From: Gemmatimonadaceae bacterium
GTDB taxonomy: Bacteria > Gemmatimonadota > Gemmatimonadetes > Gemmatimonadales > Gemmatimonadaceae
Direction of reading: 5' to 3'
NCBI GenBank assembly: GCA_030647905.1
Contig: JAUSJA010000034.1
Coordinates: 1 to 64,000 of the forward strand
Length of the DNA stretch: 64,000 nucleotides
Shown here: piece by piece, positions 1-64,000 of the stretch
Numbering within the stretch: position 1 is the first letter of the stretch
Layout of the letters: each line of letters begins with the position of its first letter
The notes under the pieces: generated by a model
The model's input: only the letters and a program-made list of their open reading frames with translations
What the model was told of the DNA's origin: nothing
Database searches by the model: none
Translations under genes and position numbers: made by a program

Positions 1-1
1 C

Positions 2-106
2 CAGCAGACTGCCAAGCCCTTTGACTGGAAATACACGCGGCAGGACCTTGCACGACTCCTCGCCAAGCTTGCGCTTCCCAATGCTCCGTTGGTTCGTTGT
101 GCCTAA
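2..106 (+). CDS. IS630-family transposase, C-terminal end (partial at window edge)
   Basis: Only the last 34 codons are in the window, read in frame from position 2 to a TAA at 104-106. The peptide contains TAKPFDWKYTRQDLARLLAKL, with KPFDWKYTRQDL being a typical tail of IS630-type DDE transposases. The catalytic residues lie outside the window. The element sits directly upstream of a kinase fragment that has lost its start, so its insertion probably removed the 5' part of that gene. Its sequence differs from the two other IS630-type transposases in the window. Family assignment rests on this short tail only. Confidence 0.6.
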   Translation, partial: QQTAKPFDWKYTRQDLARLLAKLALPNAPLVRCA

Positions 107-132
107 GATACGTCATCGAATTTCCGAACTAG

Positions 133-1146
133 ACCACTAAGCTTGCCGATGCGGCGACACGTTCTGAAACTTTCAAGGGTTGGGGTACCCGCCCGTATCA
201 GGCACCTGAGGCGTTCGAGTACGGCCCTAACACTATCGCCATGGACGTGTACGCAGCAGGCGTCATGTTTTTCGAAATGGCCACGCTAACCTGGCCCGTT
301 CAACCAAAGCCGGGTGACAACAGCCCGCTAGCCTGGCGCCACGCGCACTTGTTGACGCCCCCATCGGACCTGCGTGTTGCGCGGCCGGATCTTCCGCAGG
401 AGCTAGTACAGCTCATCTTGCTCATGTTACAGAAGGATCCCGCTCGCCGCCCCCAATTGTGGAGTACCGTGATCGAGCGTCTTAAGAGAAAGTCAGCCTC
501 TGTCGCGGGGCTACCCGATGTGAGTACGCTTGTTCAGAAAGCGACTGCCACGCTCGTGCAGACGACGGCGCAAGAGGCGAAGGACCGAGAGGAGCGGGAG
601 CGCCAAGCCGAACGCCGTGCGTTGCTTGAACAAGCCTTCCGGGAACCCGTCGACGTTCTTCGTACTGTTGTCGACACGTTCAATGAGGCGTCAGAAGTCG
701 GTAAGCTCACGATGACGCAGAGTGGCCCGCTGTCAGCGGAAGTGAAGCCATCTCGCAGCGGTGCGCGCCTTCTGCTCAGTGGCGAGATCATTCCCGACTT
801 GGGTGCGCGGCCCAACGGCGTCTACCGGATCATCGGGATGGCGCGGATCGAGCCGACTCCATCCGCGACGAGCACGGAGCAGTTGTACCGTGCTCGGGAC
901 AGCTTCGGAAGCTTCAACCTCGCGTACCGTGTCTCTCGAGTCACCGAACGATTCGGCAATTGGATGTTATTCCGGTTCGAACACAATCCGCTGACGGGTC
1001 GCACTGGCTACCCTAGGTGGTTCGCACTTGACCTTCACGAGTTCCCTCGCCAGTTACAACTTCTAAACGCTCTTGGTATGTACCAGCACGAGAAGCGAGG
1101 CCTCGACGACGAGTGGTATAAGCTGTTGCTAACCCAACTGCTTTGA
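133..1146 (+). pseudogene. 5'-truncated serine/threonine protein kinase with novel C-terminal domain
   Basis: The open frame after an in-frame TAG (130-132) reads KLADAATR, then GTRPYQAPE, the end of a eukaryotic-like kinase activation segment, then MDVYAAGVMFFEMAT (subdomain IX) and KDPARRP (subdomain XI). The N-lobe, the catalytic HRD loop and any start codon in the conserved part are missing, so this is a remnant. An ATG at 241 gives a 301-residue product, but that starts inside the kinase domain. A charged coiled-coil-like stretch (AKDREERERQAERRALLEQ) and a C-terminal domain of about 170 residues that I do not recognise follow. The IS630 transposase end at 2-106 lies just upstream and is the likely cause of the truncation. 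A defence or signalling role is inference from the context. Confidence 0.7.
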
Positions 1147-1240
1147 TCACAGGCGCGCGGGGCCCTGAATGCAGCTTCGCTCAGGCATACCAACCCAGAA
1201 CGCCCCTTGCGTTCCGCGCGCATGACGCCGACAACTTCCG

Positions 1241-1777
1241 ATGACATTCAAGCTAAACATCCCACCGGCAGAGATAAACGCGTGGGCAGCGCGTTACCGG
1301 AACGACTATGACGATCGCGATGCCGAGCGGATCGGGGCGGCCGCACGTTCAGGACACCATCTGTCACGCGACCAGTTCCTCAGCCTCGCCGAGTGGAAGA
1401 CCAAGCGCACCAAGTCGCGCTGCCGCAAGAATAGTGAGGAGTACGTTCGTCAGGTGACAAGCAGCGCCCTGACGGCTGATGAACCACGGTTCAAGATTCA
1501 GGTTCTCCGCCTGCTCGACGGTGTCGATTGGGCCACGGCCTCGGTGATACTGCATTTCTGCGATAGCGCGGACTGGCCGATCATCGATTTCCGCGCGTTC
1601 TGGAGTCTCGGGCAACCCGCGCCGAATCAGTGCAGCTATTCCATTTGGCAGGCGTATACAACGTACACACGAGACCTAGCACGCGACCTGAAGGTGAGCA
1701 TGCGGACGCTGGACCGAGCTCTGTGGGCCTATTCGAAGGCCAACCAGCCAGCAACGAGCGGCCGGGTACGCAGGTAA
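1241..1777 (+). CDS. hypothetical protein, HhH-GPD-like helical fold suspected
   Basis: This is a 178-residue protein starting at ATG 1241. The central part, LDGVDWATASVILHFCD followed by WPIIDFRAFWSLG, resembles the helix-hairpin-helix segment and conserved aspartate of uncharacterised proteins distantly like HhH-GPD DNA glycosylases. This is pattern memory, not a search result. The N-terminal half is charged and rich in Lys/Arg (KTKRTKSRCRK), compatible with nucleic-acid binding. No signal peptide or membrane segment is visible. It lies 94 bp after the kinase remnant and 36 bp before a short truncated ORF on the same strand. Function is unknown. Confidence 0.6.
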   Translation: MTFKLNIPPAEINAWAARYRNDYDDRDAERIGAAARSGHHLSRDQFLSLAEWKTKRTKSRCRKNSEEYVRQVTSSALTADEPRFKIQVLRLLDGVDWATASVILHFCDSADWPIIDFRAFWSLGQPAPNQCSYSIWQAYTTYTRDLARDLKVSMRTLDRALWAYSKANQPATSGRVRR

Positions 1778-1813
1778 CACAACTGTCCAGGAACACGAGA
1801 GAGCACCTTCGAC

Positions 1814-2020
1814 ATGAACTCTAGCGAACAGGATGAGCACGACAAGCTGAAACGGCTTCTTAACGCTTCAGGCTTTGCCTTTCAGCTTGCCCTAGAAGCC
1901 GCCGTCCGCTCTGCACCAATGGATGATCGATGGCAAATAGGAGCACGCGAGCATCCATGGTCGACCTCTGGCCGAGGGTACACCCTGCAGTGTTCGCGGG
2001 GTCTTGCAGTACTGGCGTGA
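1814..2020 (+). pseudogene. short ORF, likely N-terminal stub of a larger accessory protein
   Basis: This 68-residue ORF starts at ATG 1814. Residues 15-50 (ASGFAFQLALEAAVRS, then WQIGAREHPWST) resemble the N-terminus of longer hypothetical proteins found in accessory islands. The similarity ends near residue 53 and the tail is unrelated, so a frameshift or deletion near 1970 is likely. I could not restore the frame by eye. It may also be a genuine small protein. It lies between the HhH-like gene and the DUF5677-like gene on the same strand. Confidence 0.35.
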
Positions 2021-2077
2021 CGGCGATCAGCTACGGTCCACCGACTCTTCATCCTCCACAGCTCCGCAGCTTCTGAT

Positions 2078-2965
2078 ATGAACGACGATCTGCCGGTATC
2101 GGAGATTCCGCGTGTACCCGTCGATGCCGAGGCGGTGCGTGGCTTCACAAGAGAGCGAGAACATTTTCATGTCGCGTTCAACCTCCTTCGAGAGGTTGTG
2201 CAATGGGCGGTTCTGCTAGGCAGCGCTGTAACCGGGACCGTTCGCGACTGGACGTTAGAGGAGGCGGTGTTCGGCGGTCAATTCGTTCGCCTCTCGAAGC
2301 TCCTGCGTGCATTCCTCGAGCAAGCGAAGGATAATCGCGCCGAGCTCGCGTGGGTAAGCTCGCGCCTAATCACGGAATGCGTCGTAAACGTATCGTACCT
2401 ACTTGCCAATCGATCCGAAGACCTTCTGAAGTCATATTTGCATCAATCGCTGCAACACGAGCGTGATCTTTTGAAGACGATTCGGACGAACATCAAAGGA
2501 CGCAGCGGGCAAGAGCTGCCCATTGAGACGCGGATGATACGCTCAATCGAGCGGACCTTCCGCAACTCGGAGATCCGACTAGATGATCTTCCGGACAAGA
2601 AGGTCCACCACTGGGGTGGAAAGACACTCCGTCAAAAAGCAGAAGCGCTGGGCATGTTGACTGTATACCAGACTGCCATTGCCGGCTCGTCACGAAACGT
2701 TCATGGAAGTTGGTACGATCTACTCCAACATCATCTTGAGGTGGTCCCCCCGGGCCGTTTTCGGCCTCGATTTGAGGAGACACGCGTTCGGCCGCAGCTC
2801 CTCTATGCATTGGCTGTTCTAACGCTCGAAGCGTATGATGGATATATACAGCACCTGGGCACAAGTAAAACGGAAGGTCTACACAAACGGATCGTGGAGC
2901 TCGACGAGCGAGTTCGCCTAGCGAATGATCTGCATGAACAGTTTCTGGTCGAACGCGGCAGCTGA
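2078..2965 (+). CDS. DUF5677-like hypothetical protein
   Basis: This 295-residue, mostly helical soluble protein starts at ATG 2078. The layout resembles the DUF5677 family: RLSKLLRAFLEQ, then SSRLITECVVNVSYLLAN, then a late SSRNVHGSW motif, with helices before and after. DUF5677 proteins are uncharacterised, and the R/S-x-x-HG motif recalls HEPN-type helical bundles, which is inference. No signal peptide or membrane segment is seen. It is followed after about 150 bp by another uncharacterised gene on the same strand, in a region crowded with insertion sequences. A role in phage defence or toxin activity cannot be shown from sequence alone. Confidence 0.55.
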   Translation: MNDDLPVSEIPRVPVDAEAVRGFTREREHFHVAFNLLREVVQWAVLLGSAVTGTVRDWTLEEAVFGGQFVRLSKLLRAFLEQAKDNRAELAWVSSRLITECVVNVSYLLANRSEDLLKSYLHQSLQHERDLLKTIRTNIKGRSGQELPIETRMIRSIERTFRNSEIRLDDLPDKKVHHWGGKTLRQKAEALGMLTVYQTAIAGSSRNVHGSWYDLLQHHLEVVPPGRFRPRFEETRVRPQLLYALAVLTLEAYDGYIQHLGTSKTEGLHKRIVELDERVRLANDLHEQFLVERGS

Positions 2966-3117
2966 GCCCCTAACATGCGTTGGACCAGACTAGGGGATTT
3001 CGGAGCGTAGCCTGCGGCCGCAGGATATGACGCTACCGCTGCTCAACTCGGATGTTAGACAGACTACGGTCGCGTGCGCTACCGAACAGATGTGTGATCA
3101 CTCAATAAGTTAGGTTG

Positions 3118-4548
3118 ATGGATTCCAAAGTGATCGAACGACAGCGCCGGCTCTTCTCCATCGTCGACGAATTCTTTCAGCGGGCGACTGGCGACGACGT
3201 ATCGACGTTTGCAGCACGCGGTGCTTTCGATGAAGTCGTTCGAGAGCGTGCGACGTTCCTCGGTCGCCGAGGATCCTCGGCCTACACTTGGTTTGAGCAA
3301 CAACTTCGTTCTCTGTACTCGGAGACGTGGCGGGACGTGTTTCGTGACGCACGCAACACCGGAGGCATGAAGTTGGTTCTAGGTGGATCGAGTCGATTCT
3401 CGGGCTCGCACTTCGCCTCGGTTCGGAAGATGCTTCTCTACGCCGATTCGATCCTCATCCCAGACCCCTTGCTGCCGTGGCTCGAAACGGAACGGAAAGA
3501 GGAGCGGTTCCGGCATGTCAACCTCTTGGAGCAGTCGTTTTGGTTGTTACATCTCAAACCGCTCGTTGATGTCGATTTGCCGTATCCGGCCGTATTGGTG
3601 TTTCCAAGCTGGGAAAAAGGTCTCGAGGAAAGGGACGCAATCACGCAGGAAGGGCAGTTCGCGCTGACGGCCGCTGTTGTGGGTCATCACCTTGGCTATC
3701 GTTTCGGGCATCTTGATGAGCTCAAGGCCTTCGCGATCGACCACTCCAGCGAATTCCTCGAAGGAGTCGACAAGGCGCGCTTGTTTCTAGCTCCAGGCGC
3801 GGACTCCCCGGAACCCCTGGAGATTGGCATTCGTCGCTACTGGGATCACGTTCGGACGTGGCGGACGGAGGAACACGTTGCATCGTTGAAGCAATTTCCC
3901 GAGTCGGTCCTAGTTCTATACGCGATCATGGAGCGGCTCGGACCACAGTACCATCTTCTCGAGAACGCCGAGGAGCTGGCCGGTCAGCCAATGATGTGCG
4001 TTGAAGCCCACTGGTACTACCACAAACTCATCGCCCAGACCTTCGAGGGTCAGCTCGTGAGCCAGGGCTCGCTGTCGCCCAACACGATCGCCGTGCTGCG
4101 CTCTCTCGACCGGCCTGCACACGAATGGTTGGGAAACGTCCCCATGTCATCCCTCGTCGACATGCGTCGCAATAATGAAAACGAGCAATTTCGTAAGAGA
4201 TTAGCGGCGCACACGGCTGACCTTCACACGGCTGCGTTGGATGACTTAGACCGGGTCGCGGCTGAAGTCGGGCGCGGCATCGCGGGGCTCGTTGCCGATC
4301 ACAAGAATGAGGTACGGCGTATCGCTGACACCTACGGATTGAAACACGTGCAGACGTTAGCTGGCGGTGTGGTGACCGCCGCGGCGCTGTTCGCTCCGGC
4401 CTTAGCTCCTTTCGTCGGCGGGCTGCACGCACCGGTCGCAATTGCAGGGAGGTACGCTCACACGAAGATGCAGGAGCGCCTCGAAAAGGGCCGTGCCGCG
4501 CGATCGTTGACTGGTGTTTTGGCCTTGGCATACGATCAGCGGAACTGA
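3118..4548 (+). CDS. hypothetical protein with C-terminal hydrophobic segment
   Basis: A 476-residue protein that I do not recognise. ATG 3118 is preferred over the TTG one codon earlier. The first 330 residues look soluble and include LLYADSILIPDPLLPWLE, a segment seen in some uncharacterised island proteins. A helical region with LAAHTADLHTAALDDLDRVAAEV comes next. A hydrophobic stretch near residues 415-440 (LAGGVVTAAALFAPALAPF) could insert in a membrane or pack as a helical hairpin. The gene stands alone between a 150-bp gap upstream and a 416-bp gap before the IS110 element. A membrane-acting effector is possible but unproven. Confidence 0.5.
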   Translation: MDSKVIERQRRLFSIVDEFFQRATGDDVSTFAARGAFDEVVRERATFLGRRGSSAYTWFEQQLRSLYSETWRDVFRDARNTGGMKLVLGGSSRFSGSHFASVRKMLLYADSILIPDPLLPWLETERKEERFRHVNLLEQSFWLLHLKPLVDVDLPYPAVLVFPSWEKGLEERDAITQEGQFALTAAVVGHHLGYRFGHLDELKAFAIDHSSEFLEGVDKARLFLAPGADSPEPLEIGIRRYWDHVRTWRTEEHVASLKQFPESVLVLYAIMERLGPQYHLLENAEELAGQPMMCVEAHWYYHKLIAQTFEGQLVSQGSLSPNTIAVLRSLDRPAHEWLGNVPMSSLVDMRRNNENEQFRKRLAAHTADLHTAALDDLDRVAAEVGRGIAGLVADHKNEVRRIADTYGLKHVQTLAGGVVTAAALFAPALAPFVGGLHAPVAIAGRYAHTKMQERLEKGRAARSLTGVLALAYDQRN

Positions 4549-4964
4549 TCTGGCGCCGATCCTGAAATCTCGACCGTGAGCAGCCGGTGACATAGGTAAC
4601 CCGTCACTGTCTCTCCTATGAGGCGTCATCTGTCAAGTCTCCTGGGAAAGACTGATTGGCGAGCAGGATCAATAACACAGCCCATCGCCGTTGGTCAGTG
4701 TTTTTCTCTGAACTGGCATCCACCACTGACTGGCCGCTTCTTCCGAACGTTCCGGGCGTGATCACCCGTGAACAACCTCCTATCCGTATCAGCCGAAGCT
4801 GAACACCCGAACTTTGTGAATCCGCCCAAGGGCGAGTTGAAGCGAGGGAGGGCAGCGGACCCCTTCTAACGAACGGTACGCAGAGCATGACTCTGCAAAC
4901 CCGACAGCAAATGCGGGCCGCTCCCTCCAGTCGGCGAATGGAAGCGCCGTGACACATCAAGTGC
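4549..4964. other. 416-bp gap without a recognisable gene
   Basis: This is the stretch between the 476-residue hypothetical gene and the 3' end of the IS110 transposase. Short ORFs on both strands have no recognisable motif. Part of it must be the non-coding end of the IS110 element, but IS110 elements lack long inverted repeats, so I cannot place the boundary. Confidence 0.5.
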
Positions 4965-6104
4965 TTATGCGCGTAGCATGGCACCCTCCGGAACGAGTCC
5001 TGTATCGAGGTACCGCCAGAAGGCGATCAACAGCTTTCGCGCAAGGGCGACGATCCCGATCTTGCGCACTCGGCTACTGCCCGTGCCGAACTTCTGCTGA
5101 TACCAGCGGGCAAGCGCGCTCGCGGGTTGAAAGCGCAGCCACGCCCACGCCGTGTTGATCGCGAGCGCGCGGACCCAGCGGTTCCCTGCCTTGGAGATCC
5201 CTTGCTCGTGTTGCAGATCGCCGCTCTGGTAGTGCGTGTCGGTGAGTCCCGCGAGGCCGCCGACCTGGCGACGATTGCGGAACTGGCGCCACGCGAAGAA
5301 TTCCATGACGTAGAGCCAGGCGCTGTCGATTCCCACGCCGCGGAGTTGGTTGAGCTGGCGCACCTGGGCAATCGCTGGATCATCGGTGGTCTTGAGCAGC
5401 GCCCGGCGCTCTTTCTTGAGCGCGCGGATTCGCACCGTGTACCAAAGGACCGTCTCCCATTCGCGCGTGAGCCGCGCGCAGAGAAGCGGGGGCAGCGGCG
5501 TCCCGTCCCACAGTCGCGCGCTCACGACATGCGACGGCAGCTCCTGAATCCGCGCGAGCGGCACGCCCTGGCTGGCCAAGAGACCTTTGATCCGGTTCGT
5601 GTGCCGCCCGCGATCGCGCCGCGCGAATAAGAGCTCGCGGTGCACCTGGCGCTGATCCTCTGCCGCGGGCGCCGGTACGTTCACCACACTCCAGACCCTT
5701 TTCTCGCCGCCGGCCGCGCGGATGAGCATCGTCACGAGCTTGCAGGCATCGAGCCGATCCGTCTTCGTCCGGCGGCGGCGCCGATTCACCTCGATGCTCG
5801 AGGAATCGACGATACTGTTCGCAATGCTCCGGCTCACGAGATAGCGATGCAGCCAGAACCCATCACGGCCGGCCTCGTAGCAGCTTCGCACCGGTGCGCC
5901 GGCCGGCAACCCGAAGTGCGCCTTCGCCCGAGCGATCTCCGCCTCGAGCGCCTTGCGGTCGCGCGCCGGCATCGTGCGCACGAGCGGCGCCTGATCGATC
6001 CTGGTGGTCATCGCGAGCTTCCACTCGGCGTTGCCGAGTTCGAACGCGACGTATAACGTAGATGGAACACGTGACTTTTGGGGACGGGTCGCTGCTGGTC
6101 GCAT
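4965..6104 (-). CDS. IS110-family transposase
   Basis: This 379-residue transposase appears intact. The N-terminal DEDD (RuvC-like) domain shows YVAFELGNAEWKLA, CYEAGRDGFWLHR and TKTDRLDACKL. The C-terminal IS116/IS110/IS902 domain shows LRGVGIDSAWLYVMEFFAW, GLAGLTDTHYQSGD and GISKAGNRWVRAL. The first acidic catalytic position, usually Asp, is Glu here (FELG), a variant I associate with a subgroup of this family. The long opposite-strand frames in this interval are shadows. It is flanked by a 416-bp gap and by a degraded oxidoreductase fragment, consistent with repeated insertions in this island. Confidence 0.9.
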   Translation of the reverse strand: MRPAATRPQKSRVPSTLYVAFELGNAEWKLAMTTRIDQAPLVRTMPARDRKALEAEIARAKAHFGLPAGAPVRSCYEAGRDGFWLHRYLVSRSIANSIVDSSSIEVNRRRRRTKTDRLDACKLVTMLIRAAGGEKRVWSVVNVPAPAAEDQRQVHRELLFARRDRGRHTNRIKGLLASQGVPLARIQELPSHVVSARLWDGTPLPPLLCARLTREWETVLWYTVRIRALKKERRALLKTTDDPAIAQVRQLNQLRGVGIDSAWLYVMEFFAWRQFRNRRQVGGLAGLTDTHYQSGDLQHEQGISKAGNRWVRALAINTAWAWLRFQPASALARWYQQKFGTGSSRVRKIGIVALARKLLIAFWRYLDTGLVPEGAMLRA

Positions 6105-6218
6105 GGGCTTCTCCTTACGTGATGGTTTGGAGGAAGCCCGAACGTTGGCGGCCCGTCCGCGTGAACCGCCAGTTCCTACATAAGTTCTAACGTTGCTTGC
6201 ACCAGACGATCTTCAGTA

Positions 6219-6243
6219 GCGGCGGCTTCGCCGCCGCATTTTA
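6219..6243 (+). terminator. possible intrinsic terminator
   Basis: An 8-bp perfect GC stem (GCGGCGGC / GCCGCCGC) with a TTC loop is followed by ATTTTA on the plus strand. It lies in the gap upstream of the IS110 gene and before the oxidoreductase remnant. The short T-rich tail makes it only a moderate candidate. Confidence 0.4.
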
Positions 6244-6293
6244 TTGATTCGCCTGCAGGTGAAGCCCGGCGTTGCCGGCAACAACGAGGGTAA

Positions 6294-6590
6294 ATGAAAC
6301 TGCTTGTGTTTGGCGCGTCGGGTGCCACCGGCCGGTAGGTCATAACGCAAGCGCTCGCCCGTGACTTCGCGGTCACAGCGTTCGTGCGCAATCCCACCAA
6401 GCTCGGGATCGCCCACCCTGAACTCCCGCTCGGCGCAGTCGAGTTCGATCCGATACTCCATGACTGGCAGCCGTCGAGAGTCTCGTCGCATCCAAAGGCG
6501 ATGGAGCGACTTATCCGCGCAAGGGGAAGTAGAATGGCCATTCAGGCGCGATCCGCTCCTGTGATTGCTGATACTTCGGTCGGCGATTAG
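6294..6590 (+). pseudogene. NAD(P)-binding oxidoreductase (NmrA/SDR-like) remnant
   Basis: From ATG 6294 the frame reads MKLLVFGASGATGR, a Rossmann glycine motif, then TAG at 6333-6335. It continues in the same frame as VITQALARDFAVTAFVRNP and TKLGIAHPELPLGAVEFDP, the usual second strand and following region of NAD(P)H-binding family proteins. After about residue 60 the similarity stops and the frame drifts to TAG at 6588-6590. The gene is therefore both interrupted by a nonsense codon and truncated at its 3' side. It lies between the IS110 element and the restriction gene. Confidence 0.7.
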
Positions 6591-6716
6591 CGGCGCTCCC
6601 GGCGACGAGATCGCCGAACGCGACGCACATTACATGCTGGCCTCGCGCTCTGATCCAAGAAGGCCGAGATTTGCTCCTAGTCAAATAGCTAGGATCACAC
6701 TCATTCCCATTTACAT

Positions 6717-8033
6717 GTGACCTTCCATCCCGGCGCGAACGAAATCGAGTGGCTGGCAAGCTTAACGACGCTCGCTGAAGAAATCGGAGAGGAAGTGTTT
6801 GGCTATCCGATTCGTTGGAGAGTCGAGACTGGTTTGCGCCGTCGCCGTAATCGATCTGACGTGGTTATAGAAGACTCCGGGGGAACAATCATCATTACCG
6901 GTGAGGCCAAGCGGCCCGACGATCCGCACGGTCTGACTCCGCTCGACGTGAGTGAAGTAGATGACGCGGTCGGCAAAGCGCAGCATCAAGGATCGCGTTG
7001 GTGCTTTACCACCAATTTTCATCAGATCGCAGTGTTTGATGCTGGGTCTGGTTTGATGGCTAGCCCGTTGTCGCGATTGCAAGGTAATGTGATTCCGTTT
7101 ATCCCATCCTCACTCGCGCAATCAACTGGCTGGTGGGCCGCGTTAAGCGACGATCAGCGTCGCCAGTCTACTGAACTGGGACTCCGACGGCTCTTTGAGC
7201 GTACCAGAATGCTCCGACAGGGTGAGGAAGCCCTGGTTTTGGTCGATGAAGTAGTCGTTGATTTCTTCTCGGAGTTTGCCGCAAAGCTGTTGGATCCTCT
7301 TTGGCGCCACTTTCTGAATGACAACTCAGCTCGCGGAGCAACAATTCGTGAGCGGGCGCTAGTAGCTGGTCTCGACATCGATGACAGACAGGAAGCGAGA
7401 TACCTCGTAGCGCAGGGAATATTCGAAGTGCTCTCCGCTGCATTGTTCTACAGGCTCCTCGCCGACAATTTCGCGGAGCTACGACCGCTTCTTGGAGGGA
7501 CGAGCCCAAGAACCTCCGTCGTGCTTGCTAACACTGTGCACGCTTCTCTTACAGAAGCCGAGGGAATAACGGGGGACTACGAATCCATTCTGCGGTTGTC
7601 GGCGGTTGGGAATTGGGTTCTCCGACACGCCACGGCAGATGCAGTCCGGCATTGGAACGCTCTCCTCGCATTTGTCGACCGCCTCGATCTAGCTAATCTC
7701 TCAAGCGATGTCTTAGGGTCAATCTTCGAGCGTTTGATTTCGCCGGAACGGCGCCGGGAAATGGGACAGCATTATACGCAGCCCCGTCTCGCGCGAAGTA
7801 TGGCGAAATGGGCTGTCACTTCGAGGGACGATATTGTCCTCGATCCTACTTGTGGCGCCGGGACATTCCTCGTGGAGACGTACGGACGTCAGCGAGACCT
7901 CGGGGCGTCTCACGACGAGATTCTAGCTCGCACCTACGGCAACGATCTCGACCCGTTCGCTGTTCACCTCGCAGCCATCAACCTTGCGACTCGCCGATTG
8001 AGGCATGGTAGCAACCACCCGCTAGGTCTCTGA
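6717..8033 (+). pseudogene. restriction nuclease-adenine methyltransferase fusion, N-terminal part, split by IS630
   Basis: The N-terminal nuclease-like domain carries D48 with GEAKRP (E63, K65), a PD-(D/E)XK signature. A helical region follows, then MGQHYTQPRLARSM and VLDPTCGAGTFL, which is SAM-binding motif I of N6-adenine methyltransferases (D376). The genuine sequence ends at the TA at 8023-8024; the last residues and the TGA stop come from the inserted element. Removing bases 8025-9219 and one TA joins this frame exactly to the fragment at 9222-11156, giving an uninterrupted protein of about 1080 residues. Single-chain architecture suggests a type IIG-like restriction-modification enzyme. 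With the insertion in place the catalytic NPPY motif is separated from motif I, so neither part should methylate DNA alone. Confidence 0.85.
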
Positions 8034-9219
8034 CCGCCTGAAGAGTTAGCTAACGCTGATTGACGAAAGGGCACGAGGGCGGTATACTGGGGCATGCCAC
8101 GTCCCCCCTTGTCGTTCCGATTGAAGTCGCACGACGTGAAGGAGTTGGAGCACCTGTTGCACGGCGGTGTACAACAGGTGCGGGTCGTACTCCGCGCGCT
8201 GGCGCTGTTGCAGTTGGACCGCGGGGCCAGCGCGCCCGAGGTCGCACAAACGGTGCAGCTCACGCCGCCAGCGATTCGCAACATCGCCCAGCGCTACCGA
8301 ACCGGCGGCTTGGCGCGCGCGTTGTATGAGCGGCCGCGACCCGGAGCGGCCGAAGTGCTGGCCCCGTCCGACAAACAGCGGCTCATTGCCATGGTCTGTG
8401 CCGACCCACCGGCAGGGGCGGCGCGCTGGACGGTCCGCCTGATCGCGGAGCACGCGGTGAAGCGGAAGGTGGTGCCTCAGGTAGGGCGCGAGACGATCCG
8501 AGTGCTCTTGCAAAGCCACGACTTGAAACCGTGGCGGGAAAAAAATGTGGTGCGTGGCTGAGCTCACTCCGGAGTACATCGCGCGGATGGAAGACGTGCT
8601 GGCGCTCTACGAGAAGCCCTACGACCGGAAGGAACCGGTGGTCTGTTTGGATGAAAAGCCGGTGTCCCTGCATGCGGACGTGCGTCCTGGCCGGCCCGCC
8701 CGTCCGGGCCACGTGGCGAAACGCGACAATGAATACGAGCGCTGCGGCACTGCGAATATCTTCGGCGTGGTGGAACCGAAAGCAGGACGGCATTTCACGT
8801 GCGCGACCGCCAATCGGAAGGCGGCCCAATTCGCCCGGATGATTCGGACCGTTGTGACGGCTTATCCCGCCGCCCGAACCATCCATCTGGTGATGGATAA
8901 CCTCAACACGCACGGCGAAACGTCGCTCACCAACCAGTTCGGCCGGCGTACCGGCCACCGCCTCTGGCGCCGGCTCACGGTGCACTACACCCCGGCGCAT
9001 GGCAGTTGGCTCAATCAAGCAGAGATCGAACTGAGTCTGGTTGCACGGCAATGTCTCGGCACCCGCCGGATGGCGCAGCTCGCGCACCTCCAAGCCGAAA
9101 CCCGCGCGTGGAACACCAGAGCGAACCGCCGAAAGACCTGCATCCGTTGGCGCTTCACCCGAAAAGATGCCCGCACCAAGTTCGGATACACAAAGAAACT
9201 ATCTAGGCGGTCAGAGACC
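8025..9219 (+). mobile_element. complete IS630-family element inserted in the restriction gene
   Basis: The element is 1195 bp. Its ends are perfect 15-bp inverted repeats, GGTCTCTGACCGCCT at 8025-8039 and AGGCGGTCAGAGACC at 9205-9219. Each is flanked by TA (8023-8024 and 9220-9221), the target duplication characteristic of IS630/Tc1-mariner elements. It carries two overlapping transposase frames. Excision with loss of one TA restores the host reading frame exactly, so the insertion is recent relative to host gene decay. Confidence 0.93.
8094..8561 (+). CDS. IS630-family transposase, N-terminal ORF (helix-turn-helix part)
   Basis: This 155-residue ORF encodes the DNA-binding half: VRVVLRALALLQLDRG, APEVAQTVQLTPPAIRNIAQ (first helix-turn-helix) and a second winged-helix region ending KPWREKN. 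It overlaps the catalytic ORF by 17 bp. The expected family reading across the overlap is KPWREK-MWCVAEL. That needs a shift of one base within a run of seven A residues at 8539-8545. This is either a slippage site giving a fusion transposase or a simple indel. Confidence 0.85.
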   Translation: MPRPPLSFRLKSHDVKELEHLLHGGVQQVRVVLRALALLQLDRGASAPEVAQTVQLTPPAIRNIAQRYRTGGLARALYERPRPGAAEVLAPSDKQRLIAMVCADPPAGAARWTVRLIAEHAVKRKVVPQVGRETIRVLLQSHDLKPWREKNVVRG

Positions 9220-9222
9220 TAG
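8545..9222 (+). CDS. IS630-family transposase, catalytic DDE ORF
   Basis: The 225-residue catalytic part contains VVCLDEKPVSLH (first Asp), IHLVMDNLNTH (second Asp) and HGSWLNQAEIELS (Glu), so the DDE triad is present. The frame starts at ATG 8545 directly after a seven-A run and is +1 relative to the upstream ORF. Its TAG stop (9220-9222) is formed by the duplicated target TA plus the first host base, so the stop codon is supplied by the insertion site. Confidence 0.87.
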   Translation: MWCVAELTPEYIARMEDVLALYEKPYDRKEPVVCLDEKPVSLHADVRPGRPARPGHVAKRDNEYERCGTANIFGVVEPKAGRHFTCATANRKAAQFARMIRTVVTAYPAARTIHLVMDNLNTHGETSLTNQFGRRTGHRLWRRLTVHYTPAHGSWLNQAEIELSLVARQCLGTRRMAQLAHLQAETRAWNTRANRRKTCIRWRFTRKDARTKFGYTKKLSRRSET

Positions 9223-11156
9223 TTCGTCTCGGAGATGCATTCGATCTCAGAGCCGGTATTCAAATGCTTGAAGTCGGGTCGGAGCACCATGCCCTCCGGT
9301 CGCCCAACCTGATCATTGGTAATCCACCCTACGCCCGATCCCACCCCGATGAGGATCGGGCACGCGGCCGTCTTGAGGCGCTATTCGGCACGAGGGTGAG
9401 CCTGCCGGATACGACCGGGATCAACCTGAGTGCGTGGTTCGTCCTCTTGGCGAACGCGCTTCTGGCTGAGGGAGGTCGAATGGCTTTCGTCCTCCCCTCG
9501 GGAGTTTTACAAAACGAGAACGTAGCAGGTTGGCGACAGTGGCTTCGTCGGCGGTGGGACCTCGTAATATGGCATACTGAAGAGGATGTCTGGTTTAGCG
9601 ATGCAAGAGTCGCAACGTTCGCTGCACTCTTTAGTCCTCGCGGAAGGAACGCGACAGGAGCCGGCAGGGTTCACTTCGTGAATGTTCGGGAAGATGCGAC
9701 CGGCGAACTCATGTCGGTCGACGGTATTCCGTCTCCGGCTGCACGCGTCGTCATCCGTGATATTAGCGCAACACCCCCGGCTGGAGACTTACTCATCGCG
9801 GGAACAAAACCAGATGTGTTGCGTGAGTTCGAAGCTGCGCCAGCTACAACACTTATTCGCGACGCCGCCGGAATCGAGTCCGGCGCTGGTCAGAAGCTCG
9901 GTCACGCGTTTTTCAAGTTGAAAGACACGAATCCAGCAAGTGCGAGTTTGATACGAAATCTAACTGGCCTCGGCACAAGCGTTCGCCTCCACAGGCGGTA
10001 TCTCACCCCGCTCTTGACGGGTCCTAAGGAACTTGTGAGCGGCGAATCCAACGCTCCTGAGCATTGGCTTCTCACGTTGCCGAGAGAGTTGCCGACGAAT
10101 GCAGCGATCAGAGACTATATCCGGTACGGGAGAGCCGAAGAAGTGCACGTTGCACCGTCGGTGGAGTCTCGCGGCGATGCATGGTGGTCGCTGACTCCGG
10201 CGCTATGGGATATTGCGGTTCCCATGAGTGCGCAGTTCAAGCATCAGGTCGCCTATCTGAATCCAGCGGGAGCGGTCACCAATAATTTTCACGGTCTGAA
10301 GTTTGAAAATCCTCGGGACGGGCTGATCGTTGGCGCGTCGCTTGCGTCGGCGTTTGGCGCCCTAGCTCGCCTCTATGTCTCTGGCGAAATAGGATGTGAG
10401 GGCCTCCGTAGGGTCGCGTTAATACAGTTTCAAGAGTGGCCCATCCTCGATCCTTCGAGAGTGCGTGGAACTCGCCACGAAGCGCGCTGTTTACAGACTT
10501 ACGAGCGATGGCGGGTGTTCGATTCCTCGGAAATCGACGAAATGGCACCCGACGAGCTGGCCGCTTGGAGGGACCTAACCGAAGCCGTCGCAATTGCTGC
10601 ATTTGGAACCTCCGCTTCAGCCGCGCGATCTATGGCGGACTCCGCGATCACGGAAGCACAATCCACAGTGGCGCGTCGGCGTACCCGCGAAGCTGCTGCG
10701 CTCGGTGGGAGAACCCGGCAGGCAGGGGGAGCTAGAACGAGTGCCTCAGCGCGCCTGCGTCAGTGGTTAAGCGGTTCGAGCGAATTCCGGCGTGTAGTCG
10801 AGCTGTTGACCAGTGGCCCGACGCAGTATTCGCTGCGGAATGAAGGCGAACTACAGAATCTCGCTCTCTTCGAGAATGACCACCCGCTTGGCGCCGTGCC
10901 TTACATTGAACTCGAATTGATTAGGGTGCTCGGCGCGGGCTTCGACGCGGCATGGCCCGATCCCTCAGATCGCGAAGCCCTCGAAACGATCATCGTGATT
11001 GGCCGGGAATTACTGGATACGGCGATTACAGTGATCGCGGGAGAACCTCCGCCAGTAAACAGCCCGGCATCGGCCGCGTGGCGTGAGATTGCAGCCGCCG
11101 CTCTGGACGGACTCAGAAAAGCAATTCAGGTAGAAGTGCGAAAGACCCTTCTCTAA
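9222..11156 (+). pseudogene. restriction nuclease-adenine methyltransferase fusion, C-terminal part
   Basis: Read in the frame restored by excising the IS, this part begins VRLGDAFDLRAGIQ and soon reaches LIIGNPPYARS, the catalytic NPPY motif IV of N6-adenine methyltransferases (N470 of the restored protein). LLAEGGRMAFVLPSGVLQ, typical of the same fold, follows. A target-recognition-like region and a helical C-terminus follow. The piece could be translated alone from ATG 9264, but without motif I it should not bind SAM properly. It ends at TAA 11156. About 100 bp separates it from a 184-residue gene that may belong to the same locus. Confidence 0.83.
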
Positions 11157-11257
11157 GAGAGGGAGGGGGTCTGAAAGCCATCAGTGAGAAAGACGTGAAG
11201 GAACCGAGCGGAATAGTCGTGCGTGTCGAGCGCTTCTAGTGTCCGTCAATTTCGACT

Positions 11258-11812
11258 TTGCTCCCGGATTTCATACGTGAAATACGTGATGGATTGCGAG
11301 CACGCGACATGGAGCGGACCCGGACCGGCGTGACTAGAGTGGTGACAACCACTCGGATCGCGGCCAGGACGCTACATGATTGTGGAATTTTCATCAGCTC
11401 GGAGCGCACGGACTATAAGCGATGGGAGCTGTCTACTGCGGGATTACTCGTTGCTGCCTTGGTCCATCGAGCGGGACATCGAGTCGAGCTCACACGGCTC
11501 CAGAGCCCGACAGCCCCGAGACCCGGGGGATTGCTTGCTGAGCCCGTGCGAGACGCTTTGCTCCGGATGGAAGATGCAGCGTCTCTTACAAACGCAATAG
11601 AGATGCTTCGTGGGCCAAACAGAGAGGTATTTCCCAACTTCGACAAGGCGCTTCGCACGGTCTCAGCCTTGTGGAAGGAGACCGGTTCATCGCCCGCGAT
11701 CTCGGAGTCCCGAGCGGAGCTTTGCGCGAAGGCCGGGCTCTTACTCGATCAGGTCAGCGAGTGCATCCCCCCGGAAACCTTAAGGCATGACTTCTCCATC
11801 GGAGTGAAATGA
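11258..11812 (+). CDS. hypothetical protein next to the restriction gene, 3' end altered by an IS junction
   Basis: This 184-residue ORF starts at a TTG (11258). No family is recognised. It is helical and polar, with no signal peptide. The last 15 or so codons lie at the broken end of the minus-strand IS630 copy. The transposase frame runs into this gene's 3' end, so the natural C-terminus may have been lost and replaced by junction sequence. Position suggests an accessory part of the restriction locus, for example specificity or control, but nothing in the sequence shows this. Confidence 0.4.
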
Positions 11813-12675
11813 ATATGGTAGCGTGGCCGGCGCGCGAGCCACGCTCTCACACGGGCATGTTTATGAGTCGAGTAGTTGTCGATGATGAGATGCAAATCGA
11901 GCTCCGGTGGGACGCTTGCATCGACGTAATTGAGGAAGGTGAGGAATTCCTGATGGCGATGGCGTCTTTTGCACTGCGTCAGGACTTCCCCGCTTTGGAC
12001 ATCTAGTGCAGCGAAGAGCGTAGTCGTGCCGTGGCGCTTGTAATCGTGGGTTATTCCCTCGACATAACCCAATCCCATCGGCAAGAGCGGCTGACTACGC
12101 TCCAGCGCTTGAATCTGGCTCTTCTCGTCGACCGAGAGGACAAGCGCTTTATCGGGAGGATTGAGATAGAGCCCGACGATGTCGCTGACCTTTTCAAACT
12201 AGAACGGATCGGTAGAGAGCTTGAAATGCTTCGTTCTGTGCGGCTGTACACCAAAGAGAGAGAAATAGCGTTGCACGGTGCTCTTGCTGATACCGGTCTT
12301 CTGGGCGACGCTTCGAACACTCCAGTGAGTAGAGTTCCTGGGCTTTTTTTTGAGCACGGTGCGGAGCATCTGGGCGACTTCATCCTCGTCGTGAGTGCGG
12401 GGTCGCCCGGGTCGGGATACATCATAGAGGCCCGCGAGACGATTCTCATTGAATCGATTGCGCCAATAGCCGACGATAGGGAGGCTTACGCTGACTGTTT
12501 GTGCAATGTTGCGATGCGTGGCACCCCCGGCCGAGAGGAGGATGATCCGCGCACGCCGAACCATTCCCGCGGGGAGCGAAGTGGAGCGGGTGATGTGCTC
12601 CAATTCTTCTCTCTCATTATCGGACAACATGATGTTGAAACTGGGGGCGCGTCCTCGAGGCATGGCATCCTCCAA
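11749..12675 (-). pseudogene. IS630-family transposase, nonsense-interrupted and 3'-truncated
   Basis: Reading leftward, residues MPRGRAPSFNIMLSDNERE and VSLPIVGYWRNRFNENRL give the HTH part and SVRSVAQKTGISKSTVQRYF a second HTH. A TAG (12199-12201) falls in frame after STDPF. The frame then continues with [12 protein letters not shown] (first Asp) and [11 protein letters not shown] (second Asp). Immediately after YHIHFTP the family sequence ends, so the motif with the catalytic Glu and the terminal repeat on this side are missing. The element is dead and has suffered a deletion at its 3' side near 11800. Its intact side truncates the AlbA_2 gene at about 12715-12730. Confidence 0.85.
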
Positions 12676-12710
12676 AGAGAAAATATCACCATGCCAATAT
12701 GTATTACTTA

Positions 12711-12989
12711 TTAATGGGACACAAGACTAGGGATCCCTGGGATGGTCGCGGGTAACCCAGTATTCTGGCCGTTGGTGTCCTTGAGCTCGAGAACGCCGTA
12801 AATAATCACGCCTCCAGCCGTGTTGGCCAACGCGGTGGCATCAGCAAGAAATTCCTTTTTCTCGCCGGAAGACGAGCCAGGCAGCTCGAGTTTGTAGTCG
12901 AGCTGACGCGACTCGCCGACGCCGTTCTCTACCAAATGCTGTAGTTCCCCCGGCTCAATGTCACCGACAAATTTCCCGCGAAGCCTCAT
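12711..12989 (-). pseudogene. AlbA_2 (Schlafen-like) domain protein, 3'-truncated by IS630
   Basis: Ninety-two residues remain. ESRQLDYKLELPG, then KKEFLADATALANTAGGVIIYGV, is the N-terminal core of AlbA_2/AAA_4 proteins, a putative nucleic-acid-binding or RNase-related domain. Family similarity runs to ATIPGI. The last residues and the stop come from the end of the neighbouring IS630 remnant. The rest of the protein, usually 300 residues or more, is absent. It starts 36 bp after the HEPN-like gene on the same strand, suggesting a former two-gene operon. Confidence 0.75.
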
Positions 12990-13025
12990 ACGTCGCTCAC
13001 TGACATTAGGGGCCCGGCTTATGGA

Positions 13026-14192
13026 TCAGCTTGTTGTCCGTGAGGCTTCCGATTGCATAGCTTCCTCGAATGCTTTTGCCAGCACGAGCACCATAGGACG
13101 TTGCCTTGCGCGGCTCAATGCCGCCCGCCAGGGGAAGTTCGGGTTATCGGGATTACCGCTGAATGGCTTTAGCGTAGCCAGAGTATCGAATGCCTCAACC
13201 TTGGCCACGTCGTCCGCTGTCAGCTCGTAGTATCCGGCTTTTGCAAGCACACCTTTCGCAAATAGCGGGAATGCAAAAGCTGCAAGCAGCAAATGCTCGC
13301 GAGTGGTCCATATCGCCGAATAGGGAGGCGCTTCGACGTGACCGTGCCCGTACTGACTCCGCAGAACATAAGCATCCCCTAGCCACACTTCCCGTATCGA
13401 TTTCCCTGACCGCATTGCCGTCGACAGGGCTTTGTTTGACGCTACACCGCCGAAATACCGCCTGTCCGGTTCAGTCTCAGGACGAAATGCCGCCAAGAAG
13501 CCTTCCACCGTTCCTCGCTGATCCCAAGCTCCCGAGAGTCTGCTGAAGGCGCTGACGATATCTATCAATTCGGTGTGTTGGCTTATGTCTGGGCTGTCCG
13601 TGTTTCCACCGACGAAAAGCCTCAAGGCATCGGAAAACGGAAACCAATTCACATCTCCTTCCTTCGCCGCGGCCTCAAGCGCATGTAGGAGTTCTTGATC
13701 CAGGTCGCGAGGCAACTCGCACGATCCCGAGACATGCTCCGGTCGCCTTACATCAAGCCGACCTTTGGGAATCAACGTCGTACTGGACCCGTCGCGACGG
13801 CGGCTGGTGACGGCGGCGCCACCGGCACGTTCCGAAGTAAAGGCTTGAATCGTCAGCCGAGCGTTGTCGCTGTTGACGTACCTGTGGGTAAAAAACTCTC
13901 TTTCTGAGAGAATCGCGAAGGCCAAGCGAGTTCTAAAATCGAAATAGTCCGTGACTTGTTGGTCGGTAAGATCATGCGTAAACGACGAGTCGTCGTGCCG
14001 GAGCAAAGGCGTCGAAGCCATGTCTACGGCACGCATTCGACCATAGGATCCCAATACGGCTTCCGCGGCCGCCTTCAAATCGCTCGTTATTTCGCCCCCC
14101 GAAAGGGCTGCAGAGTAGGGAACGATGTGAAAGTCCCCGAAGCGGAGGCGCCTGGTGCAGGTTGACCAAGGCAAGAACGCGAGCATACTCAT
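13026..14192 (-). CDS. HEPN-like hypothetical protein
   Basis: A 388-residue soluble protein, ATG at 14192. No family is firmly recognised. Near residues 275-286 it shows DAYVLRSQYGHGHV, close to the Y-x-x-RS-x-x-x-HG pattern of HEPN domains. R278 and H283 form an R-x4-H motif like that of HEPN ribonucleases. A helix-rich stretch (TREHLLLAAFAFPLFAKGVL) follows. The gene precedes an AlbA_2 gene on the same strand and diverges, with only 41 bp between, from the DUF4365-NACHT genes. An RNase or toxin-type effector is a reasonable but untested reading. Confidence 0.5.
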   Translation of the reverse strand: MSMLAFLPWSTCTRRLRFGDFHIVPYSAALSGGEITSDLKAAAEAVLGSYGRMRAVDMASTPLLRHDDSSFTHDLTDQQVTDYFDFRTRLAFAILSEREFFTHRYVNSDNARLTIQAFTSERAGGAAVTSRRRDGSSTTLIPKGRLDVRRPEHVSGSCELPRDLDQELLHALEAAAKEGDVNWFPFSDALRLFVGGNTDSPDISQHTELIDIVSAFSRLSGAWDQRGTVEGFLAAFRPETEPDRRYFGGVASNKALSTAMRSGKSIREVWLGDAYVLRSQYGHGHVEAPPYSAIWTTREHLLLAAFAFPLFAKGVLAKAGYYELTADDVAKVEAFDTLATLKPFSGNPDNPNFPWRAALSRARQRPMVLVLAKAFEEAMQSEASRTTS

Positions 14193-14233
14193 CGTGATAC
14201 GAAACTAGTCGGTTTTACCGCCGAGCAAAACCA

Positions 14234-15259
14234 ATGACACGCGAATCATCACAGGACGCCTTTGAACGGCGATACATGGCCGCATTCGAAGCTCTCGCCG
14301 CACAACATGGAATCGTTGTGAAGTACCAGCGCGATCGGGCGGCCCGTGACATAGGGTTACACCTGACGAAACCCGACCGCGAGGGCGCCGAGACCTTAAC
14401 CTCGTCGTTGGTTTGGTTCCAGATGAAGGGAATAACGGCTGCGGTGTTGACGAAAGAGACATTTGCCTCGAGCAACTATGTCAAACTTTGAATTCGCGTT
14501 AGGGATTTGCAGTTTTGGTATCGACAACCCGTTCCGACGTACCTCGTTGCATACATCGAAAGCGTCAATACGTTCCTCATCGTGGACGCAAATGCCTTTG
14601 TTGAAAAGACGTACGGGAAAGGTATCTTCACTCTGCCGCAAGCATCCGTCACCGTGCCGATACGATGCGACAGTGTCTTAGACGCGCATGCTTTTTCAAT
14701 CTTACTTCGTAAAGGCGAGTTAACCGAATGGGCCCGGCTTCTCGACGCACCGCCCGGCGAAATGAAACTGAGCCAGCGTGACTATTCGGTAATATGGCAC
14801 ATAGGCACCCAAAAGAAGCGCGACGTGGAAATACGACTAACATTTCGGGACTGGCAGTCGAAGCTTAGAAGCGAGATGTACTTCGAAGAGCGAAAGCGCG
14901 AGCAATCGGAATGGGAGGAGTGTCGCACTCATTGGCAGTACATGTTGAGAATCGGCGAGCTCGAAGAAACTTATCCATATCTAACATTTGCGCGCTTCGA
15001 TGAAGAGCGGCAGGAGGAAAGTGAGTTTTTTGATAATGAGGATGGTGAACCTCTCATCGAGCTTGGAGATGGTACCCAAGTGTACGGGACGAATGTTGCC
15101 GATGAGTATCACCAGTATGAATTCCTGGTGGGGCTGAATGCGGTCGGAGATCAGATGCTCAGCTGGGTCAAGACCCTTCAGGATCTTGGAGTCATTCAAG
15201 TTTCAGAATCAGTAAGCGAATTCATAGACGTTGCTCCTTGGCATTGGCGAGGCATTTAG
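14234..15259 (+). pseudogene. DUF4365 nuclease-like protein with in-frame TGA
   Basis: From ATG 14234 the frame reads QHGIVVKYQRDRAARDIGLHL, then SLVWFQMKGI, matching the DUF4365 pattern of a conserved Asp followed by Q-x-K-G, a PD-(D/E)XK-like arrangement. TGA at 14489-14491 interrupts it at codon 86. The same frame continues without shift as IRVRDLQFWYRQPVPTYLVAY, the next conserved DUF4365 segment, and runs to 15259. The full reading is about 341 codons. The downstream part alone (from TTG 14507) would lack the catalytic-like residues. The 3' end lies just before, or overlaps, the large NACHT gene, so the two are probably one operon. A nonsense mutation is the simple explanation. Confidence 0.75.
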
Positions 15260-15456
15260 TGTCTCCCTGCATCAACGTTCAGAGCGGTAGGTTCGCTTAC
15301 GCGACGCGTGAAACGTATCAGGAAATCGGTCGACGAAAGGTTGGCTATTTCAAAGATCGTGTCTGCCGCGCATGGAACCGGAAGACAACCGGCTATTTCC
15401 CTTGGCAAAAGGCTCAGCGGATTGACAGCAGCTCGAATAAGCAGCGAGTCACAGCT

Positions 15457-18400
15457 GTGCTATCGTGCTCTCGCTCAGCCTGCACCATCATCCTTATCGT
15501 CGCCCTCTCCGGGCGGGCAGGTGCTCAAGTTCCGGTTGAGACGTTGGTCGATTCGTTGCGGAGCAAAATAGCAGCGACACGAGAGAGTAGTAGAGACTCA
15601 CTTACCGCGCTTGGCTCGGCCGCAGTTCGAACCTTAATGAGGGCTCTGTCTGATCCAACTGCCGTTGTGCGTGAAGGAGCCGCAATCGTCCTAGGCCAAA
15701 TCGGACGACCTTCCGCGCCCGCGATGCCGGCGCTGGTAGAGACCTTGGCTGATCAGTCATTTGGGGTGAGGCTCGCTGTGTCGCAGGCGTTGAAACGAAT
15801 TGGCCCAGCTTCCGTCGCGCTGCCCCGACTTGCACAACTCGCTGCTGGCGCGGACAACTACACTGCTCTACTCGCTGTCGAGGCGATGGGCAACACCGGT
15901 GCGGATGCGGCTGTGCATCTTCAGGTACTCATTCAACTGATGGGTCGCGGCGACGAAGACTTCAAGAGCGTCGTCATCACGAGCATAGGCAGGATTGGGC
16001 CGCTCGCGTCGCCTGCAATCCCGCGGTTGATAGATGCAGCTCGTTCAGAATCACCGGGGATTGAGAGTCAAGCGATCGAAGCGCTGGGGAAGATCGGGTC
16101 GGCTGCAGCCCCTGCAGTCACCACGGTGACGTCTGCGGCACGCGATCCTGCTCGAGAAGTTCGAATTGCAGCGACACACGCGCTAGCGAGGCTCTCATTG
16201 GTGAGCCCCGAAGTACGGCCGGTCCTGATAGGAATGCTGCAAGATACCGATCCCAGGGTTCGCTCACAGGCGTTGGCGAGCGTCAAGACAATTGTTCCAC
16301 TCAGTGATCAAGAGTTGCCTGCTGTGGCAGAATTACTTCGAGATCCGGATATCGAAATTCGGCAAGAGGCAGTGCAAATCATTGAAGCCCAGAAGGCTTC
16401 AGCGCGGCCTGCAGAACGTCAACTACTCGCAGCGCTCTTCGATTCGTCGCCGTTCGTTAAGCAACGGGCTGCTTTGTCGCTAAGGGCATTAGCCCCCATA
16501 TCACCTGAAGGGATTCGGGCCATGCTCCCCGCATTAGCAGACTCGAATTATCTCACGAGTAAGACGTTGATTGAAACGATCGGAGCATCTGGAAGATCTG
16601 CCAGAATTGCCGTTCCGACCCTTGTAAGGCTGCTTGAGGATCCCCTGACCCACGGCCCCGCCCTGGCCGCATTAAAAAGAATTGGGCCACAAGCTGATGA
16701 AGTGGTTCCAGCGCTGATTCAATTAAGCGACCTGGATGTCGTAGGAACGCTTTCAGATCTCGGGCTCGGCGCCGTGCCGCAACTGAGAACTGCCCTCCGA
16801 AGTGGAACGACGGGGATTCGCCGTCGAGCTGTTTCGTCGCTGGTGAGGATTGGGGCACGCGACACGTTGACTATCAAGAGTCTCGTTCTGGCGCTGCGGG
16901 ATACCGACCCGTCAGTCAGTGAGACTGCGGCCGGTGGGCTCGTGGCAATTGGAGCGGGCAGCATAGAGTTCGTCGTCCGGGCGCTTTCCGATCCAAGCTC
17001 GGAAGTGCGCATTCGTTCCCTGCGTGTTCTCGCACAACTGCCAGCAAGCGCTCGACCCAAGCTGCCCACACTGCGTTCGGTTCTAAACGATTCGGTTGCT
17101 GCCGTCCGATATGAGGCTGCAGTGGCGATATCCACCATTGAGTCGCCCGGCGAGCTGCTATTGCGTCCTCTCATTCTCTCGCTGAACGCAACCGAACCAG
17201 CAACTCGCCGGAGAGCCGCGGCTGCAATCGAAGTGATCGCCAAAGACATGGCGGATGCATCGCGGATCGAAGCGATCCCGATACTTCAAGAGGCGGCACG
17301 TGCGCTCAGTGCCAATTCAGACGATTCGGTTCGTATGCATGCGAAAGAAGTCGAGCGAAGTGTTCGGTATCTTGGAGTTGTCTGGTGGCAAAAGCTGCTA
17401 CGGGCAGTTCGGGAATTCGAGTCCGAGCACCGAATCGCTACTCTCGTCGCCGCCGCATACGTACTTGTGTTAGTGGCCTGTTTGTTGGCTCTCTGGTTGC
17501 GGCCACTTCTTCTCTTTCGTGTCAATCACACGCTCAGCCGTGTGACCGAAATCAAGCTTCCTGAGGCCCTCGGCGGCGTCAGGATACCGTTGTCGTACTT
17601 GCTCGTCGTAGGGATCTTCCGTTATCGCGCTAGAGTGTTGAGGGCTTGGGCGGCGGCGAATGTCGCCGCAGCAGCTCGAGCTTTCGAAGAACGGCGCACC
17701 GTGGAGGATAGAAGAATCCACGTACCCATGCCTGTGGTGTTCGACCGAACCGTGGTAGCTACTCCATCCGCTGCCACTTTCCGCCCGCTATTCCGCCAGA
17801 AGCGAAGCGCACTGGTTATATACGGCGAAGGAGGGGCAGGGAAGACGAGTCTGGCGGTACAACTGGCTCGCTGGGCGATGGTTGTAGACCCTGAGTTGCG
17901 TCTGAATCCTCACGCAGTAATGCTGCCGCTGCTGCTTGAATACGATCTCGGCGGGGAGCACGCATCGTTGGGCACACTGGTTGATTCCCTTGGTGGACAG
18001 CTTCGAACCTCTCTGGGGCTAGAGCGTCCATTGCGGGCCGACCTTCTTCTGAGACTTCTCCAGCAAGGTCTGATACTGGTGATAATCGATCATCTGTCCG
18101 AGATGAGCGATGAAACAAGAAAAGCAATCCGTTTCGACTCTGCCGACTTTCCGATCAACGCGTTGATCGTTACCTCGCGGATTGAAGAAGAGCTTCAAGG
18201 GACGCCGCGAAGCGTCGTAACGCCCCTGCGGATACAGGGCAACCGATTGTCTTCATTCATGGAGGCCTATCTCACCCAACGAGGATGGCGCAATGCATTT
18301 GATGATGCTGAATACTTCGAGGCGTGCCGTCGACTCTCGGAAATGGTTGGTCAGCGCGATATCACTGTCCTGCTTGCGAAGCTCTATGCCGATCAACTCA

Positions 18401-18993
18401 TCGCTGAAAAGGAGGCTCCATCGGCCGAGGGGCTTCCACGAAATATCCCTGAGTTGATGCTCAGCTACCTTAACGAGGTCAACCGATCCGCTGGCCCTGA
18501 CGACCCGGACGATAGAACCGTCCATCGGACTGCAAAGATTGTTGCCTGGGCCTGCTTGCGCGACACCTTACGGCCCGTCCCCGCGAGTCATGACGCGGTG
18601 GTGCGGGATCTTGGAGGTGATCTCATAGCGACGCCGTTGATCCGCTATTTCGAGGAGAAGCTGCGTCTGTTGCAGACTGTTGGACCAGCCCGGGATCGTC
18701 TCCGATTTTCGTTGGACCCCGTCGCTGAATACTTAGCGGCGATCCACCTAGTCGAGAGTCTAGGCACTGACACATTGAAGTGGCACGAATGGATGTCGCA
18801 AGCTGAATCGGAACTGCTGAAATCACCGACTGCGTACAGTTTCATCCTCGCGGTCCGAGACAGCTGCGAGGCGAAATCGACCGCGGAGTCGAACTTGGAC
18901 TCCGTCATTGTGGATCTTTCCAAGCTCGTCGTGAAGGCAGTTGAACGTATACAACCCGCGAGTCACACAACGGCCGAGCAGCGAGAAGCCTGA
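15457..18993 (+). CDS. membrane NACHT ATPase with N-terminal extracytoplasmic HEAT repeats
   Basis: About 1178 residues. GTG 15457 is preferred because it starts directly on a signal peptide (residues 1-23, ending SGRAGAQ). An open frame extends to TTG 15238, which would overlap the preceding gene. Residues about 25-640 are HEAT/PBS-lyase-like repeats with recurring units such as VVREGAAIVLGQIG and EVRIAATHALARL. A transmembrane helix lies at about 660-683 (LVAAAYVLVLVACLLALWL). The cytoplasmic part holds a NACHT/STAND ATPase: Walker A GEGGAGKTS (790-798), Walker B LILVIIDH (D878) and sensor-like ALIVTSRIEEE. A helical C-terminus follows. In known bacterial NACHT defence proteins the sensor repeats are usually C-terminal and cytosolic. 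Here they precede the ATPase and should face the periplasm. An immune or signalling sensor is inferred. Confidence 0.8.
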   Translation: MLSCSRSACTIILIVALSGRAGAQVPVETLVDSLRSKIAATRESSRDSLTALGSAAVRTLMRALSDPTAVVREGAAIVLGQIGRPSAPAMPALVETLADQSFGVRLAVSQALKRIGPASVALPRLAQLAAGADNYTALLAVEAMGNTGADAAVHLQVLIQLMGRGDEDFKSVVITSIGRIGPLASPAIPRLIDAARSESPGIESQAIEALGKIGSAAAPAVTTVTSAARDPAREVRIAATHALARLSLVSPEVRPVLIGMLQDTDPRVRSQALASVKTIVPLSDQELPAVAELLRDPDIEIRQEAVQIIEAQKASARPAERQLLAALFDSSPFVKQRAALSLRALAPISPEGIRAMLPALADSNYLTSKTLIETIGASGRSARIAVPTLVRLLEDPLTHGPALAALKRIGPQADEVVPALIQLSDLDVVGTLSDLGLGAVPQLRTALRSGTTGIRRRAVSSLVRIGARDTLTIKSLVLALRDTDPSVSETAAGGLVAIGAGSIEFVVRALSDPSSEVRIRSLRVLAQLPASARPKLPTLRSVLNDSVAAVRYEAAVAISTIESPGELLLRPLILSLNATEPATRRRAAAAIEVIAKDMADASRIEAIPILQEAARALSANSDDSVRMHAKEVERSVRYLGVVWWQKLLRAVREFESEHRIATLVAAAYVLVLVACLLALWLRPLLLFRVNHTLSRVTEIKLPEALGGVRIPLSYLLVVGIFRYRARVLRAWAAANVAAAARAFEERRTVEDRRIHVPMPVVFDRTVVATPSAATFRPLFRQKRSALVIYGEGGAGKTSLAVQLARWAMVVDPELRLNPHAVMLPLLLEYDLGGEHASLGTLVDSLGGQLRTSLGLERPLRADLLLRLLQQGLILVIIDHLSEMSDETRKAIRFDSADFPINALIVTSRIEEELQGTPRSVVTPLRIQGNRLSSFMEAYLTQRGWRNAFDDAEYFEACRRLSEMVGQRDITVLLAKLYADQLIAEKEAPSAEGLPRNIPELMLSYLNEVNRSAGPDDPDDRTVHRTAKIVAWACLRDTLRPVPASHDAVVRDLGGDLIATPLIRYFEEKLRLLQTVGPARDRLRFSLDPVAEYLAAIHLVESLGTDTLKWHEWMSQAESELLKSPTAYSFILAVRDSCEAKSTAESNLDSVIVDLSKLVVKAVERIQPASHTTAEQREA

Positions 18994-19025
18994 CGAGCTG
19001 TTGTCCTTCACCCGTTTCAACTGAC

Positions 19026-19271
19026 ATGCGGACTGAGTTGGAGCAGCTGCTCGATCAATGCGTGGCGGAGAACGGCGGCAGGCTTGTCGGGGATCCTTCG
19101 ATAACGTTCGACGGCGCCAGTACTCGTTTAGAGGTCGACAAGCACGAGTGGTGGGACGCTCTGATGCGCATTCGCTTTACTCAGTTCGTATTGGTTGGCG
19201 CAAATCGGATTATTGCTGCGTCCGCAGCGAACACTGATGCATCCTTTGAGGACATGCAGGGGTCGAGTTAG
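19026..19271 (+). CDS. small hypothetical protein downstream of the NACHT gene
   Basis: An 81-residue protein, ATG 19026, 32 bp after the NACHT gene and in the same direction, so probably cotranscribed. It is acidic at the start (RTELEQLLDQCVAENGG), and its middle, VDKHEWWDALMRIRFTQFVLV, could form a short strand-helix core. No family is recognised and there is no signal peptide. It is the last gene of the island before the tRNA-Arg gene. Confidence 0.45.
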   Translation: MRTELEQLLDQCVAENGGRLVGDPSITFDGASTRLEVDKHEWWDALMRIRFTQFVLVGANRIIAASAANTDASFEDMQGSS

Positions 19272-19438
19272 CAGGTGGATGAGGAAACCCTGCTCGCGGT
19301 GATGAATGAGCCGCGCAAGCTATCAGCGCGGGTCCAGAGCGCCTGATTTCGTGGAAACGGCCCCACAAACAGCCCCCGCTCTGAAGCAGGCAACAGAAAC
19401 ACATTTGGCAACAGGCACGTGTTCAACGACTTACGACA

Positions 19439-19512
19439 TGCGCCCGGAGGGGCTCGAACCCCCAACCTTCTGATCCGAAGTCAGATGCTCTATCCAATTG
19501 AGCTACGGGCGC
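19439..19512 (-). tRNA. tRNA-Arg (TCG)
   Basis: On the minus strand a cloverleaf starts GCGCCCG at 19512 and closes with CGGGCGC plus discriminator A at 19439. The anticodon loop CTTCGGA gives TCG, reading the Arg codon CGA. The T-arm GGTTCGAGCCCC region is normal. CCA is not encoded. The 3' end faces the mobile, defence-like region to the left, the usual orientation for a tRNA used as an island attachment site. Confidence 0.95.
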
Positions 19513-19564
19513 GTGGTGTAACCAATGTGTGAATAAACCGAATCGCGCCGCTCCCGCAATGGCC

Positions 19565-19993
19565 CTACTCGACGGTGACCGTTCCGCGCATCCCCGGATG
19601 CGGCTCACAGTGATACGGGAATGTTCCCGCCGCCGGAAACTCGCGCGTGTAGGTCGCGCCGGGCGCGAGGAGTGGTGACTTCCACGTGCCGGCATCGGCG
19701 GTGCTCGTGTGGGCGTCGGTGCCCTGTGCGCCGCAGTTCACCCATGTGACTTTCATGCCCGGACGCACCCGCACCTGCGCCGGAATGAACGTGAAGTCGC
19801 GGATTATCACGACCGTCGAGCCGAACGCGTCCGACGGAAGCTGCGCGTTGCAACCGGTGAGATCGGTGCCGGTCCCGGTCGCCCGCTCCGACAGACAACC
19901 AGCGATCGCGATAGTCACGGCGGCAAGCGAGGCGCCAAGAACGAGTCTGGCGCGCGCGACGCGCACACCCCGCATGACGTTGACGGCGCTCAT
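19565..19993 (-). CDS. cupredoxin-domain lipoprotein
   Basis: A 142-residue protein. ATG at 19993 overlaps the stop of the upstream gene as ATGA, so the two are translationally coupled. A lipoprotein signal ends in the lipobox AIAGC near residue 31. The mature part is a plastocyanin/azurin-like type-1 copper domain. It has RDFTFIPAQVRVRPGMKVTW and ligand candidates in DAHTST (His), FPYHCEPHPGM (Cys, His, Met). It should act as a periplasmic or outer-membrane-anchored electron carrier or copper-binding protein. The longer frame extending to 20464 overlaps the upstream gene and is not used. Confidence 0.87.
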   Translation of the reverse strand: MSAVNVMRGVRVARARLVLGASLAAVTIAIAGCLSERATGTGTDLTGCNAQLPSDAFGSTVVIIRDFTFIPAQVRVRPGMKVTWVNCGAQGTDAHTSTADAGTWKSPLLAPGATYTREFPAAGTFPYHCEPHPGMRGTVTVE

Positions 19994-21045
19994 TGGTCCG
20001 TCACCACTACCACACCCTTCATGAACGGGTGCGGCATGCAATAGAAGTTGTATGTCCCCGCTTTCGTGAACGTGTGCCGGTATGTCTTGCCCGGCTGGAT
20101 CAGTCCGGAATTGAAGCTCTTGTCCACTGCACTGACACTGTGCGGCAGCGGATCGCTGTTCCTCCATTCGATCGTCGTGCCGACGGCAATATTGAGTCGC
20201 GGCTGGAGGTAGCTGATGTTCTTGATCACCGTACGAACGGTGTCCACCAGCGCGGCGGTCGCGGAGACAGTGGTGTCGGAGAAATCCTGCGCTCTCTTCC
20301 CGAAGTACCGGCGAAGGGTGAGCGGAATCGTGAACTCGAATCCATACCTGACACTGCTCGAACCGCGCGACGCACCCTGAAGCGTGGCGACCGGCGCGTT
20401 CGTCGCGTGCAGCGAAAGCGTGTGAGGCGTCAGCGGGATGGCGATATGCAGCCCGGCGCTCCATGCCACCCGCTCGGTCGAATCGCGGTCAGTGAGCGAT
20501 GCGACGTCTCCAGCGAGCGCGACATACTGGCCGAGGCGAATCGTCGCTCCACTGGCAACAGCGAACCGCGTGTTACGTGCTTCGAGCGGATCCGAGAGAA
20601 CGCGCCCGGCGACGATCAGTCGCGCGATACCGAATCGCTTCGCGACGGACACTTCGCCGTCGATCCCGTCAGCCGCATTGTTGTAGCCTGCTCGCACACC
20701 GACGTCGAGAGGAGCGCCGTAGTCCTCACCCAGCGGAGCCCAGCGTGCGAACAGCTCCCACTCGTTCGGAAAGTTCGGCGCGAGCGTCGAGTTCGTCGAG
20801 TAATTGAATCCTGCGAGCAGTCGCCTCGGCAGTCCCGCCGCGAGAAGAAACGTCGGTACGTTGGAGACCTTTCGCTGCGGCGCCTGACTCGCCGTGAACC
20901 GATGCACGAAATGAAAGTACAGTGTGCCAGGAGCACCGACCCAATCGCCCGACACGTTTGGCGATCGGTCGAGAAGCGATTGTGCCTCCGCGGCAGCGGG
21001 CAGTGCGAGCACGACGGAAAGGAGCAGTTTACGCATCAGGCGCAT
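19990..21045 (-). CDS. beta-barrel protein (DUF5777-like) with C-terminal cupredoxin domain
   Basis: A 351-residue protein. ATG 21045 is chosen because AAGGG lies 7-11 bases upstream and MRLMRKLLLSVVLALPAAAEA is a clean signal peptide. Residues about 20-250 resemble DUF5777-type outer-membrane barrels (LYFHFVHRF, then alternating strands such as FGIARLIVAGRVL). The last 90 residues form a cupredoxin domain, with LPHSVSAVD (His) and YNFYCMPHPFMKG (Cys, His, Met) as copper ligands. It is coupled by ATGA overlap to a second cupredoxin lipoprotein, suggesting a shared copper or electron-transfer role at the cell envelope. Confidence 0.75.
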   Translation of the reverse strand: MRLMRKLLLSVVLALPAAAEAQSLLDRSPNVSGDWVGAPGTLYFHFVHRFTASQAPQRKVSNVPTFLLAAGLPRRLLAGFNYSTNSTLAPNFPNEWELFARWAPLGEDYGAPLDVGVRAGYNNAADGIDGEVSVAKRFGIARLIVAGRVLSDPLEARNTRFAVASGATIRLGQYVALAGDVASLTDRDSTERVAWSAGLHIAIPLTPHTLSLHATNAPVATLQGASRGSSSVRYGFEFTIPLTLRRYFGKRAQDFSDTTVSATAALVDTVRTVIKNISYLQPRLNIAVGTTIEWRNSDPLPHSVSAVDKSFNSGLIQPGKTYRHTFTKAGTYNFYCMPHPFMKGVVVVTDQ

Positions 21046-21252
21046 TCGATACCCTTGGTTGAGCGTTGCCCCGCGCGTCCGCACGGACGTCGAGCCATCG
21101 GCCATGAAGATCGGTCCGGCCATGGACGGCTGCACTCCGATTCCGGCGAAACGCACTGGATTCGGGGCGGAGGTCGTGTCTTGTCGGGCGACGGGACTTC
21201 CTCGGCCGATCGCAATGCGCCAATCTTAAGGCTCCGCCAACACGAGATCCTG

Positions 21253-21723
21253 TTGATCGCAGAAGGCCAGCCCGCTCCTGATTTCGACCTCGAGGCCGAC
21301 GACGGCTCACGCGTGTCGCTCGCTTCGCTCAAAGGGCGAAACGTCGTTCTCTTCTTCTATCCGAAAGACAACACCTCTGGCTGAACACGCGAGGCGTGCG
21401 ATTTTCGCGACGCCTTTCCCCGGTTCGGGGAACTCGATGCCGAAGTGCTTGGAGTGAGTGCCGACAGCGCCAAGTCGCATCGGAAATTTCGCGACAAGCA
21501 CTCGCTGCCGTACCGATTGCTCGTGGACGAGGAGCACCGCGTGTCGGAGTCCTGGGGAATCTGGAAGGAGAAGACGCTCTACGGAGTCAAGTACATGGGA
21601 ATCGAGCGTACGACGGTCGTGATAGATCGGCACGGCCGGATTGCCCGGATCTTCCCGAAGGTGAAGATTGACGGGCACGTCGAAGAGGTGGCACGTACCG
21701 TCGGCGGATTGCCGCCTCGGTGA
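21253..21723 (+). CDS. bcp: PrxQ/Bcp-type peroxiredoxin, UGA at the peroxidatic cysteine (candidate selenoprotein)
   Basis: Read through one TGA, the frame gives 156 residues, the normal Bcp length. It includes EGQPAPDFDLEADDGSR, VVLFFYPKDNTSG, then UGA (21382-21384), then TREACDFRD, EVLGVSADSAKSHRKF and TVVIDRHGRI. In Bcp proteins the UGA position is the peroxidatic Cys of the PGCT-x-EAC motif. The resolving Cys five residues later is kept. No other disruption is present on either side, which favours selenocysteine over decay. Start is TTG 21253, the only codon giving the usual N-terminus. The enzyme would reduce peroxides using thioredoxin. Selenocysteine genes (selA, selB, selC) are not in this window, so a plain nonsense mutation remains possible. 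Confidence 0.75.
21393..21414 (+). promoter_or_regulatory. hairpin just after the UGA codon (possible bacterial SECIS)
   Basis: Nine base nucleotides after the UGA a stem forms: GGCGT pairs with ACGCC, then GCGA pairs with TCGC around a TTT loop, with one bulged G. The loop starts 18 bases after the UGA, inside the range I recall for bacterial SECIS elements. The loop does not show the G expected at its start in the simplest folding. A second perfect hairpin (CCCCG-GTT-CGGGG, 21418-21430) follows. Confidence 0.35.
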
Positions 21724-21729
21724 AGGCGG

Positions 21730-22320
21730 CTATCGTCCGCTCTTGTCCTCGCGAATCTCTTCCTTGACCGCGTCGGAGTGCACTGCGATCCGGTCGATCA
21801 TGTCCTGCGGCTCGACGTCGCGCAACAGCTCCTGAATCTCCGGATCACCGGCTTCGCGAAGTTCCATCCTGTCGCTCATCGCGACGACGAGGCGGAGGAT
21901 GTGGGTCGTCTCATGCTCGTTGAGGAGACTCATCTGGACGGCGAGACGATTTCGGATTTCCTCCTGCGCCGCCATCCGGTTCTGCGTGATCAGCACGAAG
22001 GTCGCGAGGAAGATCGCCTCCACCGAGGCAAGAGTTCCCAGCTTGGTAAACGATGGATCGAAGTTGTGTACGGCGGGGACCCATCCCATGTCCACCGCCG
22101 TCCACAATCCAAACGCGACGGCGTGGAAGTAGACGAATTTCATCGAGCCGGCGAAGGCCGAGATGGCGGCCGCGACGCGGTCGGAGGTGGATTTCGTGCG
22201 CTCCTGCTCGGCGGCGTGCTCGACGAGCGCGCGCACGTTGCGCTCGACGACATTCGCGGTGCTGGACGAGATCGCATCCGCCGAATTCTGTGAGGCCGGA
22301 TTCGTGTGAGAACTGGACAT
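21730..22320 (-). CDS. DUF1003 membrane protein
   Basis: This 196-residue protein matches DUF1003. It has a basic N-terminal region, then FVYFHAVAFGLWTAVDMGW (first membrane helix), DPSFTKLGTLASVEAIFLATFVLI (second helix) and QNRMAAQEEIRNRLAVQMSL, the conserved cytoplasmic segment. The C-terminus is acidic. The family is found widely with unknown function in the inner membrane. It converges with the peroxiredoxin gene, leaving only 6 bp between their stops. Confidence 0.87.
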   Translation of the reverse strand: MSSSHTNPASQNSADAISSSTANVVERNVRALVEHAAEQERTKSTSDRVAAAISAFAGSMKFVYFHAVAFGLWTAVDMGWVPAVHNFDPSFTKLGTLASVEAIFLATFVLITQNRMAAQEEIRNRLAVQMSLLNEHETTHILRLVVAMSDRMELREAGDPEIQELLRDVEPQDMIDRIAVHSDAVKEEIREDKSGR

Positions 22321-22532
22321 GGATTTGACCGGTGGAAAGGTGAGCAGTGACTCTTAAGCAAGATCGCACGGCAGCAGAGCAGAAAGCGAAACCGGGCGGA
22401 TGGTCAGACCTGACTACGTTGCTCAAGTGCTATCAGCCGCAAGGTCGCGTGAGAAGTCGTCGTGTGTGGCCTTGCTGTTCCGGAGGAGCGCTCTCTCACG
22501 CTAACTTGTGAGAGCCAGGGGGGCTCCACGGA

Positions 22533-23399
22533 ATGACCATCCTTCAGACGCTTCGCTCGTTCGCGCAGGATCGCCTGCCCGCTCCAGTATGGGAGGGAGC
22601 CCGGCTGGTCCGGCAGCGTTTCGCGCGCGCGATCTTTCACCCCTACACCGCGACCCACCTCTTCGGCAGACGCGAGCTCACCGTCCACATCAACGACGAC
22701 GTGGCGCGGGCCTGGTACGACGGCGACTGGAAGGTACCGGCGGAGATCGAGGTCATCGCCACGCGCGGACAGCTGCGGCCCGGGGCGACGGTATTCGACA
22801 TCGGCGCGCACCAGGCGATCGTCGCGATGATTCTCGCCGAGCAAGTGGGGGATTCGGGACGCGTCGTCGCGGTCGAGGCGTCGGCGCACAATGCGGTGAC
22901 CGCGCGGGCCAACATCGCTACAAACGGGGTTCGCAACGTGAGCGTCGTGCATGCCGCCGTGTCCGATACGCCCGGCACGCTTCGCTTCACTCCGACGCTC
23001 AACGGCCATGTTTCCACCGGCCGTGCCCCGGGCGTTGAGGTGTCCGCGGTCACCGTCGATCAGCTCGCGGCGGAATACGGACTGCCTGACGTGCTGTTCC
23101 TGGATGTCGAGGGATATGAGGTGCACGTTCTCCGCGGCGCCGCGAAAACGATCCACGATGCGCGTCCCGACATCTGCGTCGAGGTGCATTCGGGTGGGAT
23201 GGGCCTCGAGCAGTTCGGGACCGTGGACGAGCTGCTCGCTCTCATCCCCGGCGACTACACGATCCTCGTAGCTCCTCCTGACGTCGAGCCTTTCGTTCCG
23301 CTGGCCGATGGCCGTACGATTCTCGATCGCCGTGCGCGGCTGATCGCTCTCGCTCCGCCCGATTCGTCGCGAGCGACCTTCAGGAGGAACACAGCCTGA
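22533..23399 (+). CDS. FkbM-family SAM-dependent methyltransferase
   Basis: The protein has 288 residues. VFDIGAHQAIVAMILAEQ is the glycine motif I, followed by VVAVEASAHN (motif II acidic residue), DVLFLDVEGYEVHVLRG (the family's typical DVEGYE segment) and ICVEVHSG. FkbM enzymes methylate hydroxyls on sugars or polyketides; the substrate here is unknown. Glycine-rich sequence AGGGGGG lies upstream of ATG 22533 as a possible ribosome site. Its TGA overlaps the ATG of a short peroxiredoxin fragment. Confidence 0.85.
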   Translation: MTILQTLRSFAQDRLPAPVWEGARLVRQRFARAIFHPYTATHLFGRRELTVHINDDVARAWYDGDWKVPAEIEVIATRGQLRPGATVFDIGAHQAIVAMILAEQVGDSGRVVAVEASAHNAVTARANIATNGVRNVSVVHAAVSDTPGTLRFTPTLNGHVSTGRAPGVEVSAVTVDQLAAEYGLPDVLFLDVEGYEVHVLRGAAKTIHDARPDICVEVHSGGMGLEQFGTVDELLALIPGDYTILVAPPDVEPFVPLADGRTILDRRARLIALAPPDSSRATFRRNTA

Positions 23400-23463
23400 T
23401 GCAGCACCCTCAGGAAGGCCGGCCGGCGCCGGATTTCGATCTCTAGGCCGATGACGGCAGTCG
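23399..23463 (+). pseudogene. 5' stub of a second PrxQ/Bcp peroxiredoxin
   Basis: ATG 23399 overlaps the FkbM stop. The peptide reads EGRPAPDFDL, then TAG, then ADDGSR in the same frame. This is almost the same as the N-terminus of the intact peroxiredoxin 2 kb upstream (EGQPAPDFDLEADDGSR). After about 20 codons the similarity ends. The rest of the gene is missing, so this is the debris of a duplicated or recombined peroxiredoxin gene. Confidence 0.65.
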
Positions 23464-23566
23464 CTGCTCGTCGACATGCCGCAGGTCGTGGGGCGAGTGA
23501 AGCGGCCCCAATTGAAAAGGGGACGCTCGATAGGGAGTCCTTTTCTTCATATTCGTTTGTTGACTA

Positions 23567-23640
23567 CGCGCCCGGAGGAACTCGAATCCCCAACCTTCTG
23601 ATCCGTAGTCAGATGCTCTATCCAATTGAGCTACGGGCGC
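23567..23640 (-). tRNA. tRNA-Arg (ACG)
   Basis: On the minus strand the cloverleaf starts GCGCCCG at 23640 and ends at the discriminator at 23567. The anticodon loop CTACGGA gives ACG, reading CGU and, after A34 deamination, CGC and CGA. Its sequence is nearly the same as the tRNA-Arg (TCG) gene at 19439-19512. It is the last gene of a four-tRNA minus-strand cluster. Confidence 0.95.
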
Positions 23641-23672
23641 CCATGCGTTTTGCCTGCCTACCCAATCCTGCA

Positions 23673-23746
23673 TGGGCGGTACAAGACTCGAACTTGTGAC
23701 CTCCACGATGTCAACGTGGCGCTCTAACCAACTGAGCTAACCGCCC
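23673..23746 (-). tRNA. tRNA-Val (GAC)
   Basis: The acceptor stem GGGCGGT pairs with ACCGCCC. The anticodon stem CCACG surrounds the loop TTGACAT, giving anticodon GAC (Val, GUC/GUU). Discriminator A at 23673. Part of the minus-strand tRNA cluster. Confidence 0.95.
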
Positions 23747-23796
23747 CATCCAGCGAGCGGCGGCGCCGCAAATCTCGCCATTACCGCCCTTCCTTA

Positions 23797-23869
23797 AGCG
23801 GGAAACGGGACTCGAACCCGCGACCCCAACCTTGGCAAGGTTGTGCTCTACCAACTGAGCTATTCCCGC
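23797..23869 (-). tRNA. tRNA-Gly (GCC)
   Basis: The acceptor stem GCGGGAA starts at 23869. The anticodon stem CAACC surrounds TTGCCAA, giving GCC (Gly, GGC/GGU). The T-arm GGTTCGAGTCCC is normal. Third gene of the cluster counted from its 3' end. Confidence 0.95.
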
Positions 23870-23930
23870 AGTCTTTTCACTGCTGCCCCCCACACGACTC
23901 AGCCAATCTAATCGGTGTGGGAGCCGGTAT

Positions 23931-24003
<73 letters not shown>

Positions 24004-24084
24004 GCTCGTCCCGCGCCCGTCCCGAATCACTCCCGCCGACCCGTTCCGGACCCCCCCGCGCCCGATGCAATCCCCGGTTTGCAC

Positions 24085-24104
24085 CGGAAATCAAATGATT
24101 TCCG
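24085..24104. promoter_or_regulatory. perfect 20-bp palindrome between the tRNA cluster and the sigma-factor gene
   Basis: The palindrome CGGAAATCA-AA-TGATTTCCG has perfect 9-bp arms and a 2-bp centre. It sits about 80 bp upstream of the tRNA-Ala gene (minus) and about 200 bp upstream of the sigma factor (plus). It could be an operator for either unit. The rest of the 304-bp gap (24004-24307) shows no gene. Confidence 0.45.
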
Positions 24105-24307
24105 CCGAAAATCCGGTTCTGCAACATTGTGGGAGGAACCGCGAAGGATATCCGAGGGTAGAACCGAAGTCAAGAAATACCCCTAGCATCTTTTGCCACG
24201 GCCGGTATTTTGCAGCGCCCAACTCCACGACATCATTCGCTGTGCTCGGCGTTCTCGCCGCGTCCAATAAATAGAATCTCCGCTGAAGGACCTTGAGGTG
24301 TCCACCA

Positions 24308-25192
24308 ATGGCTGAAGTCAAGCGCCGCCGCAAAGCGGTAGCGACCGGGATCGCTCCGAGTGAGCCGGAGCGCGATATCCTCGATCAGTATCTCTACGAA
24401 GTCAGCACTTATCCGCTGCTCAAGGGCAACGAAGAGATCGAGGTTGCCCGGAAAATCCGTGCTGGTGATCCGGATGCGCTCCAGGAGCTGGTGAAGCGCA
24501 ACCTGCGCTTCGTCATTTCCGTTGCAAAGAAATACCAGAACCGCGGCCTTCCCCTCATTGACCTGATCGGTGAAGGCAACGTCGGTCTGCTGACCGCCGC
24601 AAGAAAGTTCGACCCCGACCAGGGCGTCAAGTTCATCTCTTACGCAGTGTGGTGGATCCGCCAGGCCATTCTCTCCTCGCTCGCGAGACAGGGAAGGACC
24701 GTGCGTGTTCCGCTCAATCGCACAGCGGATCTCTCGCGCATCATCAAGGCGTCGGAGATCCTGCGTCAGAAAATGCGCCGCGAGCCCACGCCGGAAGAAC
24801 TGTCGCAGCTGACAGGTCTCTCGGTGGACGTCGTTCAGTCGCTCGCCGCACTCAACACCGGCGACGTGCGTCTTGACGCGCCAATGGATCCGGAAGGCGA
24901 TCGCTCGCTCATCGAGCGCTTCGTCGCCGACGAGATGCCCGATACCGAAGAGGAAGCAATGAACCGCTTCCTCAACGACGAGATCGGGTCCGCGCTTTCG
25001 ACGCTTCCCCCGCGGGACGCGAAGGTGCTGCGCCTCTACTTCGGACTCGAGGCCGGACGCGAGCACACACTCGAGGAGATCGGCTCCATGCTCGGCGTAA
25101 CTCGCGAGCGTGTTCGCCAGCTCCGCGACCGTGCACTCAAGCGCCTTCGCGAAGGCGACGTAGGCCGCGCGCTGGGAAGCTTCGCGGCGTAG
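24308..25192 (+). CDS. rpoD: RNA polymerase sigma factor, primary-type sigma-70
   Basis: The protein has 294 residues. ATG 24308 is chosen because GAGGTG lies 7-12 bases upstream; the open frame extends to a TTG at 24293. Region 1.2 (DILDQYLYEVSTYPLL), region 2 (VKRNLRFVISVAKKYQNRG, LIDLIGEGNVGLL, FISYAVWWIRQAI), region 3 (VPLNRTADLSRIIKAS) and region 4.2 (TLEEIGSMLGVTRERVRQL) are all present. Region 1.1 is absent and the N-terminal extension is short, so it is smaller than proteobacterial RpoD and like the compact primary sigmas of some phyla. A group 2 sigma is possible. A strong terminator follows. Confidence 0.87.
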   Translation: MAEVKRRRKAVATGIAPSEPERDILDQYLYEVSTYPLLKGNEEIEVARKIRAGDPDALQELVKRNLRFVISVAKKYQNRGLPLIDLIGEGNVGLLTAARKFDPDQGVKFISYAVWWIRQAILSSLARQGRTVRVPLNRTADLSRIIKASEILRQKMRREPTPEELSQLTGLSVDVVQSLAALNTGDVRLDAPMDPEGDRSLIERFVADEMPDTEEEAMNRFLNDEIGSALSTLPPRDAKVLRLYFGLEAGREHTLEEIGSMLGVTRERVRQLRDRALKRLREGDVGRALGSFAA

Positions 25193-25211
25193 TATCCAGC
25201 TCAGTGAAAGT

Positions 25212-25243
25212 GGCCCGGGCATTCGTGTCCGGGCCCTTTTTAT
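25212..25243 (+). terminator. intrinsic terminator after the sigma-factor gene
   Basis: The stem GGCCCGG / CCGGGCC with a ten-base loop is followed by CTTTTTATT, starting 20 bp after the sigma-factor stop. Confidence 0.85.
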
Positions 25244-25282
25244 TGTTACTTTTCCCGCACTCCCAGCCACCCCCACGCCGCC

Positions 25283-26035
25283 ATGATCCGCCTCATTGAC
25301 GTCCACAAAGCGTTCGGCCCGAAGGAAGTCCTCACGGGCTTCACGCTCGACGTCAAGGAAGGCGAGACGATGGTCATCATCGGCTACTCGGGCAGCGGAA
25401 AGTCGGTCGCGATCAAGCACATCGTCGGATTGCTGGAGCCCGACCAGGGAACCGTCTGGGTGGACGGCCTCGAAGTCCCGAAGCTCACGCGACCAGAGCT
25501 CTACGCGCTGCGCGCAAAGGTCGGCTACGTCTTCCAGTTCTCCGCCCTTTTTGACTCGATGACGATCGGCGACAACGTCGCCATGGGTCTCAGAAAGGAA
25601 GGGAAGCTGTCGGAGCCGGATATTCTGAAGCGCGTCAGCGAAGCGCTCGAGCTCGTGGATCTCCCGAACGTCGAGACGAAGATGCCCGCCGAGTTGTCAG
25701 GCGGCATGCGAAAGCGCGTCGGAATCGCCAGAGCCATTGCCCGTCGTCCCAAGTACGTGCTCTACGACGAGCCCACCACCGGCCTCGATCCGGTCACCAG
25801 CGCCGTCATTGACCAGTTGATGGTGCGGATGCGCGAGAAGCTCGGCGTCACCAGCATCGTCATTACCCACGACATGCGGAGCGCGTACCGCGTCGGATCG
25901 CGCATCGCCATGCTCTACGAGGGCACGGTCCGCCAGGTCGGCACCATTGACGAGATCCAGCACACCTCCGATCCGATCGTGCGCCAGTTCATCGAAGGCA
26001 AGGCCGACCTCGAGTTGGTGGAAGCAGGTGTGTAG
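25283..26035 (+). CDS. mlaF: ABC transporter ATP-binding protein, MlaF-like
   Basis: This 250-residue ABC ATPase has Walker A GYSGSGKS, the Q-loop FQFSALFDSMT, the signature ELSGGMRKRVGIARAIA, Walker B YVLYDEPTTGLDP and the switch His in VITHDM. FQFSALFDSMTIGDNV and LSGGMRKR are typical of the MlaF/Ttg2A group, the ATPase of the MlaFEDB phospholipid importer that maintains outer-membrane asymmetry. The usual neighbours mlaE and mlaD are not adjacent here, so the permease must be elsewhere. It follows a terminator and precedes an AraC-type regulator by 29 bp. Confidence 0.8.
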   Translation: MIRLIDVHKAFGPKEVLTGFTLDVKEGETMVIIGYSGSGKSVAIKHIVGLLEPDQGTVWVDGLEVPKLTRPELYALRAKVGYVFQFSALFDSMTIGDNVAMGLRKEGKLSEPDILKRVSEALELVDLPNVETKMPAELSGGMRKRVGIARAIARRPKYVLYDEPTTGLDPVTSAVIDQLMVRMREKLGVTSIVITHDMRSAYRVGSRIAMLYEGTVRQVGTIDEIQHTSDPIVRQFIEGKADLELVEAGV

Positions 26036-26064
26036 CGTACTCCCGATCGGTCCGGTGTAGCCGC

Positions 26065-26940
26065 GTGGCTAAGGATAACGGCGCCGAGCCGCTCGAGCTT
26101 CCGGTTCTCCTCGTATACACGGCGAGGGAGAGAGCGCGTGCATTCGTGCGCGCGGCGTTTCCCAAGCGAAAGTGGAAGGTCATCACCGCACGCGACGTGA
26201 CGGAGTTCAGGACCACGCTGCGCAAGGTTCTCGTGGATGCCGTGCTCGTGGACGTCGGGTCGTCCGCTGCGACGACGAGCGCGGGGGGTGAATCCGTGAT
26301 GGGCCATGGTGCGACAGCCGCCGCCTCGCCGTCGGACGACACGTGGAGGATCGGCACTCTGGCGCACGAGTTCCCGAGCGCCCCGTTCTTCGGCATTTCT
26401 CCGCTGAGGGCCACCGACGCTCCGGCCATCGCGCGGTGCGCAGCGCTCGAGTTCTGCGACATCCTCGCCGACGGACTGGACGATGCGGTTGCCCGCGACA
26501 TCGTCGCGCCGCGCACTTTCTCCGCGAGATTCACCGCCGCGCTCGCGGATCCGCCGCAAACCCTCAGACTCCGCACCGAGATGCAGCTGGCGACGTGGCG
26601 GTCCATACTCGCCTCCGCCGGACGACCGATTCGCACGGCCGCGCTGGCGCGCGAAGTGGGCGTGAGCCGCGAGCACCTGAGCCGCCACTTTTCAGCGCCG
26701 GGCGCACCGAATCTCAAGCGCGTCATTGATCTCGTGCGAATGGTCGCCGCCGCCGAGTTGGCGAAGAATCCCGGGCTCGACGTGCGGGACGTCGCAAAAA
26801 TTCTCGGCTTCGCTTCATCGTCGCATCTCGCGGTCACGGCGCAACGCGTCCTCGGCACTCGCCCCGCTTCGCTGTCGCGGCTGCGAACCGTGGATCTCAT
26901 CGAGCGATTCACGCAGGGGAGGACTCGGTCGCGGGGATGA
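26065..26940 (+). CDS. AraC-type transcriptional regulator
   Basis: This 291-residue protein starts at GTG 26065. The C-terminal 100 residues form an AraC-like double helix-turn-helix. IRTAALAREVGVSREHLSRHF is the first HTH; VRDVAKILGFASSSHLAVTAQ, then GTRPASL, is the second HTH with its usual tail. The N-terminal 140 residues begin LELPVLLVYTARERARAFV and may be a degenerate receiver-like domain, as the acidic pocket and phosphoacceptor are not evident. No signal peptide. The target is unknown; it lies between the MlaF-like gene and the ATP synthase genes. Confidence 0.7.
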   Translation: MAKDNGAEPLELPVLLVYTARERARAFVRAAFPKRKWKVITARDVTEFRTTLRKVLVDAVLVDVGSSAATTSAGGESVMGHGATAAASPSDDTWRIGTLAHEFPSAPFFGISPLRATDAPAIARCAALEFCDILADGLDDAVARDIVAPRTFSARFTAALADPPQTLRLRTEMQLATWRSILASAGRPIRTAALAREVGVSREHLSRHFSAPGAPNLKRVIDLVRMVAAAELAKNPGLDVRDVAKILGFASSSHLAVTAQRVLGTRPASLSRLRTVDLIERFTQGRTRSRG

Positions 26941-27006
26941 GGGCCCATGTCCTTTTATCAGCTCCGGTAATTGGCACGCGCCGCGCGGCACGAGAGTCGC
27001 GGCAAC

Positions 27007-27043
27007 TTGCAGTACAAGATGGCTTGTGATATTTTTCACAAGC
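27007..27043 (+). promoter_or_regulatory. candidate atp promoter overlapped by a CRP-type palindrome
   Basis: TTGCAG (27007-27012), a 17-bp spacer and TATTTT (27030-27035) form a plausible sigma-70 promoter 80-110 bp upstream of atpA. A perfect palindrome GCTTGTGA-N6-TCACAAGC (27022-27043) covers the -10. Its core TGTGA-N6-TCACA is exactly the CRP consensus. Overlap with the -10 would suggest repression, but the promoter call is by eye. Confidence 0.55.
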
Positions 27044-27120
27044 TCCGAAGCGACCTTGGGATCGGCCTTCCGTCGACCCCCTGCTGCGTCTTATAACACG
27101 CTCTCAGCCCTTTCTGAAAA

Positions 27121-28701
27121 ATGGCCACCGAAACCTCTCTTCGCCCCGGCGAAATCAAGGACATCCTGCTTCGCGAGATCGAAGCGGCTGACCTCCGTGA
27201 CCTGGACGTTGAGGAAGTCGGTACCGTCCTCGAAGTAAAGGACGGTATTGCTCGCATATACGGCCTCTCCAAGGCGATGTCCGGAGAGATGCTCGAAGTC
27301 ACTGCCACCGAGACCGGCGAGAAGATCACCGCCCTCGCGTTGAACCTCGAAGAGGACAACATCGGCGCGGTCATCCTCGGCAACTACCTCGTCCTCAAGG
27401 AAGGCGATGAGGTCCGCCGAACCGCCCGCGTGTTCGAAGTCCCAGTCGGTCCCGAGCTTATCGGACGCGTCGTGGATCCACTCGGACGACCCATTGACAA
27501 CGCCGGCCCGATCCACGCCACTCACACCCGCAAGGTGGAGTCGCCGGCCCCTGGAATCATCGTCCGCCAGCCCGTGAAGGAGCCCCTCCAGACTGGTATC
27601 AAGGCGATTGACTCCATGATCCCGATCGGACGCGGGCAGCGCGAGCTCATCATCGGCGACCGCGGCACCGGCAAGACCGCCATCGCCGTTGACACGATCA
27701 TCAACCAGAAGGGCACCGGCGTCATCTGCGTCTACGTCGCCATCGGCCAGAAGAACTCGACGGTCGCATCCGTAGTCGAGAAGCTCCGCCAGGCGGGCGC
27801 GATGGAATACACGATCGTCGTGGTCGCCGGCGCTTCCGATCCGGCGCCGATGCAGTACATCGCGCCGTACTCCGGTTGCTCGATGGCCGAGTACTTCATG
27901 TACAACGAGGGCAAGCCAACGCTCTGCGTGTACGACGACCTCAGCAAGCAAGCCGCCGCCTACCGCCAGCTCTCCCTCGTTCTTCGCCGTCCCCCGGGAC
28001 GCGAGGCCTTCCCTGGCGACGTGTTCTATCTCCACTCCCGCCTCCTCGAACGCGCCGCAAAGCTGCGCGAGGACAACGAAGTCGTGGACGGGAATATCCT
28101 CAAGCCCGGCGGATCGCTCACGGCACTGCCGATCATCGAGACGCAGGCCGGTGACGTGTCGGCCTACATCCCGACCAACGTCATCTCAATCACCGACGGA
28201 CAGATCTTTCTCGAGGCCGACCTGTTCTACTCCGGTGTTCGCCCCGCCGTCAACGTCGGCATCTCGGTCTCCCGCGTCGGTGGATCGGCACAGGTCAAGG
28301 CGATGAAGACCGTCGCCGGACGCCTTCGCCTCGACCTCGCGCAGTACCGCGAGCTCGAAGCGTTCGCGTCGTTCGCTGCCGACCTCGACGCCGCCACCAA
28401 GCGCCAGCTCGATCGCGGCGCGCGCACGGTCGAGATCCTCAAGCAGAAGCAGTACCAGCCGATGCCGGTCGAAAGCCAGGTCATGGTCATCTACGCCGTG
28501 ACCAACGGCTTCCTCGATGCGCTTCCCGTCTCCGGCATCAAGGCGTGGGAGTCGGGCTTCCTCGATTTCGCGCACGCACAGTACCCGCAGATTGAGAGCG
28601 CGATCAGGAATCAGAAGGTTATGTCGAAGGAGATCGAGGCCGATCTCAAGCGCGCCATCGAGCAGTTCAACGAATCTCGCGGTACAGGCAAGGCCGCGTA
28701 A
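27121..28701 (+). CDS. atpA: ATP synthase F1 subunit alpha
   Basis: A 526-residue protein, slightly longer than usual. It shows [15 protein letters not shown] (N-terminal helix), Walker [40 protein letters not shown] and the alpha signature region with [16 protein letters not shown]. It forms the non-catalytic nucleotide sites of the F1 head. It is the first of four genes in the order alpha-gamma-beta-epsilon, with 3 bp to atpG. The delta and Fo genes (atpH, atpF, atpE, atpB) are not upstream, so the ATP synthase genes are split over at least two loci. Confidence 0.97.
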
Positions 28702-28704
28702 TCC

Positions 28705-31007
<2,303 letters not shown>

Positions 31008-31014
31008 TCGGCCG

Positions 31015-31266
31015 ATGCTGAAGGTTTCGGTGATCTCTCCGGAGAGTGTGCTGTTTGAAGGCGAGGCGACCTCGGTCGTCGCGCCCGCGTTCGACGGAGA
31101 GGTGGGAATTCTCCAGGATCACGCGCCGATGATGACGCTGCTCGGCAAGGGCACGCTCAGGCTTGGGAGCGGCGGTGGAGAAAAGCGATTCGACATCGAA
31201 GGCGGTTTTCTCCAGGTAGTGGAGAACAACGTGCGGATCGTTACGGAGCGCGCCACGGCGGCCTGA
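31015..31266 (+). CDS. atpC: ATP synthase F1 subunit epsilon, short form
   Basis: Eighty-three residues, starting MLKVSVISPESVLFEGEA with VGILQDHAPMMTLL, the N-terminal beta-sandwich of epsilon. The C-terminal helical hairpin (about 45 residues) that inhibits ATP hydrolysis in many bacteria is absent. The stop directly follows the sandwich domain, so this is a natural short form, not a visible frameshift. It lies 7 bp after atpD. Confidence 0.92.
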   Translation: MLKVSVISPESVLFEGEATSVVAPAFDGEVGILQDHAPMMTLLGKGTLRLGSGGGEKRFDIEGGFLQVVENNVRIVTERATAA

Positions 31267-31378
31267 AGGCTCTGCAGGGCGATTTGCCCCTGTAAGCCCG
31301 CTCCTCGTTCTCGTCATCCCGCGTCTGTCGGCCTATATTCCTTGGTGGTATCCCGTCTATGTGTGGAGGGACCCAGGG

Positions 31379-32143
31379 ATGATGGACGTTCGCGTTGCAT
31401 CTCTCGCGTCGTGTGTCCTCGCTTTCGCCGTCCCGCAGCTCGCTGCCGCGGAAGCTGTCGCCGACACGGTGGCGGCGACGGGAGTCTACCAACTGAGCGG
31501 AGTCGTCACCGATTCGGCGAGGACACCTGTTCCGGAGGTGGAGGTGACCGTGGTCGAGGCTGGCGAAGTCCGGCGCAGCGCCGTGACTGCGGCCGATGGA
31601 CGCTTCACGCTCGGCGGCTTTCCGGCTGGGCAGCTTTCCCTGCGCATTCGCCGACTCGGTTATAAGCAGCAGGTTCTGGAGGTGCGGGTGGGCGCCCGTG
31701 GACAGCCGACGTTCGTCGAGATCGTCCTGACCAGCGTTGCGCAGGAGCTGGAGGAAGTTGTCGTGGATGCCGATCCTGGCAACCGCCTCCGCGAGTTCCG
31801 CCAGCGCAAGCAGCAGCGTGGCACTTTCGGGCGGTTCCTCGAGCAGGGTGACATCCGCCGGCTCGGTGCGACGAACTCCAGCGACCTGTTCCGCAGCGTT
31901 CCCGGGATCGCTATTCGCGCCGGCTCCACGGGGGGCGGCAATACCATACGCATCCGAGGCTGCCAGCCGATGGTCTGGGTGGACGGGCAGCGCGTGCTGG
32001 GCGCGGAGCTGGACGAGGTCATTCAGCCGGGAGAGATAGCGGCGATTGAGTTCTATCCCTCCTCCGCCGGAGTACCGGCGCAGTACCTGGAGCGCGGGAA
32101 CCGTCTCTGCGGTCTGATTCTCGTCTGGACCAAGACCCAGTAG
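31379..32143 (+). CDS. secreted protein with carboxypeptidase-regulatory-like and TonB-plug-like domains
   Basis: About 254 residues from ATG 31379, chosen because GGAGGG lies 8 bases upstream. A signal peptide (VASLASCVLAFAVPQLAAA) comes first. Residues about 30-120 form a CarboxypepD_reg-like beta sandwich (YQLSGVVTDSARTPVPEVEV, AADGRFTLGGFPAGQ, RRLGYKQQ). A plug-like domain follows: LEEVVVDADPG, SSDLFRSVPGIAIR, NTIRIRGCQPMVWVDG. No beta barrel follows; the protein ends where a TonB receptor barrel would begin. It may be a stand-alone envelope adaptor. It converges with the susD gene across a shared terminator. Confidence 0.75.
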   Translation: MMDVRVASLASCVLAFAVPQLAAAEAVADTVAATGVYQLSGVVTDSARTPVPEVEVTVVEAGEVRRSAVTAADGRFTLGGFPAGQLSLRIRRLGYKQQVLEVRVGARGQPTFVEIVLTSVAQELEEVVVDADPGNRLREFRQRKQQRGTFGRFLEQGDIRRLGATNSSDLFRSVPGIAIRAGSTGGGNTIRIRGCQPMVWVDGQRVLGAELDEVIQPGEIAAIEFYPSSAGVPAQYLERGNRLCGLILVWTKTQ

Positions 32144-32165
32144 AACGAGCTGGGACAGCCTCGAC

Positions 32166-32206
32166 AAGAAGAAAGCCCCCCGGAGAGCCGGGAGGCTTTC
32201 TTCTTC
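32166..32206. terminator. bidirectional terminator between convergent genes
   Basis: AAGAAGAAAGCC pairs with GGCTTTCTTCTT and an inner CCGG-type stem, with A-rich and T-rich flanks. It can serve both the plug-like gene (plus) and the SusD-like gene (minus). Confidence 0.85.
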
Positions 32207-32223
32207 TTGCCGGGCGCCAGTTC

Positions 32224-33783
32224 CTAGCGCTGGCCGCAGCTCGCTCCCGGGTAGGTAGGTGCCGCGCTGGGACTCTTGTCCCAGTACATTCTCGACGTGA
32301 AGTTGTCCGGCCCCTGACGGGTGACAGCCGCGGCTACGTTCGAGGCGTTGACGGAGTTCTCCCGCGTGGAGTACTGGTAGCGTCGAGGGACGGTGTTGAT
32401 GACGGCGGCCGGTCCCGGCTTCACCGTCGCCGGAACGCAGGTACGGCGCCACTCGGCCCACGCCTCGACGCCGTCGGAATAAAGAGCGATCCACTTCTGA
32501 AGCGCGATCTTGCGGAGACCCGCCGTGCCCCCCTGATAAGCAATGGCCGACTGAGCGAGGAAGGCATCGACAGCCGCGGTGTTGGTTACCCCCCACTGGG
32601 CCATTGACGCACGAATTGCCTGCTCGTAGAGCGCGGCCGCGCTCCCGGCAACCCAGCCACGTTCCGCCGCCTCGGCCAGAATGAATGAGACTTCGGCGTA
32701 GGTCAGAACGAACGACGGGAAGCTCGCTCCGGCGAGCGGCGAGCAGCCAGGGCAGAACCGCGACGTGGAATAGAAGACGCGGCCGGGGCGCGAAGAGATG
32801 AGTGAGTAAGTGGCCGCCTGCGACGCGGTGAGCGCATTCGGCATTCCGGCGTACACATTCGAGTTCGCCAGCGTCGGCTGCGCATAAACCGGCACACGGG
32901 GGTCGTTGACCGGAAGCATTTCATTCATGAGACGGTCCGACAGCCGGTGATCGTCGCGCGTGCGGTTGTTCGCCGCCCACGGGTTGTCATACACGCCGTC
33001 TCCCGGCCAGCGCATCTGCGCGTTATCAGCATTGGACTGGATGAGCCCTCCAGGTGCGCTGATCGCCGCGTTGAGCTGCGCCCGTGCCGTTGTCGGATCC
33101 ACGTTGGCGAGGCGCATGGCGTGGCGTGCGCGGATGGAATTGGCGAACCGCTGCCACCTCAGGCGGTTGCCGCCATAGAGCGGGTCCGCGCCTCCAAGAG
33201 TCTGCGCACTCGCGGGCGCGCCCGCGATGACTGTCACGGCCTCGCTCAGATCCTTCAAGAGACCGTCATAGATATCCTTCTGCGCGTCGTAGGCAGGAAG
33301 GATGGTCGCCTCTGCTGCGTCTCCTTTCAGCGCCTGGGAGTAGGGAACGTCGCCCCACACATCGGTGACGTAGCCGAATATGAGGCTCCGCATCACCTGT
33401 GCGGGACCCCAGAGGAGAGGCTGATTATCGGCCTTCCCGGCGTCGATGACCGCCTGGAAATTCTTCAGCTCCTGGGCGTACGTGAAGATGAAGCTGCCGT
33501 TGGTAACGGTGCCATCAAGCCGCAGGTACTGGTCCTCGTCCGGGTACTGAACCTGAGCGAGGTGCTGCGCGGTCAGCACCGGACCGCGCATGTTCGTGGG
33601 GTTGCTGCCGAACCAGCGCTGCATCGCTATGCGTGAGGCATAGGTGAACACAGCTTGAGGCGGCGCCGACGTCGGGTTGTTGGGGTCCTCGTTGACGTTC
33701 GTGAGCTTATCGGGGTCGCAGGCGCTCACGCCGAGCAGCACGACCGCACCGAGGCTGGCGAGTCCAAAACTTTTATATGTCAT
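32224..33783 (-). CDS. SusD/RagB-like nutrient-binding lipoprotein
   Basis: A 519-residue protein, ATG 33783, with lipoprotein signal SLGAVVLLGVSAC (Cys 22). It starts with DPDKLTNVNEDPNNPT, typical of the SusD-like/RagB superfamily. QPLLWGPAQVMRSLIFGYVTDVWGDVPY is a TPR-helix hallmark of the group, and LRKIALQKWIALYSDGVEAWAEWRRT lies near the C-terminus. It sits on the cell surface as a lid over its SusC partner, 28 bp upstream on the same strand. The substrate is unknown; no glycan-degrading gene is beside it, so a peptide or other oligomer is possible. Confidence 0.9.
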   Translation of the reverse strand: MTYKSFGLASLGAVVLLGVSACDPDKLTNVNEDPNNPTSAPPQAVFTYASRIAMQRWFGSNPTNMRGPVLTAQHLAQVQYPDEDQYLRLDGTVTNGSFIFTYAQELKNFQAVIDAGKADNQPLLWGPAQVMRSLIFGYVTDVWGDVPYSQALKGDAAEATILPAYDAQKDIYDGLLKDLSEAVTVIAGAPASAQTLGGADPLYGGNRLRWQRFANSIRARHAMRLANVDPTTARAQLNAAISAPGGLIQSNADNAQMRWPGDGVYDNPWAANNRTRDDHRLSDRLMNEMLPVNDPRVPVYAQPTLANSNVYAGMPNALTASQAATYSLISSRPGRVFYSTSRFCPGCSPLAGASFPSFVLTYAEVSFILAEAAERGWVAGSAAALYEQAIRASMAQWGVTNTAAVDAFLAQSAIAYQGGTAGLRKIALQKWIALYSDGVEAWAEWRRTCVPATVKPGPAAVINTVPRRYQYSTRENSVNASNVAAAVTRQGPDNFTSRMYWDKSPSAAPTYPGASCGQR

Positions 33784-33811
33784 TGTGTTCGCGGCTCCAG
33801 TGAGGGTAGGG

Positions 33812-36800
33812 TTACGGAATGATCCGGAGGTTGAAGCCGAAGCTACGTGGGTTCGGCGACATGTTAACCTCGATGCCCTGATCGTTCCTGCTGCTGTAAG
33901 CGAATTCCGGGTCGATGTTCGGGACGTTCGTCCACGTCATGAGATTCCGCCCCGTGAGAGCGATGCTCGCGGCCCGCGCCCCCAGGAACCTGTTCGCCCA
34001 CTTCCCAGGCAGGTTGTATGACACGCGCAGCTCACGAAGCTTCGCGTAGCCGGCGTCGTAGACGTACTGCTCGGTGTATCCGAAAAGGCCGTGGAAGTAC
34101 TCCTCGGCGGTGATCCTCTTGGTGTTGGCCTTACCGGTGGCGACATCTATTCCCTCGACGAGTACGCCCGGGTCGTCCCAGTCTGTCTCACGTCCGCGCA
34201 TGGTGCTCGCCAGTACTCCGGCATACTCACCGAACATATTGGTGACGCTGTAAAGCTTACCGCCGCGGCGGATGTCGAGCAGCGTGTTCAGGGAGAAATT
34301 GCCGAAGCTGAGCTGGTTTCCCCACCCACCGGTCCATTTCGGTTGGATATTGCCCAGCACCGAGAGACTGGACTCTCTGAGGGGATAACCGTCCTCGACG
34401 AGAATGTTGCCAGCGTCGTCGCGCTCGAATTTGTAGCCGCGAATCGCGCCGTAAGGCTCGCCTCTCCGGGCCTCGACGATTACGTCGCCGAACCCCCCTG
34501 TTCCGAGGACGATCGTTTCGACGTCGGGAGCAAGTTCGACGACCTCGCTGACGTTGCGAGCAAAGTTGAAGGTCGTGTTCCAGCTGAGCCCGGTCGGTGA
34601 CTCAAACAGGTTCAGCGTCAGCAACGCCTCGATCCCCTTGTTGCTGATCTCACCGGCGTTGATCCACTTCCTGTCGAAGCCGCTCGCGCCGGAGATTTCA
34701 ACATCGAAGATCTGGTTGCGCGTTGATTTTCTGTACGCGCTCGCATCGAGAAGCACCCGGTTGGAGAACAGCGATACTTCAGCGCCAACCTCGTCGGAGC
34801 GCGTTATTTCAGGTTTCAGATCGGCGTTGGCGAGTCGGGTGTCCAGACGATACTGTGGTTGAGTGCCGAACCTCTGCGACTCGCCGAAGAAGACCGGGAC
34901 GAGCGAATAAACGGGAGCATCGCTGCCAACCCGGGCCATGGCCCCGCGAAGCTTGAGCGAGCTGATCACTCTGCCCTGCAGGCCAGGCAACGCGTCAGTC
35001 AGCACCACCGACGTGTTGACGGACGGATAGAAGTACGAGTTGGCGCCGACCGGAAGAGTGGAGGACCAGTCGTTGCGCGCAGTTCCCTCTACCGTCCACC
35101 AGTCTTTGAGCGTAAAGGCGGCGGAACCATACACGCCCTGCACCTCCCGGCGCGTGATCTGTTGGTCGATAGAGGGTGCGATCGCTGCGTTGGCCGGGTT
35201 GTAAACCGACGGTACAACAAGGCCGGTTGTCTGCTGGCTGTTGCCGTTGAAGTACTCCCGCCGCAGGCTGCCCCCAGCGACGGCGTTGAGCTCCAGCCAG
35301 TTGGCGAGCCGGCGGTTGCCCGTGACGGTCAGGCCCGTGTTGTTGTCGTTTCTGTAGTCGTTGACAAAGCGGAAGCCGCCGTTGTACGCCAGGTTGACGA
35401 ACTCCTCCGCACCCCGCGCGTAAAGCTGCTGGATCCCCAGCCGGTAGATGTCCGAACCCGTCTGCAGCACGGCGTTCAGGCCATCGGCTAACTGGTAGTT
35501 CACGGAGACCGACCCGATCAGACGATCGCGATCGTCGAGTTGCGGATTTTCCGCCATGACCCAAAACGGATTGTTGTGGTAGCTGTAATTCCAGTTGAAC
35601 TCACGCGTAGCCGGTCCACCGTTGGTGAGTCCGCCCTTCTGGAAGTCCCTGAGCGACTCCGTGTTGATCTGCCGGCCGTACCAATTGAACATCGACTGGA
35701 GTGGGTTACGGCCTGAGTAGCCGACGCCCGGACGGTTGCGTCCGGAGTTATGGATGTACTGCACGGAGCCGTCTGCGGTGAGCCGCTGGCTTGCGCGGAA
35801 GGTGCCGCTGAGGGAAGCCGTCCGCCGCTGGAAGAGGTTATTCGGAAAGATTCCCGTGATGTTGTCCGCGCTAAGCGAAAGACGCCCGGACGAACGGTCA
35901 GTCCCGCCGCTTACGGCCAGCGTCGTCGACGCAGTAACTCCAGTCCGGAAGAAATCTTTGACGTTATTCGGGTGAGCACTCCAGGGCGTCGGCGTGCAGC
36001 CAGAGGTTCCGGCACCAGGGCTGTCGAACTGACAAATCAGCCGTCCGTCCATCTTCGGGCCCCAGCTCTCGTCGGTGCCGTCGTTGGTGCCGCCGTAGTT
36101 TCCATCCACCCACTCGAACGCACCTCCCGACCCTTGGCCATACCCGTTCTGAAAGTCGGGGAGAATCGCCGGGCGCTCAAAGGTGAGGTTGGTGTTGAGC
36201 TCCGTGCGCATCCGGCCGCCAGTATTGCGGCCTTTGCGGGTGGTGATGAGGATGACGCCGTTCGCCGCACGCGAGCCATAGATGGCCGCGGCGTTCGGGC
36301 CCTTCAGCACGCTCAGCGATTCGATGTCGTCCGGATTCAGGTCCGACATCGCGTTGCCGTAGTCGAAACTGGTGTTGCTGCCGACGAAGGGAGCGCCGCC
36401 GCGGTTGGCGTTCGATACCGCAACGCCATCGACGATGAAGAGCGGCTGGTTATTTCCTGTAATCGAGTTCTGACCGCGGATGATGATGTTGGTCGAGCCG
36501 CCCTGCGTGCCCGGTGACGTGATCTGGACCCCTGAAACCTTCCCCTGTATCTGCTGCACGAGGTTCTGCGCGCGGGTGTTGTTGACTTCCCCCGCACTGA
36601 GCTGCTGCTGGGCGGTTCCCAGCTTGCTCTTCTGCCTTTCCGCGCCAAGAGCCGTCACGACTACCTCCGCCAGCTGCGTGGCACTGACTTCGAGCACGAA
36701 GTCCTGACGAACGGATCCGCCGGCGAGAGTCGCCTGCACTGAACGCGGCAGGTACCCGATACGGCGAGCCGTCAGTGTCACCGCACCGCTGATGCCCGCG

Positions 36801-37021
36801 GGAACTACAAGAGTGTACCGGCCGTTGGCGTCAGTTATGGCGGCCACACGCTGGCCGGGGATGGCCACCCTGGCGCCGACGAGCGGCGCTCCTCCGACCG
36901 CTGCGGTAACCTGTCCGGACACAGTCGTTCCTTGCTGTGCCCGCGCGCCGACAGGGAGGAAGCCGAGCAGGGCAAGTCCGCTGCCGACGATGAGACGAAC
37001 GAACGGACGATGGCGTTTCAT
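33812..37021 (-). CDS. SusC/RagA-family TonB-linked outer-membrane receptor
   Basis: A 1069-residue protein. ATG 37021 has a strong AAAGGAGGA ribosome site. A signal peptide (LIVGSGLALLGFLPVGARAQ) precedes a CarboxypepD_reg domain (VSGQVTAAVGGAPLVGARV, ITDANGRYTLVVPAG). AEVVVTALG is a TonB-box-like segment. The plug domain has VQQIQGKVSGVQITSPG, IIIRGQNSITGNNQPLFIVDG and IESLSVLKGPNAAAIYGSRA. The barrel then runs to a C-terminus ending FNLRIIP. With the SusD-like gene directly downstream it forms a substrate-binding and TonB-driven import pair. Confidence 0.95.
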   Translation of the reverse strand: MKRHRPFVRLIVGSGLALLGFLPVGARAQQGTTVSGQVTAAVGGAPLVGARVAIPGQRVAAITDANGRYTLVVPAGISGAVTLTARRIGYLPRSVQATLAGGSVRQDFVLEVSATQLAEVVVTALGAERQKSKLGTAQQQLSAGEVNNTRAQNLVQQIQGKVSGVQITSPGTQGGSTNIIIRGQNSITGNNQPLFIVDGVAVSNANRGGAPFVGSNTSFDYGNAMSDLNPDDIESLSVLKGPNAAAIYGSRAANGVILITTRKGRNTGGRMRTELNTNLTFERPAILPDFQNGYGQGSGGAFEWVDGNYGGTNDGTDESWGPKMDGRLICQFDSPGAGTSGCTPTPWSAHPNNVKDFFRTGVTASTTLAVSGGTDRSSGRLSLSADNITGIFPNNLFQRRTASLSGTFRASQRLTADGSVQYIHNSGRNRPGVGYSGRNPLQSMFNWYGRQINTESLRDFQKGGLTNGGPATREFNWNYSYHNNPFWVMAENPQLDDRDRLIGSVSVNYQLADGLNAVLQTGSDIYRLGIQQLYARGAEEFVNLAYNGGFRFVNDYRNDNNTGLTVTGNRRLANWLELNAVAGGSLRREYFNGNSQQTTGLVVPSVYNPANAAIAPSIDQQITRREVQGVYGSAAFTLKDWWTVEGTARNDWSSTLPVGANSYFYPSVNTSVVLTDALPGLQGRVISSLKLRGAMARVGSDAPVYSLVPVFFGESQRFGTQPQYRLDTRLANADLKPEITRSDEVGAEVSLFSNRVLLDASAYRKSTRNQIFDVEISGASGFDRKWINAGEISNKGIEALLTLNLFESPTGLSWNTTFNFARNVSEVVELAPDVETIVLGTGGFGDVIVEARRGEPYGAIRGYKFERDDAGNILVEDGYPLRESSLSVLGNIQPKWTGGWGNQLSFGNFSLNTLLDIRRGGKLYSVTNMFGEYAGVLASTMRGRETDWDDPGVLVEGIDVATGKANTKRITAEEYFHGLFGYTEQYVYDAGYAKLRELRVSYNLPGKWANRFLGARAASIALTGRNLMTWTNVPNIDPEFAYSSRNDQGIEVNMSPNPRSFGFNLRIIP

Positions 37022-37218
37022 ACCACATCCTCCTTTCCATTATGATGGACCGGCTGTCGCATGCACCGAAGCTACGGTAAGAAACTGGATATGGTCCGGG
37101 CAACTGTCAATGGAGCGGTAGAGTGAGGAGGGGTTCCCTTATCCCGAAGCGGACGGGGCCGGGCTCGGCGGCCGGGCATTTGCACTTGCTCCGTGGCGTC
37201 TCCCACCGCAACGTAGAT

Positions 37219-37617
37219 ATGATGACGGACACGCAGCTCCCCTCCATCCTGGTCGTGGACGACAACCAGGACAACGCCAACATCATCCGGGATTATCTCG
37301 AAGCGCGCGGGTATCCGATCTCGGTCGCCTACAACGGCGACGAGGCCATGGCGCTGTTCGAATCCATGAATCCCTCGATCGTGCTTCTCGACGTCATGAT
37401 GCCGGGCCGCGACGGATGGCAGGTGTGCCGCGAGATGAAGGCCAGCGCGTCGGGGCGCGACATCCGCGTGATCATGGTCACCGCCCTCCAGGACTGGATG
37501 GACAAGCGGCAGGCCATCGAGACTGGCGCCGACGACTACGTCGAGAAGCCGTTCGAGCTGTCGAAGCTCGCTGCGGTCGTCGAGCGCAACATCGCGCAGC
37601 TCCCGCAGACACGCTGA
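37219..37617 (+). CDS. single-domain response regulator (CheY-like)
   Basis: About 132 residues from ATG 37219 (a second ATG follows at once); the frame extends upstream to 37123 without family similarity. SILVVDDNQDNANII holds the acidic pocket, VLLDVMMPGRDGW the phosphoacceptor D58, VIMVTAL the conserved Thr, and YVEKPFELS the conserved Lys (K110). No output domain is present. It ends 2 bp before a GGDEF-EAL protein, which it probably controls or partners in signalling. Confidence 0.9.
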   Translation: MMTDTQLPSILVVDDNQDNANIIRDYLEARGYPISVAYNGDEAMALFESMNPSIVLLDVMMPGRDGWQVCREMKASASGRDIRVIMVTALQDWMDKRQAIETGADDYVEKPFELSKLAAVVERNIAQLPQTR

Positions 37618-37619
37618 CG

Positions 37620-38888
37620 TTGCCGAACTACCGGCGTCTTTTCCGCGGCGGCTCCGAGCCGAAGGTCCCGACTGTCTCGGCTTCGATTGATTCTGTCCGC
37701 CAGGCGATTCAGGAAAGGAAGGAGCTACTCGTCATCTACTTCAACTTCGACCGGTACACGAAGATCGAGGAGATCTACGGCTGGGAGAAACTCGACGAGA
37801 TACTCCACACCACCGGCAACGCGATCCGCGAGTTCCTCAACAGCAGCGAGTTCTCCGCGTCCGAGGTGATGGTGAACTTCACCAACGACGACGACTTCGT
37901 CCTGTTCCATGTCCCGCCCACCCACAAGCCGGTACCGGGCCCGGATGCCATCACCGCTCTGACGGCGAGCCTCCACCAGTTCATCGCGAAGCGGATCGAG
38001 GAGGAGCACGGCGACGACATCGCGTCGCTCTTCGATACGTTTGTCGGCAGCTCTCACATTCACTACGATCCGAAGATCCGCCTCGAGCGGCAGATCTATC
38101 GCGCCATCCGCGACGCCGCGAGCTCATCCAAGTCGGTCGAGCAGCGCGAGTTCGCGCTCAGGGCGGCCGACCTTCGCGAGACTCTGCGGACAGGCGGCCT
38201 CTACATCGATTACCATCCTATAGTAGTGACCGAGACGCAGGAGATCTTCGGCTACGAGGCGCTCGCGCGCGGAACGCTCAAGTCCATGCGCCGCCCCGAG
38301 GTGATGTTCGAGGTCGCCGAAAAGACGGACATGATCTGGGAGTTGAGCCGGCTCTGCCGCAACACGGCCATCTCCGGAATGAAGGAGCGGCTCGACAAGA
38401 ATCAGCTGCTGTTCATCAACGTGGATCCGCACGACTTCACCGATCCGATGTTCACCGAGCTTGACCTGGACGTCCCGGATCCTACGCGCGTCGTTCTCGA
38501 GATCACCGAGCGGACCGCCATCCGCGACTATCCCAAGTTCCGCGGTCGGCTCAAGGATTTCCGCGACCGCGGCTATCGCTTCGCGGTGGACGACGCCGGC
38601 AGCGGGTACGCCGGCCTCGGAACCATCGCGAACCTCGAGCCGAACTTCATCAAGCTCGACATCTCGCTCATCAACTGCATTGACGTGAACTTCATCAAGC
38701 AGAGCCTGGTGGAGAAGATGGTGGGATTCGGCAACGACCAGAACGCGATGGTGATCGCCGAGGGCGTCGAAACAGCCGAGGAGTATGAGACGGTGAAACA
38801 GCTCGGCGTGCACCTCGTGCAGGGTTTCTACCTGCACCCGCCGGCGCCGGAGAGAGCGGCGCCGGTGCCGCCAGCCCCCGGGGTTTAA
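37620..38888 (+). CDS. cyclic-di-GMP phosphodiesterase: degenerate GGDEF plus EAL domain
   Basis: About 422 residues from TTG 37620, 2 bp after the response regulator stop. Residues about 35-105 look like a GGDEF fold (LLVIYFNFDRYTKIEEIYG, then VNFTNDDDFVLFH) in which the active-site GGDEF has become NDDDF. It should not make c-di-GMP. Residues about 200-410 are an EAL domain with the catalytic set intact: YEALARG (E213), VLEITER (E294), VDDAGSGYAGL (D324, D325), FIKLD (K345) and AEGVE (E381). Hydrolysis of c-di-GMP is expected. No membrane segment is present. Confidence 0.85.
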   Translation: MPNYRRLFRGGSEPKVPTVSASIDSVRQAIQERKELLVIYFNFDRYTKIEEIYGWEKLDEILHTTGNAIREFLNSSEFSASEVMVNFTNDDDFVLFHVPPTHKPVPGPDAITALTASLHQFIAKRIEEEHGDDIASLFDTFVGSSHIHYDPKIRLERQIYRAIRDAASSSKSVEQREFALRAADLRETLRTGGLYIDYHPIVVTETQEIFGYEALARGTLKSMRRPEVMFEVAEKTDMIWELSRLCRNTAISGMKERLDKNQLLFINVDPHDFTDPMFTELDLDVPDPTRVVLEITERTAIRDYPKFRGRLKDFRDRGYRFAVDDAGSGYAGLGTIANLEPNFIKLDISLINCIDVNFIKQSLVEKMVGFGNDQNAMVIAEGVETAEEYETVKQLGVHLVQGFYLHPPAPERAAPVPPAPGV

Positions 38889-38906
38889 CCCGCTACCCGC
38901 TGCCCG
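38886..38906 (+). repeat. three heptamer units of the TACCCGC-type repeat
   Basis: TAACCCG, CTACCCG and CTGCCCG stand in tandem at the 3' end of the EAL gene. They match the heptamers found at 48108-48175 and 54767-54850. Confidence 0.6.
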
Positions 38907-38933
38907 CTCGCAGGAAGTCCGGAACGGAAGTGC

Positions 38934-39089
38934 AACCGAGAACGACACAGATCCGAGATGTGAGAGGCACAGTTGCAGGCGGCGAGTGGAGCAAGACGCG
39001 TTGCAAGGTACTTCTCTCACCGCTTATTGGCAGTACCTCGCGGCCGCTGACTATGCCTCTCACATCTCGGATCTGTGTCGTTCTCGGTT
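38934..39089. repeat. 156-bp element with perfect 36-bp inverted repeats
   Basis: The left arm (38934-38969, starting AACCGAGAACG and ending TGAGAGGCA) and the right arm (39054-39089) are exact reverse complements. The 84-bp spacer is not palindromic. The right arm and part of the spacer lie inside the 3' end of waaA and provide its last residues and stop. There is no T-run, so it is more like a small mobile or MITE-like repeat than a terminator. Confidence 0.85.
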
Positions 39090-40396
39090 CCGAAGTTTCC
39101 AGGACTGCGTCTCTGGAACAGCGACAGCACCAACTCGGTGGACCTGTCAGCAGCTCCAATCCCCGCCTCGACAACGCGCCTCGCCGACGCGCCTGCCTTG
39201 CGCAGAACCTGCGGATTTCTGAACCAGGCAAGAATGCGCGCCGTGATGTCACCAGAGCCCGGGCATCTCACCGCGCCGCCGCCTCCCGTGAGCAGTCGCG
39301 CGTCGCGGTTGTCCGCGTGCATCGGCCCGATCAGCACGGGCGCGCCGTAAGCGGCCGGCTCGAGCATCGAGTGCAACCCCGCGTCGTGGAATCCGCCGCC
39401 CACGTATGCCGCATGGCCCAGCGCGTACATGTCGGCGAGAATTCCGTACTGATCCACGAGCACCACGTCGGTTGGCTTCGACATTGTCTCGCTGGTGCGT
39501 GAAAGCGACAGCGAGCTCTCGCGGGCCCACTTCACAATTGCCGCGAGATGCGCCTCGGAAAGCTCGTGCGGCGCGATGATCAATCGCGTCTGTGGAAGTT
39601 GCCGCCGCGCCTGGATCCACGCGGGAAGAAGCCGCTGCTCATCCGAGGGCCATGTGGACCCCGCCACAAGCGTCGGCCGCGGATCGTCGTATCGCTGGAG
39701 CAGCGCATCACGGGATTCGCTCGGCGCATTCGCCTTCGCCCACACTTGGTCGTAGCGCGTGTCGCCGGTGACCGTCATGCGGTCGCCTCGAACTCCCATG
39801 CCGAGCAGACGCTCCGCGTCCGACGGAGAAATTGCGCCGACGACGTCGAGCGAGGCGTACGCATCGCGCAACGCGAGCAGCGCCAGCCCCGAACGCCGCC
39901 TCGACGATTCGGGAACGGTCGCGCTCAGCAGGCCCACCTTTACGCCGCGCGCAGCCGCCTGCTCCACGAGCAGCGGCCACACGTCGAGCTTGCTGAACAC
40001 GATCGCCGTCGGCCTCAGCGAGTCGAGCGCGAGCGCCGTGTCGCCCGCTGCGTCGAACGGGAGGTAATCGTGAAAATCGGCGCCCACGCCCTGCGCGAAC
40101 CGCTCCGCGCTCGGAGAGAAAAATGTGTAAGCGACCTGCGCGTCAGGACGCTGCGCACGGAAACGCTCGAGCACCGGCAGGGCCTGCAGTCCTTCGCCCA
40201 CCGACGGGGCGTGCACCCAGAGAAGCGGGCGCGCCGGATCGCGGCTCGAAGATGACCACGCAACGTAGCGACCGAGCAGGCCTCGCCGCGCCGTCATCGC
40301 TCTGAAGAATTTTGAATCTCCCGCCGGCGCCATGGCGACGGCAAGGCGGCTCATCGCACCGGCCGCACCATACGGAATGCGAATCAACGAGTGCAT
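39017..40396 (-). CDS. waaA: 3-deoxy-D-manno-octulosonic acid (Kdo) transferase
   Basis: A 459-residue protein of the WaaA/KdtA family (GT30), a little longer than typical (about 425). It shows LLWVHAPSVGEGLQALPVLE, YTFFSPSAERFA, FSKLDVWPLLVEQA, LVAGSTWPSDEQRLL, RLIIAPHELSEAHL, VVLVDQYGILADMYALG and VGGGFHDAGLHSMLEPAAYG. It adds Kdo to lipid A precursor at the inner membrane, so the organism makes an LPS-type outer membrane. The final 30 residues (after LFQRRSPG) come from the overlapping inverted-repeat element and look non-native. Confidence 0.93.
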   Translation of the reverse strand: MHSLIRIPYGAAGAMSRLAVAMAPAGDSKFFRAMTARRGLLGRYVAWSSSSRDPARPLLWVHAPSVGEGLQALPVLERFRAQRPDAQVAYTFFSPSAERFAQGVGADFHDYLPFDAAGDTALALDSLRPTAIVFSKLDVWPLLVEQAAARGVKVGLLSATVPESSRRRSGLALLALRDAYASLDVVGAISPSDAERLLGMGVRGDRMTVTGDTRYDQVWAKANAPSESRDALLQRYDDPRPTLVAGSTWPSDEQRLLPAWIQARRQLPQTRLIIAPHELSEAHLAAIVKWARESSLSLSRTSETMSKPTDVVLVDQYGILADMYALGHAAYVGGGFHDAGLHSMLEPAAYGAPVLIGPMHADNRDARLLTGGGGAVRCPGSGDITARILAWFRNPQVLRKAGASARRVVEAGIGAADRSTELVLSLFQRRSPGNFGTENDTDPRCERHSQRPRGTANKR

Positions 40397-40417
40397 GGCG
40401 CGCGCGCCGCTAGCTCG

Positions 40418-41125
40418 TCAATGCGTCGGAGCGCTTCCGCTCTTCGCTATCGCGGCGTCGAGCACCGGCCGCATGTCGGCGAACGGCAGCGCGCCCGCGA
40501 GAATCGAATCGCCGACTATGAAGCTCGGAGTGGATTGCACCCCTGCCGACTCGGCGCGGTCGTGGTCCGCCATGATCAGCGGCAGCATTCGCTTCGAATC
40601 CACGCACTTGCTCCACTCCGCTACGTCCACTCCCACGGTCCGCGCGATGGAGTCGAGCACCGGACGGGGATCGGGCATCGGAGTCCACTGCTTCTGCGAA
40701 TTGAACAGTGCGTCGTGGTACTGCCAGAATTTGTTCTGTGCGCTCGCGCACATCGCCGCCTCGGCCGTGATCACCGCGTGCTGGTGCTGGCCGAGCGGAA
40801 AGTTGATGTACGCAACCTTTACCTTTCCGCTGCGTACGTATTCGTTGATGAATGTCTTGTATGATTCGTCGTGCCACTGCTTGCAGTACGGGCACTGGAA
40901 GTCGCTGGCGATGATGACCCACGTTCTGGCGGTGCTGTCGCCGTCCACACGTCCGTGATCAGCGGCGGCAACGACGAGGTCGGTGGCGGGTGCGGTCGTC
41001 TTCGTCGGCGCTGCCGCCGAAGCGGCAGCGTCGGTTGGCCGCGGGTTTGAATTGGCGGGGCTGCAAGCCAGCAACAACAGGATCGCAACAAGCGCGGCAC
41101 CAAAGTTGACTCGGTGTATCGGCAT
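40418..41125 (-). CDS. DsbA-like thioredoxin-fold lipoprotein
   Basis: A 235-residue protein with lipoprotein signal AILLLLACSP. An Ala/Thr-rich linker leads to a thioredoxin fold of the DsbA/Thioredoxin_4 type. TWVIIASDFQCPYCKQWHDE has the redox CPYC motif, INFPLGQHQHAVITAEAAMCA follows, and the cis-Pro is in AGVQSTPSFIVGD. It likely catalyses disulfide formation or isomerisation in the periplasm. It is 21 bp upstream of waaA on the same strand. Plasmid-borne or sporulation variants of the fold exist, so its exact substrate is open. Confidence 0.87.
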   Translation of the reverse strand: MPIHRVNFGAALVAILLLLACSPANSNPRPTDAAASAAAPTKTTAPATDLVVAAADHGRVDGDSTARTWVIIASDFQCPYCKQWHDESYKTFINEYVRSGKVKVAYINFPLGQHQHAVITAEAAMCASAQNKFWQYHDALFNSQKQWTPMPDPRPVLDSIARTVGVDVAEWSKCVDSKRMLPLIMADHDRAESAGVQSTPSFIVGDSILAGALPFADMRPVLDAAIAKSGSAPTH

Positions 41126-41198
41126 CCGCTAAATAGGTGGCGGCCGAAGGGTTGAAATCAAGGGTGGAGGAACGATTCACGGTATAGCTGTTCTGCAC

Positions 41199-42059
41199 GT
41201 GCGCGCCGCGGCGCGAAACATTCAGGCAGTGGCGCTGGCCGCAACTCTGGTGCTGCCTCTGCCCGCTGCGGCGCAGGAGCCGGTGATCCCTTCACCTACC
41301 GGACTCGTCAACGATTTCGCCCACGTGCTCGACTCCGGAGCCATCGAGCGGATGACGCGAATCGCCGAGGACGTGCGAGCGAAATCGCGTGGCGAGATAG
41401 CGATCGTTACCCTTCCTGATCTCGGTGGGCGCGACGTCGCCGATGTGGCGCTGCGCATCGGTCGGGAGTGGAAGGTCGGAAAAGTCGGCACGCCCGGTGA
41501 TCCCACGCGGAACGCCGGCGCCGTCATCCTCCTGGTCCCGAAGGAAACAAGCTCCGACAATCGCGGCCGCTGTTTCGTCCTCACGGGGCAGGGGACGGAG
41601 GGATTCATCACCGACGCCACCGCCGGCGACATCTGCCGCACGGCGACCCCGGACTTCATCAACCGCGATTATTCCTCGGGTCTCGAGCGGGTGACGCTGC
41701 TCACAGCCGAGCGCTTCGCGTCGGAGTTCAATTTCTCTCTCGATACCTCGCTCGTTCCCCCCGCACCGGTGCGGCGGGAGCCAGGGTCGTCGGGTGGCGG
41801 AATTCCGCCGATTGTCATCCTCATCATCTTCTTCGTCGTGCTGAGCATTCTCAGTAGCGCCAGCCGGCGCGGAGGGCGAGGAGGCCGGAGCGGATGCGGA
41901 GATGGCCTGCCGCTCCTTCTCCTGATGGGCAGCAGCGGAGGACGGAGATCCGGTGGCGGTGGCTGGGGCGGCGGCGGATTCGGTGGTGGTGGCGGGGGCT
42001 TCGGCGGATTCGGCGGCGGGGGCGGATTCTCCGGTGGCGGCGGGGGATCCAACTGGTAA
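41199..42059 (+). CDS. TPM-domain membrane protein with glycine-rich tail
   Basis: The protein has 286 residues from GTG 41199. A signal peptide (AVALAATLVLPLPAAAQ) is followed by a TPM domain (about 30-180) with PSPTGLVNDFAHVLDSGAIE, GEIAIVTLPDLGGRDV and NAGAVILLVPKE. One transmembrane helix follows (PPIVILIIFFVVLSILSS). The tail is Gly/Ser/Trp-rich (GGGGWGGGGFGGGGGGFGG). TPM proteins are often linked to LemA genes, and a lemA gene indeed lies about 0.8 kb downstream. Proposed roles include photosystem repair or phosphatase-like activity in other taxa; here it is uncharacterised. Confidence 0.85.
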   Translation: MRAAARNIQAVALAATLVLPLPAAAQEPVIPSPTGLVNDFAHVLDSGAIERMTRIAEDVRAKSRGEIAIVTLPDLGGRDVADVALRIGREWKVGKVGTPGDPTRNAGAVILLVPKETSSDNRGRCFVLTGQGTEGFITDATAGDICRTATPDFINRDYSSGLERVTLLTAERFASEFNFSLDTSLVPPAPVRREPGSSGGGIPPIVILIIFFVVLSILSSASRRGGRGGRSGCGDGLPLLLLMGSSGGRRSGGGGWGGGGFGGGGGGFGGFGGGGGFSGGGGGSNW

Positions 42060-42110
42060 AAAACGAGACGCACAGATTGCAGAGACGCAGAAATCGAAAA
42101 TGGACCAACT

Positions 42111-42821
42111 ATGGCAATGACACTGAATGAGCTTGTATCGCAGCTTCGCAACGCGTACGGCAGCACGCTGCAGTCCGTGATTCTCTATGGCTCGGCAGTC
42201 GCCGGGGAGCACATCGCGAAGAAGTCGGATTACAACGTGCTCGTGATACTCGACGCTGTTCCGCTCGACCGGCTCGCCGCGGTGGGAGCGGTGCTGCGCG
42301 CGTGGGCGGACGGCGGCAATCCTCCTCCGATGACCTTCACGAGCGCCGAGTGGAAGTCGTCATCCGACGTGTTTCCGATGGAGTACGCGGACATACTGGA
42401 GCGGCACAGCGTGCTCTACGGCGAGGATGCGACCCAGGGCATCACCGTGTCCAGAGCCAACCTGAGACTCCAGGTCGAGCAGCAGGCGCTGGGCAAGCTG
42501 CTGCATCTGAGGCGCGGCGCGATGGCAGCGGGCGATGACTCCGGCGAGCAGATGAGGCTCATCGAGGCGAGCCTGAGCGCGATCATGGTGGTTTTTCGCG
42601 GCGTCGTGCGCCTGCACGGGGAAGTGCCGTCGCAGGATTATTCGGAGCTCAGTGCCGATGTCGCGCGGAAGGCGGGGTTCGACGCAACGCCGGTCGAACG
42701 CGCCGTCGAGCACGTGCGCGGAACCATGAAACTGAAGCGCGCGGATGCCGGCATGGTGCTCGCGGGGTACATGGCCGGCATGGAGGCGCTGGTGGCGTAT
42801 CTCGACCGGTTCACGGCATAA
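42111..42821 (+). CDS. nucleotidyltransferase-like protein
   Basis: This 236-residue protein starts at ATG 42111. VILYGSAVAGEHIAKKSDYN is the Pol-beta-type nucleotidyltransferase start: the GS motif (residues 27-28) and the acidic pair position. The second acidic residue is Asn (D40, N42), so metal binding may be altered. The C-terminal half is helical (LGKLLHLRRGAMAAG and onward), compatible with a HEPN-like or substrate-binding bundle. It lies between the TPM and LemA genes and may be cotranscribed with them. Substrate is unknown. Confidence 0.7.
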   Translation: MAMTLNELVSQLRNAYGSTLQSVILYGSAVAGEHIAKKSDYNVLVILDAVPLDRLAAVGAVLRAWADGGNPPPMTFTSAEWKSSSDVFPMEYADILERHSVLYGEDATQGITVSRANLRLQVEQQALGKLLHLRRGAMAAGDDSGEQMRLIEASLSAIMVVFRGVVRLHGEVPSQDYSELSADVARKAGFDATPVERAVEHVRGTMKLKRADAGMVLAGYMAGMEALVAYLDRFTA

Positions 42822-42879
42822 ACTTTTCCGACGGCATTAGCGTAGGTTATTTCGACTCACTTAACGAGGCACAAGACAT

Positions 42880-43455
42880 ATGAAACGCCGCTATCTAGCC
42901 ATTCTCGCACCGCTTGCGCTCTCAGGGTGTGGATACAACAGGATTCAAACGCTCGACGAGACCGCATCGTCCGCCAAGCAGCAGATCGAGGTGCAGCTCC
43001 AGCGCCGCGCCGATCTCGTGCCGAATCTCGTGAATACCGTGAAGGGATATGCGGCGCACGAGGAGGGAGTGTTCACGCAGGTCGCCAATGCACGCGCCGC
43101 CCTGAGCGGCGCCGTCCGGAGTGGTGATCCGGCTCAACAGGTTGCCGCCGATGCGCAACTCACCGGAGCGCTGGGACGGCTTCTGGCGATTGCCGAAGCG
43201 TATCCTCAGCTCAAGGCCGACCAGACGTTCCTGCGTCTCCAGGACGAGCTCTCGGGGACCGAGAACAGGATCGCCGTGTCGCGCAGCGACTACAACGCGG
43301 CGGTGCGTGATTACAACACGTACATTCGCGGGTTTCCGCAGGTGCTGACGGCGAAGGTAACCGGAGCAAAGTCGCGCCCATACTACGATGCGCCGCCTGT
43401 CTCCGATTCCGCTCCCGCCGTCGATTTTTCGAAACCGGCAGCACCCGCGAAGTAA
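42880..43455 (+). CDS. lemA: LemA-family lipoprotein
   Basis: The protein has 191 residues. A lipoprotein signal LAPLALSGC is followed by GYNRIQTLDETASSAKQQIE, VQLQRRADLVPNLVNTVKGY, LAIAEAYPQLKADQTFLRLQ and the end SDYNAAVRDYNTYIRGFP. All are conserved LemA helices. LemA proteins are coiled-coil membrane proteins of unclear function, usually next to TPM genes as here. A short proline-rich tail follows the domain. Confidence 0.92.
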   Translation: MKRRYLAILAPLALSGCGYNRIQTLDETASSAKQQIEVQLQRRADLVPNLVNTVKGYAAHEEGVFTQVANARAALSGAVRSGDPAQQVAADAQLTGALGRLLAIAEAYPQLKADQTFLRLQDELSGTENRIAVSRSDYNAAVRDYNTYIRGFPQVLTAKVTGAKSRPYYDAPPVSDSAPAVDFSKPAAPAK

Positions 43456-43510
43456 CTGGAGAGCCCGGCCGAGCGTCCTTACGAAACGCTCACACACATC
43501 TGACGCTCTC

Positions 43511-43539
43511 TTGACACCGGGAGAGTGCTCGCCTATCTA
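43511..43539 (+). promoter_or_regulatory. sigma-70 promoter of the second SusC/SusD operon
   Basis: TTGACA (43511-43516), a 17-bp spacer and TATCTA (43534-43539) give a near-consensus promoter. The start point would fall near 43547, giving a leader of about 90 bases before the receptor gene. Confidence 0.7.
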
Positions 43540-43551
43540 AGGCGCACTATT

Positions 43552-43607
43552 CGACCGGGCAAAATTCTTTTGTCCGGTCGAGCTGGTCTGTCGTCCTTCC
43601 CGGACGA
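43552..43607 (+). promoter_or_regulatory. structured 5' leader of the second SusC/SusD operon
   Basis: Hairpin 1 (43552-43580) has a 13-bp stem, CGACCGGGCAAAA pairing with TTTTGTCCGGTCG (one G-T pair), around a TTC loop. Hairpin 2 (43591-43607) pairs TCGTCC with GGACGA. Both lie in the predicted transcript leader. They could stabilise the mRNA or act in regulation. Confidence 0.5.
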
Positions 43608-43637
43608 TTCGGACCGGGTCCTTTGTGACTCCAACCT

Positions 43638-46600
43638 ATGGAGAGAGGCGTGAGAACAACTCGTACGTTCTTAATGTCGCTCCTGCTGCTCGGGCTGTTC
43701 AGCACGAGCGCATGGGCGCAAACGCGGCGCATCAACGGCCGCGTCACCGCATTAGGCAGCACCGATCCTATCCCTTCGGCGACTGTAAACGTTGTCGGCA
43801 CCACGTTTGGCGCCGTCACCGACGCTGACGGCAGGTTCTCGGTCACTGCACCTGAAGGTCCTGTCACTCTGCGCGTGCGCAGAATCGGCTACGCTCCGAA
43901 GAATATCGCGGTGGCGTCCGGGCTCACCGAAGTGGCGATCAGCCTGCCGAGAGACGTCCTCGAGCTCGACAAGCAGGTCATCACGGGAACAGCGACGACG
44001 GTTGCATCGGTCAACGCGCCGAACGCCGTCACCGTTCTGTCCACCGACCAGATCAACCGCGTTCCGGCACAGACGCTCGACAACGCGCTGCAGGGCAAGA
44101 TCCCCGGCGCGATCGTCTCCACGAACTCCGGCGCGCCGGGCGGTGGAACGCAGATCCAGCTCCGCGGCGTCAACACGATCAACGGTGCGTTCAGCCCCAT
44201 CTACGTCGTGGACGGAGTCATCGTCAACAACTCGGCGATCTCCAACGGCCTGAACGTCATCACACAGGCCTCGCGCTCCGGCGGCGTCGCGAACTTCGCG
44301 TCGAGCCAGGACCAGATGGTCAACCGCATCGCCGACCTCAACCCGAACGACATCGAGAGCATCCAGGTCCTGAAGGGACCCTCGGCGAGCTCGATCTACG
44401 GATCGGTTGGAGCCAACGGCGTAATCATCATCAGCACCAAGAAGGGCCGCGCCGGCAAGACGACGCTCGACATGACTCAGCGATTCGGCACCTACACGCT
44501 GGCGAACAAGCTCGGACCGTTCCTCTGCTTCAAGTCGGCTGATGAAGCCGCGGACGGCGGCTGGATCGGCGGCGGAAAGGATGCGACCCTCTTCAATGCG
44601 GCGACGAACAAGTGCCACGACTACGAAGAGGAGTTCTACGGCAACAACAAGCTCGCCTACCAGACTGTCGCTTCGCTGCGTGGCGCCACGAGCAGCGGAA
44701 CCAACTTCTTCATCTCCGGCCTCGCTCAGCACGACAACGGACTCGCTCCGAACGACTTCTATCAGAAGCAGTCGCTTCGCGTGAACGTCGGCCACCAGCT
44801 CGGAACGCGGCTCAGCCTGCAGGCCAATACCGAAATCCTGCACTCGCTCACCCAGCGCGGTGTCAGCGGTAACGACAACACCGGTATCAACCCGTACACG
44901 ACGTTCTCGCAGACGCCGAGCTTCATTGATCTTCAGCGTCAGCCGGACGGCACGTTCCCGAAGAATCCGCAGCGCGCGGTCGGGAACAGCAATCCGTTCC
45001 AGAACGCCGACCTTGTCAAGACTCCGGAAAACGTCTTCCGTCTCATCGGAAGCGCCACCGGCAGCTACAACATCCTCGCGGCCGAGCGGCAGACGCTTGA
45101 CCTGACGATGACGGGCGGTGTGGACGCTTACAATGACGAGGCGAAGGTCATCTCGCCTGCGACGGCGTATGTCGAGCAGGTGAACGCGAACCCCGGCACG
45201 CTGGTTCTGACGAATGCCAACGTCGTGCACGCGAACCTCAACGGGACCCTGGCTCACCGGCTGATCACGAACGCCTTCAGCGCGACGACATCCGGCGGAT
45301 TCCGTCAGACGCGCCGCGAAATCAATCAGGTCAACAACATCGGCCGCGGCGTGTTCCCCGGCGTGACCAACGTCGGCCTCGCTGTTCAGACTTTCATCAA
45401 CCAGGCTCAGAGCACCGACAAGGTGTTCGCGCTGTTCGCGCAGGAAGAGCTGCTCGCGCTGAACGAGCGCCTGCTCCTGACCGCAGGGATCAATAGCGAG
45501 CGGTCGAGCAACAATGGCGACGCGAGCAAGATGAACGCGTATCCGAAGTTCGCCGCCTCGCTGCGCCTGCCCGAGATGCTTCCCAAAGTCAACGAGATGA
45601 AGCTCCGTCTGGCCTGGGGCAGGGCTGGTACCCAGCCGACGGCAGGCAAGTTCACGTTCCTCACGACGCTGTTCAACGAAGGACGCTCCGGTCTGCGCGC
45701 CTCGACGGTCAAGGGTTTCTCCGGAATCAAGCCGGAAACCGCGACCGAGCTCGAAGGCGGCTTCGATCTCCAGGCGTTCAACGGACGTAGCCGCCTGTCG
45801 TTCTCACAGTGGCGGAAAACGGTCACCGACCTGCTCCTGCAGGCCAACACGGCGCCGTCCACCGGCTTCACGAGCCAGTACATCAACGGTGGGAAGATCG
45901 TCAACAACGGAACCGAGGTCGAACTCGGCATCACGCCGATCCAGACCGACCGGCTCGAGTGGGTCTCGAACACCACCTTCTCGCGCTTCAAGGGCAAGGT
46001 GACGGAGCTCCCGGTGCCGGCATTCAATCCTGGCGTCGGATCGTTCGGAAGCCGCTTCGGAAACGTCTTCATCCAGAAGGGTGAGTCGCCGACCGTCATT
46101 CAGGCGGTGAACGAGTGCGCAGTGGCCGTCGCGCCGCGCAGCGCCACGGCGCCGTTCGGCGGAAGCTGCCCGTCAGCCAGCCGCATTCTGCACTTCGTGG
46201 GTGATGCGATGCCCGATTTCACCATGGGCTTCAGCAACGACTTCACCTTCGGCCCCATCCGCCTCGGCTCGCTCTTCGACTGGCGCAAGGGTGGTGACGT
46301 GATCAACCTCACGAACAACTATTTCGACTCTGGCCTTCTCGGCGACACGGCAGTCGGTAACAACCGCGTGACGGCATTCCGCGGCGGCAAGGCAGTATAT
46401 GTGGAGGATGCCGGCTTTGTGAAGCTTCGCGAGCTGACGCTGGCGTACCAGCTCCCGGCTGCCCTCGCGAGCCGCCTGTTCAACGGGCGCGCTGAGGCGG
46501 CGAGAATCGAGTTGAGCGGTCGCAACCTGATCACGTGGACCAACTACACGGGCCTCGATCCGGAAGTGTCGAACTTCTCGAACGTCGCCCTTGGACGCAT

Positions 46601-46664
46601 TCAGGACGTGACGCCGTATCCGCCAAGCAGAAGCTTCTTCTTCTCAATCAACGCCACCTTCTAG
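43638..46664 (+). CDS. SusC/RagA-family TonB-linked outer-membrane receptor
   Basis: A 1008-residue protein. The signal peptide is TFLMSLLLLGLFSTSAWAQ; ATG 43638 is used, though GTG 43650 or ATG 43674 could also start it. The CarboxypepD_reg domain has INGRVTALGSTDPIPSATV and VTDADGRFSVTAPEG. The plug domain has LDKQVITGTATTVASVNAPN, LDNALQGKIPGAIVSTNSG, IQLRGVNTINGAFSPIYVVDG and IESIQVLKGPSASSIYG. The barrel extends to the end SFFFSINATF with the usual terminal aromatic. It is paired with a SusD-like gene 19 bp downstream. Confidence 0.95.
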   Translation: MERGVRTTRTFLMSLLLLGLFSTSAWAQTRRINGRVTALGSTDPIPSATVNVVGTTFGAVTDADGRFSVTAPEGPVTLRVRRIGYAPKNIAVASGLTEVAISLPRDVLELDKQVITGTATTVASVNAPNAVTVLSTDQINRVPAQTLDNALQGKIPGAIVSTNSGAPGGGTQIQLRGVNTINGAFSPIYVVDGVIVNNSAISNGLNVITQASRSGGVANFASSQDQMVNRIADLNPNDIESIQVLKGPSASSIYGSVGANGVIIISTKKGRAGKTTLDMTQRFGTYTLANKLGPFLCFKSADEAADGGWIGGGKDATLFNAATNKCHDYEEEFYGNNKLAYQTVASLRGATSSGTNFFISGLAQHDNGLAPNDFYQKQSLRVNVGHQLGTRLSLQANTEILHSLTQRGVSGNDNTGINPYTTFSQTPSFIDLQRQPDGTFPKNPQRAVGNSNPFQNADLVKTPENVFRLIGSATGSYNILAAERQTLDLTMTGGVDAYNDEAKVISPATAYVEQVNANPGTLVLTNANVVHANLNGTLAHRLITNAFSATTSGGFRQTRREINQVNNIGRGVFPGVTNVGLAVQTFINQAQSTDKVFALFAQEELLALNERLLLTAGINSERSSNNGDASKMNAYPKFAASLRLPEMLPKVNEMKLRLAWGRAGTQPTAGKFTFLTTLFNEGRSGLRASTVKGFSGIKPETATELEGGFDLQAFNGRSRLSFSQWRKTVTDLLLQANTAPSTGFTSQYINGGKIVNNGTEVELGITPIQTDRLEWVSNTTFSRFKGKVTELPVPAFNPGVGSFGSRFGNVFIQKGESPTVIQAVNECAVAVAPRSATAPFGGSCPSASRILHFVGDAMPDFTMGFSNDFTFGPIRLGSLFDWRKGGDVINLTNNYFDSGLLGDTAVGNNRVTAFRGGKAVYVEDAGFVKLRELTLAYQLPAALASRLFNGRAEAARIELSGRNLITWTNYTGLDPEVSNFSNVALGRIQDVTPYPPSRSFFFSINATF

Positions 46665-46683
46665 TCATCGAGTGATCTCACAT

Positions 46684-48102
46684 ATGAGGAAATACACAAT
46701 GATTGCGCTCGGGCTGGCGGCTGTCGCCGTCGCCGGGTGCAAAGACAGCTCGATCGTGAATCCGGAGGATGCGCCGACGGTCGAAGCTCTGAGTGGCGCG
46801 CTCACGCGCGGCTCGCTCCAGCAGGTCGCGACCGGCGTTCTCGCTCAGGATCGCGCAGCAGTAGTTGGAACGTTCACGCATTACGTCCTGTCGGCGATCT
46901 TCGCGCGCGACGTGTACCGCATTGACGCGTCGGAGCCGCGCTACGTCGGCGAGACGCTCGCCGGCCAGCCCGATCCGGGCAGTTTCGCCGGCGGCGGCGG
47001 ATGGACGCAGTTCTACACCGCGACTCGCGCGGCGTCGAACCTGCTGATCGCTCTTCCCTCGGCGTCCGCCGCCGAGGTGAGCGCGGCCGAGAAGAGCGCG
47101 ACTGCGGGCTTTATCAAGACGATCAAGGCGATGGATTACTATCGCCTCGCCGAGCTTCGCGACACCGTCGGCATCGCCATTCAGAGTGACAACCCGGACG
47201 AGGTCACTACGATTCGATGCAAGACTCCCGCGCTGGCGTACATTGCGGCGCTGCTGGACAGCGCCCTGGTGGACCTCAATGCGGCGGGCGCAGCGACGAA
47301 CCTTCCATTCGTTCTGCCGACCGGCTTCACCGGATTCGGCCGGAACTACCGGGTCGTCAGCAACGTCATCATCTTCAACCGCGCTCTGAAGGGCAAGGTT
47401 GATTTCTACCGCGGACTGGACAGGACCAGCCCGCAGCCGGCGTTGTTCACGCAGTCTATCACCGAGCTGACGCAGGCTCTGGGCGGCGCCGCTGCTGGCG
47501 CGGTCCCGGCGTCGCAGTTCTCCGTCGGTGCGTACTACAACTTCGTTCCGGGTGGCTCGGAGGCGACGGCCAACAACCGTTCCGACGACAAGATCGGCTT
47601 GAACCCGGCGGTGAAGGACAGCATCCAGGCCGGGGACACGCGTGCTTCGAAGATCGTCAATCGCAGCGCGACGCTGTCGGGCTTCGGTATCTCGACGTCG
47701 ATCACGTACGTCGGATCGGTTCCGAGCAGCACCAACCAGACTCTGCCGATCGGCATCCTGCGTGACGAAGAGTTGGTTCTTCTCCGCGCCCAGGCGTACA
47801 TCGAGGCGGGCAACTTCGCCGCCGCGACGGCCGACCTGAACTCGGTCCGCACGTCGTACGGGCTCGCTCCGTACGCAGTGTTCACGTCGAAGGAAGTGGC
47901 CCGCAGCGCGGCTCTGTACGAGAAGCGCTACTCGCTGCTCTTCGAAGGTCCGCAGCGTCTCGTGGATCTCCGCGGGTACGGCCGTCTCAACGGCACGTAT
48001 CTGAAGAAGGAGACGGCGACGGATCCGTACAACGCAGCGTTCCCGATTCCGCGTGCCGAGCAGGATGCGCGGAACAACGACTTCGCCTGCAAGGCGACGT
48101 AA
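46684..48102 (+). CDS. SusD/RagB-like lipoprotein
   Basis: About 472 residues from ATG 46684, chosen because MRKYTMIALGLAAVAVAGC is a clean lipoprotein signal; an upstream GTG (46672) adds four residues. SATAGFIKTIKAMDYYRLAELRDTVG and LALL-type helices resemble the SusD TPR core, and KEVARSAALYEKRYSLLFEG, then PQRLVDLRGYGR, resembles the C-terminal SusD region. The sequence is a divergent member of the superfamily. It follows the SusC gene and should form the lid of that transporter. Confidence 0.83.
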   Translation: MRKYTMIALGLAAVAVAGCKDSSIVNPEDAPTVEALSGALTRGSLQQVATGVLAQDRAAVVGTFTHYVLSAIFARDVYRIDASEPRYVGETLAGQPDPGSFAGGGGWTQFYTATRAASNLLIALPSASAAEVSAAEKSATAGFIKTIKAMDYYRLAELRDTVGIAIQSDNPDEVTTIRCKTPALAYIAALLDSALVDLNAAGAATNLPFVLPTGFTGFGRNYRVVSNVIIFNRALKGKVDFYRGLDRTSPQPALFTQSITELTQALGGAAAGAVPASQFSVGAYYNFVPGGSEATANNRSDDKIGLNPAVKDSIQAGDTRASKIVNRSATLSGFGISTSITYVGSVPSSTNQTLPIGILRDEELVLLRAQAYIEAGNFAAATADLNSVRTSYGLAPYAVFTSKEVARSAALYEKRYSLLFEGPQRLVDLRGYGRLNGTYLKKETATDPYNAAFPIPRAEQDARNNDFACKAT

Positions 48103-48107
48103 GAAGA

Positions 48108-48175
48108 CCGCTACCCGCTACCCGCTACCCGAAGCTCACAGCAACGGGTAGCGGGTAGCGGGTAACGGGTAGCGG
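48108..48175. repeat. inverted array of TACCCGC-type heptamers
   Basis: Three and a half CCGCTAC units (48108-48131) face four GGGTAGC-type units (48145-48175) across a 13-bp loop, so the region can fold into a long hairpin. It starts 6 bp after the SusD stop and may act as an mRNA 3' barrier. No T-run follows. Confidence 0.75.
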
Positions 48176-48240
48176 ATCAGTTCGGGGGGTGCCGCACCGC
48201 CCGCAGATTGAATTCGATCCTCGCCTCGGAGGAGGGGCTC

Positions 48241-48630
48241 ATGCTGTGCGTACGTCGTATGGCTGGCGTGGTCGTCTCCGTCTGGTCCATCGCCTGCGCC
48301 CACCCGCAGACTGTCGGCCCGAGCCCATCCAACTCCGGCGAGATCACCGAGGAGGAGATTGCGGCCACGACCGCGTCGAACGCCTACGAGGTGATCCGAA
48401 AGCTGCGGCCAAATTTCCTGAGCTTTCGCGGCAAGACGAGCCTCCTCGGGACGTCGAACGCCGATCCGACTGTTTACGTGGACGATCAGGCGTACGGTCC
48501 CATCAGCTCGCTTCGAACTATTCCAGCATCGCAGATCACCCGCATCCGGATGTACAGGTCGTGGGAGGCCACGACGAAGTACGGAACGGGGAACATGGGT
48601 GGCGTGATTGCGGTCACGACGAAGCAGTAG
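48241..48630 (+). CDS. small envelope protein with TonB-plug-like C-terminus
   Basis: A 129-residue protein. ATG 48241 has a strong GGAGGAGGGG ribosome site. The signal is probably a lipoprotein one (VVSVWSIACAHPQ). Residues about 60-129 hold TVYVDDQAYGPISSLRTIPA, ITRIRMYRSWEATTKYG, then GVIAVTTKQ. This pattern matches the last part of a TonB-receptor plug (VDG-x-IESIEVLKG-x-A-x-YG-x-GAIIVTTK). No barrel follows. Similar plug-only ends occur at 31379-32143 and 62659-62865. Confidence 0.65.
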   Translation: MLCVRRMAGVVVSVWSIACAHPQTVGPSPSNSGEITEEEIAATTASNAYEVIRKLRPNFLSFRGKTSLLGTSNADPTVYVDDQAYGPISSLRTIPASQITRIRMYRSWEATTKYGTGNMGGVIAVTTKQ

Positions 48631-48704
48631 GGCGTAAGGTCATTGGCTGAGCCAATTCTGCCGGCGTCCCCCGCATCGGAGAGGGTCAAGGGGTAAAAAA
48701 AAGA

Positions 48705-48734
48705 ACGGCCCCCGCTGGAAACAGCGGGGGCCGT
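48705..48734. terminator. bidirectional terminator
   Basis: ACGGCCCCCGCTG pairs perfectly with CAGCGGGGGCCGT around a GAAA tetraloop, with an A-run on the left and TCTTCT on the right. It separates the plug-like gene (plus) from the convergent lipoprotein gene (minus). Confidence 0.88.
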
Positions 48735-48752
48735 CTTCTCACTCGTTCCGAG

Positions 48753-49406
48753 TTACGGCGTGTAGGTCGCCGTGAGAGTCGCGCCGGTGTATGTGGCATA
48801 GGCGTCGAGAAGCATGTACCATGTTCCCGACTGGGGGTTGGCGATGCTGCAGGTCTCGTTATTGCCACCGTTCCACGAATGGCAGTCATCAGCGCTACCG
48901 GAGTTCGTCGGCGGAACAGCACGGCGCACGTAGAGATCAACGTCGCCGGTCCCGCCACGGATGGTGACGAGGAGATTCGTCGTGCCTGCCGGGACGAAAA
49001 TGCGGAATAGCGCCGACGTGCCAGTGGCTCCGCTCACCGCAACCGCAGCCCCCTTGGCGATCGAGGTTCCCGAAAGTTTGTTGATGGTGATGCTGGCGGA
49101 CTGCGTCTGGGTCGGGTCGGACGTTAATGTGGCAATGACGGCGGTGACACCGGGAGCGACGGCAGTCACAAGTCCCGTATTCGAGACGCGTAGAACCAAC
49201 TCATTGTCGCTCTTCCAGGTGACGGAGGCAGGAGCTCCTCCGGACCTGGCAACCAGCTGAAGCGTGGTGCCTTCGTCGATGCTCGTATAGACCGGAGAGA
49301 CTTCGAAACTCCTCACCGGTTCGTTGAAATTGTAGTCGTCGGTGCAGCCAACGTAGAGCAGGGGGAGCATCGCGAGCGCGAGAATTCCTTTGTAGTGTTT
49401 GATCAT
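48753..49406 (-). CDS. lipoprotein with bacterial Ig-like and pre-peptidase C-terminal domains
   Basis: About 217 residues from ATG 49406, which starts the lipoprotein signal ILALAMLPLLYVGC; the frame extends upstream without a signal. SVTWKSDNELVLRVSNTGLV and VTAVAPGVTAVIATLTSDP form a BIG2 (Ig-like) domain. LFRIFVPAGTTNLLVTIRGG, TGDVDLYVRRAVPPT and GTWYMLLDAYATYTGATLTA form a PPC domain, a beta sandwich often found at the ends of secreted peptidases. No catalytic domain is present. It is probably surface-attached with a binding or structural role. Confidence 0.85.
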   Translation of the reverse strand: MIKHYKGILALAMLPLLYVGCTDDYNFNEPVRSFEVSPVYTSIDEGTTLQLVARSGGAPASVTWKSDNELVLRVSNTGLVTAVAPGVTAVIATLTSDPTQTQSASITINKLSGTSIAKGAAVAVSGATGTSALFRIFVPAGTTNLLVTIRGGTGDVDLYVRRAVPPTNSGSADDCHSWNGGNNETCSIANPQSGTWYMLLDAYATYTGATLTATYTP

Positions 49407-49508
49407 GATGGCTGGTTCCGTTGCTGGAGGTGTTTGGCGGGGGCGCAGAAGCCGACGAATTCCAAGAGTAGGGCCAAGATACTTCCGAGGCAAGATGACG
49501 GCAACCTG

Positions 49509-49578
49509 CTCGTCACATCGTGCTCGTCGCATCGCTCGTCACATCGGCCTTGCAACTCCCTGTTGCCCTCCCTACATT
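49509..49578 (+). promoter_or_regulatory. three 12-bp direct repeats and promoter upstream of the third SusC gene
   Basis: CTCGTCACATCG occurs at 49509-49520 and 49535-49546, with CTCGTCGCATCG between (49523-49534). Three bases later comes TTGCAA (49550-49555), a 17-bp spacer and TACATT (49573-49578). The layout looks like an activator-type operator array beside a -35 box. The promoter call is by eye. Confidence 0.45.
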
Positions 49579-49951
49579 TTCCGGACAATGCCTTGGCAGG
49601 CCGCGTTTGCGACCGAGGCCTTGTTTCGCATCCATGTGTCAGGAAAGGCGCCCTTCGCGCTCAGCGAAGTGCGACTGCTGTGTTTCCAGTTCGCTTGAGC
49701 TCAGCCGCGATCGCAGATGGCGATGCGCGGGATTTCCAACCCCGGAGGAGGGATGCGATGGCAGATATAAGTCCTTGAGAAGTTCGGCACCCGCATCCTG
49801 AACGCCCCCCGCCTTCCTGTGACTACGCCAGGATCCGCCTCGGGTTTCAGCCTCCAAGGTGAGTCAGCCACACTGCACGAAATGGTTTGCCTCGGCCTTT
49901 CTGTACGAATACGGATTGAGCCGAACCACAATTTCCGAACTTGAGGTAAGC
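49579..49951 (+). other. possible long leader before the third SusC gene, no gene recognised
   Basis: About 370 bases lie between the predicted promoter and the receptor start. Short frames exist on both strands but none has a recognisable motif or a good ribosome site. If the promoter at 49550-49578 is right, this is an unusually long 5' leader. Confidence 0.35.
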
Positions 49952-52900
49952 ATGATCAGCATCAGACGAGTCGGACGGCTGTTCTCTGCCGCACTGGTCC
50001 TCGTTGCGTCGTTCGCGACTGCATCGAGCGCCCAGGCCCAGGCAGTGATCAGCGGCCGCGTTACCGACGCGAGCGGGAACGGTGTTCCCGGCGCAAACGT
50101 CGTCATTCCGAGCCTGGGCTTGGGTGTCGGCGCGAATACCAGGGTCGATGGCACCTATACCATCACACTGTCGTCCAATTCGGTCGGACGCAGCGCCGTA
50201 GTGATCGCCCGCCGCATCGGCTTCAAGCCAGTGACCCGCGACGTCACGATCACCAGTGGCACGCAGACGCAGAACTTCCAGCTCTCGCAGGACGCGACCC
50301 GCATCGACGACATTATCGTCACGGGCGTGGCCCAGGCGACCTCCAGCAGGAACCTGACGATCTCGGTCGGCAAGGTCGGCGAGGCTCAGCTCAAGGAAGT
50401 GCCGGCGATTTCGCCGGCGAGCGCGCTCGCCGGAAAGGTGGCCGGTGTCCGGGTGTCGTTCACCCAGGGACAGCCAGGGTCGAGCCCGGCAATTCGCGTG
50501 CGCACTTCGACCAGCCTTGGCGTTGGCGAGCAGAGCCCTGTCGTCATCATCGACGGCGTGATCTCGCAGAACGGGCTGGCTGACATCAATGGAAACGACA
50601 TTGAATCGATCGAGGTGCTGAAGGGTGCCGCCTCGGCCAACAGCTACGGCTCGTCGGCCGCCAGCGGCGTGATCGCGGTGACCACCAAGCGTGGCAGGAA
50701 CTCGCCCGAGGGCTCGGTTACTTTCCTGACGCGCAACGAGTTCGGCACATCGTCGGTCGAGCATTATGTCCCGCTGCTGCAGACACATCCCTTCCGCCTG
50801 AATTCCGACGGCTCTTTCCTGTTGAGCGGCACGGGCACCCGCATTATCGAGACGGACGGTTACATCGACAATCCGTTCCCCACGGGAACGTACCGCGACC
50901 AGCTGAAGCAAAACCTTCAGGCGGGCCGCAACGTGAGCAATTACGCGCAGGTCGCCATGCGCCGCGCGAACACGAATTTTTCCACTTCGTTCAGCCGCGA
51001 CACCGATCGTGGCATTCTCCCTCTACTCGAGGGGTTCCGGCGCCAGAATGTTCGACTGAATCTGGACCAGGGTCTGGGGACAAAGGCCGATGTCTCGGCT
51101 GCCATCACATACGGTCTGTCCTTCAGCGACCAGACGCCTGAATCACTGGCAGGCTCGGGGTCGACGTTCTTTTCGTTGCTGCAGGCGCCGCCGGACGTCA
51201 ACCTTACGTATCCCAACGCGACCGCCTCTTGCAACTTCGCCAACCCGACTGCGGAAGCGTGCGGCACCAAGTATTCTCCGGTGCTTCCGCTCGCAGCCGC
51301 CGGTGGAACCTCTCGCGGAAACCCGCTTCTCGACATGGCCCAGCGCAGCTACAACGAGCGTCGTGAGCGAATCATCGGCTCCTTCTCCGCCCGTTTTCGC
51401 CCGGTCTCGTGGCTGACGTTCGACGGAAGCTACGGCACGGATCGGCTTAACCGCCGCGAGACGAACTTCATGGATCGTGGCCTCGTCGGGACCAACACGA
51501 CCGTGGAGAATGAAACGGCCGGCTATCTGCGCCTGGAAACCAACAACAACCAGGCTTCGAACAGTCAAGCCAGCGCGTTGACAAACTTCACGCTCGGTCA
51601 GCTTCACTCCACGACCCGCCTCGCCTATCAATATGAGGAAGAGCGGAACAATTCGTTCAACACCACCACGTCAAAGCTGCTTGTCGCGTCAGTCCCTGAT
51701 CTTCAGGCCGGCGATCCGGCGCAGCTGAACGCCGGTTCGAGCATTCAGAACATCAGGACGATCAATGGGAACGTCGTTCAGAACTTCAACTACGGCGACC
51801 GATATCTCCTCCAACTCGTCGGCCGGCGCGATGGCTCGTCTCTCTTTGGCTCGGACAATCGCTGGGCGAACTACTACGGAATGTCCGGCGCCTGGAGAAT
51901 CTCCCAGGACTTCAGGATTCCCGGCTTCCAGGAGCTCAAGATTCGCGCGGCGCGTGGCACGGCAGGCCTCCGCCCAGGCTTTGCTTACCAGTATGAGACG
52001 TATTCCGTGTTCGCGGGAACCCTTTCGAAGAACACGATTGGCAACAAGCTCCTCAAGCCCGCGCTTCAGACGGAGAACGAGGTCGGCATTAACGCCAGCT
52101 TCCTCGACCGCTTCGACCTCGAGTTCGTGAAGTCGGATAGACACACCGAGGGCGCATTCCTGCTCGTGCCGCTGTCGCTCGCGCAAGCTGGTGGATTCAC
52201 TGCTCAGTGGCAGAACGCCGCGCGCGTCGGTGGACGGACGCAAGAGATATCGCTCAACACTCGCGTCATCGAGCGGCCGAAGCTCAGCTGGAACATGACA
52301 CTGACGGGGGAACGCTCGCGCCAGAAGATCGACGAGCTGAACCGCGCAGCGTTCCGTGTCGGGAGTGGTTCGCAGGGCCAGGCCATCTTCTACTACAAGG
52401 CAGGGGAGCAGCTCGGCGTCATCTATGGACAGCGCTGGGCCCGGTCGATCGCGGAGCTGGCCGACAATCCCCTGAACGCAGGCAAGGACCTCAACGCTCT
52501 GTACGAGGTCAATGACGATGGATACGTCGTGGCCAAGGGTACCCGCGGCAAGCGCACCGAACGGGCGATCGTCTATGTCGATCCGACCGGCAGCAACAAC
52601 GTCAAGATCGGAGACGTCAACCCTGACTACTCCTTCGGCTTCGCCAACACCCTTCGCCTCGGTGGCTTCACGGTGTACGGGCTGCTCGACGGGACAAAAG
52701 GCGGAAACATCTACAACTTCACGAAGCAGTGGATGTATCAGGACCGCCGCCACAGTTCGATCGACCAGTCCGCGAAGGCGCCAGAGAACAAGAAGGCGCT
52801 CGAGTACTATAGCGTCGGATTCTACAACAACCTCGAGCCCAACAGCTTATTCGTCGAGGATGGCAGCTACGTGAAGCTTCGTGAGCTCTCCGTCAGCTAC

Positions 52901-53113
52901 AACTTCGGCCAGACACTACTCAACTCCATGCGCTTCCTGGGTGAGGGTCGTTCGGTCAAGGTTGCCTTGATCGGTCGCAACCTGAAGACCTGGACCGACT
53001 ATACCGGCTTCGACCCTGAGTCGAGCTCGAACGCAGACTTCAACTTCCGCATTGATGGCTTCCGCTATCCGAGCTTCCGCCAGATCACTGGCCAGATCGA
53101 AATCGGCTTCTAA
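49952..53113 (+). CDS. SusC/RagA-family TonB-linked outer-membrane receptor
   Basis: About 1053 residues from ATG 49952, preceded by GAGGT at a proper distance; the open frame extends to 49859 but lacks a signal there. The signal peptide is RLFSAALVLVASFATASSAQAQ. The CarboxypepD_reg domain shows ISGRVTDASGNGVPGANVVI. The plug shows IDDIIVTGVAQATSSRNLTI, VPAISPASALAGKVAGVRVS, VVIIDGVISQNGLADINGND and IESIEVLKGAASANSYGSSA. The barrel runs to FRQITGQIEIGF with a terminal Phe. A SusD-like gene follows after 18 bp. Confidence 0.95.
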   Translation: MISIRRVGRLFSAALVLVASFATASSAQAQAVISGRVTDASGNGVPGANVVIPSLGLGVGANTRVDGTYTITLSSNSVGRSAVVIARRIGFKPVTRDVTITSGTQTQNFQLSQDATRIDDIIVTGVAQATSSRNLTISVGKVGEAQLKEVPAISPASALAGKVAGVRVSFTQGQPGSSPAIRVRTSTSLGVGEQSPVVIIDGVISQNGLADINGNDIESIEVLKGAASANSYGSSAASGVIAVTTKRGRNSPEGSVTFLTRNEFGTSSVEHYVPLLQTHPFRLNSDGSFLLSGTGTRIIETDGYIDNPFPTGTYRDQLKQNLQAGRNVSNYAQVAMRRANTNFSTSFSRDTDRGILPLLEGFRRQNVRLNLDQGLGTKADVSAAITYGLSFSDQTPESLAGSGSTFFSLLQAPPDVNLTYPNATASCNFANPTAEACGTKYSPVLPLAAAGGTSRGNPLLDMAQRSYNERRERIIGSFSARFRPVSWLTFDGSYGTDRLNRRETNFMDRGLVGTNTTVENETAGYLRLETNNNQASNSQASALTNFTLGQLHSTTRLAYQYEEERNNSFNTTTSKLLVASVPDLQAGDPAQLNAGSSIQNIRTINGNVVQNFNYGDRYLLQLVGRRDGSSLFGSDNRWANYYGMSGAWRISQDFRIPGFQELKIRAARGTAGLRPGFAYQYETYSVFAGTLSKNTIGNKLLKPALQTENEVGINASFLDRFDLEFVKSDRHTEGAFLLVPLSLAQAGGFTAQWQNAARVGGRTQEISLNTRVIERPKLSWNMTLTGERSRQKIDELNRAAFRVGSGSQGQAIFYYKAGEQLGVIYGQRWARSIAELADNPLNAGKDLNALYEVNDDGYVVAKGTRGKRTERAIVYVDPTGSNNVKIGDVNPDYSFGFANTLRLGGFTVYGLLDGTKGGNIYNFTKQWMYQDRRHSSIDQSAKAPENKKALEYYSVGFYNNLEPNSLFVEDGSYVKLRELSVSYNFGQTLLNSMRFLGEGRSVKVALIGRNLKTWTDYTGFDPESSSNADFNFRIDGFRYPSFRQITGQIEIGF

Positions 53114-53131
53114 TAAAGGGAATCAATACTC

Positions 53132-54712
53132 ATGAAATTCAACAATCGAATTGCGACGTTGACTGGAAGCGTGGGGATACTCGCGCTCGCCGGCGCCTGC
53201 AATCCGGACCTGAACGTCACCAACCCGAACGCGCCCGACGTAGCGCGCGCGATCGCTACACCTGGTGACGTCCGGCAGCTGATCGGAAGTTCGTTCAATA
53301 CCTGGTATCTGACTCATCAGGGGAACCAGGAGCCGGATCCTTCCGTTATGGTTGGCGTCATGGCCGACAACCTTACCATGGCCTACGGTAACTTCGGAGC
53401 CCGCTTCAACGGCCAGGAGCCGCGTGTGGCCTACCAGAACAGCTCGGCAACCGGTGATGGAAGGGTTGCCAGCTACACGTACGACGGGATTTACGGTGCC
53501 CTTGGCGCTGCCAATGACGGCCTCGCCGCAATCAAACGCGGCATCAGGGTGGCGCTCACCAAGAGCGCGCCGGACGAGACGCCGCAGATGCAGGCGTTCG
53601 CCTGGCTCGTTCAGGGCATGTCGCTCGGCTTCGAAGCACAGGTCTTCGACAAGGGCTTCGTCGTTATCGAGGACACGGAGCCCGGTACGGGAGCGCTCCA
53701 GCCGTACACAGCCGTCGCTACGGCGGCCGTCGCCAGTCTCGACAAGGCGATTGCCTCGGCTGCGGGGAAGACCTGGACGTTTCCGAGTGAGTTCACGCCC
53801 GGGATGACGCTCACCGCAGACAAGGTGGGGCGGATGGCCAACACGATGTCCGCGCGCGTGCTCGCCTACACGCCCCGCACGGCGGCCGAGAACGCGGCAG
53901 TCAACTGGGCGAGGGTTCTCTCCTACGCCGAGAAGGGCATCAGCACCGGTGCCGCGTTCGATCTCCAGATCAAGGGAGACGGCGGCAACAACTGGTACGA
54001 TCACTTCAAGCTCTATAACAACCTCGAGAGCTGGATTCGCGTGGATCAGCGAGTAATCCAGCTGGCCGATCAGACCCAGCCGGTCGTCTGGACCAGCACA
54101 ACCCCGCCGCCTGCGGTCAATTCACCGGACCGGCGGGTAGGCTCTGCGGCCGCCGGTGGAGGCACAGATTTCCGCTTCGTGTCTGCAGTCCCGTATGACC
54201 CGGCACGCGGGGTGTATTTCTTCAGTCAGTGGTCCCACAAGCGCTACATCGACCACTCGTACGAGGTTGACGATTACGCTCTCACGACCGTTCCGTTCGT
54301 GCTCGCCGCCGAGAACGATCTCCTGATCGCCGAAGCTCTTGTACGGACGAACGGCGACAAGGCGCGTGCGGCAACGCTGATCAACAAGACCCGTGTGGGT
54401 CGTGGCGGTCTTCCGGCCCTCTCAGGAGGAAGCAGCAACAATGATCTTCTCGCGGCTATCTTTTACGAGAGGGACATCGAGTTGTGGGGAACGGGCGGAG
54501 GGCAGGCGTGGTTCGATCGTCGTCGGATAGACACGAACCTCACCTACAACGGACTCCCCATCGGAAACACGTGGGGCTTCCGAGGCGGTTCCAACCTCCA
54601 GAAGGGCACTCCACGCCATCTCCCGGTTCCCGCAAAGGAGCTGGAGACGCTTGGTCTGCCGGTGTATACGTACGGCGGTAACACTCCGAATCCGATCTTC
54701 CCGGAGATGTAA
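53132..54712 (+). CDS. SusD/RagB-like lipoprotein
   Basis: A 526-residue protein from ATG 53132. A signal-type start (TLTGSVGILALAGAC) precedes NPDLNVTNPNAPDVARAIA, a common SusD-like N-terminus after the lipid Cys. MQAFAWLVQGMSLGFEAQVFDKG is the TPR core helix. ENDLLIAEALVRTNGDKARAA, LINKTRVGRGGLPAL and FYERDIELWGTGGGQAWFDRR are the C-terminal SusD signatures. It partners the SusC gene directly upstream. A strong terminator follows the stop. Confidence 0.92.
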   Translation: MKFNNRIATLTGSVGILALAGACNPDLNVTNPNAPDVARAIATPGDVRQLIGSSFNTWYLTHQGNQEPDPSVMVGVMADNLTMAYGNFGARFNGQEPRVAYQNSSATGDGRVASYTYDGIYGALGAANDGLAAIKRGIRVALTKSAPDETPQMQAFAWLVQGMSLGFEAQVFDKGFVVIEDTEPGTGALQPYTAVATAAVASLDKAIASAAGKTWTFPSEFTPGMTLTADKVGRMANTMSARVLAYTPRTAAENAAVNWARVLSYAEKGISTGAAFDLQIKGDGGNNWYDHFKLYNNLESWIRVDQRVIQLADQTQPVVWTSTTPPPAVNSPDRRVGSAAAGGGTDFRFVSAVPYDPARGVYFFSQWSHKRYIDHSYEVDDYALTTVPFVLAAENDLLIAEALVRTNGDKARAATLINKTRVGRGGLPALSGGSSNNDLLAAIFYERDIELWGTGGGQAWFDRRRIDTNLTYNGLPIGNTWGFRGGSNLQKGTPRHLPVPAKELETLGLPVYTYGGNTPNPIFPEM

Positions 54713-54726
54713 CGAGGGACAGAGGC

Positions 54727-54767
54727 AAATAAAGAGGGCACGCCGAAAAGGCGTGCCCTCTTTATTT
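54727..54767 (+). terminator. strong intrinsic terminator after the third SusC/SusD operon
   Basis: An 18-bp perfect stem (AAATAAAGAGGGCACGCC with its complement) around a GAAAA loop, ending CTCTTTATTT. It starts 15 bp after the SusD stop and could also work on the minus strand. Confidence 0.93.
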
Positions 54768-54850
54768 GCCCGTTGCCCGTTGCCCGTTGCCCGTTACCCG
54801 TTACCCGTTACCCGCTACCCGCTACCCGCTACCCGCTACCCGCTACCCGT
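54767..54850. repeat. twelve tandem heptamers (TGCCCGT / TACCCGT / TACCCGC)
   Basis: Twelve exact 7-bp units in a row: four TGCCCGT, two TACCCGT, five TACCCGC and a final TACCCGT. The array fills the gap between the terminator and the minus-strand lipoprotein gene. Base changes are grouped along the array, as expected for growth by slippage or unequal copying. Confidence 0.93.
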
Positions 54851-54858
54851 AACTGTTC

Positions 54859-55374
54859 TCATCCGACGAGCTTCAGGTTGCCGCAGGCGATCAGCGCATC
54901 AATGCCCTGCTGACGCGAACGATAGACCTCGATGTGGTACGAGCCCGACGTCGGGAACTCGACGGGCAGCGACGAGCTCACCTGGGCGCGGCCGCCTCCG
55001 CCGATCTGGAGCTCGGGGAAGTTCGACATCGGAATGATCGGGAGCGCCGGCGTGCCGCAGCTGCCCGAAAGAATCGCCCAGCTCAAATACCTGTCGGAGC
55101 CGGTATAGTTGAACGTCAGAGCGATGCTCGTCAGCGAGGGCCGATCGCCGCGCGTCCATATGGCGGAGCCGTAGCTGCGGTCACGCGTTGTCTGAACGAC
55201 TTCACCCCGGCTCTGCATCACCGACTGAATGTTCGCCGTCCAGCGGGCTGACTCGGACATCGCAATCGTCTGCGATCGTGACGGCGCGCCCGCCACAGGC
55301 GTGTTCTGCGCGCAACCCGCCAGCAGTCCCAGCGCCCCGGCACTCACGGCCACCAACAGATCTCTGTTCTTCAT
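54859..55374 (-). CDS. lipoprotein of unknown function
   Basis: About 171 residues from ATG 55374, which has a GGAAGGAAAG ribosome site and begins a lipoprotein signal (LVAVSAGALGLLAGC). The mature protein contains TTRDRSYGSAIWTRGDRPS and SIALTFNYTGSDRYLSWAIL, then a repetitive beta pattern with HIEVYRSRQQGIDALIACGN near the end. No family is recognised; it may be a small beta-sandwich envelope protein. It is separated from metG by about 110 bp and transcribed in the same direction. Its 3' end abuts the heptamer array. Confidence 0.7.
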   Translation of the reverse strand: MKNRDLLVAVSAGALGLLAGCAQNTPVAGAPSRSQTIAMSESARWTANIQSVMQSRGEVVQTTRDRSYGSAIWTRGDRPSLTSIALTFNYTGSDRYLSWAILSGSCGTPALPIIPMSNFPELQIGGGGRAQVSSSLPVEFPTSGSYHIEVYRSRQQGIDALIACGNLKLVG

Positions 55375-55486
55375 ATGGCTTTCCTTCCTCCAGTGGATTG
55401 CGCCCGGCGGACGCGGGTGAACAACTCCATGTGTGATAGCCCGCGTACAGCAGATTGTCAAACTGGCGTCGCCACGCTTTCGCGCC

Positions 55487-57016
55487 CTATTTCTGCTCCT
55501 TGGGGAACATCGGGGCGCCCTTCGTGACCTGCCATCCAGTTGGGTCCATGGTTGCGAGCGAATCGAAGCGATGATCGTGCACACTTCCCGGCGCACCCAA
55601 CCGTCCCCACAGCTCCTCCGCTTTCGCGGGCATGAACGGCGCGGCATGGAAGCATTGCCTGAGGAGCTGCCTCGCGAGAGAGCCGAGCGTCCGGTCGAGC
55701 TCCGCCGACCGGGATTCATCCGCCGCGAGCTTCCAGGGCGCCTGGCGATCGACGAATTCGTTGGCCCGCGCGATGGTCCTCCACAACGCTTTCAGCGCTT
55801 CGTGCAGCAGATATCCGTTGTCGCCGGTCATGCTGGCGTGATATGCCGCGAGATCCGCCTCGTCGGCCTGATCGGTCGCCGGGTCATTTCCTGATGGAAT
55901 CACGCCGCCGCGATACCTGTTTATCATGGAAAGAGTGCGGCTCGCGAGGTTCCCGAACGCGTTCGCCAGGTCCGCGTTGTACCGCTCCTCGAATCGCTCC
56001 CACGAAAAATTTCCGTCCGCATCGAACGGAACTTCGCGCAGCAGGAAATACCTGAACGCGTCCGGGCCGAAGCGGTCGATCGCCTCGTCCATGTTCAACT
56101 TCACGCCTGCGGACTTGCTGAACCGGTCGCCGGCAAGCAGCACGAATCCGTGCGCCCAGACCTTTCGCGGCAGCTCGAGCCCGGCGGCCATCAGCATCGC
56201 GGGCCATATGATGCTGTGGAATCTCGTGATGTCCTTGCCGATGACGTGCAGGTCTGCCGGCCACCGCTCGGTAAATCGTTCGTCGGGATAGCCTGTCGCG
56301 GTGAGGTAGTTGGGCAGAGCATCGAACCAGACATACGTCGTCTGGATCTCGCCGTCGCTCGACGGGCGCGGGAAGGGAACTCCCCACGAGAAGCGCGATC
56401 GGCTCGCAGAAATGTCCTCGAGTCCCTGGTCGAGCAGCGCCAGCATCTCGTTGCGCCGGCTCTTCGGTCCGAGAAAACCCGTCGTGCCGATCAGCTCGCG
56501 CAGGCGCTCCGCATACGCGGAGAGCCGAAAAAACCAGTTCTTCTCCGCGACCCATTGCAGCGTCCTCGTCGGGTGGAGAACGCACTTGCCCTGGATGATC
56601 TCGTTGTCCTGTTTGAACGACTCGCACCCCACGCAGTACCAGCCCTCGTATGCCTTCTCGTAGAAGTCGCCGGGCGACTTCTCGAAGATGCGCTCGATCA
56701 GCGCGCGCACTCCGGCGCGATGGCTCTCGTCGGTGGTGCGTATGAACTGGTCGTTCGAGATAGACAGCCGCCGCCACATGCCCTGGAAGCGCCCGGCGAT
56801 CTCGTCCACCAGCGCCTGCGGCGTCACTCCGCGCTCGATCGCCTCGGACAGGACCTTCTGGCCGTGCTCGTCCATCCCGAGCAGGAAGTGAACATCGTCG
56901 CCGCGCAGGCGGCGATAGCGCGCGATGACGTCGGCGCCGATCTTCTCGAACGCGTGGCCGAGGTGGGGGTCGCCGTTGGCGTAATCAATGGCGGTCGTGA
57001 GGTAGAAGCGCGCCAT
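55487..57016 (-). CDS. metG: methionine-tRNA ligase
   Basis: About 509 residues from ATG 57016 (MARFYLTTAIDYANGDPHLGHA), which carries the HIGH-type motif HLGH near residue 18. The zinc-binding knuckle region shows WYCVGCESFKQDNEI. LQTTYVWFDALPNYLTATGY-type sequence (TTYVWFDALPNYLTATGYPD) and the KMSKS loop as RFSKSAGVK follow. FGPDAFRYFLLREVPF and a helical anticodon domain are present. The C-terminal tRNA-binding EMAP-like domain is missing, as in short MetG forms. It charges initiator and elongator tRNA-Met. The frame extends 31 codons upstream into the PSP1 gene and is not used. Confidence 0.95.
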   Translation of the reverse strand: MARFYLTTAIDYANGDPHLGHAFEKIGADVIARYRRLRGDDVHFLLGMDEHGQKVLSEAIERGVTPQALVDEIAGRFQGMWRRLSISNDQFIRTTDESHRAGVRALIERIFEKSPGDFYEKAYEGWYCVGCESFKQDNEIIQGKCVLHPTRTLQWVAEKNWFFRLSAYAERLRELIGTTGFLGPKSRRNEMLALLDQGLEDISASRSRFSWGVPFPRPSSDGEIQTTYVWFDALPNYLTATGYPDERFTERWPADLHVIGKDITRFHSIIWPAMLMAAGLELPRKVWAHGFVLLAGDRFSKSAGVKLNMDEAIDRFGPDAFRYFLLREVPFDADGNFSWERFEERYNADLANAFGNLASRTLSMINRYRGGVIPSGNDPATDQADEADLAAYHASMTGDNGYLLHEALKALWRTIARANEFVDRQAPWKLAADESRSAELDRTLGSLARQLLRQCFHAAPFMPAKAEELWGRLGAPGSVHDHRFDSLATMDPTGWQVTKGAPMFPKEQK

Positions 57017-57017
57017 C

Positions 57018-58193
57018 TCAGTGTTCTCCCTGCTCGCCGCCTCTCCCTCTTCGACCTCCCCTGCGCCCGCGCCGCCGCCTGGCACCAGAATCATCCCGGT
57101 CACCGGCACGCGTCGCGGCGTTCGCGTCTTCCTCCATGCCTGTCGGAGGTACCGCGTCGCCTGACTCTGCGGAATCCGTCAATTCGAGAACGATGAGCTC
57201 GCGCACCGTGGCCACTTCGTGCTCGGATGTGTACATCAGCTCGGGTGAGATGTCGAAGCCGTTCTCGGTCTGCTCCTCTTCCTGCGTCAGCGAGTCGGAC
57301 ACCGCCGTCTCCGGCTCGCCGGCCGTGCCCGCCACACCGCCGATCTCGCGGTTGAAATCGGCGAGCGCGACGACACGTGTCTCTCCCTCAGCGGAGCGAA
57401 GCGTCAGCTGTTCGCGAAAGATGTCTATGGCGAGAACTTTCTCCTCACCGCGCGACGTCGTGACGATCCTGCCTTCCTTGGGGAACCGCTTTCTGCTCTG
57501 CACATAGAACTCGTGCTCGTAGCGCAGGCAGCACATGAGGCGCCCGCACGCACCCGAGATCTGCGCCGGATTGAGCGACAGCCGCTGGTCTTTCGCGACG
57601 CCCAGATTCACCGGTCTCAGCTCGGGAAGCCACGATGCGGAGCAGTACTGCCGCCCGCAGCGGCCGATTCCGTCGAGACGCTTCGCCTCGTCGCGAACGC
57701 CGATCTGCTTGAGTTCGATGCGCGCGCGGAAGAGCGCCGCCAGATCGCGCACGAGGTTCCGGAAGTCCACGCGCTTTTCGGCGGTGAAGTAGAACGTCAG
57801 CTTCTTGCGGTCCCACTGCCACTCGGCGTCGGAGAGCTTCATCACCAGGCCGTTGGCGCGAACGCGCTCCATGGCCTTGAGCCGGGCCTCCCCGTTCAGC
57901 TTGCGCAGATCCTCCGCCGCGGCCCTGTCGCGCGCTGTCGCCATGCGCAGCGCCTTGCGCGTCGGCGCCGACGTGCCGCAACCGTGCGCGCATCCGCCGC
58001 TCCTGATCTGCGCCAGCTCGCCAAGCGAGTGCACGTAGCCCAGATCCTCACCGCGGTCGGCATCCACGATGATCGCTGATTTCAGCGCTGGAGGATCGGG
58101 ATAGTCCCAGAGGAAGAATTCCTTGCGGTTTCCCCTGAAGGCGACTTCTACGAGATGAGCCAAGATCAGTTTTTCACTCGGTCCACTGGCCAA
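57018..58193 (-). CDS. PSP1-domain protein (RicT/YaaT-like)
   Basis: A 391-residue protein. TTG 58193 overlaps accA by 20 bp; TTG 58163 ([12 protein letters not shown]) is an alternative. The PSP1 core is clear: [79 protein letters not shown] and [19 protein letters not shown], with cysteine pairs that bind an iron-sulfur cluster in RicT. In Bacillus the RicAFT complex affects RNA processing and development. The C-terminus is an extended acidic then Arg/Gly-rich tail ([18 protein letters not shown]), suggesting RNA binding. Confidence 0.87.
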
Positions 58194-59145
58194 GCCGCAG
58201 GAATCTCTGCCTCCGTCGCCGCACCAGCTTCTCGGGGCGGAACTTCCGCAGCTCCTCGAGATGCCGGTTGAGGGTCTCCTGTAATACTTTCGCCGTCGCC
58301 GCGTGGTCCGTGTGTGCGCCGCCCGGCGGCTCGGGGATTATCTCGTCGATCACGCGAAGCTCGAACAGGTCGGGAGCGGTGATGCGGAGCGCGGTCGCCG
58401 CCTTCTCGCGCATCTCGGGGCTCTTGCCGTCCTTCCAGAGAATCGTCGCGCAACCCTCGACGCTGATCACCGAGTACACCGCGTTCTCGAGCATCAGCAC
58501 GCGGTCGGCGACTCCGAGCGCGAGCGCTCCGCCGGATCCGCCCTCGCCGATCACCGTCGCGATGATCGGCACCTTGAGCTGGCTCATCTCGAACAGATTA
58601 CGCGCGATGGCCTCCGACTGCCCCCGCTCCTCGGCGCCGATCCCTGCCCACGCTCCCATCGTGTCAATGAACGTTATCACCGGCACGTGGAACTTCTCGG
58701 CGAGCTTCATGAGGCGCAGCGCCTTGCGGTACCCTTCGGGGTGCGGCATGCCGAAGTTGCGCTTGAGCAGCTCCTTGGTGTCGCGGCCGCGCTGCTGTCC
58801 CATCACCATCACCGTCTCGCCGTCGAGGCGCGCCCATCCGCCGACGATCGCCGGGTCGTCGCGGAACGCGCGGTCTCCGTGAAGCTCGATGAAATCGGTG
58901 AATGCGAGCTCGATCAGCTCCGACGTGAAGGGTCGTCTCGAATTGCGCGCGACCTGCACGCGCTGCCACGGCGTGAGACTGCGGTAGATCTGCTCGCGCA
59001 GCTCGGCCAGCTTGCGCTCGAGGGGAACGATTTCGTCGGCGACGCTCATCTGGCGATCGCCGGCGAGCCGCTTCAGCTCGTCGATCTGCCTCTCCAACTC
59101 TACGATCGGCTTCTCGAAATCCAGCGTTTGGGTGGAAGTCGCCAC
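58174..59145 (-). CDS. accA: acetyl-CoA carboxylase carboxyltransferase subunit alpha
   Basis: A 323-residue protein from GTG 59145, right after the dnaE stop. It shows [20 protein letters not shown] (N-terminal coiled coil), [80 protein letters not shown] and [18 protein letters not shown]. With AccD it transfers the carboxyl group from biotin to acetyl-CoA in fatty-acid synthesis. The loop normally [14 protein letters not shown] reads [14 protein letters not shown] here, a mild variation. Confidence 0.97.
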
Positions 59146-62100
59146 CTATCTGCTCCCGCGTTGCAGGCGCACAGAGTCGTTCCCGAGCAGCGATCGCAGC
59201 TCGCCGAGCGCGGTGTTGTTGACGGCAAGTGTCAAACTGCGGGAACGGAGTGTCGCCCGCAACCCGTTGCCGTCCGAGTACTGCACCTCGAGCGGAACCG
59301 TGCCGGGATAGGCTTCCACTATGGAACGCAGCTCGCGCATCGTCTCCGGCATGCGCGACGGATCGTTGCGCAACTCGATCGCGATCATCACCTGGCCGTT
59401 GGCGCGCAGCTCGGCCAGCTTCGTCACCGAGTCCACGACGAACGCAGGATTGTCGGCGTCCTGATCCCGCCGCGCGTAGCCGCCGCGCATGAGAATCGGC
59501 ACATCGGTCTTCACCTGGTCGGAGAGCGCTGACCATTTCTCGGGGAACACGAGAACTTCCGTCGATCCCGAAAAATCCTCGATCGTAAGCCGGGCGAACT
59601 CCGCGCCCGTGCGCTTGCTCATCTGACGCTTGATCGCCGTCACGACGACCGCCAGCGCCATGGGGTCGGAACTCCACTTTCCGATGTCCGCGACCTTGTG
59701 CGTCGAGAAGAGCTCGCATTCCGTCGCGAACGGCTCGAGCGGATGACCCGAAGTGTAGAAGCCGAGGATCTCCTTCTCGCGCGCCAGGCGGATTGATTCC
59801 GCCCACGGAGCGACGTTGGGGAGCGTCTGCTGCACATGCTCGCGCGATGAGCCCGCCGGTGGAGTGCCGAACATGGACACCTGTCCCGACGCCGCCTCTT
59901 CCTGCTGCAGCGACGCCTCGCGGAGCGCGGTGTCGAGCACGGTCATGTACTGCGCGCGATGCCCGCCCAGCCCGTCGAGTGCGCCCGACTGGATGAGCGC
60001 CTCGAATACCCGCTTGTTACAGACGCGGAGATCGACGCGCTCCGCCAGATCGAAGATGGACTTGAACGGCGCTTTCTCCCGTGCGGACAGCATCGAATCG
60101 ATCGCTGACCTGCCGACATTGCGGATTCCACCGAGGCCGAAGCGAATCCGCTTCTCGCCGATGACGGTGAATTTGTAGCCCGATTCGTTCACGTCCGGCG
60201 GCAGCAGCTCGATGCCGATCTCGCGCGCTTCGTTGATGTACTTGACGACGCTGTCAGTGTCGCCGATCATCGCCGAGAGAAGCGCCGCCATGAAGTCGGC
60301 CGGATAGTGCGCCTTGAGCCAGGCCGTGTGGAACGAGATGATCGAGTACGCAACCGAGTGCGACTTGTTGAAGCCGTAGCGGCCGAACGTCTGGATCTGC
60401 CCGGCGATGTCCTTGATGATCTCCCGGGCGTAGCCGCGCGCGACGGCCTTCTCGACGAACTTGCCCAGCTCTGCGCGAATGAGCTCGGCATCCTTCTTTC
60501 CCACGGCCTTTCTCAGCACGTCCGCTTCGGCGAGCGAGATGCCCGCCAGCTTCTGCGCGATCCTCATCACCTGCTCCTGATAGGTGATGACCCCGTACGT
60601 CGTGTTGAGGATCTCCTCCAGCTCGGGCAGCTGAAAGGTGACCTTCTCCTCGCCCCTCTTCCTCCGGATGTACACCTTGTGCATGCCCGCATCGAGCGGG
60701 CCCGGCCGCATCAACGCGTTGGACGCGACGAGATCGTCGAATCTGTCCGCGCGCATGCTCTTCAACATGTCCGTGGCGAGGCTGGACTCGAACTGGAATA
60801 CTCCCGCGGTCTTCCCCGCGCGGAGCATGCGGAATGTCTCCTCGTCCTCGAGCGGAAGCGAGTCGAGGTCGGGCGCACTGCCGGTCCGCGCACGGATAGA
60901 CGCCAGCGCGTCCTTGATGATCGTGAGCGTCGTGAGGCCGAGGAAGTCCATCTTGAGCATCCCCACCTTCTCGAGCGCGTTCATGTCGTACTGTGTGACG
61001 ACGATGGCGTCTTCGCTTCCCGCGCCAGCTCCCTTCGAGCCCTGCGTGCAGATCGGCACGTACTCGTCGAGAGGGCCCGGCGCGATGACGACGCCGGCCG
61101 CATGGACGCCCGCATGCCGAGAGAGGCCTTCGAGCGCGATTGCGAAATCGAGCAGCTCGCGGTAGCGCTCTTCTTCCTTATAGAGCTTGCGTACTTCCGG
61201 AACCTTGTCGATCGCCTCCTTCACGGTGAGCGAGTAGTTCGGCATGTTCGGAATCAGTTTCGCCAGCGCGTCGGTCTCGGCGGGGGTGAATCCCAGCGTG
61301 CGTCCGACGTCCTTCACCGCCGCGCGCGACTTGAGCGTTCCGAAGGTGATGATCTGTCCCACCGAGTCGCGGCCGTACTTCTCGCGCACGTACTCGATCA
61401 CCTCGCCGCGCCGCTCGAAGCAGAAGTCCACGTCTATGTCGGGCATGGACACGCGCTCCGGATTCAGGAAGCGTTCGAAAAGCAGATCGAACCTGAGCGG
61501 ACAGACGTTGGTGATGCGCAGACAATACGCGACGACCGAGCCGGCGGCTGATCCGCGGCCTGGTCCGACGGGGATGTCCTTCTCGCGTGCGGCGCGAATG
61601 AAGTCGGCGACGATGAGGAAATAGCCCGCGTAACCAGTCTTGGTGATGACGTCGAGCTCGTACTTCAGCCGATCCTGCACCTCGGGGGAAAGCACTTCGC
61701 CGTAGCGCTCGTGCGCGCCCTTCTCGGCCAGCGAGACGAGCAGGTCATTCTCGCTTGACGCGCCCTCGGGGAGCGGGAAAGCGGGGACCTGATACTTCTT
61801 GGACAGCTCAATCTGTGCTTCCTCGCCGATCCTGAGCGTGTTCTCGATGACGTCCGGCCTGTCGGGAAACGCCGCCTTTATCTCGTCCACGTTCTTGAAG
61901 TACAGCCCTTCGTTGTACCGCATCCGGTCGGTGGATGCGTAATCCTTTCCGAGCCCGATGCAGAGCAGGACATCATGCGCTTCGTGGTCCTCACGGCGGA
62001 GGAAATGCGCATCGTTGGTGGCGACCACTGGAAGACCGAGCTCAGCGGCGAGCATGAATACGCGCCGGTTCAGCTCGGCCTGGTTCTCCGTGTCGTGCGC

Positions 62101-62622
62101 CTGCACCTCGAGGTAGTAGTCCTTGAAGGTGTTGGCGTACCACGATGCGGCTTCGCGCGCCCCATCCCAGTTGTCGGTGAGGAGATGGGAGGCCACTTCT
62201 CCCGCCATGCAAGCCGAACTGACAACTAATCCTTCGTTGTAGCGGGCGAGCAGCTCGCGGTCCACGCGCGGGCGGGAGTAGAACCCCTCCGTGTAAGCGA
62301 GCGAGGAGAGCTTCACGAGGTTCCGGTAGCCGGTGGCGTTCCTGGCGAGGATAACCAGGTGGTAGTACGGCTTGCGGTTGCCCTCGCGCTGCTTGTTGCG
62401 GCGGTCGCCCGGGGCGACGTAGGCCTCCATCCCGATGATCGGCCTGATTCCGGCCTTGCGCGCCTTTTCCTGGAATTCCCACGCGCCGTGCAAGTTGCCA
62501 TGGTCGGTGATGGCGAGAGCGGGCTGCTCGAACTCCAGCGCCCGCGCGATCAGGTCATCGATCCGGTTTGCGCCGTCGAGGAGGGAGTATTCGGAGTGGC
62601 AGTGGAGATGTACGAAGGACAC
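59146..62622 (-). CDS. dnaE: DNA polymerase III subunit alpha
   Basis: The DnaE1-type replicative polymerase has 1158 residues. The N-terminal PHP domain shows FVHLHCHSEYSLLDGANR and ALAITDHGNLHGAWEF. The palm shows IPVGPGRGSAAGSVVAYCL and the catalytic VSMPDIDVDFCFERR (three Asp). The fingers region has TFGTLKSRAAVKDVGRTLGF. ELEEILNTTYGVITYQEQVM and FGRYGFNKSHSVAYSIISFH follow. The C-terminal OB fold shows VVVTAIKRQMSKRTGAEFAR. It is the first gene of the minus-strand run dnaE-accA-PSP1-metG. Confidence 0.98.
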   Translation of the reverse strand: MSFVHLHCHSEYSLLDGANRIDDLIARALEFEQPALAITDHGNLHGAWEFQEKARKAGIRPIIGMEAYVAPGDRRNKQREGNRKPYYHLVILARNATGYRNLVKLSSLAYTEGFYSRPRVDRELLARYNEGLVVSSACMAGEVASHLLTDNWDGAREAASWYANTFKDYYLEVQAHDTENQAELNRRVFMLAAELGLPVVATNDAHFLRREDHEAHDVLLCIGLGKDYASTDRMRYNEGLYFKNVDEIKAAFPDRPDVIENTLRIGEEAQIELSKKYQVPAFPLPEGASSENDLLVSLAEKGAHERYGEVLSPEVQDRLKYELDVITKTGYAGYFLIVADFIRAAREKDIPVGPGRGSAAGSVVAYCLRITNVCPLRFDLLFERFLNPERVSMPDIDVDFCFERRGEVIEYVREKYGRDSVGQIITFGTLKSRAAVKDVGRTLGFTPAETDALAKLIPNMPNYSLTVKEAIDKVPEVRKLYKEEERYRELLDFAIALEGLSRHAGVHAAGVVIAPGPLDEYVPICTQGSKGAGAGSEDAIVVTQYDMNALEKVGMLKMDFLGLTTLTIIKDALASIRARTGSAPDLDSLPLEDEETFRMLRAGKTAGVFQFESSLATDMLKSMRADRFDDLVASNALMRPGPLDAGMHKVYIRRKRGEEKVTFQLPELEEILNTTYGVITYQEQVMRIAQKLAGISLAEADVLRKAVGKKDAELIRAELGKFVEKAVARGYAREIIKDIAGQIQTFGRYGFNKSHSVAYSIISFHTAWLKAHYPADFMAALLSAMIGDTDSVVKYINEAREIGIELLPPDVNESGYKFTVIGEKRIRFGLGGIRNVGRSAIDSMLSAREKAPFKSIFDLAERVDLRVCNKRVFEALIQSGALDGLGGHRAQYMTVLDTALREASLQQEEAASGQVSMFGTPPAGSSREHVQQTLPNVAPWAESIRLAREKEILGFYTSGHPLEPFATECELFSTHKVADIGKWSSDPMALAVVVTAIKRQMSKRTGAEFARLTIEDFSGSTEVLVFPEKWSALSDQVKTDVPILMRGGYARRDQDADNPAFVVDSVTKLAELRANGQVMIAIELRNDPSRMPETMRELRSIVEAYPGTVPLEVQYSDGNGLRATLRSRSLTLAVNNTALGELRSLLGNDSVRLQRGSR

Positions 62623-62658
62623 CCCTGAAAAATAACACGTTTTCCGGCGCCGCTTTTT

Positions 62659-62865
62659 CTATTTCGTGTTGACCATGATCACGGCGCTGGCGGGCCCTGT
62701 ACTCATATCGCGGACAACCGTCGCGGCGCGGGTCGGGGTCAGGTATTCCATCGATACGATGGTGGAGGTCATGATTGTCCGCAGCGCCTCGATGCCGCCG
62801 AGACGCAAGCCGTCGAGGTAGACGAGAACCTGCTGATTCATGCTGTTCTGGATTCCCGGGCGCAT
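62659..62865 (-). CDS. 68-residue protein resembling the end of a TonB plug
   Basis: ATG 62865 is chosen because a near-perfect AAGGAGG lies 6 bases upstream; the frame extends to 62937 without a better start. The peptide holds QQVLVYLDGLRLGGIEALRT and IVSMEYLTPTRAATVV, ending ASAVIMVNTK. This is the strand-helix-strand pattern of the last part of a receptor plug. There is no signal peptide, so either it is a truncated remnant or a small cytoplasmic protein. Comparable segments end the genes at 31379-32143 and 48241-48630. It lies just upstream of dnaE on the same strand. Confidence 0.5.
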   Translation of the reverse strand: MRPGIQNSMNQQVLVYLDGLRLGGIEALRTIMTSTIVSMEYLTPTRAATVVRDMSTGPASAVIMVNTK

Positions 62866-63380
62866 TTCGGCCTCCTTGCTGGTTTGGACCGATGGAAGTC
62901 GAGTCCTGATTCGAGTTTCGCGACTGGGGCAATGCAATCAATTGAATATGGTAGTCCGGCCCGGGAGGCTGCAATCGATCGCTCGACGGAGATGGCGGGG
63001 ACGGCTGGGGGCCGGCGCCCAAAAAAGACTTGCGTGGGACCGTGGCCGTTCCATATTTGGCGGTTGGAACACACGGAATCACCGTCACCACCGCCCATTT
63101 GCTTCGATGCGGCAGGGCTAGTTCCACAATCTTCGTCGTATACGCGAGGCTCCCGATTACCCGTGACAGGAATCTCACTCACTTGGACACTGGCACACCT
63201 GGAAAGGTTTGCCGGGTCGATGGCATTCGGCGCGTTGCAGATTCTTCACCTTAGCGAAAGGGGGAACGGGATCTTTCAATGTCAGCTCAGCTACAGTTGC
63301 TCGCAGGATACTCACAGCAGCCAATGGCAGTGAAAGGGCAGTGCAATTGGTGGTTTCTCAATCACTTTATTGAGGTATGC
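62866..63380. other. 515-bp divergent intergenic region upstream of the fourth SusC gene
   Basis: No gene is recognised; overlapping short frames on both strands lack motifs. A weak promoter candidate reads TTGCGT then TATTTG with 18 bp between, near 63029-63058. A small hairpin, CTCAAT (63357-63362) pairing with ATTGAG (63369-63374), includes part of the ribosome site GAGG of the receptor gene. Confidence 0.4.
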
Positions 63381-64000
63381 ATGAAGAGACTATTCCGTTC
63401 TACAAGATTCCTCGCCTGGTCTCTGGCGGTGCTGGCGGGCGTGAGCCCGGCGCTGGCACAGGGGCAGGGGGCGGTAATCACGGGTCGGGTTACCTCCAGG
63501 GACGGCGATCCTATCCGGGGAGCGAATGTTTACATCAACGACCTGCAGATCTCGGTCGGTAGCAACGAAACCGGCAACTATACCATCAGCATCCCGCAGG
63601 CGCGTCTCAGCGGACAGTCGGTCAATCTGCGGGTACGTGCGATCGGGTATACGCCGGATGTAAAGCAGATCACGCTGACCGCCGGCTCGCAGACTGCGAG
63701 CTTTACGCTTCGCCGTGATGTGAACCGCCTGGCGGAAGTGGTGGTGACGGGCGTGACCGGCGCCACGGAGCAGACCAAGGTTCCTTTCGCGGTCGCGCGC
63801 GTTGACGCGGAGGAGCTCGAGAAGGTTCCGTCGGCCAACCCGCTGGCGGCGCTTTCCGGCAAGGTGGCTGGTTTGAACATCGTTGCGGCTTCCGGCCGCC
63901 CTGGCGCGCCTCCTTCGGTGATGCTTCGCGCGCCGACATCTATCGCGACATCGGGGACGGGCGCGAGTCCGCTGTACATCGTCGACGGGGTTGTGCTCAG
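63381..64000 (+). CDS. SusC/RagA-family TonB-linked outer-membrane receptor (partial, 5' part)
   Basis: The first 206 codons are present, with no stop before the window ends. ATG 63381 has GAGGT as ribosome site. A signal peptide (FLAWSLAVLAGVSPALAQ) is followed by a CarboxypepD_reg domain (VITGRVTSRDGDPIRGANVY, NETGNYTISIPQ, RAIGYTPDVKQ). The TonB-box-like region is LAEVVVTGVTGATEQTKVP. The plug starts with LEKVPSANPLAALSGKVAGL and SPLYIVDGVVL. The architecture matches the other three receptors in this window, and a SusD-like partner is expected downstream. Confidence 0.93.
   Translation, partial: MKRLFRSTRFLAWSLAVLAGVSPALAQGQGAVITGRVTSRDGDPIRGANVYINDLQISVGSNETGNYTISIPQARLSGQSVNLRVRAIGYTPDVKQITLTAGSQTASFTLRRDVNRLAEVVVTGVTGATEQTKVPFAVARVDAEELEKVPSANPLAALSGKVAGLNIVAASGRPGAPPSVMLRAPTSIATSGTGASPLYIVDGVVL

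What the first reader, a model, noticed from the sequence alone, without database searches (positions are those of the whole stretch)
14234..19271. HEAT-repeat receptor fused through the membrane to a NACHT ATPase, next to a nuclease-like DUF4365 gene
The large protein reads signal peptide, about 600 residues of HEAT repeats, one membrane helix, then a NACHT ATPase with intact Walker A (GEGGAGKTS) and Walker B. That order puts the repeats outside the cytoplasm and the ATPase inside. Described bacterial NACHT/Avs-type defence proteins are mainly cytosolic, with sensor repeats after the ATPase. A DUF4365 nuclease-like gene directly upstream and a small gene 32 bp downstream suggest a three-gene cassette. 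Together they could detect an event at the envelope and trigger a nuclease. Topology and gene order are seen; the immune role is inference.
Basis: partly seen in the sequence, partly recalled or inferred. Interest (0 to 1): 0.8.

Follow-up and report, generated by a model that had tools for sequence, protein, structure and literature searches.

The report
Membrane-spanning NLR-like receptor in bacteria
The window encodes a bacterial relative of animal NLR immune proteins that appears to be built as a surface receptor, with a fast-changing repeat domain outside the inner membrane and an NLR-type ATPase inside; related genes occur mainly in filamentous cyanobacteria, and nothing about its function has yet been tested.

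Summary
The large protein is real: 1178 aa at 15457-18993, with a signal peptide, about 600 residues of HEAT repeats, one membrane helix, then a full NACHT module. Its predicted fold matches closed NLRC4/NLRP3/NOD2 (VIA-align Z 16-17.5). It belongs to a family I found in about 50 loci, mostly filamentous cyanobacteria, with single cases in Calditrichota, Bacteroidota and a Rhizobium plasmid, where a YCF48 beta-propeller replaces the HEAT repeats. Three results support an outside ectodomain: conserved signal peptides, a fixed helix-to-ATPase spacing, and near absence of cysteine (0 in residues 24-659 here; 9 in 9,761 residues over 29 proteins). In one clade the HEAT repeats lie on the cytoplasmic side and do carry cysteines. 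Between close relatives the HEAT part changes faster than the ATPase, and often by whole repeats, as a recognition module would. The proposed three-gene cassette is not supported: no relative has the DUF4365 gene or the small ORF nearby, and DUF4365 here carries an in-frame stop. Best reading: a transmembrane STAND receptor that senses an envelope event and assembles at the inner membrane. The immune role is plausible but unproven.

The parts
15457..18993 (+). Transmembrane NACHT (STAND) receptor gene, 1178 aa, GTG start
   Evidence: Open frame and domain hits; codon periodicity begins near 15457; relatives
15457..15525 (+). Signal peptide (residues 1-23, predicted cut AGA|Q)
   Evidence: Sequence; the same pattern (charged start, hydrophobic stretch, often ...WAQ) in most relatives. 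No signal-peptide predictor was available.
15529..17406 (+). HEAT-repeat ectodomain (about residues 25-650), free of cysteine
   Evidence: PF13646 E=4e-50; all-helical AlphaFold model; no Cys in residues 24-659
17434..17499 (+). Membrane helix (residues 660-681)
   Evidence: Hydropathy maximum 2.77; one helix in the model; the helix begins about 110-135 residues before Walker A in nearly all relatives
17500..17796 (+). Conserved stretch between the membrane and the ATPase (family consensus RPLWLL...YxPRVLDAWV)
   Evidence: Nearly invariant columns R682, P683, L686, R726, V727, L728, D729, W731
17635..18972 (+). NACHT module (nucleotide-binding, HD1, winged-helix and HD2 parts; residues about 727-1172)
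   Evidence: Fold match to NLRC4, NLRP3 and NOD2, Z 16-17.5
17824..17850 (+). Walker A GEGGAGKTS (790-798)
   Evidence: G793, G795, K796, T797, S798 invariant in A4
18076..18105 (+). Walker B LVIIDHLSEM (874-883), family variant DHxSE
   Evidence: D878, S881, E882 invariant
18172..18180 (+). Sensor-1-like TSR (906-908)
   Evidence: S907 and R908 invariant
18712..18738 (+). Winged-helix motif LDPVAEYLA (1086-1094)
   Evidence: D1087, P1088, A1090, E1091, Y1092 invariant
18841..18927 (+). NCH4-like C-terminal helices (weak here, strong in relatives)
   Evidence: E=0.026 here; down to 1e-22 in relatives
14234..15259 (+). DUF4365 (PD-(D/E)XK-like) gene interrupted by TGA at 14489-14491; neighbour, not shown to be part of the system
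19026..19271 (+). Small ORF of 81 aa, no known relatives; not shown to be part of the system
19272..19346 (+). Last 24 codons and stop of a tyrosine recombinase (island end)
   Evidence: Aligned with a longer copy at the same place in G015
19439..19512 (-). tRNA-Arg (TCG), likely integration site of the island

Best explanation
It is a single-pass transmembrane STAND receptor. Shown by sequence and comparison: an exported HEAT-repeat domain, one membrane helix and a cytoplasmic NACHT module, kept together as a family. Inferred: the HEAT domain recognises something in the periplasm or at the envelope, such as an adsorbing phage part, a foreign protein or envelope damage. Binding releases the closed, ADP-type NACHT, which swaps nucleotide and gathers into a ring at the inner membrane. 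No effector domain is recognisable, so the output is either the clustered membrane helices themselves (loss of membrane integrity, a suicide response) or recruitment of an unlinked partner. Immune defence is the most likely purpose but is not shown.
For: Signal peptide and pre-ATPase membrane helix conserved across the family. Cysteine almost absent from the ectodomains (9/9761 residues) against 40/3802 in the cytoplasm-side HEAT of the sister clade; Fisher p=8e-15, p=2e-7 without the most Cys-rich protein. A beta-propeller typical of exported proteins replaces HEAT in Rhizobium. NACHT fold Z 16-17.5 to closed NLRC4/NLRP3/NOD2 at rmsd about 5, against Z about 12 and rmsd about 10 for active rings. 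NACHT under purifying selection (omega 0.07-0.28) while the HEAT part has a higher omega in every pair (0.13-0.93) and often differs in length between close relatives. Patchy spread: only 1 of 395 genomes sampled in its own phylum (also 1 of 298), plasmid copies, integrase or integrase remnant next to two non-cyanobacterial copies.
Against: No topology predictor or experiment. The charge rule around the helix is neutral (mean 2.47 K/R before, 2.49 after). No effector identified. No constant partner gene. Most cyanobacterial neighbours are ordinary chromosomal genes. Fast change of the repeats could be relaxed constraint or repeat shuffling; dS is raised there too.
Confidence: 0.6

Rival explanations
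1. A non-immune membrane receptor: an envelope-stress, nutrient or cell-cell signalling protein of large filamentous cyanobacteria that uses a STAND ATPase as its switch, picked up by chance elsewhere.
For: Most copies are in filamentous cyanobacteria and many lie among ordinary chromosomal genes shared between related strains.
Against: Patchy within cyanobacteria (8 of 244 genomes), paralogues per genome up to several, plasmid and integrase contexts, HEAT part changing much faster than the ATPase. A housekeeping receptor would be expected to be more constant.
Confidence: 0.25
2. The membrane helix and signal peptide are the effector, and HEAT the sensor, as in ordinary STANDs. In the window's group the repeats happen to be inserted before the helix and act outside; in the other group they follow the ATPase and act inside. 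The response is membrane disruption by clustered helices.
For: The signal peptide-helix-NACHT core is the constant part and HEAT the movable part. HEAT evolves fast on both sides of the membrane.
Against: A single helix with no unusual features; no direct evidence for a pore.
Confidence: 0.35
3. One reading: receptor, DUF4365 nuclease and small ORF form one cassette in which the receptor triggers the nuclease.
For: Same strand, close spacing; DUF4365 is a PD-(D/E)XK nuclease domain used as an effector in short-Argonaute systems (PMC10810196); its D and QMK residues are present.
Against: No homologue of either neighbour near any other family member; the nearest DUF4365 relative has other partners; the nuclease gene carries an in-frame stop.
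Confidence: 0.05
4. The N-terminal segment is not an export signal and the whole protein apart from its anchor is cytoplasmic.
For: The hydrophobic stretch in the window protein is short (about 10-12 residues); the charge rule is neutral.
Against: Signal peptides are clear in relatives; the cysteine contrast between the two groups; the beta-propeller variant.
Confidence: 0.1

Closest known systems
Bacterial NACHT (bNACHT) anti-phage proteins, e.g. bNACHT25 (PMC12169576)
   Same: Central NACHT module; C-terminal helical NCH-type domain (NCH1 there, NCH4 in this family)
   Different: bNACHT25 has an N-terminal PD-(D/E)XK nuclease fused on; this family has an exported ectodomain and a membrane helix in that position and no recognisable effector domain
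Avs (antiviral STAND) proteins
   Same: STAND ATPase with helical repeats likely to act as sensor
   Different: From general knowledge of the Avs papers (not held): Avs are cytoplasmic, effector first and repeats last; here the repeats come first and outside
AjNLRC4 of the sea cucumber (PMC8699970)
   Same: Extracellular recognition domain (Ig), membrane helix, intracellular NACHT; reported to oligomerise on binding
   Different: An animal protein with two membrane helices and Ig domains; resemblance of plan only, no homology of the outer part tested
DGR-diversified STAND/NACHT sensors of Thiohalocapsa and other multicellular bacteria (PMC10907252)
   Same: NACHT tied to a diversifying recognition domain; some predicted periplasmic; multicellular hosts
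   Different: Diversified by a reverse transcriptase in a C-type-lectin domain; I did not search for diversity-generating retroelements, and the diversification seen here is in repeats
NTP-dependent conflict systems of multicellular prokaryotes (PMC7159879)
   Same: Membrane-near STAND-type systems in cyanobacteria and other multicellular bacteria
   Different: In the passages I read, TM segments belong to vWA/MoxR and GTPase systems; this SP-HEAT-TM-NACHT layout is not described there

Membership tests
NACHT-clade STAND NTPase | Walker A and Walker B Asp | tested here: met
   G793, G795, K796, T797, S798 and D878 invariant
NACHT-clade STAND NTPase | NBD-HD1-WHD-HD2 fold | tested here: met
   NLRC4 Z 17.5 over 398 residues; NLRP3 17.2; NOD2 16.6; NB-ARC only 11.6
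NACHT-clade STAND NTPase | Pfam NACHT (PF05729) above its cut-off | tested here: inconclusive
   Window protein 13.3 bits against 26.7; several relatives above it, e.g. L048 32.3, L055 34.5
NACHT-clade STAND NTPase | Winged-helix histidine (NLR FxHxxxxEF motif) | tested here: inconclusive
   By motif register only, the family has FxLDPxAEYLA, a Leu where NLRs have His; no residue-level structural alignment was made
Anti-phage bNACHT | C-terminal NCH-type helical domain | tested here: met
   NCH4 strong in relatives (down to 1e-22); weak in the window (0.026)
Anti-phage bNACHT | Protects against phage | not testable with these tools
   -
Avs | Effector first, STAND ATPase, C-terminal repeat sensor | tested here: not met
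   HEAT lies before the membrane helix and the ATPase; the protein ends at the NACHT module
Single-pass receptor with exported ectodomain | Signal peptide and a single stop-transfer helix | tested here: met
   Sequence and family conservation; no dedicated predictor available
Single-pass receptor with exported ectodomain | Composition of an exported domain (no unpaired Cys) | tested here: met
   0 Cys in residues 24-659; family contrast p=8e-15
DUF4365 nuclease (PF14280) | Intact domain with D and QxK residues | tested here: not met
   D39, Q63 and K65 present and shared with the Ruegeria homologue, but the gene is interrupted by TGA after codon 85
SPARDA short-Argonaute system | Short Argonaute with APAZ partner beside DUF4365 | tested here: inconclusive
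   No such gene among the annotated neighbours; no dedicated Argonaute/APAZ search was made

The most novel reading that the evidence does not exclude
Bacteria have true surface NLRs: a family in which a hypervariable ectodomain (HEAT repeats or beta-propeller) outside the inner membrane controls an NLR-type NACHT inside, so that recognition happens before an invader enters and the inflammasome-like ring forms at the inner membrane. One clade has moved the same repeat module to the cytoplasmic side.
Probability: 0.35. Interest if true: 0.85.

Novelty: new variant of a known kind. Interest (0 to 1): 0.65.

Why it matters
NLR-type proteins are thought of as cytosolic sensors; surface sensing is assigned to other receptor classes. 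A conserved bacterial family that joins a fast-evolving outer domain through the membrane to a complete NLR-like NACHT module would show that surface detection and NLR switching were combined in bacteria too, in parallel with the one animal case I found (AjNLRC4). It also gives a testable system: the same repeat module sits outside in one clade and inside in another, so the place of sensing can be compared within one family.

Tried and rejected
(1) Cassette with DUF4365 and the small ORF: searched in all family loci, none found; small ORF without relatives. (2) Constant partner genes: clustering of 530 neighbour ORFs gave only groups shared by related strains; PADLOC and Pfam scans of 101 neighbours gave no common defence partner. 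Uma2 genes recur (7 of 101) but come mostly from one lineage and are, to my knowledge, very common in cyanobacteria. (3) Phages and viral contigs: no relatives. (4) Positive-inside rule at the helix: neutral. (5) Sequence search of solved structures: only weak P-loop matches, NOD2 at E=2; the fold search was needed. Bacterial Avs structures are not among the listed best matches, which excludes nothing. (6) The first full-length search in relatives found HEAT-only hits. (7) An early query and alignment (A1) used two parts of the Nostoc plasmid copy joined across an insertion; I dropped it, used the pieces separately afterwards and rest no conclusion on it. (10) A locus labelled group B in the tree, L037, is an N-terminally truncated fragment and should be ignored there. 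(11) The main bacterial NLR papers (Cell 2023, Science 2022) are not held, so the absence of a description in the literature is not shown.
Full report
What is there. The open frame at 15457-18993 encodes 1178 residues: a signal-peptide-like start, HEAT repeats (PF13646, E=4e-50), one membrane helix at residues 660-681, and a P-loop ATPase with GEGGAGKTS and LVIIDH. The 198 bases before GTG 15457 lack the codon pattern of the gene, so that start is the likelier one. The DUF4365 gene upstream is broken by an in-frame TGA at 14489-14491 and is recognised by Pfam only when the stop is read through. The small ORF downstream has no known relative.

The ATPase is a NACHT module. Pfam's NACHT model scores low on this protein, but several relatives pass its cut-off. 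An AlphaFold model of the membrane-plus-ATPase half, built from 30 family members, is confident (pLDDT 86.8, pTM 0.81). Its best matches among solved structures are NLRC4, NLRP3 and NOD2 (Z 16-17.5, about 380-400 residues, rmsd about 5). Inactive NLR structures fit better than active rings (NLRC4 4kxf Z 17.5, rmsd 5.2, against 8fw2 Z 11.8, rmsd 10.3), so the prediction resembles a closed switch. The full-length model has lower confidence (pLDDT 77, pTM 0.47) and is used only to show an all-helical repeat region.

It is a family. A plasmid search found relatives of the membrane-ATPase half in Nostoc, Scytonema and Rhizobium. A scan of one genome per species gave 53 loci, nearly all filamentous cyanobacteria, plus a Calditrichota genome and Fibrisoma (Bacteroidota). 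A profile search found it in 8 of 244 sampled cyanobacteria, 1 of 198 in the phylum of Fibrisoma and 1 of 40 in that of the Calditrichota genome. In 299 genomes of the phylum of the alphaproteobacterial locus L071 the only match was that locus's own fragment at a contig end. In the window's own phylum this genome alone has it (1 of 395 and 1 of 298). These are samples, not censuses. The copy in the window therefore looks acquired.

The membrane-spanning plan is conserved. Nearly all complete members have an N-terminal signal-peptide-like segment and a membrane helix that begins about 110-135 residues before Walker A. Two layouts occur. In group A, which includes the window, the HEAT repeats lie between signal peptide and helix. 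In group B a short linker replaces them and HEAT repeats follow the ATPase at the C-terminus. The Rhizobium protein carries a YCF48-type beta-propeller in place of HEAT. In the tree most of group B forms one well-supported cluster, with two short-ectodomain members (L064, L067) at its base; several long branches, the window's among them, make detailed placement unsure. One row labelled B there (L037) is a truncated fragment.

Evidence that the ectodomain is outside. No dedicated predictor was available, so I used composition. From residue 24 to 659 the window protein has no cysteine. Over 29 group A proteins the ectodomains hold 9 cysteines in 9,761 residues, against 205 in 13,682 for the ATPase part. 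The cytoplasm-side HEAT of group B, the natural control because it is the same type of repeat, holds 40 in 3,802 (Fisher p=8e-15; p=2e-7 without the most cysteine-rich protein). Relatives are not independent samples, so the p-values are indicative; per protein, 5 of 29 against 12 of 15 have any cysteine. The positive-inside rule was neutral.

The repeats are the variable part. In pairs whose NACHT part is 91-96% identical, the HEAT part is mostly 69-85% identical in group A (93% in one pair) and 66-67% in two group B pairs, and its length often differs, by about one repeat (32-33 residues) or by many (149, 282 and 461 residues among three relatives). The ratio of amino-acid-changing to silent change is 0.07-0.28 for NACHT and 0.13-0.93 for HEAT, higher for HEAT in every pair. 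Silent change is also often raised in HEAT, so repeat shuffling or alignment of non-equivalent repeats contributes. This is what a recognition module would show, but relaxed constraint is not excluded.

Genome context. A tRNA-Arg (19439-19512) is followed on its 3' side by the last 24 codons of a tyrosine recombinase (19272-19346). A longer remnant lies at the same place in a relative, G015, that lacks the receptor. To the left are broken modification and kinase-like genes and insertion-sequence remnants. The receptor gene is the largest intact gene of a decayed island. Next to the Fibrisoma copy is a phage-type integrase, and the Nostoc, Scytonema and Rhizobium copies are on plasmids. In cyanobacteria most neighbours are ordinary chromosomal genes.

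The cassette idea. No homologue of DUF4365 or of the small ORF lies near any family member. The nearest full-length DUF4365 relative, 36% identical, is beside two other ATPase genes in Ruegeria. The residues thought to be catalytic (D, QxK; compare PMC10810196) are present before the stop.

Mechanism. Most likely the exported repeats bind an envelope-side trigger, the closed NACHT opens and assembles at the inner membrane, and the cell responds either through the clustered helices or through a partner not encoded nearby. The layout is shown by comparison; ligand, assembly, output and purpose are inference. No paper that I could search describes this layout in bacteria, but the main bacterial NLR papers are not held, so novelty is judged with that limit. 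The closest published plan is an animal protein, AjNLRC4 (PMC8699970), and some NACHT sensors of Thiohalocapsa are predicted to be periplasmic (PMC10907252).

Noticed in passing
window 19272-19346 and 19439-19512; L089 7331-8000: A tRNA-Arg with the remnant of a tyrosine recombinase at its 3' side in two genomes of the same genus: a repeatedly used integration site.
   Followed up: partly
window 241-12989: Decayed island genes: C-terminal half of a Ser/Thr kinase (241-1146), DNA methyltransferase in two pieces (6717-8033, 9264-11156), IS110 transposase (4965-6104), IS630 remnants (11749-12675), AlbA_2 fragment (12711-12989).
   Followed up: partly
window 13026-14192 (-): A 388-aa protein of unknown family facing away from the receptor gene; no Pfam, PADLOC or NCBIfam match.
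   Followed up: no
L016 6152-9469: Nostoc plasmid copy continues after the NACHT into a formylglycine-generating-enzyme domain, and is interrupted by an insertion with stops.
   Followed up: partly
L027, L029, L045, L046, L047, L067: ORFs of one cluster, represented by a Uma2 nuclease-like gene in L046, lie close to the receptor in these loci; Uma2 genes are probably too common in cyanobacteria for this to mean much.
   Followed up: partly
window 18706-18738; alignment A5: The whole family has FxLDPxAEYLA where animal NLRs have FxHxxxxEF, and DHxSE in place of the usual DGxDE in Walker B: a family signature that may change how the closed state is held.
   Followed up: no
L050 7056-13718: Two family members in tandem (874 and 888 aa) in Oscillatoria sp. 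PCC 10802.
   Followed up: no
L090, L091, L092 against window 19565-21011: Neighbouring outer-membrane/plastocyanin-type gene is patchy and split into pieces among members of the genus.
   Followed up: no

Follow-up and report, generated by a model that had tools for sequence, protein, structure and literature searches.

The window, by which we mean the whole 64-kb stretch of DNA that was analysed, carries on its forward strand the genes of an F1 ATP synthase: atpA for the alpha subunit (27121–28701; Pfam, and NCBIfam TIGR00962 with E 3.6e-234), atpG for gamma (28705–29568; PF00231, E 4.3e-88), atpD for beta (29571–31007; PF00006, E 2.9e-72, the assignment as beta resting on its position after atpG) and atpC for epsilon (31015–31266; PF02823, E 2e-23). 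The best named matches of AtpA, with up to 87% identity, come from Gemmatimonadaceae and from other Gemmatimonadetes MAGs. A gene for an AraC-type HTH protein (PF12833; 26065–26940) is found directly 5′ of atpA on the same strand. Elsewhere in the window, tRNA genes for Arg, Val, Gly and Ala lie on the minus strand (23567–24002); the short open frames that overlap these four are probably no real genes.

In front of atpA, at 27022–27043 of the forward strand, stands a perfect 22-bp inverted repeat, GCTTGTGA-N6-TCACAAGC, which can be read directly. The full element, GCTTGTGATATTTTTCACAAGC, has 8-bp arms on either side of the hexamer TATTTT (27030–27035) and is located 77 bp upstream of atpA, the next gene downstream on its strand, which is followed by atpG, atpD and atpC. 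The sequence-only reading, which had reported a perfect TGTGA-N6-TCACA palindrome at the atp promoter, was correct on this point. The exact TGTGA-N6-TCACA pattern has a single copy in the window. With one mismatch allowed there are two matches against a mean of 1.34 in shuffled sequences, 37 of 100 shuffles reaching two, so that the palindrome is weak evidence if the window alone is considered. TGTGA-N6-TCACA is also the consensus of CRP, and enteric CRP sites have this same core and spacing. The inner 18 bp, TTGTGATATTTTTCACAA (27024–27041, forward strand), differ at one position from TTGTGAANNNNTTCACAA and have one mismatch in the 14 fixed bases of the Rex consensus TTGTGAAWWWWTTCACAA (TTGTGAAN4TTCACAA); on the basis of genome scans, conservation and this published consensus, we predict them to be a Rex operator.

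As the sequence-only reading had proposed, we scanned the genome from which the window comes (3.1 Mb, 98.6% complete) for the site. The form with flanking T and A, TTGTGA-N6-TCACAA, occurs five times exactly, against none for the reversed-pattern control. Apart from the one at atpA, exact sites (given as contig:position) lie 21 bp before atpZ (PF09527) of a separate F0 operon that includes atpB (PF00119; site C17:55409), before genes for a multihaem cytochrome c and then a molybdopterin protein (C23:20218), before a gene for a plastocyanin-like cupredoxin (PF00127; C26:288789) and between rex and a gene for arginine deiminase (PF02274; C30:9388). From its gene order, we take the operon at C23:20218 to resemble alternative complex III (ACIII); its nearest NCBIfam models are QrcA and QrcB, both below cut-off, and the QrcB match is that of a partial protein. 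When two mismatches were allowed, the genome gave 12 sites and the control four, and some of the weaker sites are thus due to chance; one with two mismatches is located 13 bp before nuoA (PF00507; C37:44799).

The conservation of the site upstream of atpA in relatives, another check that had been suggested, was assessed in 61 genomes, consisting of that of the window and 60 relatives; 45 of the 61 are at least 90% complete. We located atpA in 58 of them and examined the upstream DNA of 53 loci, 51 of which could be scored; one locus had no upstream DNA, and another, whose atpA was missed by tblastn, stands outside the 51 and has an exact TTGTGA-N6-TCACAA starting 60 bp upstream. The box was present with at most two mismatches in 43 of the 51 scorable regions (one mismatch in 41, two in two), starting 36–111 bp before the atpA start codon in 42 cases and 202 bp before it in one. 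Its columns have a mean information content of 1.83 bits, compared with 0.14 for the left flank. By a hand count, 28/29 loci of family f1 and 15/16 of family f2 have the box, as against 0/6 of family f3. The eight regions devoid of it are all six scored f3 loci and those of genomes G035 and G059, and two of the eight have a site with three mismatches; rex is nevertheless present in five of the six scored f3 genomes and in G035. Among named records, 16 of the 17 scored Gemmatimonadota atpA loci (18 in all) have the box, and 0 of 61 loci from outside Gemmatimonadota, where one site with three mismatches was found; the latter are a weak control because many atpA genes there are probably inside an operon. 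For two loci from named records (L114 and L128), the upstream DNA was too short to be used.

The conserved box coincides with what appears to be the atpA promoter. At the window locus, a candidate −35 element, TTGCAG (27007–27012, forward strand), is followed at a spacing of 17 bp by a candidate −10 element, TATTTT (27030–27035), within the operator, giving TTGCAG-N17-TATTTT over 27007–27035. Among the 43 box-bearing loci, a TTG is located 16–18 bp upstream of the box in 38 and 15 bp in one, and is absent in four; the arrangement TTG-N19 to 21-TA, which corresponds to a −35/−10 pair with 16–18 bp between the hexamers, is found in 37. Outside the box, the conserved columns are this TTG with the adjoining C and a GCT, the left flank being otherwise variable. 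A plain sigma-70 scan of 26500–27500 detected no promoter, and the promoter call consequently rests on conservation. A general TTG-N-TA..TTT grammar, applied to the window and three loci of its genome, gave three matches at a spacer of 20 and likewise three at a spacer of 14. Position 7 of the box is T in 39/43 cases at atpA, making the left half TTGTGAT rather than TTGTGAA, and A in 31/31 at rex; the T can be explained by the position belonging to the putative −10 element. The atpA operator is therefore predicted to overlap the −10 region. The earlier placement of the site over the likely −10, and of the promoter start at 27007, agrees with the TTG columns conserved in 38/43 loci.

The F0 operon presents the same palindrome in a different register. 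Its box was found in 27 of 30 loci (the best 30 of 54 genomes), with at most one mismatch in 26, and was missing from three. In 26 of the 27, a TA follows the TTG of the box itself at a distance of 19 or 20 bases; since the TA was sought over nine positions, single cases mean little, and the evidence is the constancy across loci. With this spacing, the F0 box would cover the −35 element. As to the F0 boxes themselves, the left half is often TTGCGA-A instead of TTGTGA-A (loci L219–L245), a recurrent one-base variant on the putative −35, and at one locus (L243, genome G031) a pair of closely spaced Rex-like boxes precedes the F0 operon.

Could the conservation at atpA be merely that of a promoter, with the palindrome incidental to it? 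The core of the box does overlap the conserved −10-like element, and the upstream TTG is conserved as well. However, the outer arms of the palindrome show no less conservation than the core, and the same palindrome recurs at F0, where its register is different, and a short distance before rex. We consider this explanation scarcely credible, and favour a binding site for a regulator.

The gene for a regulator matching the site is present. The genome has a single copy of rex (PF06971, E 2.2e-17), the product of which exceeds the cut-offs of five NCBIfam Rex models (best E 3.4e-75). All eight of its PDB matches belong to the Rex family, one of them being named only as an AT-rich DNA-binding protein; chains 1xcb and 3ikt, which we take to be Thermus Rex, are of the same family. 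In an alignment with Thermotoga maritima Rex, a member of the family whose complex with operator DNA is available (PDB 7wb3), 10 of the 12 DNA-contact residues listed for the latter (PMC8836258) are common to both proteins. The four named DNA-recognition residues, Arg48, Lys49, Arg60 and Gly61, are retained, and Glu34 and Lys43 differ.

The rex gene of this genome has an exact box ending 12 bp before its start codon. A box with at most one mismatch precedes rex in 31/31 loci scored, namely those of the best 30 of 54 rex-bearing genomes plus that of the genome holding the window, and starts 17–108 bp upstream of the point where codon 1 of this genome's own rex aligns. The rex and F0 loci were each taken from 54 genomes with the best matches first, so near relatives are favoured in these counts. 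Two of the 45 genomes that are at least 90% complete have no rex match. One of them (G059, 93% complete) also has neither an exact site nor an atpA box; the other (G029) shows a single exact site plus a two-mismatch F0 box, and its atpA region is truncated. These two cases point to a joint loss of rex and box. The atpA box also occurs in three incomplete genomes (G004, G016 and G017; 80–87%) that gave no rex match.

The sequence-only reading had assigned the palindrome to a CRP/FNR-type regulator acting directly on the F1 ATP synthase genes. In Corynebacterium, a CRP-type regulator, GlxR, is known to control ATP synthase genes. Cognate CRP/FNR proteins as a rule carry an R-E-R helix, and enteric CRP, which has one, usually acts at activating positions and does not require T/A flanks in its sites. 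A search for CRP/FNR-type regulators, which that reading had called for, did recover a single protein containing a nucleotide-binding domain of the CRP type (PF00027, E 1.3e-8; gene at C26:274197–274730), but with HTH_Crp_2 it scores 25.3 bits, short of the cut-off of 27, and its helix aligns as RESIAI with RETVSR of the Crp-family protein 4ev0, with Ile at the third Arg. PF00027 was found in 61/61 genomes and for this reason does not discriminate. PF00325 has no match in the genome, and the 480 bp before the assumed start of the CRP-like gene contain no TGTGA-type site; by contrast, a Rex-type box precedes every one of the 31 rex genes scored. A regulator with a cognate R-E-R helix was accordingly not found in this genome, where at 98.6% completeness such a gene could have been missed. 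The atpA site, moreover, covers the putative −10 and is not at an activating position; such a location appears unsuited to CRP-type activation and to fit a repressor better. We regard binding of a CRP/FNR-type regulator to the atpA site as very improbable. With the box preceding the scored rex genes throughout and the CRP-like protein divergent, the proposal of direct CRP/FNR-type control is not upheld; what survives of it is a conserved operator on the atpA promoter that would tie ATP synthase to the state of the cell, with Rex fitting better as its regulator. Two other HTH_Crp_2 matches below cut-off belong to different families, one being an iron-dependent repressor and the other ArsR-like.

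Across the 61 genomes, exact TTGTGA-N6-TCACAA occurs 174 times, compared with once in the control (read by eye), and the shorter TGTGA-N6-TCACA occurs 304 times, compared with 28 in the reversed control; only 174 of these 304 have the T/A flanks. The excess of the shorter pattern leaves room for a second, perhaps CRP-type, class of sites. The remaining 130 (28 being the control for the whole pattern) may represent a separate CRP-type regulon in these genomes.

Beyond atpA and rex, 33 of 34 further sites in relatives were considered among the matches listed, one at a contig end (G058:C241) being left out. Eleven precede genes for an ACIII-like cytochrome c and 11 precede cupredoxin genes. The other 11 include sites at cydA, coxB, an NDH-2 gene and a class V aminotransferase gene; a gene of this last kind is reported to be a Rex target in Caldicellulosiruptor. 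No energy gene is assigned to seven of the 33 (L197, L200, L201, L202, L205, L209 and L216). The candidate operators overlap or adjoin promoters of energy genes, as judged from the conservation of those promoters.

We consider it highly likely that the atpA palindrome is a Rex operator, at which Rex would repress transcription and NADH would relieve the repression. What supports this assignment is the sequence itself and how well it is conserved, the way it overlaps a conserved −35/−10-like pair, and the presence of a rex gene with a box of its own. For binding, repression and the response to NADH we rely on characterised Rex proteins, which are reported to be bound at low NADH and released by NADH (PMC8836258, PMC5355995). 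At a low NADH/NAD+ ratio, a Rex dimer would occupy the −10 region of the atpA promoter and keep RNA polymerase off; NADH would free the operator of Rex and so allow transcription of the F1 operon atpAGDC. A second copy of the operator would act on the −35 region of the separate F0 operon (atpZ, atpI, atpB and further genes), and the copies at the ACIII-like operon, the cupredoxin gene, rex and, more weakly, nuoA would receive the common signal. In this way a single NADH signal may reach the F1 and the F0 half of ATP synthase as well as some parts of the respiratory chain. If the palindrome is a Rex docking site, ATP synthase is probably redox-tuned together with these respiratory-chain parts.

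Rex control of ATP synthase is already known. In Streptomyces avermitilis, Rex binds and represses atpIBEFHAGDC at TTGTGATACGGTTCACGA, and its targets comprise complex I, cytochrome bd, an NDH-2 gene, ATP synthase and rex itself (PMC5355995). That operator has the left half TTGTGAT, as at atpA here, and both are located on an ATP synthase promoter. The S. avermitilis genes form one operon, however, whose operator lies over −35 and in the interval from −35 to −10, whereas here, in a different phylum, there are two atp operons, each with its own predicted operator, on −10 for F1 and on −35 for F0. What appears to be new is the lineage, the presence of a putative operator at each of the two parts of a split ATP synthase and the use of two registers. 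Among open-access PubMed Central papers, we found no report on Rex for Gemmatimonas, Gemmatimonadetes or Gemmatimonadota, and none on transcription start sites or promoters of Gemmatimonas.

Even if Rex binds, another input could dominate the control of atpA and leave Rex a minor effect, a situation compatible with the operator assignment. In S. avermitilis, atpI expression falls when oxygen is limiting whether or not Rex is present (PMC5355995), and other control may hence dominate the atp genes; the AraC-type regulator gene directly 5′ of atpA is a further point in its favour. The strong conservation of the operator argues against a minor role, and we think dominance by another input somewhat unlikely.

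Under the Rex reading, the affinity of Rex at atpA may be lower than at rex because of the left half TTGTGAT in 39/43 loci. We tentatively propose, as a possibility of well below even chance, that a single NADH sensor sets both halves of the split ATP synthase through two promoter registers, and that the NADH thresholds of the two operons may differ with register and half-site (TTGTGAT at F1, often TTGCGA at F0), so that F1 is tuned against F0. The arrangement suggests that a split operon could keep common control by means of one operator per half. It also offers, for a lineage that has received little study, a redox circuit that lends itself to testing: one NADH sensor would govern both ATP synthase operons along with an ACIII-like complex, a copper electron carrier and, probably, complex I. 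For annotation, TTGTGA-N6-TCACAA in these genomes is better labelled Rex than CRP, which corrects a likely misreading.

A further observation concerns the box at C30:9388–9405 (L004), which lies between divergent genes, 12 bp from rex and 11 bp from the arginine deiminase gene. The sharing of one box by these two genes suggests Rex control of a fermentative route to ATP.
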